From positions 1 through 64,000 of IMG/VR virus record IMGVR_UViG_3300009169_000019: DNA of 64,000 bases; one strand, 5' to 3'. The stretch is from a virus. Under the pieces are notes generated by a model. The model worked only from the letters and a program-made list of their open reading frames with translations, did not search any database and was not told where the DNA came from. A program made the position numbers and the translations under genes. Positions 1-64,000 of the stretch are shown here, piece by piece. Every line of letters starts with the position of its first letter. Position 1 is the first letter of the stretch.

Positions 1-59
1 TCCATTGCGGTAAGCATTAAGATAGCTTCCTTTTCATCGCATTCAATATTTACTTTCAT
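1..59 (-). CDS. Small hypothetical protein, 3' part outside window
   Basis: An ATG at 59..57 on the minus strand opens a frame that runs off the left edge after about 19 codons (start MKVNIECDEKEAILM). The charged, amphipathic start looks like a real small phage protein. It lies downstream of the tail cassette in the same direction, after a 217-base spacer. Only the N-terminus is visible, so no function can be given. Confidence 0.45.
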   Translation of the reverse strand, partial: MKVNIECDEKEAILMLTAM

Positions 60-276
60 ATTCTATTAGAAAATTTTGTTAATACTATTTTTTGCTTTTC
101 CCTCAATTAGTTTCATTAGAATATATGTGTTAATCTTACGCACTGCCGATGTAATCTATGATGTAAATACCCCTCAATAGACTTTGGAAAATGGATAAAT
201 ACATTTTTTGCTTAACATAAATCCAAACTACTAAAACTTCTCAGCCATTCTTTAATTATTTGCCATGCTGTCTGCA
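60..276. other. Intergenic stretch with only micro-ORFs
   Basis: This 217-base gap separates two minus-strand genes. It holds only very short minus-strand frames. One of 21 codons starts at 277 and overlaps the previous stop as TAATG (MQTAWQIIKEWL...), and a 22-codon frame follows. I see no clear terminator hairpin, no TAnnTTTG promoter and no RNA gene. It may be a decayed gene remnant. Confidence 0.4.
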
Positions 277-513
277 TTATAATTCGGTATTTAGTTGTAT
301 TTGTTCAAAGTCAATACACTTCTCTAAGTCAACTAAGTTTGCAACCTCTTGATTCACAATAAAATGATTCACTCCGTTTTTGTCGATAATTGGCATTGAA
401 TACGTCAAAGCGTTTTCGTCTGCATAGCCTAATTGGTCGCTTGCTTTAGCGTTTAACTCCTTCCATTCTTCGGGCGTTGTACAAGGGTAATATGTTGGGT
501 AAACTTGTTCCAT
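277..513 (-). CDS. Small hypothetical protein of the tail-fibre cassette
   Basis: A 78-residue soluble protein with no signal peptide or membrane segment. Its ATG (513..511) overlaps the stop of the tail protein upstream as TAATG, which suggests translational coupling. Residues such as YYPCTTPEEWKELNAKA resemble small proteins found just behind tail-fibre genes, but I do not recognise a family. Like its neighbour it is richer in G+C than the rest of the window, so the two probably moved together. It could be a fibre chaperone or fibre accessory subunit; that is inference from position only. Confidence 0.6.
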   Translation of the reverse strand: MEQVYPTYYPCTTPEEWKELNAKASDQLGYADENALTYSMPIIDKNGVNHFIVNQEVANLVDLEKCIDFEQIQLNTEL

Positions 514-2567
514 TATATTTTGCTTAAAGTTTTAAGTAAATTATACATTGCTGTTCGCTTGGTGTTATCATCTTCTCCTTTTACAACGATGTCACCGATA
601 GCGATTACGTTTGCCCATGCGCTTGCTGCATTGTTTCGTGCTAAAAAGTTCAGCCCTGTTGCGTTCATAGCTGTTGTGTTGTTATTTGAGAATGTCTGAC
701 TTATAAAAGATTGACTTACATTATTGATTAAGTATGGCAATGATTCATTAGCGTTAGCAATGTTATTAACCATAGTTGCTAATTTTAAACCTAACCCTGT
801 TGAGGTAAATACAGATGCGTTTCTTCCAACGTTAGCTTGAATGCCATGTCCTTCTTGATTGGTACCTGTATTAATATTAAACAAAGCCCCTGGCCCTGTA
901 ACATAATCATCAGATATTTCTCTTATAGCCTGCAACCCCGCCGTATTCACAAACTTCCTAAACACCGTATAGCTAGTTATAGCAGTATCATTGATATTCA
1001 AGTTAGGCGCACGCATTCCGTATGAAGTACCATTACCCATAATCATAGTTTGGTCAACTATCTCTGCTTTTAATGCGTTGTTGGTTGATGCTGTGTTCAA
1101 AGTCCATGTTTCACCTGTTGCTGATACCCATGATGTTTGGGATGTTGCTCGGTTGTAGGATGAAGGGTTGAAGTCTACAACGGGCGAACCGCCTATTGAG
1201 TTGGAAATTGTGGCTCTAAAAACTATTGCATTTAACATTACTCCTGCTGTTGGTGTGTTGTATGTTCCAATAGTTAATGGGACTGCTGCGTTAAATATAT
1301 TATAGATATTAGTGGAAACTGTTGCTCCAAGTTGAGTCCATGCAACACTTGATGGATTTGTATTTGAAGGATTTGTTGACGTGAAAAATGTTACAACACC
1401 TGTTGACGCAACCCTTGTAAGTCTAACCCAACCATTTGTATTTGCTGCAAATGGAACTGCTACTGTTGAATTTCCACTTTCATTTAGGTTTGAATTTCCA
1501 TCGCTTGAAATCCTAAAACTTAAAGTCGAGCCGTTGCTTATAAAAAAAGAGTAAGCAATATTTGATGAACCTGAATCTCTTTTTCCTATCATAATTTCTG
1601 CACTTGCTGGATTCCAATTTAAATGAGTTAAATTAACAATAATATCTATATCCCCTGTAATCTGATTAGCAACCGCATTTGGCGTACTAAAGTAATTCGA
1701 TGCGACACCTGATAACCAAGCATAATTACTTCCACTATGCACCAAAGCTAAAGGTTGTGCGCTTGCAGTTGTTTGAATAAAGTCACCATTAACACCGCAA
1801 ATGTCGTATAATACCGATGTAGCACGACCACCTGCTGTTGCACCTGTTCCTGACGCTGTTTTTATCCCTGAAATACCCCAATGTGGTTTTAACGCCCACA
1901 TAGCTGTGTTTACACTAGCAACTGAATAGTTATTCTTAACCGACACCACAAACTCATTCAATGCAGTTAGTCCTAATGGTATAGTACCACCATCAGCAAC
2001 AACCCTATCAAAGTGTGCTTGTGCTTCTGCGTCAATGATGTAAACTACATTACTATCAGCATTCGTACAACCATCGCTATCACACGCAGTAACAACACAT
2101 TTAATATTTTGCCCTGCATCTGCTTGAACTAAGGTATAAGTATTATTTGTTTCACCAACTAGCAATGTAGCACCTCGATACCATTGATATGTGTATGGTG
2201 GTATTATTCCCGTGTCGCTAGTCCAAGTACCTGTTGAGCAAGTCAATACATTGCCAACAACTAACGTTCCACTTATCACAGGCGCAACGGTGTTGATAGG
2301 TGCGGAAATAGTTACTTGGTTCCAGGTTACTCCATTAAAAGAATAAAGTTTTCTTGTAGATGTATCTATTCCTAATTTATTAATGGTAATACCGCTAGTT
2401 GGAAATAAAGCAACATTACTACCAATATATAATGAAGAATTACTTAAAGCTGTAAGCTCTGCTTGCAAATCAAAAATAAGTTGATCAAGCATATTAATAA
2501 CTTGATTTACATTATTAGATGTTGCAAAATAAGGAACTCCTTTTATATGCTTTGATTGATAATTCAT
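513..2567 (-). CDS. Tail-associated protein with Ig-like and LamG/lectin-like regions
   Basis: A 684-residue protein. The N-terminus (1..80) has a short coiled-coil-like stretch and may anchor it to the virion. Residues about 92..177 form an Ig-like domain of the kind common on phage surfaces: repeated Thr/Val strands, a TYQWY core and Cys residues at 110 and 157. From about 290 to 460 the pattern (GDIDIIVNL, EIMIGKRDSG, SFFISNGSTLSFRIS) fits a concanavalin/LamG-like jelly roll, and a second Ser/Thr/Asn-rich beta region follows. This is a typical plan for a receptor- or glycan-binding tail protein; the host ligand cannot be read. Start and stop both form TAATG junctions with neighbours. G+C content is clearly higher than in flanking genes, which suggests recent acquisition. 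Confidence 0.75.
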   Translation of the reverse strand: MNYQSKHIKGVPYFATSNNVNQVINMLDQLIFDLQAELTALSNSSLYIGSNVALFPTSGITINKLGIDTSTRKLYSFNGVTWNQVTISAPINTVAPVISGTLVVGNVLTCSTGTWTSDTGIIPPYTYQWYRGATLLVGETNNTYTLVQADAGQNIKCVVTACDSDGCTNADSNVVYIIDAEAQAHFDRVVADGGTIPLGLTALNEFVVSVKNNYSVASVNTAMWALKPHWGISGIKTASGTGATAGGRATSVLYDICGVNGDFIQTTASAQPLALVHSGSNYAWLSGVASNYFSTPNAVANQITGDIDIIVNLTHLNWNPASAEIMIGKRDSGSSNIAYSFFISNGSTLSFRISSDGNSNLNESGNSTVAVPFAANTNGWVRLTRVASTGVVTFFTSTNPSNTNPSSVAWTQLGATVSTNIYNIFNAAVPLTIGTYNTPTAGVMLNAIVFRATISNSIGGSPVVDFNPSSYNRATSQTSWVSATGETWTLNTASTNNALKAEIVDQTMIMGNGTSYGMRAPNLNINDTAITSYTVFRKFVNTAGLQAIREISDDYVTGPGALFNINTGTNQEGHGIQANVGRNASVFTSTGLGLKLATMVNNIANANESLPYLINNVSQSFISQTFSNNNTTAMNATGLNFLARNNAASAWANVIAIGDIVVKGEDDNTKRTAMYNLLKTLSKI

Positions 2568-3388
2568 TAAGAAAGAAGTTTATAATATTGTTTAAAATGA
2601 CGTATTCTATCATTAATTCCTATTACCCCGCCATTTACTCTTTTAGTAACTTTAGTAACAACATCATCTGATGCACCTAAGTCACAAATAGACCAAAGTT
2701 TATTAGAATCAAAGAAGAATGCTGCTGAAGCTAAAGGATATTTAGTAGCAACTAAATCAGGGTTAGCAACACAGTCTTCTCCAATAAATTTAGTAAATCC
2801 AGTATAATTAGCTTTACCAGTTAATTGAATGTAACCTCTTCCACGAAATTTCCAACCATCTTTAGAAGCTTCATTACCATTTTCCATTCTATTAGCATAA
2901 ACTTTAGATGCAATTTTTTCTGGTTGACGTGCATATGCAGGAGCTGTAGCAGAATTAAAATATTTACCAAATATTTTAACTAAACCATCAGCTGAATAGT
3001 TTAAGTTTTCAGATACAGCTTTAAATCCAGCTGATTCATGTCCACATTGTGCTAAAAAATGAGCAAGTCTTAAAGGATTAGTTATATTAAATTTAGCAGC
3101 AGTATCAGGTATTTGTGCAATTACTGCATCAGGAATATGTCCTTTTAAATTAGCTAACTTAAAACTAGAAACAGGTATTACAATTGAAGCTGCAACTGGT
3201 GCAGGTGTTCCAAACATTTTAGACCATGTAACATCACCTACTATACCATCAGCAGTTAATCCATTAGCAGCTTGCCATTCTTTTACTTTAGCTTCTGTAC
3301 CATTGCCAAATATACCGTCAGCAGCTAAACCTAATTTTGTTTGAAGTTGTTTAACTTCTTCTCCTTTTGATCCGTTTTTTAATAACAT
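2567..3388 (-). CDS. Endolysin: peptidoglycan-binding domain plus GH19 chitinase-like lysozyme
   Basis: A 273-residue muralytic enzyme. Residues 1..60 are a PG_binding_1 domain with two half-repeats (LGLAADGIFGNGT, NGLTADGIVGDVTW). Residues about 75..273 fit glycoside hydrolase family 19 as used by phage endolysins: AHFLAQCGHESAGF with the likely catalytic Glu at 118, and FRGRGYIQLTGKANY at 181..195, a conserved GH19 substrate-cleft segment. There is no signal peptide, so release would need the holin-like protein encoded upstream. It would cut glycan strands of host peptidoglycan. It lies at the promoter-distal end of the lysis cassette, and its stop overlaps the start of the tail protein as TAATG. 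Its base composition is AT-rich like the phage backbone. Confidence 0.92.
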   Translation of the reverse strand: MLLKNGSKGEEVKQLQTKLGLAADGIFGNGTEAKVKEWQAANGLTADGIVGDVTWSKMFGTPAPVAASIVIPVSSFKLANLKGHIPDAVIAQIPDTAAKFNITNPLRLAHFLAQCGHESAGFKAVSENLNYSADGLVKIFGKYFNSATAPAYARQPEKIASKVYANRMENGNEASKDGWKFRGRGYIQLTGKANYTGFTKFIGEDCVANPDLVATKYPLASAAFFFDSNKLWSICDLGASDDVVTKVTKRVNGGVIGINDRIRHFKQYYKLLS

Positions 3389-3390
3389 AA

Positions 3391-3807
3391 TTAATTGTAT
3401 CTATTTTTTCTAATCTTTTTTAATTCTTTGTATTTTCTTCTAAAAGTTCTGTAATTACAGGTATCTAGAAACATAGCAGTTTTATTAGTTTCTTCAAACC
3501 ATTTAGATAAACCACGGTTAATATTATAACATTCTTTTAGTCTGCCTTCATAATATGCTTTACACATACCTACAGCTGTATCCTCTTGAATAACTACAAC
3601 AGTATCTACTATTACAGGTTTTAATAATTCTTTTTTTTGAGAATCTATTATAGTAATAAATTTAACAAATTTATTGTTAATATCATCTGCTTGTGTTTTA
3701 GTAAGCATTACAATTTGTTGACCGTCAATAACTTTAGTCTTGGGATATTGGCAATAACTTAAATTGCTCAACAGTATCAGGCATACTAATGTTAGAAATG
3801 CTTTCAT
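3391..3807 (-). CDS. Secreted protein nested in the preceding gene, o-spanin-like candidate
   Basis: I choose the start at 3807 rather than an upstream frame start at 3915. The Met at 3807 opens a clean signal peptide (MKAFLTLVCLILLSNLSYCQ), while the upstream extension only re-reads the previous gene. The mature part is about 118 residues, Lys-rich at the C-terminus, with Cys residues that could form disulfides. Cys19 lies where a lipobox Cys would be (LSYC), but Tyr at -1 is atypical; cleavage after the Gln by signal peptidase I is an alternative. The gene begins inside the upstream frame (overlap 3734..3807) in another reading frame, as Rz/Rz1 spanin pairs often do. The spanin role is inferred from position, export signal and overlap. 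Confidence 0.6.
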   Translation of the reverse strand: MKAFLTLVCLILLSNLSYCQYPKTKVIDGQQIVMLTKTQADDINNKFVKFITIIDSQKKELLKPVIVDTVVVIQEDTAVGMCKAYYEGRLKECYNINRGLSKWFEETNKTAMFLDTCNYRTFRRKYKELKKIRKNRYN

Positions 3808-4066
3808 GTAATTGTTGATTTTCTTTTTTAAGAATGGTAACAACACTGGAGAGACTGTCAACAGCTTTTTCAGCATTTTTAAGGGTACTAATTCTTTTTG
3901 TAATTGTTTTTTCATTTTTTTCTGTTGTTATTTTTACTAAACTATCAATATTTATAGTTTTAAATGATTTAGCTTTTTTAGTTGAAGGGTTTTGACCTAT
4001 TGCAGTAGTAATAGCAATAAACAATATTATTATACTAACAACTAGTATTATTTTATTTTGTAGCAT
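3734..4066 (-). CDS. Membrane-anchored coiled-coil protein, i-spanin-like candidate
   Basis: A 110-residue protein. Residues 4..24 are strongly hydrophobic (ILVVSIIILFIAITTA), and a polar, heptad-like segment follows (about 40..90, NAEKAVDSLSSVVTILKKENQQ). One N-terminal anchor plus a periplasmic coiled coil is the layout of inner-membrane spanin subunits. Its last 25 codons overlap the signal-peptide-encoding start of the next gene in a different frame. The start overlaps the end of the 102-aa gene by 14 bases, so it belongs to the tightly packed lysis operon. The hydrophobic stretch could instead be a cleaved signal peptide (TAIGQ), so the topology is not certain. Confidence 0.6.
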   Translation of the reverse strand: MLQNKIILVVSIIILFIAITTAIGQNPSTKKAKSFKTINIDSLVKITTEKNEKTITKRISTLKNAEKAVDSLSSVVTILKKENQQLHESISNISMPDTVEQFKLLPISQD

Positions 4067-4361
4067 TGATTATAGCATGTTGGGTTATTAAATTTATTAT
4101 AATAGAATCTTTAGAATCTATTTTTTTTTCTAATTTTACAGTAGTTTCTATACAATTGTCAATTCCTTTAACTTCTGCTTTTTCTTTATCTTTATATATG
4201 TAAACTATACCAATAATACATAAAAAAGCTACAGCAGCTACAGGGTATTTTCTAAATTGATTAAAACTAACAGGAAGTTTTACAGCATCTTTAGCTGATT
4301 CAACTGTTTCTTTAACAGTACTTTTAGGTTTCACCGGAGTTTTTCTAGATTGTGTTGCCAT
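4053..4361 (-). CDS. Single-pass membrane protein of the lysis cassette
   Basis: 102 residues. The N-terminal third is Lys/Thr/Pro-rich and basic. One membrane segment lies near 40..56 (AVAAVAFLCIIGIVYIY, approximately), and the tail is charged and coil-forming. Positive charges before the segment predict a cytoplasmic N-terminus and an outside C-terminus. It overlaps both the holin-like gene upstream (17 bases) and the next gene downstream (14 bases). I recognise no family. By context it could be a holin partner, an antiholin or a further spanin-like element. Confidence 0.6.
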   Translation of the reverse strand: MATQSRKTPVKPKSTVKETVESAKDAVKLPVSFNQFRKYPVAAVAFLCIIGIVYIYKDKEKAEVKGIDNCIETTVKLEKKIDSKDSIIINLITQHAIINATK

Positions 4362-4608
4362 TATTTTCAGTTGTATTGTTTGATTTTTTAGTAAATTTAT
4401 CTATTGTATCAGCACCCATGCCAATAGCAGTGATAACTAAAACAGCATTAACTAATGATTCTGCTGGTTCAAAATCTTTATGTGAATAACTATTTAATGT
4501 CATAGTTAAACATAAAAATAATGTTCCAATAAATGCTACTACAGGTTTAACTGATGTAGATCCTCTTTCATCTTTGAATAAATCAACTATCCATTGTTTA
4601 AAATTCAT
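4345..4608 (-). CDS. Holin-like small membrane protein
   Basis: 87 residues with two hydrophobic segments, about 23..40 (PVVAFIGTLFLCLTMTL) and 52..68 (LVNAVLVITAIGMGADTI), joined by a short polar loop. Ends are polar and the C-terminus is Asn/Thr-rich. Phages of Bacteroidota often carry similar two-segment proteins with the same pattern: a polar start, SxKPxVAF, then a Gly-rich second segment near an Asp/Lys pair. They are usually annotated as holins, which form lesions in the inner membrane at lysis. It lies three genes upstream of the GH19 endolysin in the same operon. The call rests on size, topology and neighbours. Confidence 0.65.
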   Translation of the reverse strand: MNFKQWIVDLFKDERGSTSVKPVVAFIGTLFLCLTMTLNSYSHKDFEPAESLVNAVLVITAIGMGADTIDKFTKKSNNTTENNGNTI

Positions 4609-4609
4609 A

Positions 4610-5170
4610 TTAGTATAATTTTTTAAATTTATTAATTACATAAAGAATAACAGATATAGCAATTATTGATAATAATATATAAAATTTTGCTCTTTCTTTA
4701 GTTATTGTTACTTTTTTATCTTTAATATCTATTTTTAATTCTTTAATACTATCTGTTTTTTGAGTAATTTCTGTTTTTAATATAGATTCTAATTTAACAT
4801 CTCTGATATAATTGTTCTTAGTAACAGTTTGAACAATGTTTTTAGTAGGAGGGCATTTTACATAAACTTTGTCATTTTTAACAGAAATGCTAGTTCCTGA
4901 TGGTAAAACAGTATCTTTAGTAGTAATAGATATAGTATCTGTAATGTAGTTATTTTGAATAATAGTATCTATTTTTACTACATCAACAATTACTGTATCA
5001 TTAATGCAATAGCCTCTTTTAACTACTTCTTTTGCTACAATGTTAAATTTTTTATCATTTGTTAACACTCTTTTAACAGAATTGCAGGAAAAAGATATAG
5101 TTATAACTAATAATATAAATAAATAAACAATTAATATTTTTAAAGAATCACTCATACTCTCTTTTTTCAT
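4610..5170 (-). CDS. Lipoprotein with C-terminal membrane segment, unimolecular-spanin candidate
   Basis: 186 residues. The N-terminus has a lipoprotein-type signal: hydrophobic 11..25, then ITISFSC with the lipobox Cys at 29. The middle is rich in Thr/Asp/Ile beta-like repeats (DTIIQNNYITDTISITTKDT) followed by a Lys-rich helical segment. The last 24 residues begin with a clear membrane span (FYILLSIIAISVILYVI, about 163..180) and end with basic residues. An outer-membrane lipid anchor at one end and an inner-membrane span at the other is the defining topology of u-spanins such as T1 gp11. The start overlaps the upstream gene by 23 bases; a second Met at codon 6 is possible. No sequence family was recognised. 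Confidence 0.65.
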   Translation of the reverse strand: MKKESMSDSLKILIVYLFILLVITISFSCNSVKRVLTNDKKFNIVAKEVVKRGYCINDTVIVDVVKIDTIIQNNYITDTISITTKDTVLPSGTSISVKNDKVYVKCPPTKNIVQTVTKNNYIRDVKLESILKTEITQKTDSIKELKIDIKDKKVTITKERAKFYILLSIIAISVILYVINKFKKLY

Positions 5171-5462
5171 TTTTATTATCTTGTATTAATGCAGCATAAA
5201 CCTTATTAAAGGTATCTGGAACATATGGTCTGTCATTGTTACTTTTATTATATGCAAAAACTTTATTGTTTAAATTTTCTACTTGAGATTTTAAATTAAT
5301 AATTTCTACATGGTCAGCAGCTGTTTGCGCTAACAGACTTTTAACATCTGATTTAATTTCTTTAATGTCATCATAAAGAATTATTGCTAAAAAACTCATA
5401 ATTGACGGAAATAACCATGTCTTAACTGTACTAAGAATAGATTTTTCATTAGGTGTTATCAT
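5148..5462 (-). CDS. Membrane-anchored coiled-coil protein, first gene of the lysis operon
   Basis: 104 residues with one hydrophobic segment near 16..30 (WLFPSIMSFLAIILY), then a strong heptad pattern (DIKEIKSDVKSLLAQTAADHVEIINLKSQVENLNN) and a polar tail. The layout suits an inner-membrane protein with an extended coiled coil. It is the first minus-strand gene after the divergent region. It is followed by the lipoprotein/u-spanin candidate with a 23-base overlap. Function is not recognised; an i-spanin-like or holin-regulating role would fit the position. Confidence 0.6.
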   Translation of the reverse strand: MITPNEKSILSTVKTWLFPSIMSFLAIILYDDIKEIKSDVKSLLAQTAADHVEIINLKSQVENLNNKVFAYNKSNNDRPYVPDTFNKVYAALIQDNKNEKREYE

Positions 5463-5626
5463 CTATAAATATATTTGCAGAATTAAATAAATAAAGGAAT
5501 ATACTATTAATATACAAAATAATCATCACAAATAAGACTATGTAATACAATTTTTTAATCCAAAAAAGAAGAACTATTAAAAATATTTAAAATAAAATAC
5601 CAAATGTTAAAATATATAAAAATAAA
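5463..5626. promoter_or_regulatory. Divergent intergenic region between lysis and replication blocks
   Basis: This 164-base, extremely AT-rich gap separates minus-strand genes to the left from plus-strand genes to the right, so promoters for both directions should lie here. On the plus strand a perfect Bacteroidota -7 element TATATTTG occurs at 5470..5477. Its -33 partner is poor (only a T-run near 5442..5446). No matching element was found for the minus strand. The region is next to a DnaA-like gene and could also be a replication origin, but no DnaA-box repeat was recognised. Confidence 0.45.
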
Positions 5627-6013
5627 ATGAATAAACTACTATCCCTTAATGAATTAGAATTAATTATAAACATGCATATTCCTGATGAAATATTTGATAA
5701 ATACAGCAATATTAGGGTAAAATGCAGAAAAAGAGAATTAATAGATCTTAGATTTATATTTTTTCATATTGCCAAAAAGTCAGGTTATACATCTATAACA
5801 ATTGGTAAGTATTTTAAAAAAGACCACTCTACAATACTAAACGGATGGAAAAAGTTTGACAGATATATAAATACAGATGAAGAATTTACTAATAAATATA
5901 AAGTTATTATATCATATATAAATAAATATTACGAGAATGGAATTAGAGTATTATACGAACCTATTAAAAAACCAGTTGACTCCAAATCAACATTACATCC
6001 TCTTCTGTTGTAA
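5627..6013 (+). CDS. DnaA domain IV-like DNA-binding protein
   Basis: 128 residues. Residues about 33..80 match the C-terminal DNA-binding domain of the bacterial initiator DnaA: a basic start (KCRKRELIDLRFIFFHIAK), then SITIGKYFKKDHSTILNGW with the DHST signature at 66..69, which in DnaA contacts the DnaA box. The AAA+ ATPase part of DnaA is absent. It could bind host-type DnaA boxes in the phage origin, recruit host machinery, or act as a transcription factor. It opens the replication operon and its 3' end overlaps the next gene by 77 bases. The last about 25 residues lie outside the domain and look unconstrained. Confidence 0.75.
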   Translation: MNKLLSLNELELIINMHIPDEIFDKYSNIRVKCRKRELIDLRFIFFHIAKKSGYTSITIGKYFKKDHSTILNGWKKFDRYINTDEEFTNKYKVIISYINKYYENGIRVLYEPIKKPVDSKSTLHPLLL

Positions 6014-6506
6014 GAATAATATAAAAATAGGAATATTATATAACACCAAACATGAAGTGTTATTATTACAAAAATCAGGATTTTTAAATGAAAGTTTTAA
6101 AATTACAGACAAAGCTGAAGTTGCTCTTGATAATCTTAGCACAATATTTAGGAAAAAAAAATCTACAGCATTAGAAAGTTTAATGGGACCTGATTTTCTT
6201 ACATATATAGCTGAATTTAGAGAATATTTTCCTAAAAACAAAAAAGCATCTCCATCAGAAATTAAAGCTAAATTTTCAAAACTATTTTTAGAAAATCCTG
6301 GACTTAATTGGAATAAACTAATAAACGCAACAGCTTTGTATTTCTCAGAGACAAGAGAAGAAAGATTTATATATAAAGCTTCAAACTTTATTATGGTGCA
6401 AAGAAGTGGTATTAATAGTTACCCCATATTAGAATATTATGAGAGAATAGAAAATGGTGAAAATCCATCTGACAGAACAGACGTAAATATGTATAAAATA
6501 TATTAA
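5937..6506 (+). CDS. Putative replication protein next to the helicase, possible helicase loader
   Basis: 189 residues, all soluble. The N-terminal segment (YTNLLKNQLTPNQHYILFCC) looks like the first helix of a winged-helix domain. The C-terminal half (about 85..180) is helical with aromatic conserved-looking positions. The gene starts with ATG inside the DnaA-like gene, giving a 77-base overlap. I keep that long start because the N-terminal helix is coherent. It ends one base before the DnaB-like helicase gene, which is where phage helicase loaders often lie. I do not recognise a named family; the loader role is inference from position. Confidence 0.55.
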   Translation: MELEYYTNLLKNQLTPNQHYILFCCKNNIKIGILYNTKHEVLLLQKSGFLNESFKITDKAEVALDNLSTIFRKKKSTALESLMGPDFLTYIAEFREYFPKNKKASPSEIKAKFSKLFLENPGLNWNKLINATALYFSETREERFIYKASNFIMVQRSGINSYPILEYYERIENGENPSDRTDVNMYKIY

Positions 6507-6507
6507 T

Positions 6508-7491
6508 ATGAATGGACAAGAACAAATAATAAAAAAATGGAGACACGTATCAGATATAAGAGCAGAGACTCTTAATTATATCAAAAAAAGAAGAGCTGGT
6601 GTTATACGTTCTGTAAGAACACCGTGGTCTAAATTAAATAATGTTTTAATGGATGGTCTTGAGTGGGGTAGTATCTACATTATTGGTGGTAGACCGGGTA
6701 CGGGTAAAACAAGTGTAGTGAGTCAAATCACTAATATGGCACATTTTAATAATCCTGGACAAGAATTTGCTGTTTTAAATTTTCAGTTTGAAATGGGTGA
6801 TAGAGTAATTGGTGCAAGAGAATTAACTAAACCTCTAAGCATGGATATGAAAAAGATATTCAGTGCTCATCCTACCGATAAACTTTCTCCCACTGAAATA
6901 CAAGACATAGAAAACTATTACAATAAGAAATGTAATGATGAGATATACTATATTACAGACCCTCTTACAGCTAAAGAATTTTCAAGAGAAGTTTTAAGAT
7001 TTTATGCTGCTTTACAAAAACCTATTATTGTGACTTTAGATCATTCTATTCTTGTCAAAAAAAGTATAGATGAAGTAAGTCAAATAGAAGCATTGTATAA
7101 TCTTTCTAGTGAAATGGTAGGTCTTAAGAAAAAAATACCAGATAGTATGTTTATTGTTCTTTCTCAAATGAATAGAACAATAGAAGATCACACTAGAAGA
7201 CAATCTGGTACTGTAGGTAATTATCCAACATCTTCTGATTTGTTTGGAGCAGATGCATTAATGCAAAATGCAGATGCTGTAATTCTAATAAACAGACCAG
7301 ATTTAATGGGTATATCCGAATATGGTCCTGAAAAAATTAAAGTTGAAGACGGTATGGTGGTATTTCATCTTATTAAGAATAGGTTTGGTGAACAATGTAT
7401 GTTGTTCTTTAAACAAGAACTTAAATATTTTGAAGTGCAAGAAGCACCAACACCAAACACAAATAAAATAATGTTTAAAAAAATACCATAA
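6508..7491 (+). CDS. Replicative DNA helicase, DnaB-like RecA-fold ATPase
   Basis: 327 residues. The Walker A motif GGRPGTGKT lies at 60..68, an FEM segment follows, then a Walker B-type strand PIIVTLDHS, the switch LSQMNR, and a late segment typical of DnaB C-terminal domains (NADAVILINRPD, HLIKNRFGEQ). The protein lacks most of the N-terminal primase-interaction domain of bacterial DnaB (about 450 residues), as in several phage helicases. It should unwind duplex DNA ahead of the phage polymerase as a hexamer. The stop overlaps the next start as TAATG. It lies in one operon with SSB and primase genes. Confidence 0.9.
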   Translation: MNGQEQIIKKWRHVSDIRAETLNYIKKRRAGVIRSVRTPWSKLNNVLMDGLEWGSIYIIGGRPGTGKTSVVSQITNMAHFNNPGQEFAVLNFQFEMGDRVIGARELTKPLSMDMKKIFSAHPTDKLSPTEIQDIENYYNKKCNDEIYYITDPLTAKEFSREVLRFYAALQKPIIVTLDHSILVKKSIDEVSQIEALYNLSSEMVGLKKKIPDSMFIVLSQMNRTIEDHTRRQSGTVGNYPTSSDLFGADALMQNADAVILINRPDLMGISEYGPEKIKVEDGMVVFHLIKNRFGEQCMLFFKQELKYFEVQEAPTPNTNKIMFKKIP

Positions 7492-8051
7492 TGAGCTTAT
7501 CAACAAAAACAGTTATTACTTCAGATGATAGGAAGATAGTAAATGAACAAATTAAAAAATATCATCAACCTGCATTTGATATGTTAGGGGAAATAAATCC
7601 ACTTTTTCAACCACGTACAATGTTTACTTGGAACAATGAGATTCATGTTTCTTTATACAAAAAAGAACTTACAGCTCCCGTTTTTTATATGGAGCTTATA
7701 AATGATGATATGTCTCCTAAGGATTCTGAAAGAACTCTTTATAAGTTTAGAGGAAATGTAGAATGCATTAACGAATATTTTAGCAAATCTTACACGGGTC
7801 AGTTTGGAGAATACAGTAAATATTTTGTACCTTTGGAAGATTTTGAAAAAGTAGATTTAAATAAAGTTTTAAAACCAAATGTAACACAAGCTCTTCCTTT
7901 TGACGAAGAGATTTATAAAACAGAAGATGAATTGGAAGATGCATTAATGTCTAAGCTTACCATTAGAGATCATGCAGCTATTCAATGGAAGTTACCAGTT
8001 TCACAAAAAAAATGGTTAAATAAATTAATTCAAGAAATAAATAAAAAATAG
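7491..8051 (+). CDS. Conserved phage protein of the replication operon, function unknown
   Basis: 186 residues, soluble, acidic in the second half. No catalytic motif is visible. The C-terminus (MSKLTIRDHAAIQWKLP) resembles a short motif often seen at the end of small phage proteins, where a helix precedes a W-L segment. It is translationally coupled to the helicase gene by TAATG. Its own TAG stop is immediately followed by the ATG of the Sak4-like ATPase. The position suggests a helper in replication or recombination. Confidence 0.6.
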   Translation: MSLSTKTVITSDDRKIVNEQIKKYHQPAFDMLGEINPLFQPRTMFTWNNEIHVSLYKKELTAPVFYMELINDDMSPKDSERTLYKFRGNVECINEYFSKSYTGQFGEYSKYFVPLEDFEKVDLNKVLKPNVTQALPFDEEIYKTEDELEDALMSKLTIRDHAAIQWKLPVSQKKWLNKLIQEINKK

Positions 8052-8735
8052 ATGGCACAAGGAATATTAATTGTAGGAGAGTCTGGATCTGGCAAAACTA
8101 CAAGCATCGAACTATTAGATCCAAAAGAAACATTTATTATTAACGTTTCATGTAAACCTTTATCTTTTAAAGGATGGAGAAAAAATTATATTGAATGGAC
8201 AAAAGACAATCCTACGGGTAATCTTTTCAAATCACCAGATCCTAAATCTATTGAGGCATGTATGAAATATGTGTCAGAAAAAAGACCTGAAATTAAAAAT
8301 CTAATCGTTGATGATTTTCAATACATTTCTTCTTTCGAATTTTTTGATAGAGCAGAAGAAAAAGGTTTTGAAAAATTTACTCAAATTGGTGCAACATTAG
8401 CAAGAATTTCAAGACTTCCTATGACTTTAAGAGATAACTTAATGGTTTTCTTTCTTACTCATGTTGAAGAAGGCACTGATATTGAAAACAGAAAAAGATA
8501 TAAAGCTAAAACAATAGGACGACTTGTAGATGAAAAACTTACATTAGAAGGATTATTTACAATTGTACTATTTTGTAAAGCAAAGAAAGACAAAGATGGT
8601 AAGATCAGTTATATATTTGAAACACAAAATTCAGGTGATAATACATGTAAATCACCAAAGGATATGTTTTCATCTTCTATAATTCCTAATGACTTACAAT
8701 TAGTAATAAAAACAATTCACGAATACGAAAATTAA
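8052..8735 (+). CDS. Sak4-like RecA-fold ATPase
   Basis: 227 residues. The Walker A motif GESGSGKTT occupies 9..17, right at the N-terminus, and Walker B is NLIVDDFQY near 83..91. Later features are FFLTHVEEG (sensor-like) and a C-terminal beta region. A short RecA core starting directly with the P-loop and lying next to an SSB gene is typical of Sak4 single-strand annealing/recombination ATPases. It probably promotes annealing or strand exchange on SSB-coated single strands. Generic phage AAA ATPases look similar, so the subfamily is less certain than the fold. Confidence 0.78.
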   Translation: MAQGILIVGESGSGKTTSIELLDPKETFIINVSCKPLSFKGWRKNYIEWTKDNPTGNLFKSPDPKSIEACMKYVSEKRPEIKNLIVDDFQYISSFEFFDRAEEKGFEKFTQIGATLARISRLPMTLRDNLMVFFLTHVEEGTDIENRKRYKAKTIGRLVDEKLTLEGLFTIVLFCKAKKDKDGKISYIFETQNSGDNTCKSPKDMFSSSIIPNDLQLVIKTIHEYEN

Positions 8736-8760
8736 ACATTAACAATTAAATTTTAAAAAA

Positions 8761-9417
8761 ATGGCTTTAAGCACAAAAAACATCAAAATTTCGGAAGGAA
8801 GACTTTCCAAAACTATTAACCCTGGAAACATTAAGGGTAAAATTTATGACATTTCTTTGAAACCTGGATATAATCAAGGAAGTTATTATCTTATATTATC
8901 TATTGAAACAGAACCTATTGAAAACTTTGAAGGTTTCTTTATTAACTCTCAAGATGAATCTCAAGGAAAACATAAAGGTCAAGTAGGTAGAATAAGATAT
9001 TCTCAATATGCTTTTGAAACTAAAACACTTCCTTCTGGTATTAAAGTTGATAGAGATGAGAATATTTTAAAAGCTATTTTGACATTAGCAAAAGCACAAG
9101 GTATTAGTGATACTATCAACGAAGTAGAAGGTGATACTATTGAAGAATTTGTAATTAATGCAAAACCTGTAATTTGTAATGATATTTATTTAAATTGGTG
9201 TATTGCTGGTAAAGAATATAGCAATAAAGATGGATATACTGCTTATGACTGTTTTATTCCAAAAGTAACAAATAAGAAATTTGGATTTGCAATGGATGAT
9301 AATGCTGTAATTACTTTTAATGAAGCTGAACACATTATAAAAGAAAAAAAGAAGCAATCTGAAAATGTTTCTGATTTTGAACCACAGACAAAGAGTAGCG
9401 ACTTTGATATGTTTTAA
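8761..9417 (+). CDS. Single-stranded DNA-binding protein with acidic C-terminal tail
   Basis: 218 residues. An N-terminal beta-rich region (about 20..120, NIKGKIYDISLKPG, YLILSIETEP) suits an OB fold. The last residues (SSDFDMF) are an acidic tail ending in Phe, the same style as the SSB C-terminal peptide that recruits partner proteins. It follows the Sak4-like ATPase by 25 bases, and a strong intrinsic terminator directly follows it, so it closes the first replication operon. The SSB call rests on the OB-like pattern, tail and position. Confidence 0.7.
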   Translation: MALSTKNIKISEGRLSKTINPGNIKGKIYDISLKPGYNQGSYYLILSIETEPIENFEGFFINSQDESQGKHKGQVGRIRYSQYAFETKTLPSGIKVDRDENILKAILTLAKAQGISDTINEVEGDTIEEFVINAKPVICNDIYLNWCIAGKEYSNKDGYTAYDCFIPKVTNKKFGFAMDDNAVITFNEAEHIIKEKKKQSENVSDFEPQTKSSDFDMF

Positions 9418-9434
9418 TTGTTAATTGTTTGTAA

Positions 9435-9470
9435 ATAAAAGGGGGAGTAACATCCCCCTTTTATTTTTAT
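9435..9470 (+). terminator. Strong intrinsic terminator after the SSB gene
   Basis: A perfect 12-base inverted repeat, ATAAAAGGGGGA at 9435..9446 and TCCCCCTTTTAT at 9453..9464, encloses a 6-base loop (GTAACA). A T-rich tract follows. The five G:C pairs stand out in this AT-rich genome. It lies 18 bases after the SSB stop and 21 bases before the primase start, so it separates two transcription units or attenuates read-through. Confidence 0.92.
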
Positions 9471-9484
9471 TTTAATTTTAAACC

Positions 9485-10468
9485 ATGCTAACAACCAAAA
9501 ATATAATAATAGATTATAAAGACGTACCAACTACATGGATATTTGAGCATTATTGCAACCTTAATCAGAAATTAAATGGTCAGGATGTTAAAATAAAAAG
9601 TATGTTTAATAATGCTGATAAGATCCCAAGCATGTGTATTTATTATGATAAAATAAAAAGCGTATACAAATTTAAAGATTTTTCTAGTGGTAAATCTGGT
9701 GAAGGTGCCAATCTACTTATGTATCTGTATAATCTAACATTTAGTGAAGCTGCTTTTAAACTTATTAACGATTATAAAGAATACATTAAGAATAATCATA
9801 AATCAGATGTAAAAATTAATGAATATGCTAAGTTTAAAGTAACAGACTTTATTATAAAAACATGGAATATATTAGATAGAGACTTTTGGGTAAAATATAA
9901 TATTGGAACTACTATTCTAAATAAATATAATGTTAAACCTCTTAGTAAATACACTATGAGTAAAGAAGAAGATGGTAGGACAGAAAGCATTACTATATCT
10001 GGTGATTATTTATATGGATATTTTAAAAATGATGGTACACTCTATAAAATTTATCAACCAAAAAATAAAAAAAAGAAGTTTATAAAAGTAAAATCTTATA
10101 TACAAGGTCTTGAGCAATGTGAAAATCATTCTTATTTGCTTATAACTAGTAGTCTTAAAGATATTATGTCTATCAAAAGTCTCGGTGTTAAAATAGATTG
10201 TATAGCTGCTGATAGTGAAAACACATTTATTCCTAAATCGGAAATAGTTAAACTTATGGAATCTTATAAGTCTATATCTGTATGTTTTGATAATGATTTA
10301 CCAGGTATTACATCTATGCAGAAATATAAAGAACTTTATGGGTTTAATGTATTTTATTTACCACTCAGTAAAGATATAAGTGATAGTATTAAAGATTATG
10401 GAGTTAAGAAAGTTTTATATACTTTTGTTCCTCTAATAAATAAATCATTTGAAAATGGCAAAAGCTAG
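9485..10468 (+). CDS. DNA primase, DnaG-type TOPRIM protein
   Basis: 327 residues. Residues about 10..100 resemble the CHC2-type start of primases in pattern (IPSMCIYY, YKFKDFSSG, ANLLMYLYNLTFSEAA) but lack the Cys/His zinc ligands. The TOPRIM domain is visible at about 216..300: LLITSSLKDIMS, IAADSENT, and the metal-binding strand SVCFDNDLPG at 265..274. It should make RNA primers for phage DNA synthesis with the DnaB-like helicase. The gene starts right behind the 9435 terminator and overlaps the HNH gene by 14 bases. Confidence 0.85.
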   Translation: MLTTKNIIIDYKDVPTTWIFEHYCNLNQKLNGQDVKIKSMFNNADKIPSMCIYYDKIKSVYKFKDFSSGKSGEGANLLMYLYNLTFSEAAFKLINDYKEYIKNNHKSDVKINEYAKFKVTDFIIKTWNILDRDFWVKYNIGTTILNKYNVKPLSKYTMSKEEDGRTESITISGDYLYGYFKNDGTLYKIYQPKNKKKKFIKVKSYIQGLEQCENHSYLLITSSLKDIMSIKSLGVKIDCIAADSENTFIPKSEIVKLMESYKSISVCFDNDLPGITSMQKYKELYGFNVFYLPLSKDISDSIKDYGVKKVLYTFVPLINKSFENGKS

Positions 10469-10880
10469 AAAATCTAAAGTTGTAAAAACAAGAAAAAATG
10501 CTGTACCTAAAACTAGAAATTCTGGTACAATGACAGAAGCAGCATTTTGGTCATTTATAAGATCAGCATTAAGACAGAAGTCAAGATGGTGGAAACCAGT
10601 TTCAGAATGTAAACAAAATGCTAGAAGAATATATGCAGGACCATTGAAAAGACAAAAGTGGGAATTTCAATGTAACTATTGTAAAAAATGGTTTAAAGAT
10701 AAAGATATAGCCGTTGACCACATTATACCTGCTGGTGCGCTTAACTGTTGTTATGACCTTCCAGAATTTGTTGAAAGACTATTTTGTGAAGCTGGAGGAT
10801 TGCAAGTATTATGTGCTAATGGAGAAAATTCATGTCACCATATTAAAACGCAAAGTGAAAGAAAAAATAAAAGATGTTAA
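10455..10880 (+). CDS. HNH endonuclease
   Basis: I use the ATG at 10455, inside the end of the primase gene, rather than an in-frame TTG two codons upstream. The protein has 141 residues with a very basic N-terminus. Visible motifs are a CNYC pair, the HNH core VDHIIPAG, and LCANGENSCHH, giving a zinc-finger HNH fold (ends KTQSERKNKR). Such nucleases act in phage DNA processing, in homing, or as packaging helpers. The place inside the replication operon, with overlaps, favours a resident function over a recently inserted homing element, but homing cannot be excluded. Confidence 0.85.
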   Translation: MAKARKSKVVKTRKNAVPKTRNSGTMTEAAFWSFIRSALRQKSRWWKPVSECKQNARRIYAGPLKRQKWEFQCNYCKKWFKDKDIAVDHIIPAGALNCCYDLPEFVERLFCEAGGLQVLCANGENSCHHIKTQSERKNKRC

Positions 10881-10890
10881 AAATATAAAT

Positions 10891-11100
10891 ATGGAAGATT
10901 ATAAAATAAAAGAAAATGAAAAATTTTTTACTAATGTATTAAATATGTTAGTTGAAGGAGGTTCATATGGATTTCCTAAAGCTATGCAGACTTATACAAA
11001 AGAAAATAATAAATTAGTAGGAAATACAATAGCTTTATCACATATAAAAGATATAGTTAGTGATGAATTTTATAATGAAAATTTTAAACTAAAAGAATAA
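10891..11100 (+). CDS. Small hypothetical protein
   Basis: 69 residues from the ATG at 10891. A longer open frame reaches back to 10714, but that part only re-reads the HNH gene in another frame, so the shorter start is preferred. The protein is helical and charged (KFFTNVLNMLVEGGSYGFP in the middle) with no membrane segment. It lies in a run of very small plus-strand genes between the HNH nuclease and the thioredoxin-like protein. No family recognised. Confidence 0.55.
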   Translation: MEDYKIKENEKFFTNVLNMLVEGGSYGFPKAMQTYTKENNKLVGNTIALSHIKDIVSDEFYNENFKLKE

Positions 11101-11105
11101 AACTT

Positions 11106-11285
11106 ATGCCAGAACTACATGAAACAATGATGGGTAAAAAACTTATTACATCAGATATACCTAAACTAATAACTAATATTGAAAAATTAGGAGGTATTTT
11201 AGAAAAAATAAATGTTACTTTAGAAGATATGTATGACATATTACTAGAATTTAAAACTAATCAAAATGAAAGAATTAACAAATAG
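11106..11285 (+). CDS. Small hypothetical protein, 59 aa
   Basis: An ATG at 11106 opens 59 codons ending with TAG at 11283..11285. The product (MPELHETMMGKKLITSDIP at the start) is helical with a leucine-rich middle, INKLGGILEKINVTLED-like in pattern. It starts 5 bases after the previous gene and overlaps the next by 20 bases, so packing supports it as real. No function can be assigned. Confidence 0.5.
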   Translation: MPELHETMMGKKLITSDIPKLITNIEKLGGILEKINVTLEDMYDILLEFKTNQNERINK

Positions 11286-11388
11286 TCAATTAATTCAGTT
11301 TATAGAAAGCCTGGAAGCTACTTGTACAGATAAAGTTACAGTAGCTAAAATTGTAAAATTTTTAAAGGAAAACAATATATGGAATTAA
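11266..11388 (+). CDS. Very small hypothetical protein, 40 aa
   Basis: An ATG at 11266 opens 40 codons ending TAA at 11386..11388. The product is helical (MKELTNSQLIQFIESLEAT, then a Lys/Val helix ending in NNIWN) and resembles small DNA- or protein-binding helices. It overlaps both neighbours, by 20 bases upstream and 10 bases downstream, as is common in this operon. Support is only from packing and a sensible amphipathic pattern. Confidence 0.4.
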   Translation: MKELTNSQLIQFIESLEATCTDKVTVAKIVKFLKENNIWN

Positions 11389-11657
11389 AAATACTTAGAT
11401 TTGGAGCAGTATGGTGCCAACCATCTAAAGTAGTTGATTCTATTGTAAATATGATTAATGAAGAAAATGATAATGTAGAATACATTACATATGATTATTC
11501 AAATGATCCAGATATGTTTAGCAAATATAAGATAATAAGTGTACCAACACTTATTATTTTAGATAAAAAAGATAAAGAATTAGAAAAAATTAGAGGAATA
11601 TTTCCTAAAATAAAATTGACATTATTAATAGAAAAATATAAAAATGAAAACATTTAA
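11379..11657 (+). CDS. Thioredoxin-like protein with a single active-site cysteine
   Basis: 92 residues with a thioredoxin plan: a beta strand, then FGAVWCQPS at 8..16, a helix, YITYDYSND, and the cis-proline strand SVPTLIILD with Pro56. The usual CxxC is CQPS here, so the resolving Cys is a Ser (residue 16). It may work as a monothiol redox protein, a glutaredoxin-like reductant for nucleotide metabolism, or a non-redox binding module as in T7 polymerase/thioredoxin. It overlaps the PD-(D/E)XK nuclease gene by 14 bases. Confidence 0.8.
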   Translation: MELKILRFGAVWCQPSKVVDSIVNMINEENDNVEYITYDYSNDPDMFSKYKIISVPTLIILDKKDKELEKIRGIFPKIKLTLLIEKYKNENI

Positions 11658-12678
11658 TGAATTAAGTGATTATATACAAAGTGCAGAAGATAAGTTTTAT
11701 AGTGAGTATTTTTATTTTTCGTACAGTAGTATAAATAAATTACTATGGAATCCAGCAGCTTTTTATCAATCATATGTTCTTGGACAAAAAGAGGAAATAA
11801 CATCTCCTTCTTTATTACAAGGTAAAGTAATACACGCTCTTCTACTTAGTGAGCAATACTTTAATGATATGTATATTATATCTAAGGATAATTTTCCAAC
11901 AGGAAATTCTAAAATTGTAATTGACAAATTGTTTAATCATTATAAAGAACTAAAAGCTAACGGAGATGAAAGAACATCATTAAATGAATTTGAAAATGCT
12001 ATATTAGATATTCTTTTAGACATGAAATATCATCAATCTCTTAAAACAGATCAACAAAGATTAGATAAAATTATTACACCTGAAACAGAAAATTACTGGA
12101 ACTTTCTTACAACCAAAGAAAATAAAGAAGTTATTGATACACAAACATATAATTTCTGTTTAGATGCGACTAATATTATTAGAAAAAACCCAGAGATTTC
12201 AGAATTAATGGGTCTTAATTTAACAGAATTTGATAACAAAGAAGTGCACAATGAGATTGAACTGAGAAAAAAGTTAGATAGGTTTTCATTTGGACTTAAA
12301 GGAATTCTAGATAATATTGTTTTAGATCATGAACATAAAACAATATATATCAACGATCTTAAAACAACTAGTAAAGAACTCAAAGATTTTCCAGAAAGTA
12401 TAGAATATTATTCATATTGGATGCAAATGACTGTTTATATGATATTAGTATATTTTAATTATAATAATTATATTAGTAATGAAAACTATAAAATAAAATC
12501 TCATTTTATAGTTATTGATAAAAACATGATGACATACGCCTTTGAAATAAGTAATAATACACAACAAACATGGTTTAATAGATTTATGAATGAAGTAATG
12601 CCTATAGTAGAGTATCACTATACAGAACATAATTATACTCTCCCTTACAAATTTTGTAAACAAAAGTTTATTTTATAA
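11644..12678 (+). CDS. RecB-like PD-(D/E)XK nuclease
   Basis: 344 residues. Motifs of the RecB/Cas4-type exonuclease family are in order: SYSSINKLLWNPAAF (residues 27..40), LLQGKVIHALL with His64, GILDNIVLDHE with Asp223, and INDLKTTSKEL with Asp238 and Lys240. A downstream Tyr/Gln helix (WMQMTVYMILVYF) takes the place of the QxxxY motif. It would resect or degrade DNA ends and would pair functionally with the Sak4-like ATPase and SSB in recombination. No fused helicase or Cys cluster is visible. Confidence 0.85.
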   Translation: MKTFNELSDYIQSAEDKFYSEYFYFSYSSINKLLWNPAAFYQSYVLGQKEEITSPSLLQGKVIHALLLSEQYFNDMYIISKDNFPTGNSKIVIDKLFNHYKELKANGDERTSLNEFENAILDILLDMKYHQSLKTDQQRLDKIITPETENYWNFLTTKENKEVIDTQTYNFCLDATNIIRKNPEISELMGLNLTEFDNKEVHNEIELRKKLDRFSFGLKGILDNIVLDHEHKTIYINDLKTTSKELKDFPESIEYYSYWMQMTVYMILVYFNYNNYISNENYKIKSHFIVIDKNMMTYAFEISNNTQQTWFNRFMNEVMPIVEYHYTEHNYTLPYKFCKQKFIL

Positions 12679-12688
12679 ATTGTAAATA

Positions 12689-13225
12689 ATGATAAAACAG
12701 TTATATAGTAAGTATTTTCAGAAATCTAAAATATTTCTTTATCCTCTTCTTAGACTTCCTAAATCTGAAAAAGATGAGTTTTTGGTAGAAACATTTCTAA
12801 AATACGAAGATATAGAAATAGAAGACTGTAAAATCATTTGTCAATATAATGTAAAAGATGTTTTATGCTTTCTTAAATACAGAAAAGATAACATATTAAA
12901 ATCACCATATTTTATTTTTGAGAAACAATTAGATAAAGATGTGTATATATTTATTTTTGATTTATCAAACTTCAAAACAGATTATCACTATTTCTTGTTA
13001 GGAAATTATTCTAAATTCACTCAAAAATCAAAAAATCTTATTAAAAAATATTTTGGTAATAACTCACAACAGTATGAATATATAGACACTTTTTTATATC
13101 CTACAGAGTATTTTGAAAAATACTCTGAGCTTTTAGATGTAAATAAAGAAACTTTAATTTATATTGGAGAGTTGTGTGATAAGTATGATTTTGAAAAAGA
13201 ATGGTTAAATAACTTAAATACTTAA
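12689..13225 (+). CDS. Hypothetical protein of the replication block
   Basis: 178 residues, rich in Tyr, Phe and Lys, with no membrane segment. The start IKQLYSKYFQKSKIFLYPLL recalls uncharacterised proteins in phages of Bacteroidota, but I cannot name the family. It starts 10 bases after the nuclease gene and is the last gene before the promoter at 13236, so it probably ends that transcription unit. No catalytic motif seen. Confidence 0.6.
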   Translation: MIKQLYSKYFQKSKIFLYPLLRLPKSEKDEFLVETFLKYEDIEIEDCKIICQYNVKDVLCFLKYRKDNILKSPYFIFEKQLDKDVYIFIFDLSNFKTDYHYFLLGNYSKFTQKSKNLIKKYFGNNSQQYEYIDTFLYPTEYFEKYSELLDVNKETLIYIGELCDKYDFEKEWLNNLNT

Positions 13226-13235
13226 AATTTTTTTT

Positions 13236-13266
13236 TTTGGTTTTTAAAAACAGATTCATATATTTG
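13236..13266 (+). promoter_or_regulatory. Bacteroidota-type housekeeping promoter
   Basis: TTTG at 13236..13239 is followed after exactly 19 bases by TATATTTG at 13259..13266. This matches the -33 (TTTG) and -7 (TAnnTTTG) consensus of the Bacteroidota primary sigma factor with ideal spacing. A run of 11 T directly precedes and includes the -33 box. Transcription would begin near 13271..13274, giving a leader of only about 7..10 bases before the ATG at 13281. Confidence 0.85.
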
Positions 13267-13280
13267 CAAAAACAATTTCA

Positions 13281-13661
13281 ATGAAAAATATGATGCTCTA
13301 TAAAAGCGGATGGGGAACAGAATCAAGTTTCGTACCTACTTTTAAAATGATTCCTACATTATCTGATTGCCCTTTTAACGAGGTGTTATTTGATCCTAAC
13401 AGTAAAATACTCGCTGTAGTAAGTAAAGAAAAAAAACAAGCTTATAGATTAGTTCCTAAATTAAATGACAAAGGTAGACCTGTAATTGTAACAGAAAAGG
13501 GTGTACCTGTTGAAGTTCAAGAAAGGAAACTTATGGATAACTTCTATGAATATTATCTAGAAAATTTAGATGATGTTCAAAGATTTATAGAAACGTTTGC
13601 CATCAATTCTGAAAGTTTTGATTGGAAAGAATACTTTAAAGAAGAAAAGAAACAAAATTAA
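13281..13661 (+). CDS. Hypothetical protein behind a host-type promoter
   Basis: 126 residues. A basic/aromatic start (MLYKSGWGTESSFVPTFKM) is followed by a compact beta-rich part (EVLFDPNSKILAVVSKEKK, AYRLVPKLNDKGRPVI) and an acidic helical end. It is the only gene between a perfect promoter (13236) and an intrinsic terminator (13678), so it forms a single-gene transcription unit. That makes an early, strongly expressed product likely, possibly a host-takeover or regulatory protein; the sequence does not say which. Met4 is an alternative start. Confidence 0.7.
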   Translation: MKNMMLYKSGWGTESSFVPTFKMIPTLSDCPFNEVLFDPNSKILAVVSKEKKQAYRLVPKLNDKGRPVIVTEKGVPVEVQERKLMDNFYEYYLENLDDVQRFIETFAINSESFDWKEYFKEEKKQN

Positions 13662-13677
13662 AAACCAACAAACTAAG

Positions 13678-13712
13678 AAAAGAGTGTGCAATATCAGCAC
13701 ACTCTTTTTTTT
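13678..13712 (+). terminator. Intrinsic terminator
   Basis: AGAGTGTGC at 13681..13689 pairs perfectly with GCACACTCT at 13697..13705 around a 7-base loop. The stem is extended by A:T pairs and followed by an 8-base T run. It ends the single-gene unit at 13281..13661 and lies just before the ATG of the next gene at 13720. Confidence 0.92.
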
Positions 13713-13719
13713 CACTATT

Positions 13720-14031
13720 ATGAAGATTCCTTGTATTTGCATAGACGATAGCTTTAGACCTGAGTCATTTCCATCAAGTAAATGGGTGGTTAAAAACAGA
13801 AAATATCACATAATTAATGTTTCATTTCATCCATTACAAGATGGTGGTGTACAAGGTGTTACATTAGCAGAAATTGATTTAAATGATGGATGTTGCTATC
13901 CATACAAAACATTTAGAATTAACCGTTTTGCTATAACAGAAGAAGACTTTTTAAAACTTGTAGATGCACTTAAAAAAGATAAAAAAAATGTTGAAGAAGT
14001 GCTCAGAAAAGAAGAATTAGAATTAGTATAA
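13720..14031 (+). CDS. Small hypothetical protein before the DNA polymerase
   Basis: 103 residues from the ATG at 13720; the open frame to the left only crosses the terminator. It begins MKIPCICIDDSFRPESFP and has a beta-rich core (SKWVVKNRKYHIINVSF, GVTLAEIDL) and a Lys/Glu-rich helical end. The pattern looks like a small SH3/OB-like barrel, but no family is recognised. It precedes the polymerase gene by 31 bases. Its mRNA must start downstream of the 13678 terminator or come from read-through. Confidence 0.6.
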   Translation: MKIPCICIDDSFRPESFPSSKWVVKNRKYHIINVSFHPLQDGGVQGVTLAEIDLNDGCCYPYKTFRINRFAITEEDFLKLVDALKKDKKNVEEVLRKEELELV

Positions 14032-14062
14032 AAGGGAGACAGCTTAACTGAATAAATTAAAT

Positions 14063-15988
14063 ATGGCTAATCATTACGTAATGGATTTTGAAACCATTTC
14101 TAATTGTTTTGTGGGATGCTTTATTCATTATAAAGAAAATACAGAACATACATTCGTTGTACATAAATTAAGAAATGATTTTGAAAAACTTCTTGAATTT
14201 CTAGAAAACAATGCTAAGAATAATGAATGGCATATTTCATATAATGGAATAGCATTTGATTCTCAAATTACACATTACATCTTAGAAAATAAAGATAAAT
14301 TATTAAAACACAGTGGAGAAGTAATAGCTAGATTGTTATATGCTTATGCTCAAAAAACTATTATAAAACAGGATAAAAAAGAATTTAGTGATTATCCATC
14401 ATGGAAAATGTCAATTAAACAAATTGATTTATTTAAAATGAACCATTGGGATAACCCCGCTAAGAGTAGTAGCTTAAAATGGATACAGTATAGTATAGAT
14501 TGGAAAAATGTATTAGAGATGCCTATACATCATAATACAGAAATTACAACTTTAGAAGAAATACAAATGATAATAGAATATTGTCTAAACGATGTTAAAT
14601 CTACTAAAGAAATAATGAAGCTTTCAAAAGAACAAATAGCTCTTAGACAAAATCTTACTAAGGAATATGACATAGATTTATATAGTGCATCAGAACCTAG
14701 AATATCGAAAGAATTATTTTCTTATTTCTTAACTAAAAAATTAAATATAGAAAAGAAAGAACTTAGGGGATTAAGAACTTTTAGAAATGAAATAGCTATT
14801 AAAGATTGCATACTTCCTCAAATAGAATTTAAAACAGATGTTTTTAAAAGTGTACTAGACTATTTTAATAGTAAGGTTATTGTTGAAACAAAAGGTTCAT
14901 TAGATTACAAATTATCTTACAAAGGTGTTGATACATATTATGGTTTAGGTGGTCTACATGGTGCAAAAGATCCAGGTGTATATAAAGCAGAACCAGGATA
15001 TACAATTATGACTTCTGATGTAACTAGTTATTATCCAAACCTAGCTATTAAAAATGGATTTTCTCCTGCACATTTACCGGCTAAAGAATTTTTAGAACAA
15101 TATGAATGGTTTTTTGAAGAAAGAAAATTAATTCCAAAGTCTGATCCTAAAAACTATGTATATAAGATTATTTTAAATTCAACTTATGGTTTAAGTAATG
15201 ATGCTAATAGTTTTTTATATGATAGTTTTTTTACTATGTGTATTACTGTTAATGGACAATTATGGTTATCTAAACTTTATGAAATGTTATGTTTAGCAAT
15301 ACCAGAAGCTATACCTTTAATGCAAAATACAGATGGTTTAGAAATGATTATACCAGAAGGTAAAAAAGAATTATATTTAGAAGTTTGTAAAGAATGGGAA
15401 TCAATGACTAATTTACAATTAGAACATGATGAGTATTCTAAAATGATAATTAAAGACGTAAATAATTATATAGCTGTACATAAAAACGGTAAGACTAAAT
15501 GTAAGGGATTGTTTGAATTTAATAATTTAGCCCTACACAAAAACAAAAGTTTTCTTGTTATACCAAAAGCTATATATGAATTTTATGTAAATGGAACTAA
15601 ACCTGAAGATTATCTTAAAACAAACAGTAATATTTTTGATTATTGTGGAGCTGTAAAAGCTAAAGGTGATTGGAATTTTAAACTTACAGAAATAGTTCAA
15701 AATGATAATAATGAAAGTGTAATTAAAGACACAAAGCTTCAAAAATTAAATAGGTATTACATATCAAAAACTGGTCATAAAATTATAAAATATAATCCAG
15801 ATGGTAGAGAAATACAAACTGAAGCCGGTAAATGGAGACAAACACTTTGTAATAACATGGGTACAATAGATTCAGACATTAATAATCTAGATATTAATTA
15901 TGAATACTATTTAGAAAGGATATATAAAGAAATAGAAACTATTAGTTCAATTAATAAACATGGTTATGTACAAGGAACATTATTTTAA
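14063..15988 (+). CDS. Family B DNA polymerase with 3'-5' exonuclease
   Basis: 641 residues, short for family B. Exonuclease motifs: MDFET (Asp8, Glu10), YNGIAFDSQ (Asp66) and YCLNDVKS (Asp177). Polymerase motifs: A is TSDVTSYYPN with Asp319, B is KIILNSTYGLSND (368..380), and C is MQNTDGLEM with Asp424. Motif C has Asn in place of the first Asp of the usual DTD; the second, metal-binding Asp is kept. Only about 50 residues separate motifs A and B, so there is no obvious TPR2-type insertion of protein-primed polymerases. It should copy the phage genome. It lies between the small 13720 gene and a zinc-ribbon-like protein. Confidence 0.92.
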   Translation: MANHYVMDFETISNCFVGCFIHYKENTEHTFVVHKLRNDFEKLLEFLENNAKNNEWHISYNGIAFDSQITHYILENKDKLLKHSGEVIARLLYAYAQKTIIKQDKKEFSDYPSWKMSIKQIDLFKMNHWDNPAKSSSLKWIQYSIDWKNVLEMPIHHNTEITTLEEIQMIIEYCLNDVKSTKEIMKLSKEQIALRQNLTKEYDIDLYSASEPRISKELFSYFLTKKLNIEKKELRGLRTFRNEIAIKDCILPQIEFKTDVFKSVLDYFNSKVIVETKGSLDYKLSYKGVDTYYGLGGLHGAKDPGVYKAEPGYTIMTSDVTSYYPNLAIKNGFSPAHLPAKEFLEQYEWFFEERKLIPKSDPKNYVYKIILNSTYGLSNDANSFLYDSFFTMCITVNGQLWLSKLYEMLCLAIPEAIPLMQNTDGLEMIIPEGKKELYLEVCKEWESMTNLQLEHDEYSKMIIKDVNNYIAVHKNGKTKCKGLFEFNNLALHKNKSFLVIPKAIYEFYVNGTKPEDYLKTNSNIFDYCGAVKAKGDWNFKLTEIVQNDNNESVIKDTKLQKLNRYYISKTGHKIIKYNPDGREIQTEAGKWRQTLCNNMGTIDSDINNLDINYEYYLERIYKEIETISSINKHGYVQGTLF

Positions 15989-15999
15989 ATAAAATAAAA

Positions 16000-16350
16000 A
16001 TGAAAAAAGACAAATGTTCATCCACAGGGAAAGTTATATTTGTTGATAAAAAAAATGCAGATAATGCAATAGAAGTCTTAAAGTTAATTAAAAGTCAAAA
16101 TAACAAAATATTTAGAAATAATAAAAAGACTAAAGACAAAATTTCACAGTCTAGAAGTTATTTTTGTATTCATTGTAAAGGATACCATTTAACTTCTATG
16201 ACTAGTGAAAATAATTATAAACAAAAACGGGAAACACAAAAAGATATAGATAGAAAGAATTTTTTAAAGAATTTTGATATTAAAAAATGGAAATCTGATT
16301 CATTACCTTTTGAATCAGGTCATATACCACCACCAAAAACAAAAAAATAA
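16000..16350 (+). CDS. Small zinc-ribbon-like protein
   Basis: 116 residues, very basic. A short Cys/Ser start (KDKCSSTGKVIF) is followed by an A/L-rich helix and then SYFCIHCKGYHLTSM, a CxxC plus His pattern. Many phage genomes carry a small protein with this plan (K..F...A, then YxCxxCxGYHLTS), whose function is not established; nucleic-acid binding is the usual guess. It lies directly behind the DNA polymerase gene (11 bases). Confidence 0.6.
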   Translation: MKKDKCSSTGKVIFVDKKNADNAIEVLKLIKSQNNKIFRNNKKTKDKISQSRSYFCIHCKGYHLTSMTSENNYKQKRETQKDIDRKNFLKNFDIKKWKSDSLPFESGHIPPPKTKK

Positions 16351-16352
16351 AA

Positions 16353-16682
16353 ATGGATAACGCAACACTTTGTATAAAAACTGTATTAACATCATTATCA
16401 ATAGCTGAAAAATATTTAGATCAATTTATTATAGAAACAAAACCTGTAATGGATACTAAAAAATTTTTAAATTTTGAATTAAAAAAGATACAATCTATAA
16501 CAAAAGATATTAATATTGTAGCAGGTCCACAAAATTCTAAAATTATTAATGATGAAATATTAAATAATTGGGATACCTTAGCAGTAAATAATGTATTGCA
16601 AATGATGGTTATGATGGATGATAAGAAAAGATTAGAACTTGAAAATTTTGCAGAAGAATTATTAAATAAAAAAATTAATTAA
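16353..16682 (+). CDS. Small helical hypothetical protein
   Basis: 109 residues, predicted mostly alpha-helical, with a methionine-rich segment (NNVLQMMVMMDDKKRLE) near the C-terminus. It starts 2 bases after the previous stop and ends 2 bases before the dNMP kinase start, so it is part of the same operon. No motif or family recognised. Confidence 0.55.
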   Translation: MDNATLCIKTVLTSLSIAEKYLDQFIIETKPVMDTKKFLNFELKKIQSITKDINIVAGPQNSKIINDEILNNWDTLAVNNVLQMMVMMDDKKRLELENFAEELLNKKIN

Positions 16683-16684
16683 AT

Positions 16685-17326
16685 ATGGCAATCATTGGCA
16701 TTTCTGGTAAAATATCCAGTGGTAAAGATACCACTGCAGATATTATTAAATCTATGGATGTAGATAGCAAGTGGCAAATTAAAAAGTTTGCATATAAACT
16801 TAAACAAATAGCTAGTATTATTAGCGGTATTCCAATACATTTATTTGAGGATCAAGGATTTAAAGAAACATACATGTCAGATGCATGGGATCTTTATATT
16901 AAAGAAGACAAAACATTAATTTCTGAAAATGGAGCATATAATTCTCAACGACATGTTAAAATAAAAGTGAGAGATTTTTTGCAAAAAATTGGTACAGAAG
17001 CAATGCGAGACGGGCTTCACTATAATACTTGGGTGAATGCACTTATGGTGGATTATAAAAAGACTAAAAATAGTGATGAAGAATATGTAATGCCCAACTG
17101 GATTATTACAGATGTTAGATTCCCAAATGAATACGATGCTATTAAAAAACACAATGGTATCATAATCAGAGTGAATAGAGATAGTACAATTACAAATAAT
17201 CATGTGAGTGAAACGGCACTTGATAATCATGAATTTGATTATGTAATAAATAATAATGGATCAATTTCTGATCTTTATAATAATGTTACAAACTTTTTAA
17301 AACAATATTATGCTAGAATTTTCTAA
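16685..17326 (+). CDS. Deoxynucleoside monophosphate kinase
   Basis: 213 residues. The P-loop GISGKISSGKDTT lies at 5..17. Further segments match the T4 gp1-type dNMP kinase family: KKFAYKLKQIA, QKIGTEAMRDGLH (100..112) and NWIITDVRFPNEYDAI (138..153). It would phosphorylate dNMPs to dNDPs and feed the dNTP pool. It lies upstream of a DUF1937 gene and a dCTP deaminase-family gene, forming a nucleotide-metabolism group. Its end overlaps the next gene by 17 bases. Confidence 0.9.
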   Translation: MAIIGISGKISSGKDTTADIIKSMDVDSKWQIKKFAYKLKQIASIISGIPIHLFEDQGFKETYMSDAWDLYIKEDKTLISENGAYNSQRHVKIKVRDFLQKIGTEAMRDGLHYNTWVNALMVDYKKTKNSDEEYVMPNWIITDVRFPNEYDAIKKHNGIIIRVNRDSTITNNHVSETALDNHEFDYVINNNGSISDLYNNVTNFLKQYYARIF

Positions 17327-17561
17327 ACCTATTCCTGTTATTGTAGAAGGAAACAAAGAAGGCTATGCATTATATGTCAACAACTCAGGAATGTTTGAGA
17401 ATGATGTATGGTGTGTAGTGTTATGTGATGGCGGTCATGTAAGACATTATATGTCTGATCAAATTAAAATATATGTAAATAGCACATTTAATATTATTAA
17501 AAAATCAAACCCAGTAGTAAATGAAAAAAGTATACCTGGCAATCCCTTATACCAACCTTGA
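17310..17561 (+). CDS. Small hypothetical protein, beta-rich
   Basis: 83 residues with a pattern of short strands (IPVIVEGNKEGYALYVNNSG, then DVWCVVLCDGGHVRHY), similar to small SH3-like beta barrels. It overlaps the kinase gene by 17 bases and the DUF1937 gene by 41 bases. It ends with TGA, which shows that TGA is a stop in this genome. No family recognised. Confidence 0.55.
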   Translation: MLEFSKPIPVIVEGNKEGYALYVNNSGMFENDVWCVVLCDGGHVRHYMSDQIKIYVNSTFNIIKKSNPVVNEKSIPGNPLYQP

Positions 17562-17889
17562 GGAAATAAGTTATAAAGCAGCTAATGAAGTGGCTGCTAT
17601 GCTTATTGCACAAAAGATTTGTGTGTTTTCTCCGATATCTCACTCTCATCCTGTATGGAAAGCAGGAATAGGAATTGTAGAGCATAGTTGGGAAGTTTGG
17701 ATGGAACAAGACAAAGAATTTGTACAATGGTGCGATGAAGTGTGGGTAATTGAGTTAATTAATCATGATGGACTTGGTTTAATTTTTAAATCAAAAGGTG
17801 TGCAACAAGAAATAATGTGGGCTGAAGAGTTTAATAAACCTTATAAATTAATTAAATACAATACAAAAACAAAACAATTAGAATTATGA
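17521..17889 (+). CDS. DUF1937 family protein (nucleoside deoxyribosyltransferase-like fold)
   Basis: 122 residues. It begins MKKVYLAIPYTN, then ANEVAAMLIAQ, VFSPISHSHPVW, and DKEFVQWCDEVWVIE, and ends with KGVQQEIMWAEEFNKPYK. These follow the DUF1937 / nucleoside 2-deoxyribosyltransferase-like layout: an N-terminal strand with YTN, a Rossmann-like helix, and a late Glu helix. Function in phages is not settled; nucleotide salvage or base exchange is a reasonable guess given the kinase and deaminase neighbours. It overlaps the next gene by 4 bases. Confidence 0.8.
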   Translation: MKKVYLAIPYTNLEEISYKAANEVAAMLIAQKICVFSPISHSHPVWKAGIGIVEHSWEVWMEQDKEFVQWCDEVWVIELINHDGLGLIFKSKGVQQEIMWAEEFNKPYKLIKYNTKTKQLEL

Positions 17890-18437
17890 TTTTATCAGAC
17901 AAAAAGATTTTAGAAGAATTTGAAAAAGGTAATATTATTATTCATCCATTTGAGATGAAATATTTAAATCCGGTATCTGTAGATCTTACATTAAATCCAG
18001 AATTTAAAATTTATAAAAAAGGTGTATTAGATGTACGTAAACCTAATGAAACAGAATCATTTACTATTCCTGAAGAGGGATATGTATTAGAACCTGGTGA
18101 TGTATATCTATATGCTTGTAATGAGCGTATTGGTGTAAAGAGTAATATAAGAGCAAAGGTAGAAGGTAAGTCTTCACTTGGTAGACTTGGGCTATTTGTA
18201 CACGTTACAGCAGGTTTTATTGACCCTGGCTTTGAAGGAAGTCTTGTACTTGAACTTGTAGCTACAAGACCTATTAGAATCTATCCTAATATGAAGATAT
18301 GCCAAATTGAATTTGCTTATGTAAATGGTGATATTATTCAAACATATGATAAGAAAGCTGGAAGCAAATACATGAATCAAACTGGTGTTCAAGAATCAAA
18401 ATATTATCTTAATGAAAATAATACACCAAAAAACTAA
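17886..18437 (+). CDS. dcd: dCTP deaminase / dUTPase family enzyme
   Basis: 183 residues, close to the usual size. ILSDKKILEEFEKG opens the protein as in Dcd. The trimer-core motif GKSSLGRLGLFVHVTAGFID lies at 94..113, followed by DPGFEGSLVLEL, where Glu123 takes the place of the catalytic Glu. The C-terminal GSKYMNQTGVQESKYY matches the flexible nucleotide-closing arm. It would convert dCTP to dUTP or dUMP, supplying dTMP synthesis. No thymidylate synthase is in this window, so the next step uses a host enzyme or a gene outside it. Confidence 0.9.
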   Translation: MILSDKKILEEFEKGNIIIHPFEMKYLNPVSVDLTLNPEFKIYKKGVLDVRKPNETESFTIPEEGYVLEPGDVYLYACNERIGVKSNIRAKVEGKSSLGRLGLFVHVTAGFIDPGFEGSLVLELVATRPIRIYPNMKICQIEFAYVNGDIIQTYDKKAGSKYMNQTGVQESKYYLNENNTPKN

Positions 18438-19263
18438 AACATTAACAACAAGAGATAATGGGAGAAGTAGTGATGCTATTTCTCCCAATTTTATTTATGG
18501 CTGCAACGGGGGATGTCTTTCATCATATTGTTATGTTGCTAGATATAACAATGACAGAGTGTATATAAATGAGAATAGAGCAGATATATTTAATAGTATA
18601 GATAACTGGGTGAGTAAACAACCTAATGTTAAAACCCCTAATCAAATAGATGATAAGTATTATACAATAGATATAGGATGTAGTACAGATGTTCCTTTAA
18701 TGAGAAAACAATATGATTGGCAAAAAGTATTTGACTACTTTAATAATCATCCTAAACTTAAATCAACATTTGCCACTAAATATCCAACAAAATTTAAACC
18801 TGAAGAGTATAGTTTAAATCCAGATAAACATAGGATTAGAGTAAGTTTAATGCCTCAGAAATATTCTGATATACTAGAACCTAAAACTGATTTTATATCT
18901 GAACGCATACAATCTATTCCTAGATTACAAAAATATATGGAAGTGCATATAAATTATAGTCCTATTATTTATAAAGAAGGATGGTTAGATGAATACAAAA
19001 AACTATTTGAAGAAGTTAAAAGTGCTAGTATAGATGTTAAATGTGAATGTATCTTTTTGACACACAATAAGTTTCAGCATGAAAGGAATTCAGAAGAAGT
19101 AAGAGAGCTTCTATGGAATCCTGATATACAAGAAACTAAAGACTCTCAATATGCTGCTGACAACATTAGATATAGGTGGCAACTTAAAAACAAAATGATA
19201 GAACAATTTAAGGAACTATACAGTGAGTATTTTCCTATTAATAACATTAGATATATATTTTAA
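18412..19263 (+). CDS. Spore-photoproduct-lyase-like radical SAM protein
   Basis: 283 residues from the ATG at 18412, inside the dcd gene. The N-terminal FIYGCNGGCLSSYCYVARY (28..46) is a radical SAM-type cluster; Cys31, Cys35 and Cys40 give CX3CX4C, one residue longer than the classical CX3CX2C plus Tyr spacing. Phage and bacterial SPL-like proteins often have this GC.GGC..SYCYV form. Downstream, YTIDIGCSTD and ECIFLTHNKF fit the barrel strands. By family it may repair pyrimidine photoproducts or act on another base; the real substrate cannot be read. The C-terminal end overlaps nothing, and the next gene starts 2 bases later. Confidence 0.75.
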   Translation: MKIIHQKTKTLTTRDNGRSSDAISPNFIYGCNGGCLSSYCYVARYNNDRVYINENRADIFNSIDNWVSKQPNVKTPNQIDDKYYTIDIGCSTDVPLMRKQYDWQKVFDYFNNHPKLKSTFATKYPTKFKPEEYSLNPDKHRIRVSLMPQKYSDILEPKTDFISERIQSIPRLQKYMEVHINYSPIIYKEGWLDEYKKLFEEVKSASIDVKCECIFLTHNKFQHERNSEEVRELLWNPDIQETKDSQYAADNIRYRWQLKNKMIEQFKELYSEYFPINNIRYIF

Positions 19264-19264
19264 C

Positions 19265-19702
19265 ATGAAAAAGAAAAGCGCACTTTATTTAGATGACCAG
19301 CGAACCCCAACTGTTGATCCTCCTATAGGATATAATCCTTGGTATATAGTAAGAAACTATGATGAGTTTAAAGAATGGATAAACAAACATGGTATGCCAG
19401 ACTATGTATCTTTTGACCATGACTTGGCAGATGAACATATGCAAGACTATTATAAATATCAGTTTAATGGTATTGCTGCTATAAACTATAACGACTTTAA
19501 AGAAAAAACCGGATTAGATTGTGCTAAATACATGATTGAGTATGCAATGAACAATAATATTAATCTACCTAATCTAGTGGGGGTACACAGTCATAATCCA
19601 CTAGGGGCTTTGAATATACAAAATCTTGTTAACAGCTATAAAAAACACTTAGACCAAGATGAGAATGCGTATATTGCAAAGATTCCTTTTAAAATTAAAT
19701 AA
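19265..19702 (+). CDS. cREC-type receiver-like domain protein
   Basis: 145 residues from the ATG at 19265. A longer frame start at 19223 only re-reads the previous gene. The sequence follows the 'cyclic-phosphate processing receiver' family: ALYLDDQRTP (acidic pair Asp10/Asp11), WYIVRNYDEFKEWI, YVSFDHDLADEH, a GLDCAKYMIEYA helix, and VGVHSHNPLGALNIQNLV. The family has a receiver fold with extra acidic and His residues; it was proposed to act on cyclic nucleotides or cyclic phosphates, without firm biochemistry that I can cite. In a phage this could touch cyclic-oligonucleotide signalling or RNA ends. Confidence 0.75.
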   Translation: MKKKSALYLDDQRTPTVDPPIGYNPWYIVRNYDEFKEWINKHGMPDYVSFDHDLADEHMQDYYKYQFNGIAAINYNDFKEKTGLDCAKYMIEYAMNNNINLPNLVGVHSHNPLGALNIQNLVNSYKKHLDQDENAYIAKIPFKIK

Positions 19703-19712
19703 AATAATAAAT

Positions 19713-19868
19713 ATGCATTATCAAATAACAATTACAATGTTTGACAAAAGAAAAACAATCTTAGGTTTATCTTATATATATAATGTTGAAGAAAATGTCC
19801 ATATAATAGAAACTGGTTTTATTTTTGGATATATTATAATTGCTTTAAATAAAAAAGAGAAGGAATAA
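19713..19868 (+). CDS. Small hypothetical protein at the end of the plus-strand block
   Basis: 51 residues from the ATG at 19713. The product is beta-rich and hydrophobic in the second half (VHIIETGFIFGYIIIALN) and ends in a Lys/Glu run encoded by the terminator stem. Its TAA stop (19866..19868) lies inside the loop of the terminator hairpin. Support is position, packing and a sensible start; no function. Confidence 0.5.
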   Translation: MHYQITITMFDKRKTILGLSYIYNVEENVHIIETGFIFGYIIIALNKKEKE

Positions 19869-19882
19869 CCTTCTCTTTTTTT
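19851..19882. terminator. Bidirectional intrinsic terminator at the convergence point
   Basis: AAAAAAGAGAAGG (19851..19863) pairs with CCTTCTCTTTTTT (19869..19881) around a 5-base loop, giving a 13-base perfect stem. The flanking A run on the left and T run on the right give U-tracts for both directions. It therefore ends the plus-strand replication block and also the minus-strand virion operon, whose last gene stops at 19884. Confidence 0.92.
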
Positions 19883-19883
19883 A

Positions 19884-22800
19884 TTATCTATTTGTTGTAT
19901 TAAATCTTATATCCCAATCTTTTCTAAAATCATCATCAAAAATTGCTCTTATTTGAATTCCTTCTTTAAATATAGGCATCATTTTTGATAAATATTTTGC
20001 AGGTTTTGCTTTTTCTAAAAGATCTTGATCATTTAAAACAAAACCGTATCCTTGACTAACAACCGATTCAGTAAATTTAAAAAAATCATCAGCTAATCCA
20101 ACTACAGGTAGTGGTTTGTTTACAAGATTTGACCAAGAAGGAGCACTATAAAAGAAAGAAAATTCATCAAAATATTTTCTAAATGCTCTTGCAGCATATG
20201 TTCTTAAACCGACATCTTGATCATCGTCATCATCATCACTCAATATTGTAAACATCAATGCTCCAATACCTATAATCATTAAGAATTCTCTGTACATTGA
20301 TTTTATATTACCAATATACATATCTATAAATTCACCTTCTGTTATATTAAATTCTTCACCTTTTTCAATAGCTTCAGCTTTTAATAATAAATATTTTTGT
20401 TTAGCTGCTTCTATCATATTTGTTCCACTTGAATTAATTATTCCAGTTAATAATTGGGGTGCTCTTTTACTAAATAATTCTCCAATCCATAAATTAAATT
20501 TACCAATTGTATGCACTTCAAGATCCTGATCATATTTTAATTTTCCAAATCTTTCTTGAACCATTTGTGGCATCCATGATCTAAATTGCATAGCCATAGA
20601 ACCTAACATACCCATTCTAATATTATTAATATCATCTCTACTAGAGTTACCTAAAACATTTTTGTTTACTTTCTTAATTTTTAATCTAAATCTACCCCAT
20701 TGTTCACTTTGTAAATCTATTCCGGGTATTTCAATTTTGTCATTAACAATTTTAGCAGTATTATAAATTGATTTTGTATCTTTTAAAGTTTTTACTTCAT
20801 CTTCTATTTTTTTTCTAATAACATCTTGTTCTGCCTTAGGAAGTGAATAAAATGATTCATTATATTTATATTTGGCTTTAACATATGTTTTTATATCTAC
20901 AATCTTTCCATTTTCATCAACCATATGATTTTTCATTATAGCAATTGCAATAGGATATTGTACAGCTTTATCACTTGCTCTCATCATAAAGAATGCTTTA
21001 TCTATGGTGTTAGCATTAATAATACTTGAAACAGAAAGTTTATTTATCATTGCTTCTTTTCTATCTTCTATTAATACATCTGCAACACCTAATAGTCCAA
21101 AAGCAATTTCATTTCTTTTGGTTATATCATAAATAGAAGAAGTCCAGTCAGCTGTGTTAAATATAATACCTTTACTTGCCTGGAAGAATGCATTACCTGT
21201 ACCACCCACAAAGTTTGCTGTTCCTGATAAAGGATTTAATGCAAGTGTTTTAAGAGAAAAGAATCTTGTCATCCATCCAAGTACTTTATGTGCAGAATAT
21301 TCTTTATCTCCAATCTTAAAAGCTTTATCTTCCATTTTACCGGATTGAATATTATAAAAATAATAATTAATAAAGTCTGAAAGTAATTGTGAGTTTATTT
21401 CGTTTCCTGGTATTTCTTTTTTAATTCCGCTTTCAAGTACAGGTTTACCAAACGGATTGGTCTCAATGTGAGGTTTATTTTTTTCAACAAACAATAATAA
21501 TCTTGCTTTATCTTCAATTTCAGACATTGACTGATAATTAGCTAATTGTGCAGACCAAATACCAAACACTCTAAACAAATCCATACTCTTTTGAGAATAA
21601 TCTAATGTACCATCTTCTCTTTCTATACCCATATCTCTAATAAAATGTGTAGGTATAGAATGTTCAATAGCACCTGTGATCGGATTGATTTGAGGAGCAA
21701 ATGGTGATTCTCCAGATTCAACTTCTAAACTTTCAAATATTCCTTTTTTAGAAAACATATCACCACCAAAAACAAATTGTTCTAATTTATTTCTACTTAT
21801 ATTAGGAATAAATGCGGGAGAATAATCATCAATTAGTCCTGCTTTATTAGATCTTTTTAGTAAATCCTGAAAAAAGTTATAAGTTTTTAAAGCAATCGGA
21901 CTTGCTTCTAGTTTTTTCCATTGTTCAGTTTGCCATTTTTCTTTTGGTTTTAAATATGAATTTAATACTTTTTTACCATTGTAATTATCCATGTTTAAAT
22001 AAGCATTCTTATTTTTATTTTTACCGCCAATATTTACATCATGTTTTTTCAACCAGTTATTATATGCTTCTTCCTGAAGTTCTTTATTTCTTCTTTCATT
22101 TTTAGAATCATACACAATAGTTTCATAAAACTCTTTTTGTCTTATTTTATCTTTATTGAATTTTTCTTCATTAAATTCTGTGTTGTCAATTAACCATATA
22201 CTATCTTCTGATTGCACAGCATCTTGCATTTTTTTATAAAACTCACTTTGATATTTTTTTAAAAACTTACCGGTCCATTCGCCTTTAGCATTATAATCTA
22301 AAAGAGGTTTAAATAAATCTTTATCAGAATATCCTTTAGAACGAGCCCATTCAACATATTCTTTTCTTAATGTAGAAAGTTCTTCATAATCTTTATTAAA
22401 TAAGTTATCTCTTTTATTTTGAGCATCACCAAGAATTCTACTAAACACCCTAAATGCTTTTTGAGGAATAGTACTTAATGAACTAAACATACCCGTTAAT
22501 TTAGATATTTCGGTTTCAGCATCTAACAAATTTACAATACCTGTTTTTTCTTGTGAAAATTTAAATGCAATATTTTTAATTGCATTTTGCATATCACTAA
22601 GTACAATGTCAGCAGAGGTATTCATTTGGTTGTAGTCATTTATTATTTCATCTACAACTTCTTTAACATATTCTTCTTTTGTTTCTTTTTTAATTTTTTT
22701 AAGTTCATTCATGTAATTATTAAATACACGTGTAGTATTTGTAAATACTTGTAATATTTCTAATGATTCAAGAGCATCTTTTTCAGTGAGATTGTTACTT

Positions 22801-25172
22801 TCAATTAATTTTTTATATTTATTAATTTCATAATTACCAAGGTCAATAAACTTTCTAATATCACCTCTGAGTTGCAAATCTCTTACGGCGTTTTTATATT
22901 TAGCTAATTCTATTTGTTTACGCCTACGTTCATCTTCCGTTCTATATTTTTTATTTTCAAGAATATCCATTACACTGCTTAACTTCTTAATGTATTCAGA
23001 TAGTTCTTTATCAGCAGATTTTTCATCTCTTAATGTAACGGGAAGTAAATAATTTTTATTATCAGGAATTGATGAAAGATCAAAACTACCCATTTCAATT
23101 TTATTAATTCCTTCAATAGTTCGTTTCTCTTCTTTTCCTGTGTATGAATAAACTACTTTAATAGGAATAGCCCTTACAAGTCCAAAGTTTTTAATGTCAT
23201 AATGTGTTTGAAGAATTTTTTTATACTCTTGTAACTGAATTCTATACATTGTTTCTTTGTATGATTTTAATTCAGTTTGTTCTTTTCCAATTTCTTGACT
23301 CTTCCAATCATATATGTTTGCTGTACCATCTGGTTCAATTACTAACAAGTCAATACTACCAGCAACATCTTTTATAGGGTCATATATTTTAACCTCACGC
23401 ATGAATTTAGTGCCGGGAGCATTGTAGTTTTCAATTAAATCTTGTATATATTTTTCAAATAATTTATAAGGATCTGTGTCAAAATATTTACTACTAGAAG
23501 CAGCTGGCATTTCTCTTACAAAATGTGTTTCAGGATCAACATAAACGTCTATTATATCCTGCATCATTTCGTGAATTACATCACCATAATCAGCTTTGAG
23601 AAGATCTATTTTCTTTTGTATTTCGCTTCTGTTGTCATTTGGAAATTTACGTTTTAACCACGCATCAACATACTTTGAAGTAACTGAAGATTTTATATCT
23701 TTACCATTAATGGTGTAGATGTGTCTTTTTTGTTTGGTTTTAGGATCAACGCTGTTGTCTAATTGAATATCTTTTTGATGTTGTTCAAGTTTTTCTATTC
23801 CTTCTAATTGATAATACTCACCTGTTTCTTGAATATTATCTTTAGATAAATTACTAATATCTGCTTTTAAAATACTTTCTGCTGATTGAACAAACGGATC
23901 TGTAACAGACTTAGTAAATAATTTCTTAATAAAATTTAATAATTTATCCCACCAATTATTAAATTCTTTTATTTTAGATTCTGACTCACCAACAGCAGAA
24001 TGTTTAACAATGTGTTGTGCAATAAGTTTACCTATTGCTTCTTTTTTAAGTTTATTAATATTAAGACTACCGTCTTTATTTCGATATTGACTGTTATTTC
24101 TATATGTCTGAACTGTGTCTTGGTATATTTTATATCCCGTAATTTTAGACATCATTTCAATAAAGAGAGGATTATTCTCACCCAACATTTCAACAAAAAA
24201 GTGAGCAGCTTCTTCCGGTAATGTTGTTATATCTGCTTTACCTTCTATCACTTCAACTATCTTATTAAGCATATCTGCTTTAGCAACAGCAGATAATTTA
24301 TTACCTTCTGCATTTCTTATTTCATCTACAGATTTAACAGATACACCAATCTTTTCTAAGAAGTTTTGTACTAATACATTTAATTCTTTATTGACTTTTT
24401 CTGTAGATTGTGTTTCTTTTTGAAGATATATTTCTTCTTTATTTTTTTCTGTTAATGTTATTTCATTCCATGTATTACCATATTCATCTGTAATTTGTTT
24501 TACATTCTCTTTACCGTATTGTTTATTAAGAACATTTTTTACAGTATTTTCATAAAAGTTATAAATAGGTTTTAAAGCACCAAATCCTTCTGTTTCTACT
24601 CTTTCAAGTTCTTGTTCAATTTGTTCTTTTTCACGTTTAGCTTCTTCAATTCTTCTTTCTATATTTTCAGGGTCATTTATTTCTCCATCTAAAAACTTAA
24701 TCCTATCTTCTTTCTGTTTTTTAAACTCTTCTAAAGTAGTATGGCCCTCAACTTTACTTGCTGTATTACCACTAGGAAATAATACTTTCTCATATCCTTT
24801 TTTAGCTGCATTTTGAATTATTGCTTTTATACCAAAAGTAATCCAGTTATCATTTTTATGTAACAAAGCTAAAAATTGATTATCTCCACCAGCATCTATA
24901 AAATCTTCAAAAGCTTTATTATAAACATTAGATGAAACTTCTACTTCATCTATTAAGTAAACCTTTTTACCATTATTATCAGCAGGTATAATAATATTAT
25001 GAGGAACTCCTCTAAACTTAAAATTATTTCTAAGTTTTTGAAAATAATCTGATTGATACTCTTGAACTCTAAGAGTTCTTGGTTGATTTATAAAATTAGG
25101 TTTAACAAACTCTTCTATAAAAGCTTGTTTATCTTTATATTCAACACCATTAAATATATATTTACATGCCAT
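19884..25172 (-). CDS. Giant virion cargo protein with PD-(D/E)XK nuclease domain
   Basis: 1,762 residues. N-terminus (about 40..230): LRVQEYQSDYFQKL, then WITFGIKAIIQNAAKKGYEKVLFPSG and LKPIYNFYENTVKNVL as separate blocks, a layout known from large polyvalent phage proteins. Near 280..430 is a zincin-like module with PEEAAHFF (Glu320) whose first His is lost. At about 525..660 is a RecB-like nuclease: GDVIHEMMQD (His534), GSIDLLVIEPDG (Asp near 607), IYDWKSQE (Lys near 622) and RIQLQEYKKIL. Long coiled coils follow, then a membrane-active-looking C-terminal part (FLMIIGIGALMFTIL followed by six Asp). It is the last gene of the virion operon and ends at the bidirectional terminator. I infer an ejected protein that acts on DNA in the host. 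Confidence 0.8.
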   Translation of the reverse strand: MACKYIFNGVEYKDKQAFIEEFVKPNFINQPRTLRVQEYQSDYFQKLRNNFKFRGVPHNIIIPADNNGKKVYLIDEVEVSSNVYNKAFEDFIDAGGDNQFLALLHKNDNWITFGIKAIIQNAAKKGYEKVLFPSGNTASKVEGHTTLEEFKKQKEDRIKFLDGEINDPENIERRIEEAKREKEQIEQELERVETEGFGALKPIYNFYENTVKNVLNKQYGKENVKQITDEYGNTWNEITLTEKNKEEIYLQKETQSTEKVNKELNVLVQNFLEKIGVSVKSVDEIRNAEGNKLSAVAKADMLNKIVEVIEGKADITTLPEEAAHFFVEMLGENNPLFIEMMSKITGYKIYQDTVQTYRNNSQYRNKDGSLNINKLKKEAIGKLIAQHIVKHSAVGESESKIKEFNNWWDKLLNFIKKLFTKSVTDPFVQSAESILKADISNLSKDNIQETGEYYQLEGIEKLEQHQKDIQLDNSVDPKTKQKRHIYTINGKDIKSSVTSKYVDAWLKRKFPNDNRSEIQKKIDLLKADYGDVIHEMMQDIIDVYVDPETHFVREMPAASSSKYFDTDPYKLFEKYIQDLIENYNAPGTKFMREVKIYDPIKDVAGSIDLLVIEPDGTANIYDWKSQEIGKEQTELKSYKETMYRIQLQEYKKILQTHYDIKNFGLVRAIPIKVVYSYTGKEEKRTIEGINKIEMGSFDLSSIPDNKNYLLPVTLRDEKSADKELSEYIKKLSSVMDILENKKYRTEDERRRKQIELAKYKNAVRDLQLRGDIRKFIDLGNYEINKYKKLIESNNLTEKDALESLEILQVFTNTTRVFNNYMNELKKIKKETKEEYVKEVVDEIINDYNQMNTSADIVLSDMQNAIKNIAFKFSQEKTGIVNLLDAETEISKLTGMFSSLSTIPQKAFRVFSRILGDAQNKRDNLFNKDYEELSTLRKEYVEWARSKGYSDKDLFKPLLDYNAKGEWTGKFLKKYQSEFYKKMQDAVQSEDSIWLIDNTEFNEEKFNKDKIRQKEFYETIVYDSKNERRNKELQEEAYNNWLKKHDVNIGGKNKNKNAYLNMDNYNGKKVLNSYLKPKEKWQTEQWKKLEASPIALKTYNFFQDLLKRSNKAGLIDDYSPAFIPNISRNKLEQFVFGGDMFSKKGIFESLEVESGESPFAPQINPITGAIEHSIPTHFIRDMGIEREDGTLDYSQKSMDLFRVFGIWSAQLANYQSMSEIEDKARLLLFVEKNKPHIETNPFGKPVLESGIKKEIPGNEINSQLLSDFINYYFYNIQSGKMEDKAFKIGDKEYSAHKVLGWMTRFFSLKTLALNPLSGTANFVGGTGNAFFQASKGIIFNTADWTSSIYDITKRNEIAFGLLGVADVLIEDRKEAMINKLSVSSIINANTIDKAFFMMRASDKAVQYPIAIAIMKNHMVDENGKIVDIKTYVKAKYKYNESFYSLPKAEQDVIRKKIEDEVKTLKDTKSIYNTAKIVNDKIEIPGIDLQSEQWGRFRLKIKKVNKNVLGNSSRDDINNIRMGMLGSMAMQFRSWMPQMVQERFGKLKYDQDLEVHTIGKFNLWIGELFSKRAPQLLTGIINSSGTNMIEAAKQKYLLLKAEAIEKGEEFNITEGEFIDMYIGNIKSMYREFLMIIGIGALMFTILSDDDDDDQDVGLRTYAARAFRKYFDEFSFFYSAPSWSNLVNKPLPVVGLADDFFKFTESVVSQGYGFVLNDQDLLEKAKPAKYLSKMMPIFKEGIQIRAIFDDDFRKDWDIRFNTTNR

Positions 25173-25173
25173 T

Positions 25174-25911
25174 TTATTCTTTTATTTTAATATGATTCCA
25201 ATTTTGACCAGACTGAATAGCTTTAATTGTTCTAAGTTTTACGTTATACTTATCAGCTATAATTTGCTGTTTTACTTTATCTTTCAAAAGATATTTAATT
25301 TCTTTTACTTGTTTTTCAGTAAGTTTTGAAAATCCATTATTACTGCCTTTAGAAATAATATCTGTAACAATATTATGTTTCTTTTTTAATTGTGTAATTA
25401 CAGAGGGTGATAAATTGTGTTTTTCAGCAATTATATCTTGTCTAATCCCAGATTTTAAATCTTCTAAAATTTGCAAATTTCTTTGTTCTTTTTGTTGTCT
25501 AATAAAAGCAGTTTGTTCTCTGGTAATTTTTAATTTATCTTTATGTTTTCTTCCTACAGAATCCCAATATTTACTGTTTGAGATTTTTCTTTTTTCTATT
25601 GTTTCTTCAGATTGTTTTATTCCTAAACAATTACCTGCTACACTGCAAATATTATATTCAGGTTTTAAACTATCTAAATAAAATTGTTCTCTTTCAAGTA
25701 ATAAATTTTCATCACAATTTTCTAAAATAGAAAATTCAAAATTATCTGAACCATATTTATGAAAAGCTCTTTGTAAAGCTAATGAATGATGTACATTACA
25801 TTTTAAATCTGTTAAATGTCTTTTCCATCTTTTATTAAGTCTTATAGAACTTCCTATATAAGATTTTCCATTTATCTTATTTTTTATTTGATATATTCCT
25901 GATGTTTGCAT
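25174..25911 (-). CDS. Free-standing GIY-YIG homing endonuclease
   Basis: 245 residues from the ATG at 25911. An in-frame Met at 25959 would overlap the upstream gene, and the extra 16 residues do not fit the domain. GIYQIKNKINGKSYIGSS gives the GIY and YIG strands, with RLNKRWKRH (catalytic Arg) and LLEREQFYLDSLKPEYNI (catalytic Glu). The C-terminal half carries two helix-turn-helix-like repeats (QDIIAEKHNLSPSVITQ and QQIIADKYNVKLRTIK) that would read the target DNA. It sits between two cargo genes of the virion operon, so it is likely a mobile element using this intergenic site. A -7-like promoter element lies directly before it. Confidence 0.9.
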   Translation of the reverse strand: MQTSGIYQIKNKINGKSYIGSSIRLNKRWKRHLTDLKCNVHHSLALQRAFHKYGSDNFEFSILENCDENLLLEREQFYLDSLKPEYNICSVAGNCLGIKQSEETIEKRKISNSKYWDSVGRKHKDKLKITREQTAFIRQQKEQRNLQILEDLKSGIRQDIIAEKHNLSPSVITQLKKKHNIVTDIISKGSNNGFSKLTEKQVKEIKYLLKDKVKQQIIADKYNVKLRTIKAIQSGQNWNHIKIKE

Positions 25912-25916
25912 AACTA

Positions 25917-25924
25917 CAAATATA
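25917..25924 (-). promoter_or_regulatory. Bacteroidota -7 element of the homing endonuclease gene
   Basis: On the minus strand TATATTTG lies only 5 bases before the ATG at 25911. The -33 position 19..20 bases upstream is a weak match (TTCG/TCGG instead of TTTG). If used, transcription would start at or near the ATG and give an almost leaderless mRNA, independent of the long operon. Confidence 0.45.
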
Positions 25925-25949
25925 CAACAAAATTCTGAATGTACCGAAT

Positions 25950-28052
25950 TTAAGAACATTTTATTTGAAGAATTTTACTATTTTCCATGATTTTCAACAA
26001 GTTATCAATATCCTGTTCTTGGTATTGCGCTTTTTCATCTGTTCTACTCCACATCAATCCTTTATCGGTAGCAAACTGAGCATGTCCTTTTATAGAAGGT
26101 TTAATTAGTGGTGTAGATATTTCTTTTTCTGTATAGTTGGTACCTCCTGGAACTGTTAGGTTAGAGTAATATTGAGAAGGGTTTTGTTTAAAATTATTTA
26201 AAGCTTTTTCAAATTCTTCTTTCGAAATTAACACTTCTTGTTCTTGAATATTACTTTTATAGTATTTTATACCATTTACACCCTTTACTATCTCATAATT
26301 AGTGTCATTAAAGTTAAAAGCTGAATAATTATCTTTAAAAGGGTCTGTAGTATAAGCTGTATTAATTTCAACAGTATAACTATAATTAGCAGCAAATGAT
26401 GTTAACTTTTCTTCAATAGTATTACCTTCTGATTCTTTTAATAAATTAACTTGATCTTTAGGTATTTGAAAATCTTGTTGTATTTTATTCCAGAATGTAT
26501 TATTATTACCTATTTGTTTCCAAAGTTTATTTATTTTATCTAAATTATTATATAAGTTTGATACAACTTTAAATTGATATTGTAAATTAGATTCTTCACC
26601 TATTGATTTATTTTTAGGAAGTTGAAAATATATAAATTCATTTTTTTCTATATCTCTTTTATTAAAGTTAGAAGTTCTATAATCTTCTTGATCTTTTTCA
26701 CGTTGAAACATTCTTTCATTTACATCATTTGGTGAAAGTGTTAATTTACCAAAATATATATCTTGTACTGATGAAAAACCACCTACAGATTGTTCTTCTG
26801 ATTCTGAATTGTATATAAAAAAATCAACAGGTATATTATATTGAGCAAGATTATTTATTTCTTTTTCAGATAAATTAGAACCATCTTCTTTAGTAAAAAT
26901 AGTTTCTTTTGAAGAAATATGTTTAATATTTGCAACAACCTCACCATTAGAATTAACTAAAGTATATTCTGTTAACCAACCTTTATTATCTCTATTTAAA
27001 TTTTTAAAAGTATAACCAGAAGCAGGTATTAAATAAGCATATGTTTTATATTTTTTTTCAGAACTACCCCAACCATCATGTATTGGTACAGCATTTATAT
27101 CTTGCATATGAGAATTTATTTTCTCATATTCTGTAACGCTATCAACAGTAAAATCTAAATCATGAATAGGTGCATTAGAAGGTCTATAAATAGTTTCACC
27201 TTGACCTGCAATAGCTAAACTACCTACAAGTTTATAATTAAAATCTTTACCTGTGTATCTACTAATTATATCTTTGGCTAAATTATTTCCTGAAACAGCT
27301 TGTTCATAATTTAATTTTTCAACTTTAGAATTAGGTGAACCAATAAAATTTTGATTTTCAGTTAATATATTAAATGCAATTTTATCAGCAGCATCTTTAA
27401 AATAACTTCCTTCTTTTAATACAAATGGTTTTGTAAATTTATTTAAAAATTCAGTTACTGCTTTAAGTATTTTTAATAATAAATTTCTTTCTTCTTTTGT
27501 TTTATTTGTCCATTGTTGTAATAAAGATTCTGTAATAAGTTTACCTAATGCTTCTACTTTAACTTGTTTTTCATTATTATAAACTGGCATATACTCATCA
27601 TATACTGCCTGATATCCTGACCAATCTTTAATGTTATCCATTAAATCTCTTATTAATGGATGTGTTTGACCCATTAACATTACAGTCATATGAACAGCTT
27701 CTTCTGGTATTGTATCTAATTTTTTTTCTACAGAATGATATATAATTTTATTAAGAACATCTGTAGCACCTAATGCATCAACTCCCCATCTTTCTTTAAA
27801 GTTTTTTATTTCATTAGATTGAACACCATATCTAGAAAGAAAATTTAAAAGTTTTGCATCTAATTTTTTATCAGCTTCTTTTATTTCTTGAGATGTAAGT
27901 TGATATTGTACGTCTACTTCAATTGAAACTTCATATTCATTTTTTGGAACAACTCCTTCATACTTATCCCATAAGTAATAAGCCATATCTTCACCTCTAG
28001 AAGATACTAATGATTTCCAAGAATCTAAATTTTTATTAGGACATGTTGCCAT
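25950..28052 (-). CDS. Virion cargo protein with nucleotidyltransferase-like core
   Basis: 700 residues. The first 230 residues are a zincin-like module (ATDVLNKIIYHSVEKKLD, then IPEEAVHM with Glu/His at 117..121 and EALGKLITESLL). They are clearly related to the same module in the 1,762-aa protein. Residues 275..425 resemble a polymerase-beta-type nucleotidyltransferase: YKLVGSLAIAGQG with Gly277/Ser278, IHDLDFTVD with Asp298 and Asp300, and a later strand NIPVDFFIY with a third Asp. The rest is charged and uncharacterised. It lies between the giant RNA polymerase gene (2 bases apart) and the homing endonuclease. The substrate could be nucleic acid or protein; only the fold signature is visible. 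Confidence 0.75.
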   Translation of the reverse strand: MATCPNKNLDSWKSLVSSRGEDMAYYLWDKYEGVVPKNEYEVSIEVDVQYQLTSQEIKEADKKLDAKLLNFLSRYGVQSNEIKNFKERWGVDALGATDVLNKIIYHSVEKKLDTIPEEAVHMTVMLMGQTHPLIRDLMDNIKDWSGYQAVYDEYMPVYNNEKQVKVEALGKLITESLLQQWTNKTKEERNLLLKILKAVTEFLNKFTKPFVLKEGSYFKDAADKIAFNILTENQNFIGSPNSKVEKLNYEQAVSGNNLAKDIISRYTGKDFNYKLVGSLAIAGQGETIYRPSNAPIHDLDFTVDSVTEYEKINSHMQDINAVPIHDGWGSSEKKYKTYAYLIPASGYTFKNLNRDNKGWLTEYTLVNSNGEVVANIKHISSKETIFTKEDGSNLSEKEINNLAQYNIPVDFFIYNSESEEQSVGGFSSVQDIYFGKLTLSPNDVNERMFQREKDQEDYRTSNFNKRDIEKNEFIYFQLPKNKSIGEESNLQYQFKVVSNLYNNLDKINKLWKQIGNNNTFWNKIQQDFQIPKDQVNLLKESEGNTIEEKLTSFAANYSYTVEINTAYTTDPFKDNYSAFNFNDTNYEIVKGVNGIKYYKSNIQEQEVLISKEEFEKALNNFKQNPSQYYSNLTVPGGTNYTEKEISTPLIKPSIKGHAQFATDKGLMWSRTDEKAQYQEQDIDNLLKIMENSKILQIKCS

Positions 28053-28053
28053 A

Positions 28054-31000
28054 TTAACATATTGATTTTAAGATGTTACCAATTTGAAGAGGAGTGTATC
28101 CAATACTTTCTAATAATTTACTATTTATTTTTGAAACAGGATAAGAAACTGCGTCTTTTAATGTAATTGTTTTACCACTTACAACTTCTGCACCTTCAAC
28201 ACTAGTGGATTGTTGAGATGACAACAAACGTTGTTGAGCTAACTTCAATCCTTCTAAGAAAGCTTTATCAATTAATTCATTTGTATTATGTGTAAAGTTT
28301 TCATATTGAAGAAGTTTTTTAGCAGCTTCTGAATTAGGATTTTGAATAAAGCTTTCTACAACTAAATCTTTCATTATTTGTAAATTAGCACGTTTACCTA
28401 CCTCTGTAAGTTTAGGAGCTATTTTTACACCATATCCACCTTTTGCTACATAAGCATCGTAAGTAACTTTGTCAAACTTACCATTTTTATTTGATTGATA
28501 AGCATGTTCTACACTTCCGTATTCTCTAGTGACACCATCAATACTTTCATAACTAAACTTTCGTGGAGCTAAATTAGATAATATTCTTGTAGAAGTGGTT
28601 GATTCAGCTTGTCCCCAATATACATTAATAGTTCCTTTAGGTTGAACACTAGCGGATGGTTGGACCACTTTAGTTGCAGGAGTTATATTATAAAGATGAA
28701 CGCTACCTCCATCCATCAATGTTTTACCTGCATATTTAGCACCTTTTTCAAAATTAGCCCATGTACCAAATCCCTCAGCTTTAGCAAACTCATCTTTGGT
28801 GTAAGAAAATCCATTACCTACAACTTTATCTCCCTGAAGTTTTACAAACCCTCTGTGAGTGATATTAACTAAGTTACCTTTATCTGTAGTGTATACACCA
28901 TCTCCTTTATAGAAAGAATTATGATAACTACTGTTTCTTACAGTGGTTGTTGCTTGTCCAGTTTGTACCCAATCTTCAATAATATTTAATTTAATTTCAC
29001 CAAGGGGTTGTTGTTTTTGTATAGATGTTTGTAAAGTTGGTTGATTTAATATTGTAGCAGCAGCTTGTGGATTTAATTGTTGTAATGTTTGTATTGCCGC
29101 TTGTGTAGCTTCTTGAAGATTACGTAATGTCTCTTGTGTTACTGCTGGAACACTTGCTAAAGAACTTATTGAAGGTGTTTCTTCATATTGAGAAGGTTTT
29201 TTATATCCTTCAGGAGTAACAATATTATTCTTTTTAAGATTAGATTGTAACTGATTTTCCATTGATGTTTCGGTGTAATTTCTTCCATCACCTGAAGCAA
29301 CAATTGGTGAATAAATAGCGTATTCTCTTTCTTTAAATTTTCCTTGAATTGTTTTGTAACCAATTCTTTGATGAAGATAAGTGTCAAATGCTTTATAGAG
29401 CTTACCAAATTTCTTCAGTTTTTCAATCTGACTATCAGTTATTCCATTCTTACGTTTAGAAGTTGCAATGTATTCATAATTTGAATCAGAGTAATCTGTA
29501 TCTAATAATACATTACCTGTATACTTTTCAAACTTTTTAAATTGGGGTCTTATTACAATATTTCTATCAGATTTATTATTTTGATGAAATTGCTTCCATA
29601 CCAGATTAGGATCAATAGTAAATTCACTATTCATATATACATCTAATATACTATTAACCACTTGACTATACAAATGTGCGGGCAATATTTTAGTATAATT
29701 AATTGTACTATCTTGAAGACCTGACTGAAGAATACTAAAAATAGAAAGATTGTATACAAAGTTTTCAAGTTGTGTATTACCAGAAGCCTTTGCGTAATCT
29801 AATAAATTGTTTATAGACTCAATTAATACATCATTTTTAAATGTAGTCATTTTATTTCTAAACAGTTTAATATTATCTTGATCATCAACATTATTGGCAA
29901 ATATAGGTATTAGTTCTTTAATTGCTAAATTTTGAGATATGTTATAATCTTCAGAATTTTTAAGTAATTGTAATTGTTTAGTGATAGAATTTTCTCCCAT
30001 CATTAATTCTTTAAACTTAGCAGATATATTTGTTTCAATCTCCCCAAGTTTAAAATTTGTATTCTGAATAACATATGTAATAAAAAATCTCTGATATTTA
30101 TTTATTAATAATGACTTATCATCATTGGAAATAAACTTTTCTCTGTCTTCTAAAAACTCATACATTTTTTCAAATACAGGATATGCTCTTCTATCTAATG
30201 AAATAAACATGTTTTCAAATACGGAAAAAAGATCTTCTTTTTGTTTTTTCATTTCCCCAATAAATGTCTTATCTAAAATAGAATCCGGGTTCTTAATAAA
30301 TCCTGCTTCAAGCATTCTATTCCATCTAATAAGCTGCAATTGATTTTCAATAATAGTTTTTGTTTTTTTATTATCATATCCTATTGCACCAATAAATTCA
30401 GTAAGATAGCTTGACTGCTCAACATAATCTAAATAATCTGTTAATAACATAATCTGCATAGCTGCATCATCTTCTGTAATCTTATATTTAGGATTATTTA
30501 GATTTTTAATTGCATTCTTTAACTCATCTACTGTTGGCTTTTTATACTTGTTTTTGATTTCATTAATTCCTTGAAATAATTTTTCTTTAAGAGCTTTTAT
30601 TTCCACTCTTAAATTAATCACTTCTTGTTCATTAAGACTTTCTGTAGTATTTAATATATTTGTTTTTTCATTAATCTGATCAATAACAGAAGACATTTCA
30701 TTATTGTATATTTTCACATATTTAGAAATACTATTAATAAAAATTTGCTCTCTAAAAGTTACATTTTTATTTACTTTTCTGAAAATTGAGTTATTCATGT
30801 TTTCTGACTTCATAAAATTCTCAACAGCAGGTTGATTAAATAAATATGCAATTTCTTTCATTGGCACCCCAAGCTTTTGTAAATAGAACCAAGTGCCAGC
30901 AGTATTAAAATTAATATTTAAAGAAAATACAAAAGGATCTTTAGCAGCATCTACAAATCCAGAAAGTGCTTCAGATATATTTTCAGAAATCCATCTACCT

Positions 31001-34000
31001 TCAGCATCTGTTTTAGCATTTATGTAAAACTCACCTAATTTAGACTCGTTATGAGAAAGATTAATACTTATTGCTTTTACATATTTTCCATCTTCTGTTT
31101 TAAATTCGGGATCATATTTAACTAAGAATTTCATTTTTGAAACTTCATACTTACCAGATAATACAATATCTGAAATTTGTGACATAATGTGACTTGTAGA
31201 TTGCAATGCTGCAATACCAACAAGACGCTTACCAGTTAAATATCTTTCACGTGTTTCAGCTGATTGAATAAATTTACGAAGAGCAAGCATAGAATTTTCA
31301 GCATCTTTCTTTCCTTTAAGATCATTAATTTCATTAGCTAATGATTTAAGAGTGGCTGTACTATTAGGCATTATAAGCTGACGATAGTTTTCTGGCATGG
31401 AAATTAATTCTTCCATAGTTTCTCTTAATTCATTTTGAAGAGATTCCATACTATCTTGTCCGATTTCTACATATTCAATACTTTCAATAATGGGTGTAAA
31501 TGCTTTATTATTAATCCTATTATTCTTAATAACATCTTTACGATATTTATTATACTTTATTAACGCATCTTTAAATGTAGTGTAAAAAATATAATCTTCA
31601 CCAGTGATGTTTTGCGCAACTAAATAATCTTCAAGATCTCCAAATTTACCCAATCCGCTTCCAGCTGAAAATTGATTTAAATCTTCAACCATGTCTTTAA
31701 ATTCTTCTTCCGTAAGATTTTTAATTTTATTTTTTACAGTTTTTGGAAGATCTTTATAATAGTCAGTTGATTTAAAATCATTTATTGTTTCCTTAGTGAA
31801 TCTAGTATATTTTAATTTATAATTAGGAATATACAAATTCATTTTATCAATATCAAAGTCAGATCCTGCCTTACCTACTATTTCAGTAGGCACTACAATC
31901 ATATCTCCACTTTCTCTTGGTAAAAATCCTTTTACTACTATATTTTCAATAGAGTTCATACCTTGTGTTGGAATACGAAAACCAATCATATTAAGAAGTC
32001 TCTTATCCATGTTTGCTGGTATTTGATAAACCCCATTTACAAGTTTCATTCCAAAATCTTCAGGTTCAACATTTTCAAAATACCAGGGAATATAAATTTC
32101 CATTTTGGAAATCTTTCCATCTTTTAATTCATAGAATTTTAAATCAGATGATGTAGGAATAAGAGATTTAGTTTCATCTTCTGTTAACTGATCATCGGGT
32201 TTCATCTCAGTATATACACCGTCTTTTAAATACATCATGGTTCTGTTGGTAGAATTGTATCCCGTAAATGCAACCTGTACAGCAGGTTTACCAAACATTT
32301 TAGCAGATATAACTCTGCTATCCATTATAGAGTTTAATATATTATCTATTTTATCTCTATTAGCTAATGTATCAAATCTATATAACAATCCTTTAGTGTT
32401 AGGATTTACATCAAGTGCATCAACTAAATTAGAGGGAAGATCTCGTTTAGTTAATTCTTTACGTAAAAGATTAATCATGTTAGTGTAATCATTTACGGTG
32501 TAACTACCATCTTTTTCTTTTGTTATTCCTAATTCAACTAAAAGTTGTTCTTTACCTTTTTTAACTATATTTTCAATAAGTCTATTATAATTTGTAATTA
32601 ATACTTCTGCTCGATCATTAATATATTTACCATTCACTTTAAAATTAGACATGATAAGTTTTGTAAGCTGAGTACCTCTAACTACTTTGTTTTTATAAAC
32701 AGCAGGTTGTTCAGATTGAATACCGTAAAATTTAGTATATAGTGATTGAACTGGTAATCCAGAAGGTAATTGCCATTGTTTATTTTTTAATTCAATATTA
32801 ACTGCACCATCATTTTTAATTATAGAAACAAACTCACCAGTTTTAGGATTAAGCATTGCCCCCACTTTTTCACCAGATTCAAATCCAATAACATCTATTT
32901 GATTATTTTGTGCAGCTAAATATAACTTTTCATATTCAGTGCCCTCAACACTTCTGTAAAATTTAGGTTGTACCGAGTGTTTTAAAAATACAGTGTGCAT
33001 CATTGATGTGTTCACTGCATATCCAAAGTATTGAGGTTTAATTACAGGAAGAGGCACGTTAGGATTGCCTTTTTTAAGAATTCCTTCTGCCCATTTAACT
33101 GCGTATTTTCCTTTGTTATATGTTTTATATGCAGGATCTGTTTTAGATTTATTAGATCTTGCAACAACTTCATATGCAATTTCATAATCTATTTGATCTA
33201 ATTGTTTTTGAGAAAGCTTACCACTTAAAAATAACATGTCCCTATACATATCACTCATAATCCAACCTTGACCATCTGCCTCATTTAATTCTACATATGC
33301 TTTAATTTCTCCTGTAAATTTACCATCTTTAAGAATAAAGTTCTTAAATGTACCATCTTCATTAAAATTTGCACCCACTCTATTTTGTGCTTCTGTTAAA
33401 GATATACCATCTAAAAGAATCGACTTATATAAATTTTCAGCTATCTGCTTGTAAAAATTAGATACGGCAGTTACATCTTTAAATGATATATTTTTAAATG
33501 TTTGAATCTTTTCAGAAGCTCTTATTTTTTCATCAAATCTAGGAATTAAACTATCCATTTTAGATATAATGTGAGGATTGTCTACTATCGCATCTTTGGA
33601 CGAATTGATACCATTAGCACGTTTTGCCAAGTCTTTATAAAGAGCAGGGTGTCCATATAACAATTTATGTTGTTCTGTAACTGCAAGTTCTTTATTTATT
33701 GTAATATATTTTACAAGTTTTTCTAATTGATTTCTTGTTATGTTACTACTATCAATTTGAAAATAATCATTAAGCACTTGAGTATTAATAGCATCCGTTG
33801 TAAATTGATCTTCTGTAATCTGATTTATAATTCCAAGTTCTATCAATGCATCAATTGTAAAGTTTACAGTTTCTTTAAGATCGTTTTTAATAAGTTCTTT
33901 GATGACATTATCTGCTAAAAATTCTTCTTTAGTTATTTTACCAGCAAGTAAGTTTTCAAATCTAACCTGTAATCCTGATTTTCTTTCACCTGATTTTTTA

Positions 34001-37000
34001 AGTTCCTTTTCTGTTTTAAATTTAAGAACATCTTTAAAGTGACCAAGATATTTTACATTATCACTATAATATTGAATATTCGATTTTAAAGCTTTTTCTA
34101 CTATTGCGGCATCAATTTCATCCTCTAAATGTTGTAAATAAATATCCAACACCTTATTAAAGTTAGGATTGTCAATATCATATTCAGCTATTCTTGCACT
34201 AATAAAAGGTTTAGAAAATGTTAATCCAAATTCTGAACTCTTATCTGAATTAATAATTGTAAAATAAATTGGTTTCAATCCTTCTTTATCTGCATTTATT
34301 ATATAATTAATTTCTTGCATTATCCTGTCAGGATATGTAAGATTAGCTGTATCAACACCATTTGTATCCATTGAAGTTACACCAGAAATAAGGGTGTAAT
34401 CAATGTTATTTTTTTTATTACCATTTTCATCAAATATTAATCCTCCTGGTTTTAACAATTGTGAATTAGTTTGATACGCAAATACATTCACAACTTGTTC
34501 TCCATTTTCATCATATCCCGCTGTACCAAATTGAGGATTCGATGCTACAAAATCAGCAAGTGTTTTAGATTCATTTAATGAAGAAAGAACATAGTTTATG
34601 CTAGCAGGCAATGTAATAGAATATTGAGTTTCTCCAGAAGCTGTTGTATGAGTTAAGACTGAGCTATCGTATCTCATTATTTTCTCAATATCAATTAGCT
34701 TTTTCATATTACCAGACTCAGGTCCAATATTAGAATATAAATCTGCAATATTGATTATGCTATTTTCTTCATTACTAATAATTGAATTTTTAATTTTTAT
34801 AAAAGAACTAATAACATCAGATCTTTTGTTTATTATATTCAAAGGAATATCAGAAATAGTTTTGTTTTCTTTATATTCAACTCCAGTAAATGCTACACCC
34901 ATATCTTTTAAATACAGTAATGCTGTTTGAATAGATATGTTTTTATCATTATTATTTTTTAATTTTAAAAACTCTCTGTATTGAACGCTTTTTTTATCAA
35001 ATACAATATTACCTGTATCATCAATTCCTAAAAGCTGATTATTATTTTCTTCTTTATCAGTTACAAGCTTAAGATTTCTTGGAAGTTCTCCCTGCCATTC
35101 TTCACGAATTCTATCTTCATTTGTGCTCTCTAAAGCATTCATTAAATAAATTGAAGAATCTTCGTTGATGATAAGTTTTGAAGGTGTATTTTTTTTATTC
35201 ATTAAGCTTTTTTCAAAGCCAATCAACAATTTTAAATCATCAATGTTTATATTTTCCTTTGTAAAATAATTAATTGCTTCACCTGAGTATTTTAATCTTT
35301 TTTTCAATTTGTTAATCCATACAAAATTAGGTTTGTATTGATTAACTTTTTTATCGAAATACTTTTCATCAAGTTTTTTAAACATTGCTTTTAAAGCATC
35401 AACAAACAACACTTCTCCGTTTTGATCAACTTCTAATTTAGAATATGTACCATTCAATTCATTTAAAAGTAAATTTAATGTTGCATCATAATCAACAAGT
35501 TCAGGTAAATTTAACGAATTTTTCTTAGTGTATATTTGATTTGTTTTAGAATCATATATATCTTTAGTTAAACTACCAATGAGAATTTTAAATGACGTAG
35601 CAGTTAATCTTCTAGGATCTATATAGATTGTGTCTCTAATACCAGAAGTATCAACTACATCTAATTCATTAGGAGCACTATCTTCTTCAGCACCATCTTT
35701 TACTTCTGCAAATTGTAATCCATACTTTTGTAATGATTGCTTTAATATATTATATACAATTGTTGAATTTTGAAATGCATTTTCAATCATTGACGCATAT
35801 CTATTCTTTTCACTAAACTTGTTGTATGCAATATTTTTTATTTCATTGTTTTCTTCTACTGTTAAATTTCTACCGATTTGTTTTTGATAATTAATAAAAG
35901 TTGGTGCAAAATAATTTGTAAAAAATATGGATCCCTGTCCAAACAATTGTTCATAAATATTAGACATACTTGTTTCAAAAAGCTTTCTTAATATTTTATT
36001 ATTGTTTTCATCTTCTGTAAGAAGAGATTCAATATTTAAAGAAATAAAGTTTCCTTTATTATCTGTAAATAAATTAGGATTATGAAGATTCTGAAAGAAA
36101 TATGAACTTAACCCATCAATAAATTGTGTAGTAAATTCTTGTGTTGTATTTGGTACCACCTCTCTATATGATGTACCCATTTCAGAAATATCCCTAGCAA
36201 ATCTTACATTGGAATAATTACCTGCATTAATTTTATTAAAGAGTTTATTAATGGCGGATTCACCTTCAGATTTTTCTTTTTTAGAAAGACCTACATATTT
36301 TTTTATTGTGCTCCAAAGATCTTTAAAGAACTGTTTAATTTTTCCAAAAAATCCTTTTTCTTCAGTGGATATTTGTTCTTGTTCAGAAAGAATATAATTT
36401 CTAAATTCTTCAGCAAGCATTTCTCTAACATCATAGTGTGATGCTTCAGAATAATTTTTTGTTTCTTTTGAGAAAGGATTAGTAAAACTTCCTTCTCTAT
36501 TTCTAAATTCTTCAACAAATTCATTCTGTTCTTGTACAGTTAGATAGGCATTCCAAACGGCTTCAAATGCTTCATGAAAACCGGTTCCTATTTCTGCATT
36601 TTCATATATATAAACAATACTATTTTTAAAAGCACCCCAAGCTTTTCCATCAATTAATTCTGCAACTTTAACAACTTTAATATTTGGAAGTTTTGATTTA
36701 AACCATTCTTCTACTTTTTTAAAATCTTCAGTTTGTATTACAGATTGCTCAAGTTGTAATCTATATGCTTCATTGGGTTTAACACCACCTAATCCAGCAC
36801 TAAGAATATTTACACCACCACTTTGATTAAATGCTTTTAATGCTTCTTCTTTTTCTGATTCAGAAAGAGGTTTTGGTTGTTCGGGAGAAACAGGTTCTAC
36901 AAAAATACCCTGAGCTTGTATTTGTTCTAATCTTTTACCAATTGAAATAGGTTCAGTTTCAGCATTAATATTTTTACTGACTTGTTCAGCTACTGGTTGT

Positions 37001-40000
37001 GATTCGGTTTTAAAACTAAATGTAGGAATTTGTCCAGGAATTAATGTTATAGATTCTGGATTTGTATTTTGTTTAATTTCGGGTTGTGCTGTTTCTTTTT
37101 CAATAGACGACACATCAGTAGCTGTTCCAAATTTAAATATTGGAATTTGACCAGAAACTAATTGAATTGCGGCACCACCAACTCCAGGTATTGTTACAGC
37201 AGATTGATTTTTATAATTAATAATAGGTTTAAAATCATCATCAACATTTCTATATGTAAGATTTGAACTTTTAACTTGAGGAGTGTTCACATCTGTTTCA
37301 CTATACAATGGTGTATTGGTGTATACTACAGGAGTAGATGTTTTAAATAAATATTCTGTGTAATTTGAATATTCCGCGTCTATAATTACATTATTATCTT
37401 TATCTACTACCGGAACATAGAATGGAATATTTGTTTTTGTTAATAAAGAGTTATTAACCTGATGTCTTAATTCAGAAACAATATCTTCTTTATTTTCTTC
37501 AATGATAGATGGGTTTAAATCATACGGAGTTCTACCTCTATATAACATTCCAGTTTGATTAATGTAGAACTTATTTTCCGATTCAATAACATTATCATCA
37601 GTTGCCCAAAATACCAATCCTTTAAAATATGATAAAATTAAATTTTTGTTTGCTTCTTCATCGGTAGTTAATTTTTCAACTTTTTCTTTCTGATAAATTT
37701 TTGCATAATATTTAAGCAGACTAATAAAGTTATCTTTTTCTTCTTGGGTTAGCTGTCTATTAAACAATCTAAAAATCTGACCATCATCTCTTTTCATATA
37801 AAGACGACCGGGCTTAATACCATCAGATTTATCTGTAGCAACTTTTAGTTTAATACCTTGACCATTTGGATGTCTTAAATTAGCAAAGTCAGTTGTATTT
37901 TCTTCAATAACTCTACCTTGTAATTCAAGTTCTTGAGGTAATCCATTTTCTCCCATTGGAAGCATCACTTGCTGACCTACAGTTTTTCCAGTGATAGGAA
38001 TATACATATCAGCATTTTCAGAAACAGTAGCTCTGATATTTTTTACAAAATCTCTATATTTAAAGATCATGTTGGTTATCTGCTCTTTTGTAACACCTTT
38101 TGTAGTAAATCTTTCTTCCACCCATTCTACCGCACTGCTTATATCACCAAATAATTGTTCTTGATTCATCCTCAAACTTGTATAAACAATATTATCAGAT
38201 GTAGGATTATCTATTTTGTTTCCAACTATATCAACCGGAAAATAATTTTCACCTTCTTTTCTAACTACAACAACTTTAATATCATTTTCATCAATAGTAA
38301 TATTATAAGGATCATTAGCTCTTGTTACAGGCATTAAAAAATATTCACCACCTTCTACGTTTACATTATCAGTAAATTTAAAAAATCTAGCATTACCGCT
38401 TTCTTGATTTATTTCTGTATCATTTTTATCTATATAATGTCTTCCAGTAGTAAGATATAAACCTGTTAAACCAATAAGAGGTCTTTTAAATTCATCTTCG
38501 CTTACAAATAAATCATCACCATTAACAACTTCTACAATATTTGCATCAGGATTTAATTTTGCGTTTTTAGCTCTTTCAGCAGTTGTGGTTTCAAATTGAA
38601 TTCTTCTTCTTTCTTTTATATAACCAACTTCTTCAAATAATTCATTTTGAATATATTTTAAAAAGTCAACTCTTTCTTGAAGTGTAGATAGTTCTCCAAG
38701 TTGTGCCGATGCTTGTTGAAGTCTTTGTAGTTTTGGATAGAGCTCATTATTAATTTTATCAAATGCATTTTTTGCATTTTTAAAAGCACCACTTAAATTA
38801 AATACTACTTGACTATATAAATTATTTTGAACAATCCCCTTTCGTAAAAATTTTAAAAATTCTATTTTATCTGCATCTTGACTATTATCTTCTATTTCTT
38901 TCAAATATTTTGTAAGCCATGCTTTGCTATTATCACTATTAAGTATATCAATTACATCAATATATTTACTTAATTTTTTCCAAATTTCTTTTGCTCTTTC
39001 AGAAAATTCTTTAAACTTTTCAATTAATTCTTTAAGTTCTTCAATTTCAAACTCCGTATCTTCTACAAGTTTATCTACCTGTTCTTTGCTATATCTTTTT
39101 GTTATTAATTCTTTTCTATAATCTTCAAGTTTAGATTCAGCTTCACCATAAATTGTACCAGTTTCATCTGTTTGAAAAACTTCTTTAGTTTTTTCAATTT
39201 CATCTAATGCATTATAATAGTTATTTCTTGCTTCAACAAGAGATTCATTTAATGTATTTAAATCTTCTAATTCTTCATTTAAATTAACAATGGTAGATTC
39301 AATAGATTGAATAGCATTTGGAAAACTATTAATCTTTTCTTTCATTTTAATATACTCAGCCTTCTTTCTACCTGTTTTCGAAGGAGGATTTTTTTCTATA
39401 TAATCTTGCGCACTAGCAAGTTCTTCCTGAAATAATTCTAATTCAGCTTGTAAATCCTGAAGTCTTTTACTGTTGCTTTCTTTTTTAGCTTTTGTTTCTT
39501 CAAGCTTTTCTTCAACACGATTAATTAAATTAACTAATGCTGATTGTTGATCTTCTAAATCTTGAACATTTTGTTTTTCTGCTTCTTGTAAAAGAATTTC
39601 TTTATTTATAGAATCAATAATTAATCCAAATCCAGAAGGCTGTCTTTTAAGAGCATATTTCTCATAATACTTTAAATTGAAAGGTACTTTAATAACTTTC
39701 ATTTTACTCTTAGAATTAGGGTTTTTATACTGCATGTAGAGTTTAAAAACTCCATCTTCAGTGTATTCACCAACAAGAGCAGCATCAACACTTACACTTG
39801 TATCTGTATAATCATTTTCGTCAAGTCTATGAGGCTTACTATATTTCTTATTAATTTTAATTCTAAACTGCTTATCTCTATTTACATAGAAAAACCTTTC
39901 AAATAAATCAAGATTTTTAAAATTTTTAAGAAGACCAAACTCATTAGCAAATTCTTCTGCTGTTTTAGTTTCCAGAGTTGGTTGATAGTTTAATTGATAT

Positions 40001-43000
40001 GTAATATTATCACCTTCAATAGAAACTATTTTAATAATATTTTTTGTATACTTTGATTTTTTTAATTTCTTATCTTCTGTAAGATAAAAGTTATTTTCTA
40101 CAATTTGAATACTGCCAGGCTCACCATTAATGTCTACTACATCAATTGTAATTCTATTTGCATTCTCATCATAGATTTCATCTAATTGTTCTGCAATAGA
40201 ATTTGCCTCTTCTATTGTTTCAAATTTATCAACATACGTACCTTTTGGAGAAAAAAGCACATATTTATTTTTAAGTCTTAATACAAAGTGTTTATTATTT
40301 TTTGGATTTTTTTCAATATAATCCTTACCTGCATCCTCATACATTTTAGTGTCACCCATCATTTCCATAATTTCACCAAGATGGGCTTGATGCAATCCTT
40401 CAAAGCCTGCTGGATTAGCAATAGTATTAAAATAACTTACAGCATCTTCAAAGTCTGTTTGTAAACGAAGATAGTCAAATATGTCCCCTACAGCATTATT
40501 AATAACATCTGTAGTGGTAATTACACTAACATCCGGGTTATCAAGTTTTAATATTTCAGATATTGCTTGTGAATTTTCTTTTAGAAACTCTGCTTTAATT
40601 TTTTTAATTTCATCAACGTTATCTCCAGCTTCTTCAATTTGTGCAGAATATTTTTCAACACTTTCTTTATATTTATTAAATAAATCGAGTTTTTGTTTTT
40701 TCTCCTCTTTTAATTTTGGATCAGATGTTGCTTCAAACTCTTTTTGTAAAAGTTCTAATTCTTTCTTAAGAGTAATGGAAGGAGAAGTTAAAGAATATAA
40801 AGAATTAAAATTTAAATTAGGAAAATTATTTTTAATATTAGTAAGAATTTCTTTTTGTCTTTTAGCAACATCTAAATAAGTAGATTTAGAAAAAGCCATT
40901 TGATTAATTGCTTCTTCTGCTGCCATATAGTTTGCAACTTCTGCATTATATTCAGGAGTACCCACCTTATAATTTTTTGGATTATAGGGGTTTCCATAAT
41001 TATCTCTTATTTTTTCATAAGTGTCTTTTACTTCTTTTACTTTTGATTCAAATGTACTAACCAACCCAGTCATTACATTTTTAGATTGTTCTTCTGATAA
41101 TCCATCATAAAGCGAACCTGCATATGCTTGTTTAAATTCATCTGGATTAAGATCACTGATAGATTCTTTCATTCTATCAATAATAACATCCTCCATTCCA
41201 GACTTTACAATGTTTAATACATATTTATTAATAAAGTCATTTTTACTATCCCAATATTCTTTTTTTCTACCTTCTTTTCCATTTAATCTCATAGAACTAT
41301 CAAGCTCAACAAGAGATCTGTAAAAATCAGTTTTATTGTTAGTGGATTGATTTAATAAAGCAACAAGTTTATTTCTTTCTTCATTTGCTCTTTGTACACT
41401 AGATTTATATCCATCTGTATTAACTGTTTTATCATATAAGCTTTTTGCACCTTTTATACCACCACCTAATACATTTAAAATACCACCAGTTAAAAAACCA
41501 CTCATGAATGTTTTTAAACCATCCATGGTAAGTTGTTCTTTAGCACCGGCATATAGAAAATCATTAATTCCTTTTTGATTTAATCTTTGCTGTTCTGTAC
41601 CATAATTATATAAATACCATTGTTTAGTAGCACTATCAATAACATCTTGTCCAGTTTCTTGTAAACCCTCAACTACATTTGTTTTAGCATATTCTAATGG
41701 AAACTTAATAAGTGTTTTAAATGGAGAAGTTTTTAATTGATGTGTAAAGGCAGCAACTCCTTTCTTTGCAACAAATAAATCACCACCTTCTTTAATTGTT
41801 TTCTTAGTGTTAGTGAATATACCTTTTGCTACTAAATCATCATCTAAAAATCTAGTTCCTTTAAAAGTTCTCAATATACCATCAAATGCAATCTTATCTG
41901 TTAAGGCAATCCATGCTGCCTGAACTGCACCTTCTGTTTGAACTGTTTCAAAAGCTTTCTGTTTAAGTTTAGTTTTTAATTCTTCACTGGGTTCAAAACC
42001 ATTTATATTTTTATATTCTTCAATGGCAGTTTCATATGCTTCATTCATGACAGGTGCTACAGTAGCTTTTGCTTCTGTAATGCCTGCGTTAAGCATTCTA
42101 AGATCTCTATAGAATGCTCCAAAACCACGAGCTGTAGTTCTTAAAGCACCAACACCTTGACCAAATGCTCTTTGATCAATTCTTGCAACTTTAGAAAAAT
42201 CTGTTATATACTCAGCAGTATTCTGTAAAGGATTAACAAATTTAGTCACTGAGTTGTTAAATATTTTTCTTAATACATTTGTAGACTGTAAAGACTTTTC
42301 AAGATTTCTAGTATTATTAATTACTTTTCCTAACTTAGATGCAAGTTGAATACTTCTTGCTGCTTGAATTTCAGATGCACCACCAAAAGTAGCAGCAGTT
42401 AGCGCACTTAATGCAAATTCTTCTGCTGCTATTTCTAATACAGCTCCTATTGCATATCCACTTTGTTGTATCATATTGCTAAAGTTAGATACATTCCAAA
42501 ATGTATTTCTATCTTCTTGTGTTTGAAAAATATGATATTTATTATTGAAATCATTTTGCCAACTGTTAATAGCTTCAAGTTCACTTTGTTTAAATGGACT
42601 ATCACCTTTAAAAATATCCACGGTGTCACCCCACGAAAGAAACTGATCTTTCATCTGACTGAGTGCTAATGAACCAGAACCCATTATAGCATTAGATAGT
42701 TTATTCCAATTTGTTTGTGCACTACCGTAGGTTTCTTCAATATCCATTCCAGGAATAACACCAATATCTTGAAAATAATCAGATTGTAAAGCAGATTGAA
42801 ATCCTGGAACAGCAGGTGCTTCAAATCTTTGTGCTTGTATAAATGGATCTTGTTGTAACTTTTGTTTTCCAAGTGCCATACCGCGATCTATATCGGCATC
42901 TGATAATCCTATCAATTTATATTGCGGTTGACTTGTAGAAGTTAATTTATCAAATGTTAATTTATCAAAATTTAATTCTTTAAAGGGATTTTCTGGAACA

Positions 43001-43092
43001 AAAGTTTCAAGTGTTCTAATGTTTTGAACTTCAGGAACTATTGGTGTTACCTGTTCTTCACCTATGGTTAAATTTTTTAAATTACTTTCCAT
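28054..43092 (-). CDS. Giant virion RNA polymerase with C-terminal ASCH-like and NADAR domains
   Basis: 5,012 residues, at the extreme end for phage proteins. Residues 1..600 are helical with hydrophobic Ala/Gly-rich stretches (EIAAEEFALSALTAATFGG). Coiled coil at about 1170..1315. A zincin-like module near 2100..2270 has FHEAFEAVW in place of HExxH. The RNA polymerase part includes RIPTQGMNSIENIVVKGFLP and the metal-binding GSDFDIDKMNLY with DFDID at 3745..3749, the hallmark of the crAss-like polymerase known from phi14:2 gp66. The C-terminus has an ASCH-like domain (about 4703..4803; TTVR, DEFAKAEGFGTWANFEK, VHLYNI) and a NADAR/YbiA-like domain (about 4819..4956; LSNLAPRKF, YGSVEHAYQSNKNG, FIQNPNSEAAKKLL). 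Family knowledge says this polymerase is packed in the virion and transcribes early genes. The extra domains suggest nucleotide or ADP-ribose chemistry. Confidence 0.92.
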   Translation of the reverse strand: MESNLKNLTIGEEQVTPIVPEVQNIRTLETFVPENPFKELNFDKLTFDKLTSTSQPQYKLIGLSDADIDRGMALGKQKLQQDPFIQAQRFEAPAVPGFQSALQSDYFQDIGVIPGMDIEETYGSAQTNWNKLSNAIMGSGSLALSQMKDQFLSWGDTVDIFKGDSPFKQSELEAINSWQNDFNNKYHIFQTQEDRNTFWNVSNFSNMIQQSGYAIGAVLEIAAEEFALSALTAATFGGASEIQAARSIQLASKLGKVINNTRNLEKSLQSTNVLRKIFNNSVTKFVNPLQNTAEYITDFSKVARIDQRAFGQGVGALRTTARGFGAFYRDLRMLNAGITEAKATVAPVMNEAYETAIEEYKNINGFEPSEELKTKLKQKAFETVQTEGAVQAAWIALTDKIAFDGILRTFKGTRFLDDDLVAKGIFTNTKKTIKEGGDLFVAKKGVAAFTHQLKTSPFKTLIKFPLEYAKTNVVEGLQETGQDVIDSATKQWYLYNYGTEQQRLNQKGINDFLYAGAKEQLTMDGLKTFMSGFLTGGILNVLGGGIKGAKSLYDKTVNTDGYKSSVQRANEERNKLVALLNQSTNNKTDFYRSLVELDSSMRLNGKEGRKKEYWDSKNDFINKYVLNIVKSGMEDVIIDRMKESISDLNPDEFKQAYAGSLYDGLSEEQSKNVMTGLVSTFESKVKEVKDTYEKIRDNYGNPYNPKNYKVGTPEYNAEVANYMAAEEAINQMAFSKSTYLDVAKRQKEILTNIKNNFPNLNFNSLYSLTSPSITLKKELELLQKEFEATSDPKLKEEKKQKLDLFNKYKESVEKYSAQIEEAGDNVDEIKKIKAEFLKENSQAISEILKLDNPDVSVITTTDVINNAVGDIFDYLRLQTDFEDAVSYFNTIANPAGFEGLHQAHLGEIMEMMGDTKMYEDAGKDYIEKNPKNNKHFVLRLKNKYVLFSPKGTYVDKFETIEEANSIAEQLDEIYDENANRITIDVVDINGEPGSIQIVENNFYLTEDKKLKKSKYTKNIIKIVSIEGDNITYQLNYQPTLETKTAEEFANEFGLLKNFKNLDLFERFFYVNRDKQFRIKINKKYSKPHRLDENDYTDTSVSVDAALVGEYTEDGVFKLYMQYKNPNSKSKMKVIKVPFNLKYYEKYALKRQPSGFGLIIDSINKEILLQEAEKQNVQDLEDQQSALVNLINRVEEKLEETKAKKESNSKRLQDLQAELELFQEELASAQDYIEKNPPSKTGRKKAEYIKMKEKINSFPNAIQSIESTIVNLNEELEDLNTLNESLVEARNNYYNALDEIEKTKEVFQTDETGTIYGEAESKLEDYRKELITKRYSKEQVDKLVEDTEFEIEELKELIEKFKEFSERAKEIWKKLSKYIDVIDILNSDNSKAWLTKYLKEIEDNSQDADKIEFLKFLRKGIVQNNLYSQVVFNLSGAFKNAKNAFDKINNELYPKLQRLQQASAQLGELSTLQERVDFLKYIQNELFEEVGYIKERRRIQFETTTAERAKNAKLNPDANIVEVVNGDDLFVSEDEFKRPLIGLTGLYLTTGRHYIDKNDTEINQESGNARFFKFTDNVNVEGGEYFLMPVTRANDPYNITIDENDIKVVVVRKEGENYFPVDIVGNKIDNPTSDNIVYTSLRMNQEQLFGDISSAVEWVEERFTTKGVTKEQITNMIFKYRDFVKNIRATVSENADMYIPITGKTVGQQVMLPMGENGLPQELELQGRVIEENTTDFANLRHPNGQGIKLKVATDKSDGIKPGRLYMKRDDGQIFRLFNRQLTQEEKDNFISLLKYYAKIYQKEKVEKLTTDEEANKNLILSYFKGLVFWATDDNVIESENKFYINQTGMLYRGRTPYDLNPSIIEENKEDIVSELRHQVNNSLLTKTNIPFYVPVVDKDNNVIIDAEYSNYTEYLFKTSTPVVYTNTPLYSETDVNTPQVKSSNLTYRNVDDDFKPIINYKNQSAVTIPGVGGAAIQLVSGQIPIFKFGTATDVSSIEKETAQPEIKQNTNPESITLIPGQIPTFSFKTESQPVAEQVSKNINAETEPISIGKRLEQIQAQGIFVEPVSPEQPKPLSESEKEEALKAFNQSGGVNILSAGLGGVKPNEAYRLQLEQSVIQTEDFKKVEEWFKSKLPNIKVVKVAELIDGKAWGAFKNSIVYIYENAEIGTGFHEAFEAVWNAYLTVQEQNEFVEEFRNREGSFTNPFSKETKNYSEASHYDVREMLAEEFRNYILSEQEQISTEEKGFFGKIKQFFKDLWSTIKKYVGLSKKEKSEGESAINKLFNKINAGNYSNVRFARDISEMGTSYREVVPNTTQEFTTQFIDGLSSYFFQNLHNPNLFTDNKGNFISLNIESLLTEDENNNKILRKLFETSMSNIYEQLFGQGSIFFTNYFAPTFINYQKQIGRNLTVEENNEIKNIAYNKFSEKNRYASMIENAFQNSTIVYNILKQSLQKYGLQFAEVKDGAEEDSAPNELDVVDTSGIRDTIYIDPRRLTATSFKILIGSLTKDIYDSKTNQIYTKKNSLNLPELVDYDATLNLLLNELNGTYSKLEVDQNGEVLFVDALKAMFKKLDEKYFDKKVNQYKPNFVWINKLKKRLKYSGEAINYFTKENINIDDLKLLIGFEKSLMNKKNTPSKLIINEDSSIYLMNALESTNEDRIREEWQGELPRNLKLVTDKEENNNQLLGIDDTGNIVFDKKSVQYREFLKLKNNNDKNISIQTALLYLKDMGVAFTGVEYKENKTISDIPLNIINKRSDVISSFIKIKNSIISNEENSIINIADLYSNIGPESGNMKKLIDIEKIMRYDSSVLTHTTASGETQYSITLPASINYVLSSLNESKTLADFVASNPQFGTAGYDENGEQVVNVFAYQTNSQLLKPGGLIFDENGNKKNNIDYTLISGVTSMDTNGVDTANLTYPDRIMQEINYIINADKEGLKPIYFTIINSDKSSEFGLTFSKPFISARIAEYDIDNPNFNKVLDIYLQHLEDEIDAAIVEKALKSNIQYYSDNVKYLGHFKDVLKFKTEKELKKSGERKSGLQVRFENLLAGKITKEEFLADNVIKELIKNDLKETVNFTIDALIELGIINQITEDQFTTDAINTQVLNDYFQIDSSNITRNQLEKLVKYITINKELAVTEQHKLLYGHPALYKDLAKRANGINSSKDAIVDNPHIISKMDSLIPRFDEKIRASEKIQTFKNISFKDVTAVSNFYKQIAENLYKSILLDGISLTEAQNRVGANFNEDGTFKNFILKDGKFTGEIKAYVELNEADGQGWIMSDMYRDMLFLSGKLSQKQLDQIDYEIAYEVVARSNKSKTDPAYKTYNKGKYAVKWAEGILKKGNPNVPLPVIKPQYFGYAVNTSMMHTVFLKHSVQPKFYRSVEGTEYEKLYLAAQNNQIDVIGFESGEKVGAMLNPKTGEFVSIIKNDGAVNIELKNKQWQLPSGLPVQSLYTKFYGIQSEQPAVYKNKVVRGTQLTKLIMSNFKVNGKYINDRAEVLITNYNRLIENIVKKGKEQLLVELGITKEKDGSYTVNDYTNMINLLRKELTKRDLPSNLVDALDVNPNTKGLLYRFDTLANRDKIDNILNSIMDSRVISAKMFGKPAVQVAFTGYNSTNRTMMYLKDGVYTEMKPDDQLTEDETKSLIPTSSDLKFYELKDGKISKMEIYIPWYFENVEPEDFGMKLVNGVYQIPANMDKRLLNMIGFRIPTQGMNSIENIVVKGFLPRESGDMIVVPTEIVGKAGSDFDIDKMNLYIPNYKLKYTRFTKETINDFKSTDYYKDLPKTVKNKIKNLTEEEFKDMVEDLNQFSAGSGLGKFGDLEDYLVAQNITGEDYIFYTTFKDALIKYNKYRKDVIKNNRINNKAFTPIIESIEYVEIGQDSMESLQNELRETMEELISMPENYRQLIMPNSTATLKSLANEINDLKGKKDAENSMLALRKFIQSAETRERYLTGKRLVGIAALQSTSHIMSQISDIVLSGKYEVSKMKFLVKYDPEFKTEDGKYVKAISINLSHNESKLGEFYINAKTDAEGRWISENISEALSGFVDAAKDPFVFSLNINFNTAGTWFYLQKLGVPMKEIAYLFNQPAVENFMKSENMNNSIFRKVNKNVTFREQIFINSISKYVKIYNNEMSSVIDQINEKTNILNTTESLNEQEVINLRVEIKALKEKLFQGINEIKNKYKKPTVDELKNAIKNLNNPKYKITEDDAAMQIMLLTDYLDYVEQSSYLTEFIGAIGYDNKKTKTIIENQLQLIRWNRMLEAGFIKNPDSILDKTFIGEMKKQKEDLFSVFENMFISLDRRAYPVFEKMYEFLEDREKFISNDDKSLLINKYQRFFITYVIQNTNFKLGEIETNISAKFKELMMGENSITKQLQLLKNSEDYNISQNLAIKELIPIFANNVDDQDNIKLFRNKMTTFKNDVLIESINNLLDYAKASGNTQLENFVYNLSIFSILQSGLQDSTINYTKILPAHLYSQVVNSILDVYMNSEFTIDPNLVWKQFHQNNKSDRNIVIRPQFKKFEKYTGNVLLDTDYSDSNYEYIATSKRKNGITDSQIEKLKKFGKLYKAFDTYLHQRIGYKTIQGKFKEREYAIYSPIVASGDGRNYTETSMENQLQSNLKKNNIVTPEGYKKPSQYEETPSISSLASVPAVTQETLRNLQEATQAAIQTLQQLNPQAAATILNQPTLQTSIQKQQPLGEIKLNIIEDWVQTGQATTTVRNSSYHNSFYKGDGVYTTDKGNLVNITHRGFVKLQGDKVVGNGFSYTKDEFAKAEGFGTWANFEKGAKYAGKTLMDGGSVHLYNITPATKVVQPSASVQPKGTINVYWGQAESTTSTRILSNLAPRKFSYESIDGVTREYGSVEHAYQSNKNGKFDKVTYDAYVAKGGYGVKIAPKLTEVGKRANLQIMKDLVVESFIQNPNSEAAKKLLQYENFTHNTNELIDKAFLEGLKLAQQRLLSSQQSTSVEGAEVVSGKTITLKDAVSYPVSKINSKLLESIGYTPLQIGNILKSIC

Positions 43093-43147
43093 GTATATTG
43101 TTTATTTACTATTTGTAAAATTAAATAAAATGTGCTAAACTAACTAA

Positions 43148-46100
43148 TTATCTGCTAATATAATAACCATTGTTTTTCATTCTGGATATATACTCTTCAT
43201 TGGTTTCTCCTGGTAATTTTACTGTACTTTTTTGTTGTGTTGCTTGCTGTACAGGATTTTGCATTATTAATTTTTCTTGTTGAGCTTTTTGTTTAAGATA
43301 GCTTTTAATTCCATTAGCATTATTAAACGTCTGTTCTCTAAGTGTTCTTAATATGTTATCAACCCCAAATGTTTTATCATAATATTCTATTTTCCTTTCT
43401 CCATCTACAAATGAATTTGTAGCAGGATTATACCCTTTCATAGAATATGTTAATACAAGTTGATCATTAGCTCCTTGATTTAATGTATAATCATAATACA
43501 ACTCATTTTTTTCATAATCTGAAGCTTTAATTCCCTCAGATAACATTTTATCAGTAATTACACTTGACATATAATCATCCTTTGCAAAAGTGCTAAAAAC
43601 ATTTTTATTAATATCTAACGATATACCATTTTTAATTATTGAAGAAATAATAGGTTCTAGTTGTGTTTTAATTTGCATATCACCTTTTATTGCTAAACTT
43701 GCAATATTATCTATTAATTTTTTAGTATCAAATTCTAATTTAACATTTGATTTATCAGCGTTTGTTCCTGTATAAGATAAATAAGCATTAGATAAAGATT
43801 TATCTAAAACAGTTTGATTTCCAAATAATTCTCCTAAAACTTTAATTAAAGCATCTTCATCTACATCTTTTTTTAGTTGTTCCCAGTTTGATGGTTTAAT
43901 AGTTGTTGTTCCTTTTATTAAATTATCTCTATTATCAGCTACTGCTGATGTAGCAATGGAAGTAGCTTTATCTCTTGTAAGGTCTTCTGTGTTATTAGAA
44001 TATCTCAATTGTCTACTAAATATCCATGTATCTATATCTTCACCACGTTTTGAAGCAAATTGCTGAAATGATTTTGACCTATCTAATTCATATTGTTTTA
44101 ATTTATTAGAAACATCATTTGGCATACCAATTTTTTCAACAAGTTCTGTAAGATCATATATTTTTTCACCATCGTTATATTCATAATGCTTTTCTGTAAT
44201 AACATTTGGATCATTTTTATCACCATAATATTCTCTTCTATTTACTGGTTCAACATTAAGTCTTCCATCTATAAAAGCTTGTGCAATATCCTGTGGTAAT
44301 TTACCATAAGAAATCAAGTTTTCATTTGTTAGTGCCGTGTTTGGTAAAAGCCAATATTTTGTATCTGCTTTATAAACAGGTATATCTTTTGCTAAATCTA
44401 TAACATATTGTGAATCAATCGGTTTGAAATTTCCATATTTATCTTTACTTTGTACAACACTAATAAATTCTTTTTTAGGAATCCGTTTATAATATTGTTG
44501 TTGAAAATCATTATCTATTTTTGATATTACGTTATATTTCTTAGCTGCATCTTCATATTCAATTCTATTACGCATAAACTCAGGACTTTGACTAGCAAAA
44601 GTATTTGTTGACGCGTGTGTTATAAGTTGATTTAACTGAGATGCTGGCGATTGAGTAAATGCGGTAATATCATCGCCAAGAATTTTTTTATCTTTTAATT
44701 CATTAAAAGCTGATTCTATTTCAGACTTTAAAAATTTGGGATCGTACTTTCCACCAGAAGCATAATGATTTAAATAATCAACATATTTATTAAAATTTGA
44801 AATAGTTAATAAATCACTTTGATTTAATGCATTAGCAGCACTAGTAGTCATTAAGTTACGAGTAGAACTTAAATTATTAGCAAATGTTTTATAGTATGAA
44901 TCTTCAGGCTGTCTTTGTTGTCCATATATACTTTCAACTGTTGGAACATTTTGTTGTTCACTTTGAGTTAGGTTTTTTCTAAGTTTTGTAGTAGTACCAG
45001 CTGGAGCTGCTGTTCCTGGAATCATATTAGTAGTTGTTCCAGTTGCACCAATAATAGCATCAACATTACCATCACCATCTGTATCTATATATCTGTCATT
45101 TGCAAATCCTTGTTGTTGTCTTCTTTCTTGAGATTCCAATCTTGCATTAAGCATCTCAAATTGTAAATCTATTTTTTGAGAAGCTACATATGAAGCATCA
45201 GACGTTATTTCTTGTTTAGATGCAGCACCTCTTGCTTTTGCATTTTCTATTATAAATCTATCTTTAAATAATTCTGTAAAATAATCTTCACCTTTTGTAT
45301 TATAAAAATCACTACTTTGTAAACTACTAATCTTACTATTATAATTATTAATTGTAGATTGTAAACCACTATATAATTTTTCTTTTTCAAGATAATCTTT
45401 ATATTCTTTAGAATCAGTGGTTAAAATACCAAGTGCTAATTTACCTTTTTCTGGATTAAAAAGTGATTCTTTTATTGTATTTAACTCTTTTTCTAATCCT
45501 TCGTATTTATCATCACCTTTAAGTTGTGCATTATAAATTTTAAGTTTTTCATTATATGTTGCAATATTATTAGCAGCATAGTTTTCTTTTACAGAACGTT
45601 GTGCTTTTTCTTTAGACATTTCTGGATTTGCAGACATTAAATTAAAAACAGATGATTCAAATTGTGTAACACCTTGCACCTTAAATATATCATTTATATC
45701 AGGTCTGTTTTTTACTATACTATTTAAAACATCCTCATAAAGTTCAGAAGTACCTTGACCATTTGTTATTTTATGAATATATCCAGGTGTTGTATATGAT
45801 TGCACAATTCCATCACTATATCCTAAATTTTTTAATTCTTTTGTTATTTCACTATTAACATCAATATATGGTATAAATGGTCTAATCTGTACATTCTCTA
45901 TAGAACCATCACCACGTTTTGTTAATGCCATTTCTTTTCTAAAAAGGTCTACATAAACACGTCCATATTCCCATGCTTGATCTCTATCTTCTTTTTTATC
46001 AGAAGTTCTTAATTTTTCATAACGGCTTACTTCTTGTTGATATTGTTTACTTTTAGTATAATCGTTTAAAAAGTCTTCGTCTTCCCAAAGTGGAGAAAAC

Positions 46101-46384
46101 AATCTTTCAGCTTGTTCAACATTTTGTGAAATAGATAAGTCTTGCGTAGAAATAGTTTTTAAAGCATTTTTTGTTTGATCTAAAAACTTTTTTCTAAACT
46201 CTACATTGTCTGGACTTGACAATAAACTATTTGTTATCTTGGAATAAGCATTAGAAATTTCATCATAACCTTTCTCATATCTAGCTGTTGCCTTTTGTAA
46301 GGCATTTGCTAAATAAGGAAAATTAGGAGTGTATTGTACAGGATTAAAACCGTTATCTGTAACACCAGGCAAATATGTACTCAT
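43148..46384 (-). CDS. Conserved crAss-like cargo/ejection protein with Ca-binding-type loop
   Basis: 1,078 residues. It starts STYLPGVTDNGFNPVQYTPN and continues with a long helical N-terminal half (ALQKATARYEKGYDEISNAY, KKFLDQTKNALKTIS). Proteins with this start and position, just upstream of the RNA polymerase gene, are conserved in crAss-like phages and belong to the virion cargo. Residues 433..441 are DTDGDGNVD, a canonical EF-hand/dockerin-type calcium loop, in a Gly/Ala/Thr-rich linker. The C-terminal part has no clear motif. There is a 55-base gap before the giant gene. The role is inferred from order and size. Confidence 0.7.
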   Translation of the reverse strand: MSTYLPGVTDNGFNPVQYTPNFPYLANALQKATARYEKGYDEISNAYSKITNSLLSSPDNVEFRKKFLDQTKNALKTISTQDLSISQNVEQAERLFSPLWEDEDFLNDYTKSKQYQQEVSRYEKLRTSDKKEDRDQAWEYGRVYVDLFRKEMALTKRGDGSIENVQIRPFIPYIDVNSEITKELKNLGYSDGIVQSYTTPGYIHKITNGQGTSELYEDVLNSIVKNRPDINDIFKVQGVTQFESSVFNLMSANPEMSKEKAQRSVKENYAANNIATYNEKLKIYNAQLKGDDKYEGLEKELNTIKESLFNPEKGKLALGILTTDSKEYKDYLEKEKLYSGLQSTINNYNSKISSLQSSDFYNTKGEDYFTELFKDRFIIENAKARGAASKQEITSDASYVASQKIDLQFEMLNARLESQERRQQQGFANDRYIDTDGDGNVDAIIGATGTTTNMIPGTAAPAGTTTKLRKNLTQSEQQNVPTVESIYGQQRQPEDSYYKTFANNLSSTRNLMTTSAANALNQSDLLTISNFNKYVDYLNHYASGGKYDPKFLKSEIESAFNELKDKKILGDDITAFTQSPASQLNQLITHASTNTFASQSPEFMRNRIEYEDAAKKYNVISKIDNDFQQQYYKRIPKKEFISVVQSKDKYGNFKPIDSQYVIDLAKDIPVYKADTKYWLLPNTALTNENLISYGKLPQDIAQAFIDGRLNVEPVNRREYYGDKNDPNVITEKHYEYNDGEKIYDLTELVEKIGMPNDVSNKLKQYELDRSKSFQQFASKRGEDIDTWIFSRQLRYSNNTEDLTRDKATSIATSAVADNRDNLIKGTTTIKPSNWEQLKKDVDEDALIKVLGELFGNQTVLDKSLSNAYLSYTGTNADKSNVKLEFDTKKLIDNIASLAIKGDMQIKTQLEPIISSIIKNGISLDINKNVFSTFAKDDYMSSVITDKMLSEGIKASDYEKNELYYDYTLNQGANDQLVLTYSMKGYNPATNSFVDGERKIEYYDKTFGVDNILRTLREQTFNNANGIKSYLKQKAQQEKLIMQNPVQQATQQKSTVKLPGETNEEYISRMKNNGYYISR

Positions 46385-46423
46385 TTCTATGTATTATATT
46401 ATAAATATACTTTATAAAGTTAA

Positions 46424-46451
46424 GACTAAAAAACCAAACTTATTAAGTTTG
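46424..46451 (-). terminator. Weak intrinsic terminator candidate between cargo genes
   Basis: CAAACTT (46435..46441) and AAGTTTG (46445..46451) form a 7-base stem with a 3-base loop. Read on the minus strand the hairpin is followed by GGTTTTTT. The stem is AT-rich, so it may only attenuate transcription between the 658-aa and 1,078-aa genes. Confidence 0.4.
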
Positions 46452-46457
46452 CTATAT

Positions 46458-48434
46458 TTAATTTCTAGACTTTCTACCTTTTGTTTGGTCATTCATCATT
46501 CCTTGTTGCATTTTCATATAATCTAGATATTCACTTACACTCATATTAGCATCTTTTGCTGCTTGTGCAATATCTTTTGCACTCATTTTTCCTGTATCAG
46601 ATTGACTATTAAAAAATCCCTGCATAGATTTAGGACTATGAAAATATATAGTTCCAGTTCCAGGTCTAACACCATAATAAGGACTTTCAGTCATACTCAT
46701 ATTATAAAGATCAGCTGCATTTCTTTGACCTTGTGTATAAGCTTGCAAAACACCTGTACGTGCTTGTCTCATAGCATTCTGATATTGTTGCTCACCTATT
46801 ACACCAGCATCATATAGACGTTTTGCTCTTTGAGCATCAAATTGTGCTTGTTGATTAGCTGTATTAGCAGCTTGCTGTGCAGCTTGATTTCCAATGGCAA
46901 CATTTTGATTAGCATATTGTCCAATAATATCAGCAGCATTTTTACCAAATTGTCCAGCGTTAAAACTATATCTGGATTGTGGACCAGCAAACATACCGGC
47001 AGCTTGTCTTGCAGCATTCATTTGTTCTGCGTTTGCAGCCAAAGCTCTGTTAGGATCAAGAAATGAAACTTCAGGTCTTTGAAATTTCATAGTTGGTTCA
47101 AAAGGATTAAACTTTCTAACACCTGCCATATTAACTATTGAATTCAAAAGATTAAGTTTATCAGGATTTGTCCAACCATATTTAATTGGAGAACTGTTAT
47201 ATGTTGTTATATTATACGCTTGTTCATTACCATCTTCTTCTTCATTTATAATATTAGGTTCATATTCAATTACACCTTCCTGCATCAAGTCTTTTTTGGG
47301 TGCAGTATTAAGATCTAATGAACGTGATTCAGCTTGTTTAAATGTAGTACCATATATATCATTAAATTCAGAAGGTTTTCTTGGTCTTTCCATTTCTACA
47401 TTGGGACCAGGTTCCATAAAATCTTCTGCAATATTAATTTTAGAAGGCTCGTTATTTTGAGAACCATTTCGATATTTATAAAAACCACCATATTTCATTC
47501 CTCCTCCATACATCATACTACCACCATACATTGCTTCAACTGGATTTTTCATTTCTTCTCTAGGATTCTCTTCTATTTGTTCTTGAGATTCAACATCAGA
47601 AGCTTGCATCATCTTTGCATAATATTCTTGTGCAATATTGGGAATACCTTGCGGATATCCTTTCTTACCTTCTTGTACAAGAGCAAGTTGTGCTAATTTC
47701 TTATTATAATTTTGAATCATCAGCTCTGCTGTACGTTTCTTAATAGAATCAGCTCTAGGATCTTCAAGAATAGCTTTATACTTATTAAGATCATATTGTT
47801 TAGCTAATTGGGCCGGAGTAAATTTTTTAGATGATTTTTCAGACTTACCAAATACACTAAGCACAGAACCGCCCATTTTCATCTTCTTTGTATCAGAAAA
47901 AATAAATGTACCTTCAGGAACATTTAATGGTACACCACCTTCAGTGTGTCTTTTACCTTTTATATTGTAATGACTTTTAGTTCCATCTTCTTTTGGAACT
48001 ACAGCAGTTTCACCACCCTCTGCTTCAATGTTTGCATACTCTCTTGGAACAGCAGACAACGTATTATTAACATCTAACTCTTCATCAGTATCTTGATTCA
48101 TCCAAAGTCTTCTAGAACCAAGATCTAATCCATATCCCATCTGACCACCATAAGCAGCAGTTTGCATATCATACCCCATATTAGAATCTTGGTCTTGTGA
48201 TTCAACACCTTGCAATTCTTGATACATTTGCATAATGGTTTGTTTTTGTTCTTCTTCTTCCATTTGTTGAAGTTGTTGAACAAGTTGTTGAGGATCGACA
48301 TTTTTAGCTTGAGCATATGCTTGTATAACTTGCATAATTTGCTCTTGAGGATTACCACTTTGTTGTTGCATTGTCATATCTCCACCATCTTGATATTTAG
48401 CAGGATACTTTTTTATTTTGACTTTGTATTTCAT
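46458..48434 (-). CDS. Structural/cargo protein rich in Gln and Gly-Gly motifs
   Basis: 658 residues. The start MKYKVKIKKYPAKYQDGGD carries a motif (KYxDGG) seen at the starts of neighbouring genes. A Gln/Met/Glu-rich helix covers about 20..75. Residues about 130..195 form a domain often seen in virion proteins of Bacteroidota phages: NIEAEGGETAVVPKEDGT, then HTEGGVPLNVPEGTFIFSD. A middle part with MYGGSMMYGGGMKYGG is followed by an Ala/Gln/Asn-rich helical region and a Lys/Arg-rich tail. No enzyme motif. It precedes the cargo and polymerase genes and is probably a virion protein. Confidence 0.65.
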   Translation of the reverse strand: MKYKVKIKKYPAKYQDGGDMTMQQQSGNPQEQIMQVIQAYAQAKNVDPQQLVQQLQQMEEEEQKQTIMQMYQELQGVESQDQDSNMGYDMQTAAYGGQMGYGLDLGSRRLWMNQDTDEELDVNNTLSAVPREYANIEAEGGETAVVPKEDGTKSHYNIKGKRHTEGGVPLNVPEGTFIFSDTKKMKMGGSVLSVFGKSEKSSKKFTPAQLAKQYDLNKYKAILEDPRADSIKKRTAELMIQNYNKKLAQLALVQEGKKGYPQGIPNIAQEYYAKMMQASDVESQEQIEENPREEMKNPVEAMYGGSMMYGGGMKYGGFYKYRNGSQNNEPSKINIAEDFMEPGPNVEMERPRKPSEFNDIYGTTFKQAESRSLDLNTAPKKDLMQEGVIEYEPNIINEEEDGNEQAYNITTYNSSPIKYGWTNPDKLNLLNSIVNMAGVRKFNPFEPTMKFQRPEVSFLDPNRALAANAEQMNAARQAAGMFAGPQSRYSFNAGQFGKNAADIIGQYANQNVAIGNQAAQQAANTANQQAQFDAQRAKRLYDAGVIGEQQYQNAMRQARTGVLQAYTQGQRNAADLYNMSMTESPYYGVRPGTGTIYFHSPKSMQGFFNSQSDTGKMSAKDIAQAAKDANMSVSEYLDYMKMQQGMMNDQTKGRKSRN

Positions 48435-48444
48435 TATTGTAAAT

Positions 48445-51306
48445 TTAATCTAAAAATTCTAACTGACCACCAGCTTTTAAAAATTGTTGAATTTGATCTT
48501 CATCCATTTCTACCACCTGTCCACCAAGTTGACCACCTTTTTTCATAAGTTCAATGTGTATATGATCATTCTCATATATTATATCTTCAATGCCAAATTG
48601 TTTTTTAATTGATGGATTGGATTTTAAATAATTTTTTAATTCGGAATATGTTTTTTTATTTGAACTATTTGCACCAATATCTATAGCTTTATTGCTATAA
48701 TGTTTTGAGCCTTTCATATGTCTGCTATCATTTCCAGAACTTAAAACTACACCAGGAAATATTTGAGATACTACATTTGCAAAACTAATTAAATTTGGAT
48801 GTAAGTTTTTAATATTAACATTTGATGATTTAGTTTTTATATTAGAAGCATTAGAATAGTTGTTATACATATTATTTCGAACTGGTTCAAGTTTTCTTAG
48901 CTCATTATAATTTATAGAATTACCTGACAATTTATTATATAAATTTAATTTTTCTTTAAAATCATTTCCCCAAGTTTTTTTGTTACCATAATCAGAACGT
49001 GGAACTATATCATAAACAGATAAATCTCCTGATGCAGCACGTTTTGCAAATGCAGGATAATACCAAGCTCCTAATGAATATGGACCATAATTTTTAATAT
49101 GCTGCTGCATTATAGTTTTTGCAGCAATGTATTCTGCATTGGCATCTGTCTTTACAGCATTTTTAAATTCATTAAACGTAGAATATTGTTTTTTTATTTG
49201 GGGATTTTTATATGCTTCTTTTATTGTGTCATCTGTCATTTGATAAGTACCAATAGCACTTGCTCTTTTTCCACCTTTTCCAACAAGATTAGTTCTTTTT
49301 CCAAGAGCAGTTTCTCCAGGTGCGGAACTAGATTCAATTCCAGCAACAGCTTGCAATGCTAAATCAACATCAATATTTTCTTGTTTTGGAATTTCATAAT
49401 TAGGTTGCGCATTTTGCAAAATGCGAACATAATCTTTTGGAGAAACAACAGGTGAAGAAGGAATAAATGGAGTGGTAATATTACTAAAGTCTCTAAATTC
49501 TACTTCTAGTTCTTTAGGTTTTTTCTCAATACCATACTCAGATAAAGTGGCTAAATCAGGAGTATATCCACCAACCTGATAACTAGGAACTTCCATACCA
49601 TACTTACCGTACATACCTTTATAAGAAAATGTACCTGTATTATAAGGTTTAAATGCACCATATGTAGAACCTGTTACACCATAATCACCTTTACTAGAAC
49701 CTTGAGGATTTGTAAACATAGCTGCTGTACTACCCATATTCATAGCAGCAGCATCCATATTTCTTTTTCTATTTCTTTCGTTTAATACATTACCAATAGT
49801 ACCAGCAAGTTCTACACCAGTTTGCATTGTATTTGCAATTTTACCAGCAGTTCTACCAAACTTCTGTATATCTGTTTGACCTGTTCTAAATCTAGCACCT
49901 TTTCCTTCTTCTTTAAGTTGTTCCCAAAGTTCAGGATCTTGTTTCTTTATGTTAGTTAATTGTTTATTATCTTTAGACCATGTAGTAAAACCTGTATTTG
50001 GATCTACCGTATTACTGTATTGACTTGAATCAAAAGGTTCAATATTTTGTTGTTCTTCATCATACTGCTCTTCATCCATATTTAATCCACCAAGGTCAGG
50101 ACTTTCATATAATTCATTTCTTCTATTTCTCCTACTACCGTTTACCCCGTCACCATATATTCCAGATTCTTGATTTTCATCTTCAATATCATATTGGAAA
50201 TTTGTATCAATGTTGTACGAACCATCGCCAGAAGCAGACCAAGATTGTCCAGCAGAAACATCTACAGGACTACCTGATGTGGGAGGTGTAGATGATGTTA
50301 CTGTAGAACCATCTTGAAAATAATATCCACTACCTGTTACATATGTACCAGAGTCTGTATTTCTATGAAACTTACCATCCATTCCATAATACCCACCTTT
50401 TTTAAACATAGTTCTCATTGCGGGAAATATAGCAGTACCACCTTTTTCATACATGCCTCCACATTCATAACAAGGTTGACCACCTTGTTTCATTTTAGAA
50501 ACATAATTAATAAGCTCGTTATTTTGTGTAGCACTACCCGTATAATTTTTTAAACCATATGATTCAGCAAGTTTTTTTCTTTCTGCAAATGAACTGTCTT
50601 TACCTTTTGATTTTAATAAATCAACAATGCTTGAATACTTATTTAATGGTGTAGAATAAGATGCACCAATAGCCCCCACTTCACGCATTGTTTGTGCGGG
50701 AGACATTGTAGATTGCAATGTTTTAGCAGCACCAAAATCTTTTAAAGGTACAGTTTGTAAATTATTCTTAATTAATTCTTTAGGAAGATTATAATTATTT
50801 ACAATAGGTGCTAAAACTTTAAGAGGTTGTAATGTTTTACTTCTATCTATATAAGGAGTATTAGCTGCCATTCCAGGTCTTGACCACATACCAGTAGATG
50901 TTTGCCATCCTGCGGTAGGTTGATTGCTCGCATATCCTTCAAAATCAGGATTGATATATCCGCCAGGTTCATTTACAGTAGGTATTTTATCAAAAGTTTC
51001 AACCATTGGACCAATAGCTCTACCCATTCTGTCAAATGATCTAGGTCTTTTAAAAGTACCAGATTCATCACGTACCATTGGTTGTAGTTGTGGAGTATAA
51101 TTAATCATACCTACATTTCCTTGTGTATTAACTCCAACTCTATTACGTAAATTTTCAGGAATTTCTACATTTATTCCATTTTGTGCTTCCATTAATTCAC
51201 CACACATATCGGGGTAGTCTGAACAAAAAGATGCTTGATCAGGATATTGATTATAAAAATCATCTTCTGATAATCCTGTTAATTCTAAAATACTTTGTTT
51301 ATTCAT
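48445..51306 (-). CDS. Virion protein with transglycosylase-like and M15 peptidase-like domains
   Basis: 953 residues. The N-terminal 600 residues are low-complexity and Gly/Tyr/Asn-rich, with several Gly-pair motifs (KQGGQPCYECGGMYEKGG). At about 645..775 a lysozyme/transglycosylase-like region is visible: LQAVAGIESSS with a Glu near 655, GKGGKRASAIGTYQMTDDT and YGPYSLGAWYYPAF. At about 835..925 an M15-type (VanY/D,D-carboxypeptidase) zinc peptidase pattern follows: SRHMKGSKHYSNKAIDIG, then DHIHIE at 914..919. The C-terminus ends with AGGQLEFLD. It probably cuts glycan strands and peptide stems of peptidoglycan during DNA entry. Confidence 0.8.
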   Translation of the reverse strand: MNKQSILELTGLSEDDFYNQYPDQASFCSDYPDMCGELMEAQNGINVEIPENLRNRVGVNTQGNVGMINYTPQLQPMVRDESGTFKRPRSFDRMGRAIGPMVETFDKIPTVNEPGGYINPDFEGYASNQPTAGWQTSTGMWSRPGMAANTPYIDRSKTLQPLKVLAPIVNNYNLPKELIKNNLQTVPLKDFGAAKTLQSTMSPAQTMREVGAIGASYSTPLNKYSSIVDLLKSKGKDSSFAERKKLAESYGLKNYTGSATQNNELINYVSKMKQGGQPCYECGGMYEKGGTAIFPAMRTMFKKGGYYGMDGKFHRNTDSGTYVTGSGYYFQDGSTVTSSTPPTSGSPVDVSAGQSWSASGDGSYNIDTNFQYDIEDENQESGIYGDGVNGSRRNRRNELYESPDLGGLNMDEEQYDEEQQNIEPFDSSQYSNTVDPNTGFTTWSKDNKQLTNIKKQDPELWEQLKEEGKGARFRTGQTDIQKFGRTAGKIANTMQTGVELAGTIGNVLNERNRKRNMDAAAMNMGSTAAMFTNPQGSSKGDYGVTGSTYGAFKPYNTGTFSYKGMYGKYGMEVPSYQVGGYTPDLATLSEYGIEKKPKELEVEFRDFSNITTPFIPSSPVVSPKDYVRILQNAQPNYEIPKQENIDVDLALQAVAGIESSSAPGETALGKRTNLVGKGGKRASAIGTYQMTDDTIKEAYKNPQIKKQYSTFNEFKNAVKTDANAEYIAAKTIMQQHIKNYGPYSLGAWYYPAFAKRAASGDLSVYDIVPRSDYGNKKTWGNDFKEKLNLYNKLSGNSINYNELRKLEPVRNNMYNNYSNASNIKTKSSNVNIKNLHPNLISFANVVSQIFPGVVLSSGNDSRHMKGSKHYSNKAIDIGANSSNKKTYSELKNYLKSNPSIKKQFGIEDIIYENDHIHIELMKKGGQLGGQVVEMDEDQIQQFLKAGGQLEFLD

Positions 51307-51381
51307 ATTATAAACTTTTAAAGTTTAATTATTTTATATTAAACTATATATTATTAATTTACTTAATTTTATTGAGATGTC

Positions 51382-54300
51382 CTAATTTTTAAGATATTCT
51401 AACCAATTTCTATTATCTTTCTTAACAATAGGGTTTAATGTAGATTGTCCTCCTATTGCAAACGTTTGTCCACCTTCTTCCCAAGTACCAAATCTTTTAT
51501 GCCAGTATAAAGGACTAAATGGATCTGTTGCTTTAGAACTGTTTTTACCACCCATTCTATTCCAGAAGTTTTCTCTTCTTTGTTCAGAATGGTGTTGTTT
51601 AAAATCTTGCATTCCTTTATATCCACCATGTACTACTTTATAATCATCACCTTTTTTAGCTAACACCATCCATTTTTTACCAGGTCTTGTACTTTGTTTT
51701 TTTGCACCTACTTTTGTAAAGCCCATATTTCTATATCTTTCTGGAATACCACCTCCTTCAGCATAATTTGTATCTATAAAACTATTACCTCCTCTTGGTG
51801 CATAATGATGCTCACCTATATAATTTTGATCAACAACTCCTTCACTATCACCCATAAATTCTTGTCTTATAAAATTACCTTTTCTATCATATATATCTAC
51901 AGGATAAGTTCTTGGCTGTATTAAATTTGTTAAATTTACAGTTTGTTTTGGAGAAATTGGAAGTAATTCACCACGTGTTACAATTTTAGGGTTAACTAAA
52001 GTAGGTGCTACCATTTCTAATCTTTCTAAATGTTCTATAGGATGTGTAGATGCAGGTTGATATATTACTGGTTGTACTGGTTTTTTGTACTCAACAGCAT
52101 GACTTCCTGAAAATTTAGGATTGTTATATTCTTTTCCTTTTGGTAATATTTTGTTTGCTGCACTAAGTCTTTTAAATGCTGGACTAACTTTTTTAGTATT
52201 TTTATCATACCATTTATTTAAATAGTTTATCCATACATCTTCTGCATTTGGTAAGTTGTTAACTACTTTTAAATCATTTATCAATCCTTTACTTGCATTA
52301 TACAAAATTAAACTATCATTATACATTCTTTGAGCTTGTTCAAACTGTTTTCTGTCTGTATAAACTTTAGGTGGGTTTTGTTTTTGCCCACCAGGTCCAT
52401 ACATAGGAATACCACCATATTCCATTTCTTCTATAGGAAGTTCCATCATTCCTTTAGTTTCAGGATTATACATCATATAATCAGATACTGAATTTGCATA
52501 ATCATCTACCATAGTAAGTTTAGAACTAACCCATGGTTCTAAATTAGAATTTGGTTGAATAAACTTACGAAGATTAGTTAGTTTATTAATAGCAGCATCA
52601 ATTTGACCAATAGCCATTTCACCATCAGGTTCTCCTCCATTATTATACATAGAAATATTTCCTCCATTTTGATATTTCATACCATACATATCATTAGCTG
52701 CACGCTTATATCCTTTAGCTGCAAAATAATCAGCTATATCTTCTGTTGGAGTTTGTATATATTCTTCCATTTGATTAGGTTGATATGATAATTGCTGAGG
52801 ACCCGTTTGTATTATTGTAGGAAATACTTGATTATCTCCAAAAGACATTAATAAATTAGATGTATTATTACTATTAGGATCTTGTCCTTCAATATATCTT
52901 GTAGGAATACCTCCTTGATAACCTAATCCAGCAGCACGTTGCATAAAATTTTTATCTTGATTTCTTTGTAATAAAACTTTAGAAATAGCATCCATGCTTG
53001 GATCATTTACCATAGGTTTTTTTGTTCTCCAATAAACTTCTTCTTCACCTCCATCTTGATAATGACTTTTAATTTTTCTTTCTTGATCCAACATTTGTTT
53101 TGTTGGTACTTTACCAGATCCTCTGTTATCCCTGATATTATCCCATAATCCACGTTTAGAATATGAACCATCAGCACGTTTAATCATTTCTCCACCTTGT
53201 TCTTTTTTAGGATAATATATTCTATTATATATTGAATACGGCATACCTTTTGTTCTTTTTTGAGCAAAATCTTTTAAATCATATCTATCATAATATGATA
53301 AGTAATCCCCTTGTTTATCACGACCTCTACTAACACCAAATCTACCTAATAAACCAGCTCCATCTTTTCCACTTATAGGGGTTTCAATTTCTGATTCATC
53401 CGTTTGTAAAATTTCTTCAAGTTTTACTTTATCTTTATACGAATTAAATATATCTTGTTCAAGCTGAGGATCTACAGTATAATAATTTTTATCTACAGCA
53501 TTAATTGTTGGTATATATTTAGATTTTTTTAAATACTTTAATTCATCTGGTGTACTTAAACCTAAATAAAATTTAAATGCTTCTTCACTTCTGGGGTCAT
53601 AAGATTCCTCCCTTTGTTCATCCGAAACCCATCTTCCATAATTGCGTAAATCAAGATAACTAGAAGGATTAATTGTACGATAGGCTTTTTGTCTTTGAGG
53701 TAATGTTTCAGCAGGAAATGTTCTACTATTATAATTATTATAAGCATCTACATATGCTTTTTTTAAATTAGAAATAAACCCTCCTCCTCTTTGCATCATA
53801 GGATACTCTGTAACTGGAGCTTGGTTAAATGTATAATCACCTCCAGGTTGCATCATAATTTTTTGACCATCCGCACCAACTCCTAACACTGGATAGTTTA
53901 CACCACGCATTGTAATATTAGGACTACCAATTTGTGTCACTTGTCCTGGATGGGCCCATTGTCCTCTGTTGTCTTTTATTACCCCACCATATTTATTTTT
54001 TGGAAGATTTAAAAAATCTTCAAGAGGTAATTCATATGATTGATTAAAATAATTTTTATAATATTCACCAACATCTTTCATTGCATCTTTTTCTGCAAGT
54101 TTAATTGCTTCTGAATTTGGTGACTTACTTACATAAGGATGATATGGATATATGTAATCTTCTATATCAGGTGCATAAATTATATTTTCACTAACAGGAC
54201 CTTTATGTCTAAACTGATAAAAAGCAGTTCCTCCAGGATTTTGCAAAAAAACTGGATCATGTGAATAAGGTAAAGATATTTTATTAGGAATTACTTTAGC

Positions 54301-55272
54301 GTTGGCAAGCCCTCTATAAATAAAAGAATTTTTTAAATTATCAACTGCTTTATTATATTCTGCTTTAGAAATATTTACACCTGGATATTTCCAACCTTCT
54401 CCTTCTTTAATATCTTCATAAATTTTTTTAGTCTCAAGATCTATATTTTTTAATCTTTCTGCTTCACTTATTGATTTAGTAAATGTTGGAATATCAATTT
54501 GTGATTCATATATTATTGGTTTTTTAATTTTAATTGTTTTTGTTGAAGGAATAATTCCAGCTAAAGGATTAGCTAAGTTATTTACAAATTGTCCTGTTGT
54601 TTTAGAACCTAATCCTGCTAAAGCTCCTACAGCTAAAGGTGCACCTATACCTGTTACATAAGGCATGTAAGAATTAGTTACATTAGACATTAAAGGAGCT
54701 TCACCTAATCCTGCTGCCATATCATACAACATAGTAATAGGATTAAATGTATTTAAAAATGGTTGTTCAACTTGGTTTTCATTCCACCTACCTTTATTTC
54801 TTAAAGATTGTGCATCAACATATGCACGTTCTTTAACATTCATATCTTTATATTTCTTACTAGCTCCTGTGGGTAGAGTAAATACAGTTCCTTTTTCTTT
54901 AGCTTGTCTTGCAGATATTTCTTCTTGTAATTTTCTTCTTTCAGCATTTTTTTGTGCTAAAATAGCATTTTGCATTGCAGCTTGTTGCGCTGGTGTATAT
55001 GCAACATTTGAAAAATTTCTACGGTCTACAATAGGTTTATTTTTTAGAAACAACTGATCTCTGAAATTTACTTGACCTTTATCTTGATATTGATCTAATT
55101 CTCCACCTTCTCTCATCTTAATATCACCACCACATTTATGACATGTCATAGGATCCATTCCACCATCAGATAATTTCCATGACCAACCACAATTAGAACA
55201 TGTTACTTTTCTATTTAGTGAATTTTTAGATACTAATCCACCTTCTGCATATTTATCTAACCACTTTTTCAT
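51382..55272 (-). CDS. Large virion protein with zinc ribbon and DUF5872-like C-terminal domain
   Basis: 1,296 residues. It begins KKWLDKYAEGG, then a zinc ribbon with Cys25, Cys28, Cys44 and Cys47 (CSNCGW and CHKCGG). A hydrophobic Ala/Gly-rich stretch (IGAPLAVGALAGLGSK) lies near 215..230. Gly-pair motifs recur through the protein (YQDGGEEE, QNGGNISMYNNGGE, YGGIPMYGPGG). Residues about 1180..1265 match the plan of DUF5872: FTKVGAKKQSTRPGKKWM, KVVHGGYKGMQDF, FWNRMGGKNSSK and DPFSPLYWHKRFGTW. Function unknown; the position between the muzzle protein and the peptidoglycan hydrolase supports a virion or ejected protein. Confidence 0.7.
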   Translation of the reverse strand: MKKWLDKYAEGGLVSKNSLNRKVTCSNCGWSWKLSDGGMDPMTCHKCGGDIKMREGGELDQYQDKGQVNFRDQLFLKNKPIVDRRNFSNVAYTPAQQAAMQNAILAQKNAERRKLQEEISARQAKEKGTVFTLPTGASKKYKDMNVKERAYVDAQSLRNKGRWNENQVEQPFLNTFNPITMLYDMAAGLGEAPLMSNVTNSYMPYVTGIGAPLAVGALAGLGSKTTGQFVNNLANPLAGIIPSTKTIKIKKPIIYESQIDIPTFTKSISEAERLKNIDLETKKIYEDIKEGEGWKYPGVNISKAEYNKAVDNLKNSFIYRGLANAKVIPNKISLPYSHDPVFLQNPGGTAFYQFRHKGPVSENIIYAPDIEDYIYPYHPYVSKSPNSEAIKLAEKDAMKDVGEYYKNYFNQSYELPLEDFLNLPKNKYGGVIKDNRGQWAHPGQVTQIGSPNITMRGVNYPVLGVGADGQKIMMQPGGDYTFNQAPVTEYPMMQRGGGFISNLKKAYVDAYNNYNSRTFPAETLPQRQKAYRTINPSSYLDLRNYGRWVSDEQREESYDPRSEEAFKFYLGLSTPDELKYLKKSKYIPTINAVDKNYYTVDPQLEQDIFNSYKDKVKLEEILQTDESEIETPISGKDGAGLLGRFGVSRGRDKQGDYLSYYDRYDLKDFAQKRTKGMPYSIYNRIYYPKKEQGGEMIKRADGSYSKRGLWDNIRDNRGSGKVPTKQMLDQERKIKSHYQDGGEEEVYWRTKKPMVNDPSMDAISKVLLQRNQDKNFMQRAAGLGYQGGIPTRYIEGQDPNSNNTSNLLMSFGDNQVFPTIIQTGPQQLSYQPNQMEEYIQTPTEDIADYFAAKGYKRAANDMYGMKYQNGGNISMYNNGGEPDGEMAIGQIDAAINKLTNLRKFIQPNSNLEPWVSSKLTMVDDYANSVSDYMMYNPETKGMMELPIEEMEYGGIPMYGPGGQKQNPPKVYTDRKQFEQAQRMYNDSLILYNASKGLINDLKVVNNLPNAEDVWINYLNKWYDKNTKKVSPAFKRLSAANKILPKGKEYNNPKFSGSHAVEYKKPVQPVIYQPASTHPIEHLERLEMVAPTLVNPKIVTRGELLPISPKQTVNLTNLIQPRTYPVDIYDRKGNFIRQEFMGDSEGVVDQNYIGEHHYAPRGGNSFIDTNYAEGGGIPERYRNMGFTKVGAKKQSTRPGKKWMVLAKKGDDYKVVHGGYKGMQDFKQHHSEQRRENFWNRMGGKNSSKATDPFSPLYWHKRFGTWEEGGQTFAIGGQSTLNPIVKKDNRNWLEYLKN

Positions 55273-55278
55273 TTACTA

Positions 55279-58200
55279 TTATTTTTGAGATATTTGGAGT
55301 TTTGTATTAATAAATTTGAATATCATTTTAATATCCCCTCTTCCATCTACACCTTCTTTTCTTATTTCTGGAGGATTCTTTCTAAGAAGCACCTTGCTTA
55401 CATTGTGTCTAAATTTCTTTTTCTGTGTAGACAACTTATAATAATCTACACTAAAAGGATTTACAAACCAGTTATATCCATTAGGAAATGTTGTTATTAG
55501 AATATTTTCGACACCACTAAATTCTCCCCTGTCTTTTGTAATATCATTAAACTGATTAAATCTATATTTTTGTTCTTCTTTAGAGAATAATATTTCTGTA
55601 GATCCTGTAGGATTAATTATTGGATAATTAAGATATTGGAAAGGATTAGACTTAGATTTTAAATTAAGATTAAGCAATCCAGATATTTGTTCTGAGTTAT
55701 AAACAATAGCTGAATCAAAGTTATAATCTAATAAATGAAACTTATCTTGTCCATTAGCACTGTATTTATATGCTTCTAAATAATATTCTACATTACGCAT
55801 TGTAGTAACAGTAGTTCCTGTTGGAAATGCATATTCTATTTCAAATGGATGATAGGTACCATAAAAATTACAAAAATCATCCCATCTGTCGTTATGTCTC
55901 CACAATCCAGTTTGTGTTTGAAAACAAGTTTTATATGCTGTATAAAAATGTCTCTTAGAAGGAAGCATAAATGTAGGATGCCAATCATGAAAACTAATCC
56001 ATTGTTTATTCTTTACATCATAAGAAATAGTCCAAGATGCATCTTCAAAATATGCAGGGTCACATAATGAAATAGGAATTTTAGAAAAAACACTAACAGG
56101 AGGAAGTATTTCTGTGTTATATTCTAAAGATTCTGTTAATGTATATACACACACAGGTTCTTCCACACCATATGTATATTCTAAAACACCAGCACCTGAA
56201 CAAGTATATTCATAATCTATAAATTCAGATTTATCATTTGTTGTAAATATTACATTAAGATCAGAAAATGAAGTTGCATTTAATATTTCAAATTGTGTAT
56301 TATCTATTAATGCAGCACCAAATCCTTCATAGGAGCCCTCAAGCTTTAATGTGTTGTTAACTTCAGTTATCTGTATAGGATAGATATGAAGATATGTATT
56401 AGATACATCATCACCAGATGAACCCGGAAGTCTACTATCAGCATTCATTGCAGCAAGATCTGGATCTAATATTACCTGACCATTTAATGTAATTCTAAAA
56501 TTAGTATATGCTGTAGTAGGGTCTACACTATAAGAACATATTGCAACATAATAAATCTTTTCATTAGGTACATTATTCAAATAAATATTATATGTAATTG
56601 TATCATTAGGAATACCAGATGTAGCTGTTGTCTTAATCATTAGATAGTTTACAGGTCCATCTGAAGATGTTCCTGTATCATTAATCCAAAAATTATTAAG
56701 TTGTCCAATATTAGTGTATGTACCAACAGCTGAACCATTATATCCAAGATCATACAATGCAGTTCCTAATGTGCCATATGTTACACTTCCTAAAGGTTCT
56801 GTAGAATAATTAGTTGTAGATATTACAGGTGGCTCTGTTGTAACTTGTTGACATTGACCATTTATATACTGATATCCAGAAGGACAGTCATATGTATATA
56901 ATGGCTCTACATTAACATTTATATTTCCATTATTTAAATAAAATCCAAATGCAGGATCGTATTGTATATCATTACGTTTTGGTATATAGTCTCTTTTAGA
57001 AAAATATACCACCTCATTAATATTGTCATATACAGTTGTTATACCAGCACCAATAACAGGATTATCACTTAAATTAAAATTAGGAAAATAATTAATAAGT
57101 TGTAAAGGAAGATATCTGCTAAACCACCATTTCATATTTGATTTAGAAATTTCTTCAAGTTGTCCCGTGTATGCAAAAATCTTACCTTGGTCTTGACTTA
57201 CATAAAATACACCATAAGGTGTAGATGTAATACCCCATCTGCTTTGACATGAACCATATTCATATATTTGGTCTGAATTAACAAGACTCTGTAAAGGTTG
57301 ATTAAATAATCCTCCATCTCCAATTGTTACTTTAATTCCTGTATCTGTTTGTAAACTATCAACACCCATAATTTGCATTGGGGATTGTCTATCTAACATT
57401 ATTAAAGCACCTGTTTTATTTATTTGTTTTACAGAAGTAACTTTAGTAGGCATGTCTTTATAGTTATTAACTAAAAAACTTTGCCAATTATCACGTTTAA
57501 GTTCTTCTTGTTGCGGTAAAGAATATTGAATTCTTCTTGGATAATAAGTGTAACATGTAGCCGCTACAAGTGGATTAAATGAACGTGGTAAAACTTGACC
57601 CCATGTAACAAATTGATTATACATTCTAGATACAGAAAGAGAATAATCATACTTATAAAATGCTGAAAATTTTACATAATCGCTTCTAAATAATGTAACA
57701 AGGTCTGTGTATCCATAAGGATCATAAAATCTTTTGCTTGCTTCATCTTCCCAATCTCTATATCCAACATTCACTTCAGATTCTACAAAAAAATCTCTTA
57801 CACCATTGCAAAATAAATAAAAGTTAGCAGCATCTACTTTCCAACCAGGATCGCCATTATAATCTTTACCAACAATAGTACCTCCTTTGTTAAGTCTATA
57901 ATATTTTTTAGGGCTTATTAAAATAGAATTGTCCACATATTGTTTTCTATTATCTACAAAATAATATGTACCGACAATATTTTGATATTGTAAATAGTTA
58001 TATGTAACATCTTCTGGTTGTTCAATAAGCCAATCATTAAAATATAAATAATTATTTTTCTCTGTGTACCGGTTTAAATATATGTCACCACCGAATAATA
58101 TTGGTACTTCATTTATTGTATATACACAACTAGAAATGGGAATTTGTCTAATAGAATCAATCTGCCCATACTGCGATGCAAAATCTACTTTAATTGCACC

Positions 58201-60669
58201 ATAATTAGATGATATTGTTCTTGTAAAACAATCCCCATTTACACCTAATATATTTTTAGAATCATCTACAATACCGGGATTAGGCATTGCTGAATTTAAT
58301 TTCATAATTATATATGGATTTCTATATAAATTATTTACAGAAAGTCCGTCAAATGATTGCACACTATCTTTTATATATCCATAATCAGATGTTGAAATTG
58401 TACTTGTTGTTGGGTTAAATGAGTTGTAAAATCCATGTGAATTAAACTGTGCGGCTAATTGCTCAGGTCCAATTAATGATGTAACAAGTTCTGCTAATTT
58501 TTGTCCATTTGCTTTTAATCCTACAGCAATTTGCCATGCAGCTGTTATCACTGTATTTGCAAAAATTCTAGCAATATATGATGCATTTCCAAATGTGTCT
58601 GGAGCTGAACCTATATTTACACCTAGTGTTAAATTATAAGGCATATCTGAATTACCTTGAACAGTAATTGGTTCAGCACCTAAAGCAGCACTAAGAGTTT
58701 GAAATGCAGCTACTGTAATTGCAAAAATATTAACTAAATCAGCACTACGTTGACCAAGCAATTTAAATTCTGGATGTTTATATGGAGCAGAATAACATCC
58801 AGACATTTGTCCATATGTATATCCATATATTCTTAAATTAAATGCACCTATGTATGGATTTTGAAATGTTGTGTCTGGTGAATGAAATGTTGCATAATTT
58901 GTTAATGCAGTCATTCCAACAGCACTTTCATAAAACGGATCTATTGTACTAATATCATTATAAGGATAGTTTTGCATTAAAACTTGTTGTCCTGTAGGAT
59001 TACTTGTTTTAGCATCTATAATATTGTATATCTCCATGTTGTTAACCATACCTTTGGCAATAACAGACTTATATCCTTCTCTCGAACCCCTTAATATTTC
59101 ATATCCAACTATTGAATCTATTATATTTCCATTAATATCTTTAGGAGCTGTAATACCTTCAAATGATACACCAAGCACTCTAATCTTACCACCACCATTT
59201 GTAAAATGATTATCCAATGCATTATCAGGAAACTTATGATGTCTTATATTTTTTCCACATAAATCAAATGAACCATTACCAGTGCTGTTAGGTTGATTCC
59301 ATACAACAGGATTATCATCAGGATATTTTTCTGTAGATTGCCAATATCCCATATATCCTGTTTTAACTAAAATACCACCATCGAGTTGTAACAAATTGGG
59401 AGATGCAGTAATTGTTGCAGTGTTTTTAGTTTGCCAGTTGGTATCGTTTATACCACTGTAATTAATAGGTCTACCGGGAATATGATAAGATGCAGATCTA
59501 TCCCCAGTATTATATATCCATCTTATAAAAAATGAATACACCTCATCTCTCATGTATCCAACATTAGAACCAGCTTTATGATAATAATCTTCAGGATATT
59601 CTACGGAATTCCACTTTGAAATAATTTTATTAGCTTGTGGTTGATAGTTAAAATCAGATTTTGTATATGGACCAACTCTTAACAAATAATTATTTAAAGG
59701 AAAGATTCCATCTGATTTATCAATTGCTGGTGTAATCAAAGGAATATTAGAAATTGGAATATTAACTAATGTAGGATCTATACTATCAATATAAATAGTG
59801 GATTGTCTTGTAGAATATACACCAAGTTGTTTTGCTACTGTTTGTGAATTGACAATAGAAATTACAACCACCTCCATTTCAGTAAAATCCGGATCTGTAT
59901 TAGATACACTCAGCTTAATAGCTCCACCTACACCACTATGACTCCATATAGATACAGGATTAGAAACCATAAGATAGTCCGTCACTTTGATTTGATTAAT
60001 CATATAAGCAATAGCCACTTGATATGTACCATTTTGTAATGTTCCAGACCCACTTCCTTTTTCAACTCGTAAACATGGTGTGTTTAATAATGGAGCAAGT
60101 CTTAATTGTTCACAATTTAATTGTGTAGTGTCTGTACATGTAACACAACCTGTAGGAGAACCTGCTGGCCAAATTCCTGGAGGATTTGATATGCTGACAT
60201 TGTTATCATCAACGCAAACTTGTTTCCAAGGAATATTATTAATATCCATCACTCTATCTGGATTATTTCCATCAGACCAATATATTTTTTCTGAACAATC
60301 AAATGTTCTTCTTGAAGCCCCTGTTATTAAATGCTTGGTATTAAAACTTAAACAATCATCATTAACCAATGTTGTATAAGTGCAAGTTAATTCATTAAAA
60401 ATACCTATCTCAGAATTAACATCATTTGTAGTAAATATTGCCCATCTATTTTCGTCTAAAGAAATGCAACCAATTAATGTATATGGAAGATTAACACAAA
60501 AAAGATTGGAAGGTTCATTACCTACTACGCCAACCTGACCATCATGAGAATTATTAACTAAATTCCTAGCATGTGTCCATTGCCCTTCGCCAATAAAAGT
60601 ATCATTAGGATCTTTAAGCATCCCTTTGGTAAACGAATTCAGTTGATTTGGTGTTTCTTTATTTGCCAT
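55279..60669 (-). CDS. Tail muzzle / P22 gp10-like tail stabilisation protein
   Basis: 1,796 residues. The N-terminus (ETPNQLNSFTKGMLKDPND, GEGQWTHARNLVNNS, VVGNEPSN) and the later propeller-like repeats (IYWSDGNNPDRVMDINNI) follow the P22 tail-needle-hub/stabilisation family; in crAss-like phages the homologue is the large muzzle protein at the tail tip. Around residues 1259..1507 there is an inserted unit beginning CPSGYQYINGQC and continuing as a beta-sandwich-like region (YYVAICSYSVD, FRITLNGQVI). C-terminal segments (KNKQWISFHDWHPTFMLPS, FRHNVSKVLLRKNPPEIR) resume the conserved fold. It is downstream of the ring genes in the same operon. Confidence 0.72.
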   Translation of the reverse strand: MANKETPNQLNSFTKGMLKDPNDTFIGEGQWTHARNLVNNSHDGQVGVVGNEPSNLFCVNLPYTLIGCISLDENRWAIFTTNDVNSEIGIFNELTCTYTTLVNDDCLSFNTKHLITGASRRTFDCSEKIYWSDGNNPDRVMDINNIPWKQVCVDDNNVSISNPPGIWPAGSPTGCVTCTDTTQLNCEQLRLAPLLNTPCLRVEKGSGSGTLQNGTYQVAIAYMINQIKVTDYLMVSNPVSIWSHSGVGGAIKLSVSNTDPDFTEMEVVVISIVNSQTVAKQLGVYSTRQSTIYIDSIDPTLVNIPISNIPLITPAIDKSDGIFPLNNYLLRVGPYTKSDFNYQPQANKIISKWNSVEYPEDYYHKAGSNVGYMRDEVYSFFIRWIYNTGDRSASYHIPGRPINYSGINDTNWQTKNTATITASPNLLQLDGGILVKTGYMGYWQSTEKYPDDNPVVWNQPNSTGNGSFDLCGKNIRHHKFPDNALDNHFTNGGGKIRVLGVSFEGITAPKDINGNIIDSIVGYEILRGSREGYKSVIAKGMVNNMEIYNIIDAKTSNPTGQQVLMQNYPYNDISTIDPFYESAVGMTALTNYATFHSPDTTFQNPYIGAFNLRIYGYTYGQMSGCYSAPYKHPEFKLLGQRSADLVNIFAITVAAFQTLSAALGAEPITVQGNSDMPYNLTLGVNIGSAPDTFGNASYIARIFANTVITAAWQIAVGLKANGQKLAELVTSLIGPEQLAAQFNSHGFYNSFNPTTSTISTSDYGYIKDSVQSFDGLSVNNLYRNPYIIMKLNSAMPNPGIVDDSKNILGVNGDCFTRTISSNYGAIKVDFASQYGQIDSIRQIPISSCVYTINEVPILFGGDIYLNRYTEKNNYLYFNDWLIEQPEDVTYNYLQYQNIVGTYYFVDNRKQYVDNSILISPKKYYRLNKGGTIVGKDYNGDPGWKVDAANFYLFCNGVRDFFVESEVNVGYRDWEDEASKRFYDPYGYTDLVTLFRSDYVKFSAFYKYDYSLSVSRMYNQFVTWGQVLPRSFNPLVAATCYTYYPRRIQYSLPQQEELKRDNWQSFLVNNYKDMPTKVTSVKQINKTGALIMLDRQSPMQIMGVDSLQTDTGIKVTIGDGGLFNQPLQSLVNSDQIYEYGSCQSRWGITSTPYGVFYVSQDQGKIFAYTGQLEEISKSNMKWWFSRYLPLQLINYFPNFNLSDNPVIGAGITTVYDNINEVVYFSKRDYIPKRNDIQYDPAFGFYLNNGNINVNVEPLYTYDCPSGYQYINGQCQQVTTEPPVISTTNYSTEPLGSVTYGTLGTALYDLGYNGSAVGTYTNIGQLNNFWINDTGTSSDGPVNYLMIKTTATSGIPNDTITYNIYLNNVPNEKIYYVAICSYSVDPTTAYTNFRITLNGQVILDPDLAAMNADSRLPGSSGDDVSNTYLHIYPIQITEVNNTLKLEGSYEGFGAALIDNTQFEILNATSFSDLNVIFTTNDKSEFIDYEYTCSGAGVLEYTYGVEEPVCVYTLTESLEYNTEILPPVSVFSKIPISLCDPAYFEDASWTISYDVKNKQWISFHDWHPTFMLPSKRHFYTAYKTCFQTQTGLWRHNDRWDDFCNFYGTYHPFEIEYAFPTGTTVTTMRNVEYYLEAYKYSANGQDKFHLLDYNFDSAIVYNSEQISGLLNLNLKSKSNPFQYLNYPIINPTGSTEILFSKEEQKYRFNQFNDITKDRGEFSGVENILITTFPNGYNWFVNPFSVDYYKLSTQKKKFRHNVSKVLLRKNPPEIRKEGVDGRGDIKMIFKFINTKLQISQK

Positions 60670-60670
60670 C

Positions 60671-61024
60671 TTACTTAATTTCTAATTTCTTTTTTTTAAT
60701 AAAAGAATATGCTTGTTCAGTAAGAAAACCACATAGCCAAGCTTGTGTTTCTTCATCTACAACATCTCTGTCTTCTGTTATTCTAACTACAGCATGATAA
60801 ATTTCGTGTGCAATTGTGTTATGTGAAAGATATTTCTGTTCTATAATTAAATAATAAGACTCCATTTCAGCACTAATCAATATTCCTTCTAATTCATAAT
60901 CATTATTTGAAGTAACATTATATTTTTTGTAAACCTTATCTACTTCTTTTTTTATATTATCAGAAATAATAAATTGTAATTTACAATTAAATGTTTCAAT
61001 ATTTATTATCTTTTTAACTATCAT
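60671..61024 (-). CDS. Small zincin-type metallopeptidase-like protein
   Basis: 117 residues. The motif IAHEIYHAVV at 71..80 gives a full HExxH (His73, Glu74, His77), and VVDEETQAWLCG at 88..99 supplies an acidic third ligand. The start is beta-rich, as in minimal ImmA/IrrE- or WLM-like zincins. No export signal. Its ATG overlaps the upstream ring protein stop, and its own stop is 2 bases from the muzzle gene. It may process a virion protein during assembly; substrate unknown. Confidence 0.78.
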   Translation of the reverse strand: MIVKKIINIETFNCKLQFIISDNIKKEVDKVYKKYNVTSNNDYELEGILISAEMESYYLIIEQKYLSHNTIAHEIYHAVVRITEDRDVVDEETQAWLCGFLTEQAYSFIKKKKLEIK

Positions 61025-61908
61025 TACAAATTTATATAATATGATTTAAACATATTGTAATACTTACCGTACATTGCTTCTCTGTTCATTTTCCAAACAT
61101 TATACATTTCTTTAAAGTCAGGAGTATTTACAATAGTGAGAGCATTGTTTCTTGCAGGTCTCATTCTTTGTTCAACCAATTGCATTCTTTGTGTAACATC
61201 TTCACCATTCATGTATAGATTTTCAAGAATACGTTGTTTAATCGCATATTCATAATATTCATTAATCATAGGATGATCTAATACAAGAAGATTACCATTC
61301 TCATCTTCTAAGTTACCCAAATAGTTTACATACACGGTACCTGTTTCAATTCCTATAACGTATAAATATCCATCTCTGAGTTCTGCTTCCATCCAATTGT
61401 CATATTCTGGTTTCTTAGAACATATAGGATCTACTGCTCTAGCAGGTCTTACCCAAAGTCTCTTAAACTCTCTAAATTCTCTTGTTAAATAATTTCTTTT
61501 TTCTATAACTTTTACATAAGTGTCTTCACAAACTACATAAGTACTTTCACAAGCACATGTAGATTCAGGTTCTTTGCAAGTATTACAACATGTTGCTGTT
61601 GGTTCTACTATAACATTTTCTGTATGTCTTCCTTGCATCACTTCTTCTTTTACATGATAGTCAGCACAAAGAACAGCCATAGTAAGTACATAAAAATCAT
61701 CTGGAAGTTTAACTCTACCGTTTATGATTTCTAAAACTTTTTGTTTTTCAGTGTTAATTCTAAGTCCAAGATCATAATTAATTCTTTGTGCAACTTTAAT
61801 AAGTTGACCAGGCTCAATCATACCTTCCATTTCATAAGTGAAAAAGTCAGTGCGTACCTCATCCATTAACTCATCAAATGTTCTATATTTTACAAATGTG
61901 TTTGCCAT
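61024..61908 (-). CDS. crAss-like head-tail ring / tail adaptor protein
   Basis: 294 residues. The plan KVAQRINYDLGLRINTEKQK followed by GRVKLPDDFYVLTMAVLC is conserved in crAss-like phages in a protein of the portal-to-tail ring assembly. Between 107 and 127 there is a Cys-rich insertion (CCNTCKEPESTCACE...C), six Cys in all. The C-terminal half has NWMEAELRDGYLYVIG and LDHPMINEYYEYAIKQRILE. It is the second of three ring-type genes in a row. The exact ring position cannot be fixed from sequence alone. Confidence 0.7.
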   Translation of the reverse strand: MANTFVKYRTFDELMDEVRTDFFTYEMEGMIEPGQLIKVAQRINYDLGLRINTEKQKVLEIINGRVKLPDDFYVLTMAVLCADYHVKEEVMQGRHTENVIVEPTATCCNTCKEPESTCACESTYVVCEDTYVKVIEKRNYLTREFREFKRLWVRPARAVDPICSKKPEYDNWMEAELRDGYLYVIGIETGTVYVNYLGNLEDENGNLLVLDHPMINEYYEYAIKQRILENLYMNGEDVTQRMQLVEQRMRPARNNALTIVNTPDFKEMYNVWKMNREAMYGKYYNMFKSYYINL

Positions 61909-61910
61909 TT

Positions 61911-62603
61911 TTATCTTGATATATTTTTATTATCTTGGGTGTTATCTGTAGGTATCTGTAGCATAATACCAAGATCTTTCATAACATTAGACTCTATTTC
62001 ACCATACAAATAATCAGGAACATTAAATGCAGAATCTTGTCTAGATGCACAATTGTATTCTTGGTTTTCATTACATGTAATACATTTATACTTAGATATA
62101 TCATCTTCAAACACTCCTTCTATTCTTACACTAGGCCATATAATATCTGGAAAATATAAATGATCATTTAAATACCAATAATAATTTGTTTTGTTATATT
62201 TAAAATTTTTAGAATTAGACATTTGTACATACTGTGTAGGACTAATTGGTTGTAAATCAATTTGACCATCTAAAGAAGTCACTTGTCTAATAAGTGGTCC
62301 CCAATACCCTTGCATAAAAATTGGAATATTTTCTTTTGTTCTCATAACTGTTATATTAGTTTTTAAACCAGTACAACCTGCTTCTATCCTATCTATCTCA
62401 ATTAATTCAACATTATCAAGTGTTTGCATAATTGAATTAAATTTCATAAGATTACTTTTAGAATCTTCTCTTTTCATTAACCACTTTGCATGTTTAGAAA
62501 CAATGCTATAAAGAAATCTGTCCGTAAGAAATGCATCCTGACGAACTGCTTTTATTTGGTTTCTAACCCTTGATAATACTTCTCCAATTGTTGTCTTGCT
62601 CAT
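61911..62603 (-). CDS. crAss-like conserved structural (ring) protein
   Basis: 230 residues. Segments DAFLTDRFLYSIVSKHAKWL, NVELIEIDRIEAGC and TNITVMRTKENIPIFMQ match the pattern of a conserved crAss-like virion protein encoded just before the tail adaptor. A Cys pair CITC (174..177) plus Cys185 form a possible small metal site, as in the next gene. Spacing to neighbours is 2 and 10 bases. Assigned to the connector rings by gene order. Confidence 0.65.
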   Translation of the reverse strand: MSKTTIGEVLSRVRNQIKAVRQDAFLTDRFLYSIVSKHAKWLMKREDSKSNLMKFNSIMQTLDNVELIEIDRIEAGCTGLKTNITVMRTKENIPIFMQGYWGPLIRQVTSLDGQIDLQPISPTQYVQMSNSKNFKYNKTNYYWYLNDHLYFPDIIWPSVRIEGVFEDDISKYKCITCNENQEYNCASRQDSAFNVPDYLYGEIESNVMKDLGIMLQIPTDNTQDNKNISR

Positions 62604-62613
62604 TTTATTATTA

Positions 62614-63198
62614 TTATGTCATATCAAATTCATCATAGCTTTCCATTAATAATTCAGTTTCTTTATCTTTTTTGTCTGTAAAGACTTGTTTTCTGAATAA
62701 TCTTGAAACTCTAGCCATATTGTCAACAACAACATATTTCTTCCATTCGGTAGGATATGTTTTGCTGACAGTTCTTTTAAAATCTCTTAATGCAGTAAAA
62801 CCCCACACTTCGTGAAATTTAAATCTGTATTTAGTTTCAAAATTTGTGTAAAATATTTTAGCTAAAAGCTGGTCAGATTCCCAATTTTGATGCTGCACTT
62901 TTACACCGTATTTTAAAGAGCTTTTTACATCGGTGTTTTGTCTTTTTTTCTTTTGACATGTACCAATGAATACATACCCAAGTTGTTCTAGTAGCTCCAG
63001 TCCATCTCTTTTTTCTATCACAGTCTTCCACAAATTTTCATTAAAAGTTTTAACAACTTCTTTAATTTGCTTATCTGTTAGATTTTTATATTCTTCTTTT
63101 TTTTCTCTGATTTTATTACAAAATTCAGCGTTTAGAATATTATATCTTTTAGCCCTATATCTAGGTGCATTAAGATCTGGCTTATTATAACTAGTCAT
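62614..63198 (-). CDS. crAss-like conserved structural-module protein
   Basis: 194 residues. The start KPDLNAPRYRAKRYNILNAE, then VIEKRDGLELLEQLGYVFIG, and QNWESDQLLAKIFYTN are recognisable from crAss-like genomes, where the gene lies directly before the ring proteins. It is basic and soluble, with a Lys/Arg-rich middle (KKKRQNTD). It is probably a connector or assembly protein. The 60 bases upstream hold no clear promoter. Confidence 0.62.
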   Translation of the reverse strand: MTSYNKPDLNAPRYRAKRYNILNAEFCNKIREKKEEYKNLTDKQIKEVVKTFNENLWKTVIEKRDGLELLEQLGYVFIGTCQKKKRQNTDVKSSLKYGVKVQHQNWESDQLLAKIFYTNFETKYRFKFHEVWGFTALRDFKRTVSKTYPTEWKKYVVVDNMARVSRLFRKQVFTDKKDKETELLMESYDEFDMT

Positions 63199-63258
63199 TA
63201 CTGGGTATATTATAATTTACGTAATTTTTAATTATTTTCCTATTTAAACTTTTAATAT

Positions 63259-64000
63259 TTAAAATAATATTTTATGTTCAAATATTCTATCAGTATTTTT
63301 TTCTACAATATCAAATGAACATCCAGCTTTTGTAGGTCCAAAGTTTGTTCCAATCCATTTAGAACCTCCAAACAAAGACAATGCATTTCTATATCTGAAG
63401 TTATATGATTGTTCTGAAGTGTTTTTATGAAGATCACCTTTTATAAAACTTACATAAGAAACATCTGGATCTATTCTATTATACATTAAGTATTTATTAA
63501 TGTAATTCTCTGTCTTATCATTAAGATGAAGAGGAAGTCCGTGTTTCATATCTTCTGTATCTTTTCCATGAGATAACAAGAACACGTGTTTACCATAATA
63601 AATATGATCTATAAACTTCTCTTGTACAGATGTTTTAACATAGGGATATTTTGCATTAACATAAATCTCAAGTGCTCTACTTACCATGTAGTCAAATATG
63701 CCACCATGATTAGAACATGCGTTTGATATAATGTGATAGCTTTCTGCATAATCACTTGTAAATACAACATCATAAAAGTTTTTTTCTACAGTAAGAACAT
63801 TTTCAAATGCTTCTTTATCTGTCATATTTTGTGGCAGTTTATGCCCACCTCTAGTAGTTTGAGCATTCATACCATCCATTCTATCTCCAAGATCTATAAT
63901 GTATATATCACTAAATCTTTTATAAAGGTTGTGCAGATATTGTATTTCATACAACACATTATACATCCTAGATTTAAATGTTAAAAAATTGTAATTGTTC
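63259..64000 (-). CDS. Metallophosphoesterase, 5' end outside window
   Basis: The frame is open to the right edge; residues before the Met at 63966 (NYNFLTFKSR) still read as coding, so the start is outside. Motifs of the calcineurin-like phosphoesterase fold: IYIIDLGDRMDG (GDxxD), SNACSNHGG (GNH-like) and FLLSHGKDTEDMKHG. The first motif (D-x-H) should lie beyond the edge. Homologues in phages are annotated as phosphatases or DNA-repair-type exonucleases. It lies upstream of the ring genes and may be part of the structural operon. Confidence 0.75.
   Translation of the reverse strand, partial: NNYNFLTFKSRMYNVLYEIQYLHNLYKRFSDIYIIDLGDRMDGMNAQTTRGGHKLPQNMTDKEAFENVLTVEKNFYDVVFTSDYAESYHIISNACSNHGGIFDYMVSRALEIYVNAKYPYVKTSVQEKFIDHIYYGKHVFLLSHGKDTEDMKHGLPLHLNDKTENYINKYLMYNRIDPDVSYVSFIKGDLHKNTSEQSYNFRYRNALSLFGGSKWIGTNFGPTKAGCSFDIVEKNTDRIFEHKILF

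What the first reader, a model, noticed from the sequence alone, without database searches (positions are those of the whole stretch)
28214..28990. ASCH-like plus NADAR domains fused to a virion RNA polymerase
The last about 310 residues of the giant polymerase contain an ASCH-like domain (TTVR, DEFAKAEGFGTW, VHLYNI) and then a NADAR/YbiA-like domain (YGSVEHAYQSNKNG, FIQNPNSEAAKKLL). NADAR enzymes cleave N-glycosidic bonds of ADP-ribose adducts, and some remove ADP-ribose from DNA guanine added by DarT1-type toxins. If this protein is injected with the genome, the phage would deliver an anti-ADP-ribosylation activity before any gene is expressed. I do not know of this fusion being described.
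Basis: partly seen in the sequence, partly recalled or inferred. Interest (0 to 1): 0.85.

Follow-up and report, generated by a model that had tools for sequence, protein, structure and literature searches.

The report
Swappable NADAR enzyme on phage polymerase
A crAss-like phage carries, on the tail of the giant polymerase that related phages inject into bacteria, a small ADP-ribose-removing enzyme domain that distant phages trade as a cassette, so the phage may arrive already armed against a bacterial defence.

Summary
The C-terminus of the 5012-aa crAss-like RNA polymerase (28054-43092, minus strand) contains a NADAR domain at aa 4820-4964. AlphaFold2 gives pLDDT 96, its only convincing PDB matches are YbiA and NADAR:ADP-ribose, and Glu4862, Lys4869 and His4935 sit in the family's conserved positions. 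The 'ASCH-like' half is not supported beyond a short motif.

The domain is a mobile module. It is 57-91% identical in 17 other environmental phage sequences whose polymerases can be only ~23% identical. It sits after the polymerase core, before it, or in the adjoining protein. A phage 99% identical to the window through the polymerase has this exact tail segment replaced by an unrelated SLOG-like domain. It belongs to the phage, His-type (T4 gp30.3-like) NADARs, which hydrolyse guanosine-ADP-ribose in vitro but did not rescue cells from DarT1. The DarT1 reading is therefore possible, not favoured.

I found no paper describing the combination, although three named Crassvirales genomes carry a NADAR in this polymerase chain (one auto-annotated DUF1768).

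Found on the way: these nearly Cys-free cargo proteins carry a single Cys at their abutting ends (80 of 88; neighbour 75 of 80) but none when fused, suggesting they are joined through cysteine.

The parts
28054..43092 (-). Giant crAss-like RNA polymerase polyprotein, 5012 aa, that carries the module
   Evidence: ORF and translation; DFDID motif shared with relatives; phi14:2 and crAss001 RNAPs carry the same motif
31846..31860 (-). DFDID catalytic metal-binding motif of the RNAP, aa 3745-3749
28201..28635 (-). NADAR domain, aa 4820-4964 (mobile module)
28507..28509 (-). Glu4862, invariant in 61 NADARs (E88 of E. coli C7 NADAR)
   Evidence: role from PMC11543638
28486..28488 (-). Lys4869, invariant in 61 NADARs (K95 of E. 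coli C7 NADAR)
   Evidence: role from PMC11543638
28288..28290 (-). His4935, the phage-type residue in place of YbiA Glu / DarT1-NADAR Asp
   Evidence: PMC11125620
28654..28992 (-).
   Evidence: only relative L030; no ASCH profile hit
28174..29009 (-). Exchanged tail segment: replaced by a SLOG-like domain in the near-identical phage L002
   Evidence: DNA identity 99.1% up to 29010, none here, 92% again from 28173; L002 tail
28057..28173 (-). Conserved C-terminal cap ...LESIGYTPLQIGNILKSIC with the protein's only Cys as last residue
   Evidence: shared with L002 and L033 whose preceding domains differ; Cys count
25950..28052 (-). Next cargo protein, 700 aa, only two Cys, near its ends (MATC..., ...IKCS)
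25174..25959 (-). GIY-YIG endonuclease ORF lying where the next cargo gene is split
   Evidence: Pfam GIY-YIG 1.9e-11; single 2307-aa gene in L002
19884..25172 (-). Third cargo protein, 1762 aa, single Cys at residue 3 (MACK...), PD-(D/E)XK nuclease domain

Best explanation
The phage's virion RNA polymerase is a packaged, injected multi-domain chain, and its C-terminal end holds an exchangeable slot for accessory domains. In this phage the slot holds a His-type (T4 gp30.3-like) NADAR. It enters the host as part of the polymerase. There it most likely hydrolyses N-glycosidic ADP-ribosyl adducts, best guess guanosine-linked ADP-ribose on the incoming DNA or first transcripts next to the polymerase, blunting an ADP-ribose-based host defence before phage genes are expressed. 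Shown here by sequence: NADAR family and fold, conserved catalytic positions, fusion to the RNAP chain in many phages, transfer between distant phages, cassette exchange in a near-identical phage. Inferred: packaging and injection (from homologues), enzymatic activity (from T4 gp30.3 and YbiA), the substrate, and the counter-defence role.
For: Family and fold. Context: of the 22 loci found with this module, nearly all carry it in an ORF with the DFDxD RNAP motif or in the adjoining giant ORF, after the motif, before it or next door. A second NADAR lineage also sits in giant ORFs with the same C-terminal signature. Named Crassvirales cr126_1, cr130_1 and cr131_1 carry a NADAR in the RNAP chain. 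Mobility: NADAR is 91% aa identical to L009 (DNA match limited to aa 4817-4954 within the RNAP gene) while the RNAPs are 23% identical; L024/L025 with nearly 40% identical RNAPs have only 64-65% identical NADARs. Exchange: L002. Constraint: dN/dS 0.08-0.13 between the closest copies. Other tails in the same slot include a divergent NADAR plus DUF7831 (L033), DprA-like SLOG (L054) and Pif1/Dda-type helicase (L040, L041, L043); cpYpsA SLOG directly precedes NADAR in L016. Delivery: homologous proteins are virion components. Activity: phage-type NADAR of T4 is active on G-ADPr DNA and RNA.
Against: No activity or virion data for this phage. The module lacks the D..(Y/F)WG segment (D130 and W133 in the P. 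nicotianae enzyme contact the ADPr pyrophosphate), so the substrate may differ. Only 4 of 80 RNAP loci sampled without regard to NADAR carry one within about 9 kb (one of them, L033, is in the search profile), so it is accessory, not essential. T4 gp30.3 did not protect cells from DarT1. Iyer et al. argue that phage NADARs prefer soluble ADPr derivatives.
Confidence: 0.6

Rival explanations
1. The injected NADAR mainly destroys soluble ADP-ribose signals or toxins (cyclic ADPr variants made by TIR or related defence enzymes), not adducts on nucleic acids.
For: Published contextual argument for phage NADAR, Macro and SLOG domains (PMC9503650). The same slot carries SLOG-type domains in other phages. 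The D..WG segment of nucleic-acid-active NADARs is missing from the module.
Against: Every NADAR assayed in the papers read hydrolyses guanosine-ADPr on DNA or RNA, the phage His-type of T4 included; activity on cyclic ADPr is a prediction.
Confidence: 0.28
2. One reading: the domain removes ADP-ribose put on DNA guanine by DarT1-type toxins.
For: NADAR fold and catalytic Glu and Lys; DarT1 is guanine-specific and its antitoxin is a NADAR (PMC11543638).
Against: The residue matching Asp171 of the DarT1-linked NADARs is His here. T4 His-type NADAR and YbiA fail to rescue DarT1 toxicity in cells. No evidence that the unknown host has DarT1.
Confidence: 0.15
3. The domain acts on the polymerase or host transcription machinery itself, for example by undoing ADP-ribosylation of the injected RNAP or of RNA, as a regulatory part of early transcription.
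For: Physical fusion to an RNAP; RNA guanosine-ADPr is a NADAR substrate.
Against: The module is sporadic, positionally free and replaceable by unrelated domains, unlike a core polymerase function.
Confidence: 0.07
4. The domain is a non-enzymatic ADP-ribose binder or filler that helps packaging.
For: Trp and Asp of the pyrophosphate site are absent; position is a tolerant slot.
Against: Glu and Lys invariant and His nearly so across 61 sequences; strong purifying selection.
Confidence: 0.1

Closest known systems
Phage NADAR / T4 gp30.3 (PF08010, phrog_1017)
   Same: NADAR fold, invariant Glu and Lys, His in place of YbiA Glu; 10 of 18 modules also hit PF08010 weakly
   Different: Those characterised are small stand-alone early proteins; here a domain of a 5012-aa virion polymerase, without the D..WG segment
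YbiA (E. coli) and DarT1-associated NADARs
   Same: Fold (2B3W, 8BAU), Glu and Lys of the active site
   Different: Glu or Asp as third catalytic residue; cellular enzyme or antitoxin
Polyvalent proteins of phages and conjugative elements (Iyer 2017)
   Same: Very large packaged multi-domain proteins with exchangeable effector domains
   Different: Built on a crAss-like RNAP; no PolyVal hallmark domain found by Pfam in the window protein; the 2017 paper mentions neither crAss nor NADAR
crAss-like virion RNAP (phi14:2 gp66, crAss001 gp47/gp49/gp50)
   Same: Same DFDxD motif, same type of downstream cargo protein, same terminal-Cys pattern
   Different: No NADAR was detected in the phi14:2 or crAss001 chain (not hit by the tblastn searches); their RNAPs are shorter
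Polymorphic toxin systems
   Same: Conserved carrier, exchangeable C-terminal domain
   Different: Carrier is a phage RNAP delivered by the virion, the domain looks protective, and a common C-terminal cap follows the cassette

Membership tests
NADAR superfamily | YbiA/NADAR fold | tested here: met
   AF2 pLDDT 96.1, Foldseek 2B3W prob 0.99 (TM 0.57), 8BAU prob 0.90 (TM 0.54), no other match above 0.12
NADAR superfamily | Sequence profile homology | tested here: met
   hhalign 99.9% to phage NADARs, 96.4% to YbiA set; phrog_1017 18 of 18; Pfam alone below its cut-off
NADAR superfamily | Conserved Glu and Lys of the active site | tested here: met
   E43 and K50 invariant in 61 sequences
NADAR superfamily | D..WG pyrophosphate-contact segment (D130, W133 in P. 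nicotianae) | tested here: not met
   absent from all 18 modules; D and W both invariant in the YbiA set, Trp nearly invariant in the phage NADARs of A7; the published subfamily definitions rest on the Glu/Asp/His position, not on this segment
Phage (gp30.3-type) NADAR | His in the last strand instead of Glu or Asp | tested here: met
   H116 invariant in the module, over 90% in the 61-sequence set
NADAR superfamily | Hydrolysis of guanosine-ADP-ribose | not testable with these tools
   needs enzyme assay
DarT1 antitoxin NADAR (BC4488 type) | Asp at the third catalytic position and operon with DarT | tested here: not met
   His there; the module is fused in an RNAP gene, with no neighbouring DarT recognised among the adjacent genes scanned
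ASCH domain (PF04266) | Profile match | tested here: not met
   no hit for aa 4701-4813; only a sister module in L006 reaches E 0.025
ASCH domain (PF04266) | ASCH fold | not tested
crAss-like virion RNAP | DFDxD motif in a giant late-region protein of a crAss-like phage | tested here: met
   crAss ring proteins in the window
crAss-like virion RNAP | Present in virions | not testable with these tools
   inferred from phi14:2 and crAss001 mass spectrometry
Polyvalent proteins | Hallmark PolyVal domains | tested here: not met
   Pfam found none in the RNAP polyprotein

The most novel reading that the evidence does not exclude
The crAss-like virion RNA polymerase is an injected train. Separate giant cargo proteins are coupled end to end by cysteine pairs (predicted inter-chain disulfides, opened in the reducing host cytoplasm), and exchangeable counter-defence domains such as NADAR ride just inside the couplings and move between distant phages as cassettes.
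Probability: 0.45. Interest if true: 0.9.

Novelty: new variant of a known kind. Interest (0 to 1): 0.74.

Why it matters
CrAss-like phages are the most abundant viruses of the human gut and are common elsewhere, yet how they survive host defences in the first minutes is poorly understood. A polymerase that brings its own ADP-ribose hydrolase would act before any phage gene is read, and the exchange slot gives a place to look for further injected counter-defences. If the terminal cysteines couple the cargo, that would explain how several giant proteins are packaged in register and threaded out in order. That is directly testable on cultured crAss001 or phi14:2 with a non-reducing gel.

Tried and rejected
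Pfam alone (sub-threshold), PDB sequence search with the 18-sequence profile (no hit) and a first AlphaFold2 run on 18 close homologues (pLDDT 77, no PDB match) did not settle NADAR. A 61-sequence alignment spanning phage and cellular NADARs did.

tblastn of the whole tail in annotated phages found nothing. A search of 84,980 prokaryote genomes with the module profile found no relative, so no recent bacterial donor was identified.

ASCH: Pfam, PHROGs, PDB sequence search, two viral scans and profile comparison left it unsupported. The separate 'TTR...EGW' module of related phages (L001, L006, L043, L076, L120) looks like ASCH but is not demonstrably homologous to the window's domain.

Chance was rejected: the module is 57-91% conserved in 18 sequences with dN/dS down to 0.08. 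An assembly chimera was rejected: the same fusion recurs in many independent contigs and in named genomes.

Full report
WHAT IS THERE. The window is part of a 72,359-bp virus record. It is a crAss-like phage: Pfam finds CrAss_Ring_1 and CrAss_Ring_2. ORF 28054-43092 (-) encodes 5012 aa, with the RNAP motif KAGSDFDIDK at aa 3741.

IS IT NADAR? Pfam's NADAR model gives only E 0.012 (16 bits, cut-off 35) for the window, although all 18 homologues hit it. phrog_1017 hits all 18 (best 4e-9), and E. coli YbiA hits the same family at 1e-38, so phrog_1017 is the YbiA/NADAR family. Profile comparison links the module to phage NADARs (99.9%, 1.5e-34), those to YbiA (99.4%, 1e-21), and the module directly to YbiA (96.4%, 1.3e-9). 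With a 61-sequence alignment AlphaFold2 gives pLDDT 96.1 and pTM 0.91. Foldseek returns exactly two convincing solved structures, YbiA 2B3W (prob 0.99) and NADAR:ADP-ribose 8BAU (0.90). The TM-scores, 0.57 and 0.54, show a divergent member.

ACTIVE SITE. N21, E43, Q47 and K50 of the domain are invariant in all 61 sequences and H116 nearly so. In window numbering the three catalytic positions are Glu4862, Lys4869 and His4935. E43 and K50 correspond to E88 and K95 of E. coli C7 NADAR, both needed for DarT1 rescue; K95 and the E88Q change also matter for hydrolysis in vitro (PMC11543638). His is the mark of phage NADARs (PMC11125620). The D..WG segment that contacts the pyrophosphate in the P. 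nicotianae enzyme is missing. The module is thus a His-type, derived NADAR, probably active, substrate uncertain.

IS THE OTHER DOMAIN ASCH? Not shown. Aa 4701-4813 match no family and have a single relative, at the same place in the RNAP of L030. There it is followed by a different domain.

MOBILITY. A profile scan of IMG/VR found 22 loci with the module. In nearly all it lies in an ORF carrying the DFDxD motif, C-terminal (window, L008-L012, L014, L015, L019) or N-terminal to it (L016-L018, L022-L026, L029), or in the neighbouring giant ORF (L013, L020/L021, L027). NADAR and polymerase histories disagree. Window and L009 share 91% of NADAR residues and about 87-90% of its DNA, with the DNA match inside the RNAP gene limited to aa 4817-4954, but their polymerases are about 23% identical. 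L024/L025 have polymerases nearly 40% identical to the window's but NADARs only 64-65% identical. dN/dS between the closest copies is 0.08-0.13.

CASSETTE EXCHANGE. L002 comes from an almost identical phage: 99.1% DNA identity over 7.1 kb of the polymerase, ending at 29010. From there to 28173 no similarity is detected; L002 has a SLOG-like domain (weak DprA-like and phrog_289 matches) instead of the window's two domains. Identity returns (92%) for the last 39 residues. L033 (polymerase 63% identical) has a divergent NADAR plus DUF7831 before the same cap. Other tails in the slot are DprA-like SLOG (L054), Pif1/Dda-type helicases (L040, L041, L043) and DUF7831 (L010). cpYpsA SLOG precedes NADAR in L016. 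NADAR is a minority choice: 4 of 80 RNAP loci sampled without regard to it.

OTHER CRASSVIRALES. A second NADAR lineage with the full canonical C-terminus also lies in giant cargo ORFs. Named genomes carry a NADAR in the RNAP chain: cr126_1 (2402-aa 'DUF1768' protein with DFDID), cr130_1 (5801-aa protein annotated 'DprA-like') and cr131_1.

MECHANISM. Proteins of this kind are virion proteins in phi14:2 and crAss001 by mass spectrometry, and PMC7886860 states that the phi14:2 RNAP is translocated into the cell with the DNA. By homology the NADAR would enter with it. T4 gp30.3, of the same His type, hydrolyses guanosine-ADPr on DNA and RNA. Whether the target is base-linked or soluble ADP-ribose is open; tethering to the polymerase favours the former, alternation with SLOG domains the latter (both inference).

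THE CYSTEINE ENDS. While comparing tails I saw that these proteins are almost free of Cys, yet 80 of 88 RNAP ORFs carry a Cys within the last seven residues (77 within six). The remaining eight are six fusions with the downstream cargo protein (five with no Cys at all), one contig end and one frame break. The downstream protein has a Cys in its first eight residues in 75 of 80 loci, usually its only one. phi14:2 shows the pattern exactly: gp078 Cys1797 only; gp077 Cys3 and Cys2179 only; gp076 Cys3 only. crAss001: gp47 Cys2339 only; gp50 Cys5, 1334, 2404; gp49 Cys5 only. In the window the gene that is single in L002 (2307 aa, one Cys, N-terminal) is split by a GIY-YIG endonuclease ORF, and both new ends bear a Cys (...IKCS / MACK...). 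In gut Suoliviridae (cr130_1, cr131_1) the terminal Cys are kept but internal Cys are commoner. Loci are not all independent, so the binomial odds overstate the significance, but chance is excluded. I infer end-to-end coupling, most simply by disulfides. No paper found mentions it; the crAss001 structure paper never uses the word cysteine and discusses disulfides only for the tail hub.

NOVELTY. NADAR and virion-packaged phage NADARs are known (PMC9503650), and so are packaged multi-domain effectors (PMC5512222). New in the library searched are the NADAR as an exchangeable module of the crAss-like virion RNAP, its transfer between distant phages, and the conserved C-terminal cap with its cysteine.

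Noticed in passing
28057-28059 and the ends of the neighbouring cargo proteins (25950-28052, 19884-25172); L008-L112; L113 (crAss001), L114/L115 (phi14:2): Single cysteines sit at abutting ends of the otherwise nearly Cys-free virion RNAP cargo proteins in most crAss-like phages, and are absent when the proteins are fused; suggests Cys-Cys coupling of the injected chain.
   Followed up: partly
25174-25959: GIY-YIG endonuclease ORF inserted where the next cargo gene, single in L002, is split in two; the split ends carry Cys.
   Followed up: partly
L223 5779-6574 (cr131_1): RNAP gene interrupted inside the DFDID motif by a 242-aa ORF, as in an intron; here the broken ends carry no Cys, unlike true protein splits.
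   Followed up: no
L006:8232-8582, L006:7040-7381, L043:12277-12594, L001:795-1112, L120:1882-2199, L076:2451-2768: A second mobile module (TTR...EGW, about 106 aa, weak ASCH match in one copy) recurs in divergent RNAP chains; in L006 it is inserted inside the NADAR domain itself.
   Followed up: partly
L040:11800-13629, L041:11800-14520, L043:11800-14622: RNAP C-terminal tails carrying a whole Pif1/Dda-like helicase (AAA_30, E about 1e-20).
   Followed up: no
L030 aa 2150-2290 and L044 C-terminus: Unnamed small tail domain (GSVKSSTDNYKKLYDQYG... / KTIAFVSVNGNNRASEKAIDN...) in the same slot, no Pfam match in L030.
   Followed up: no
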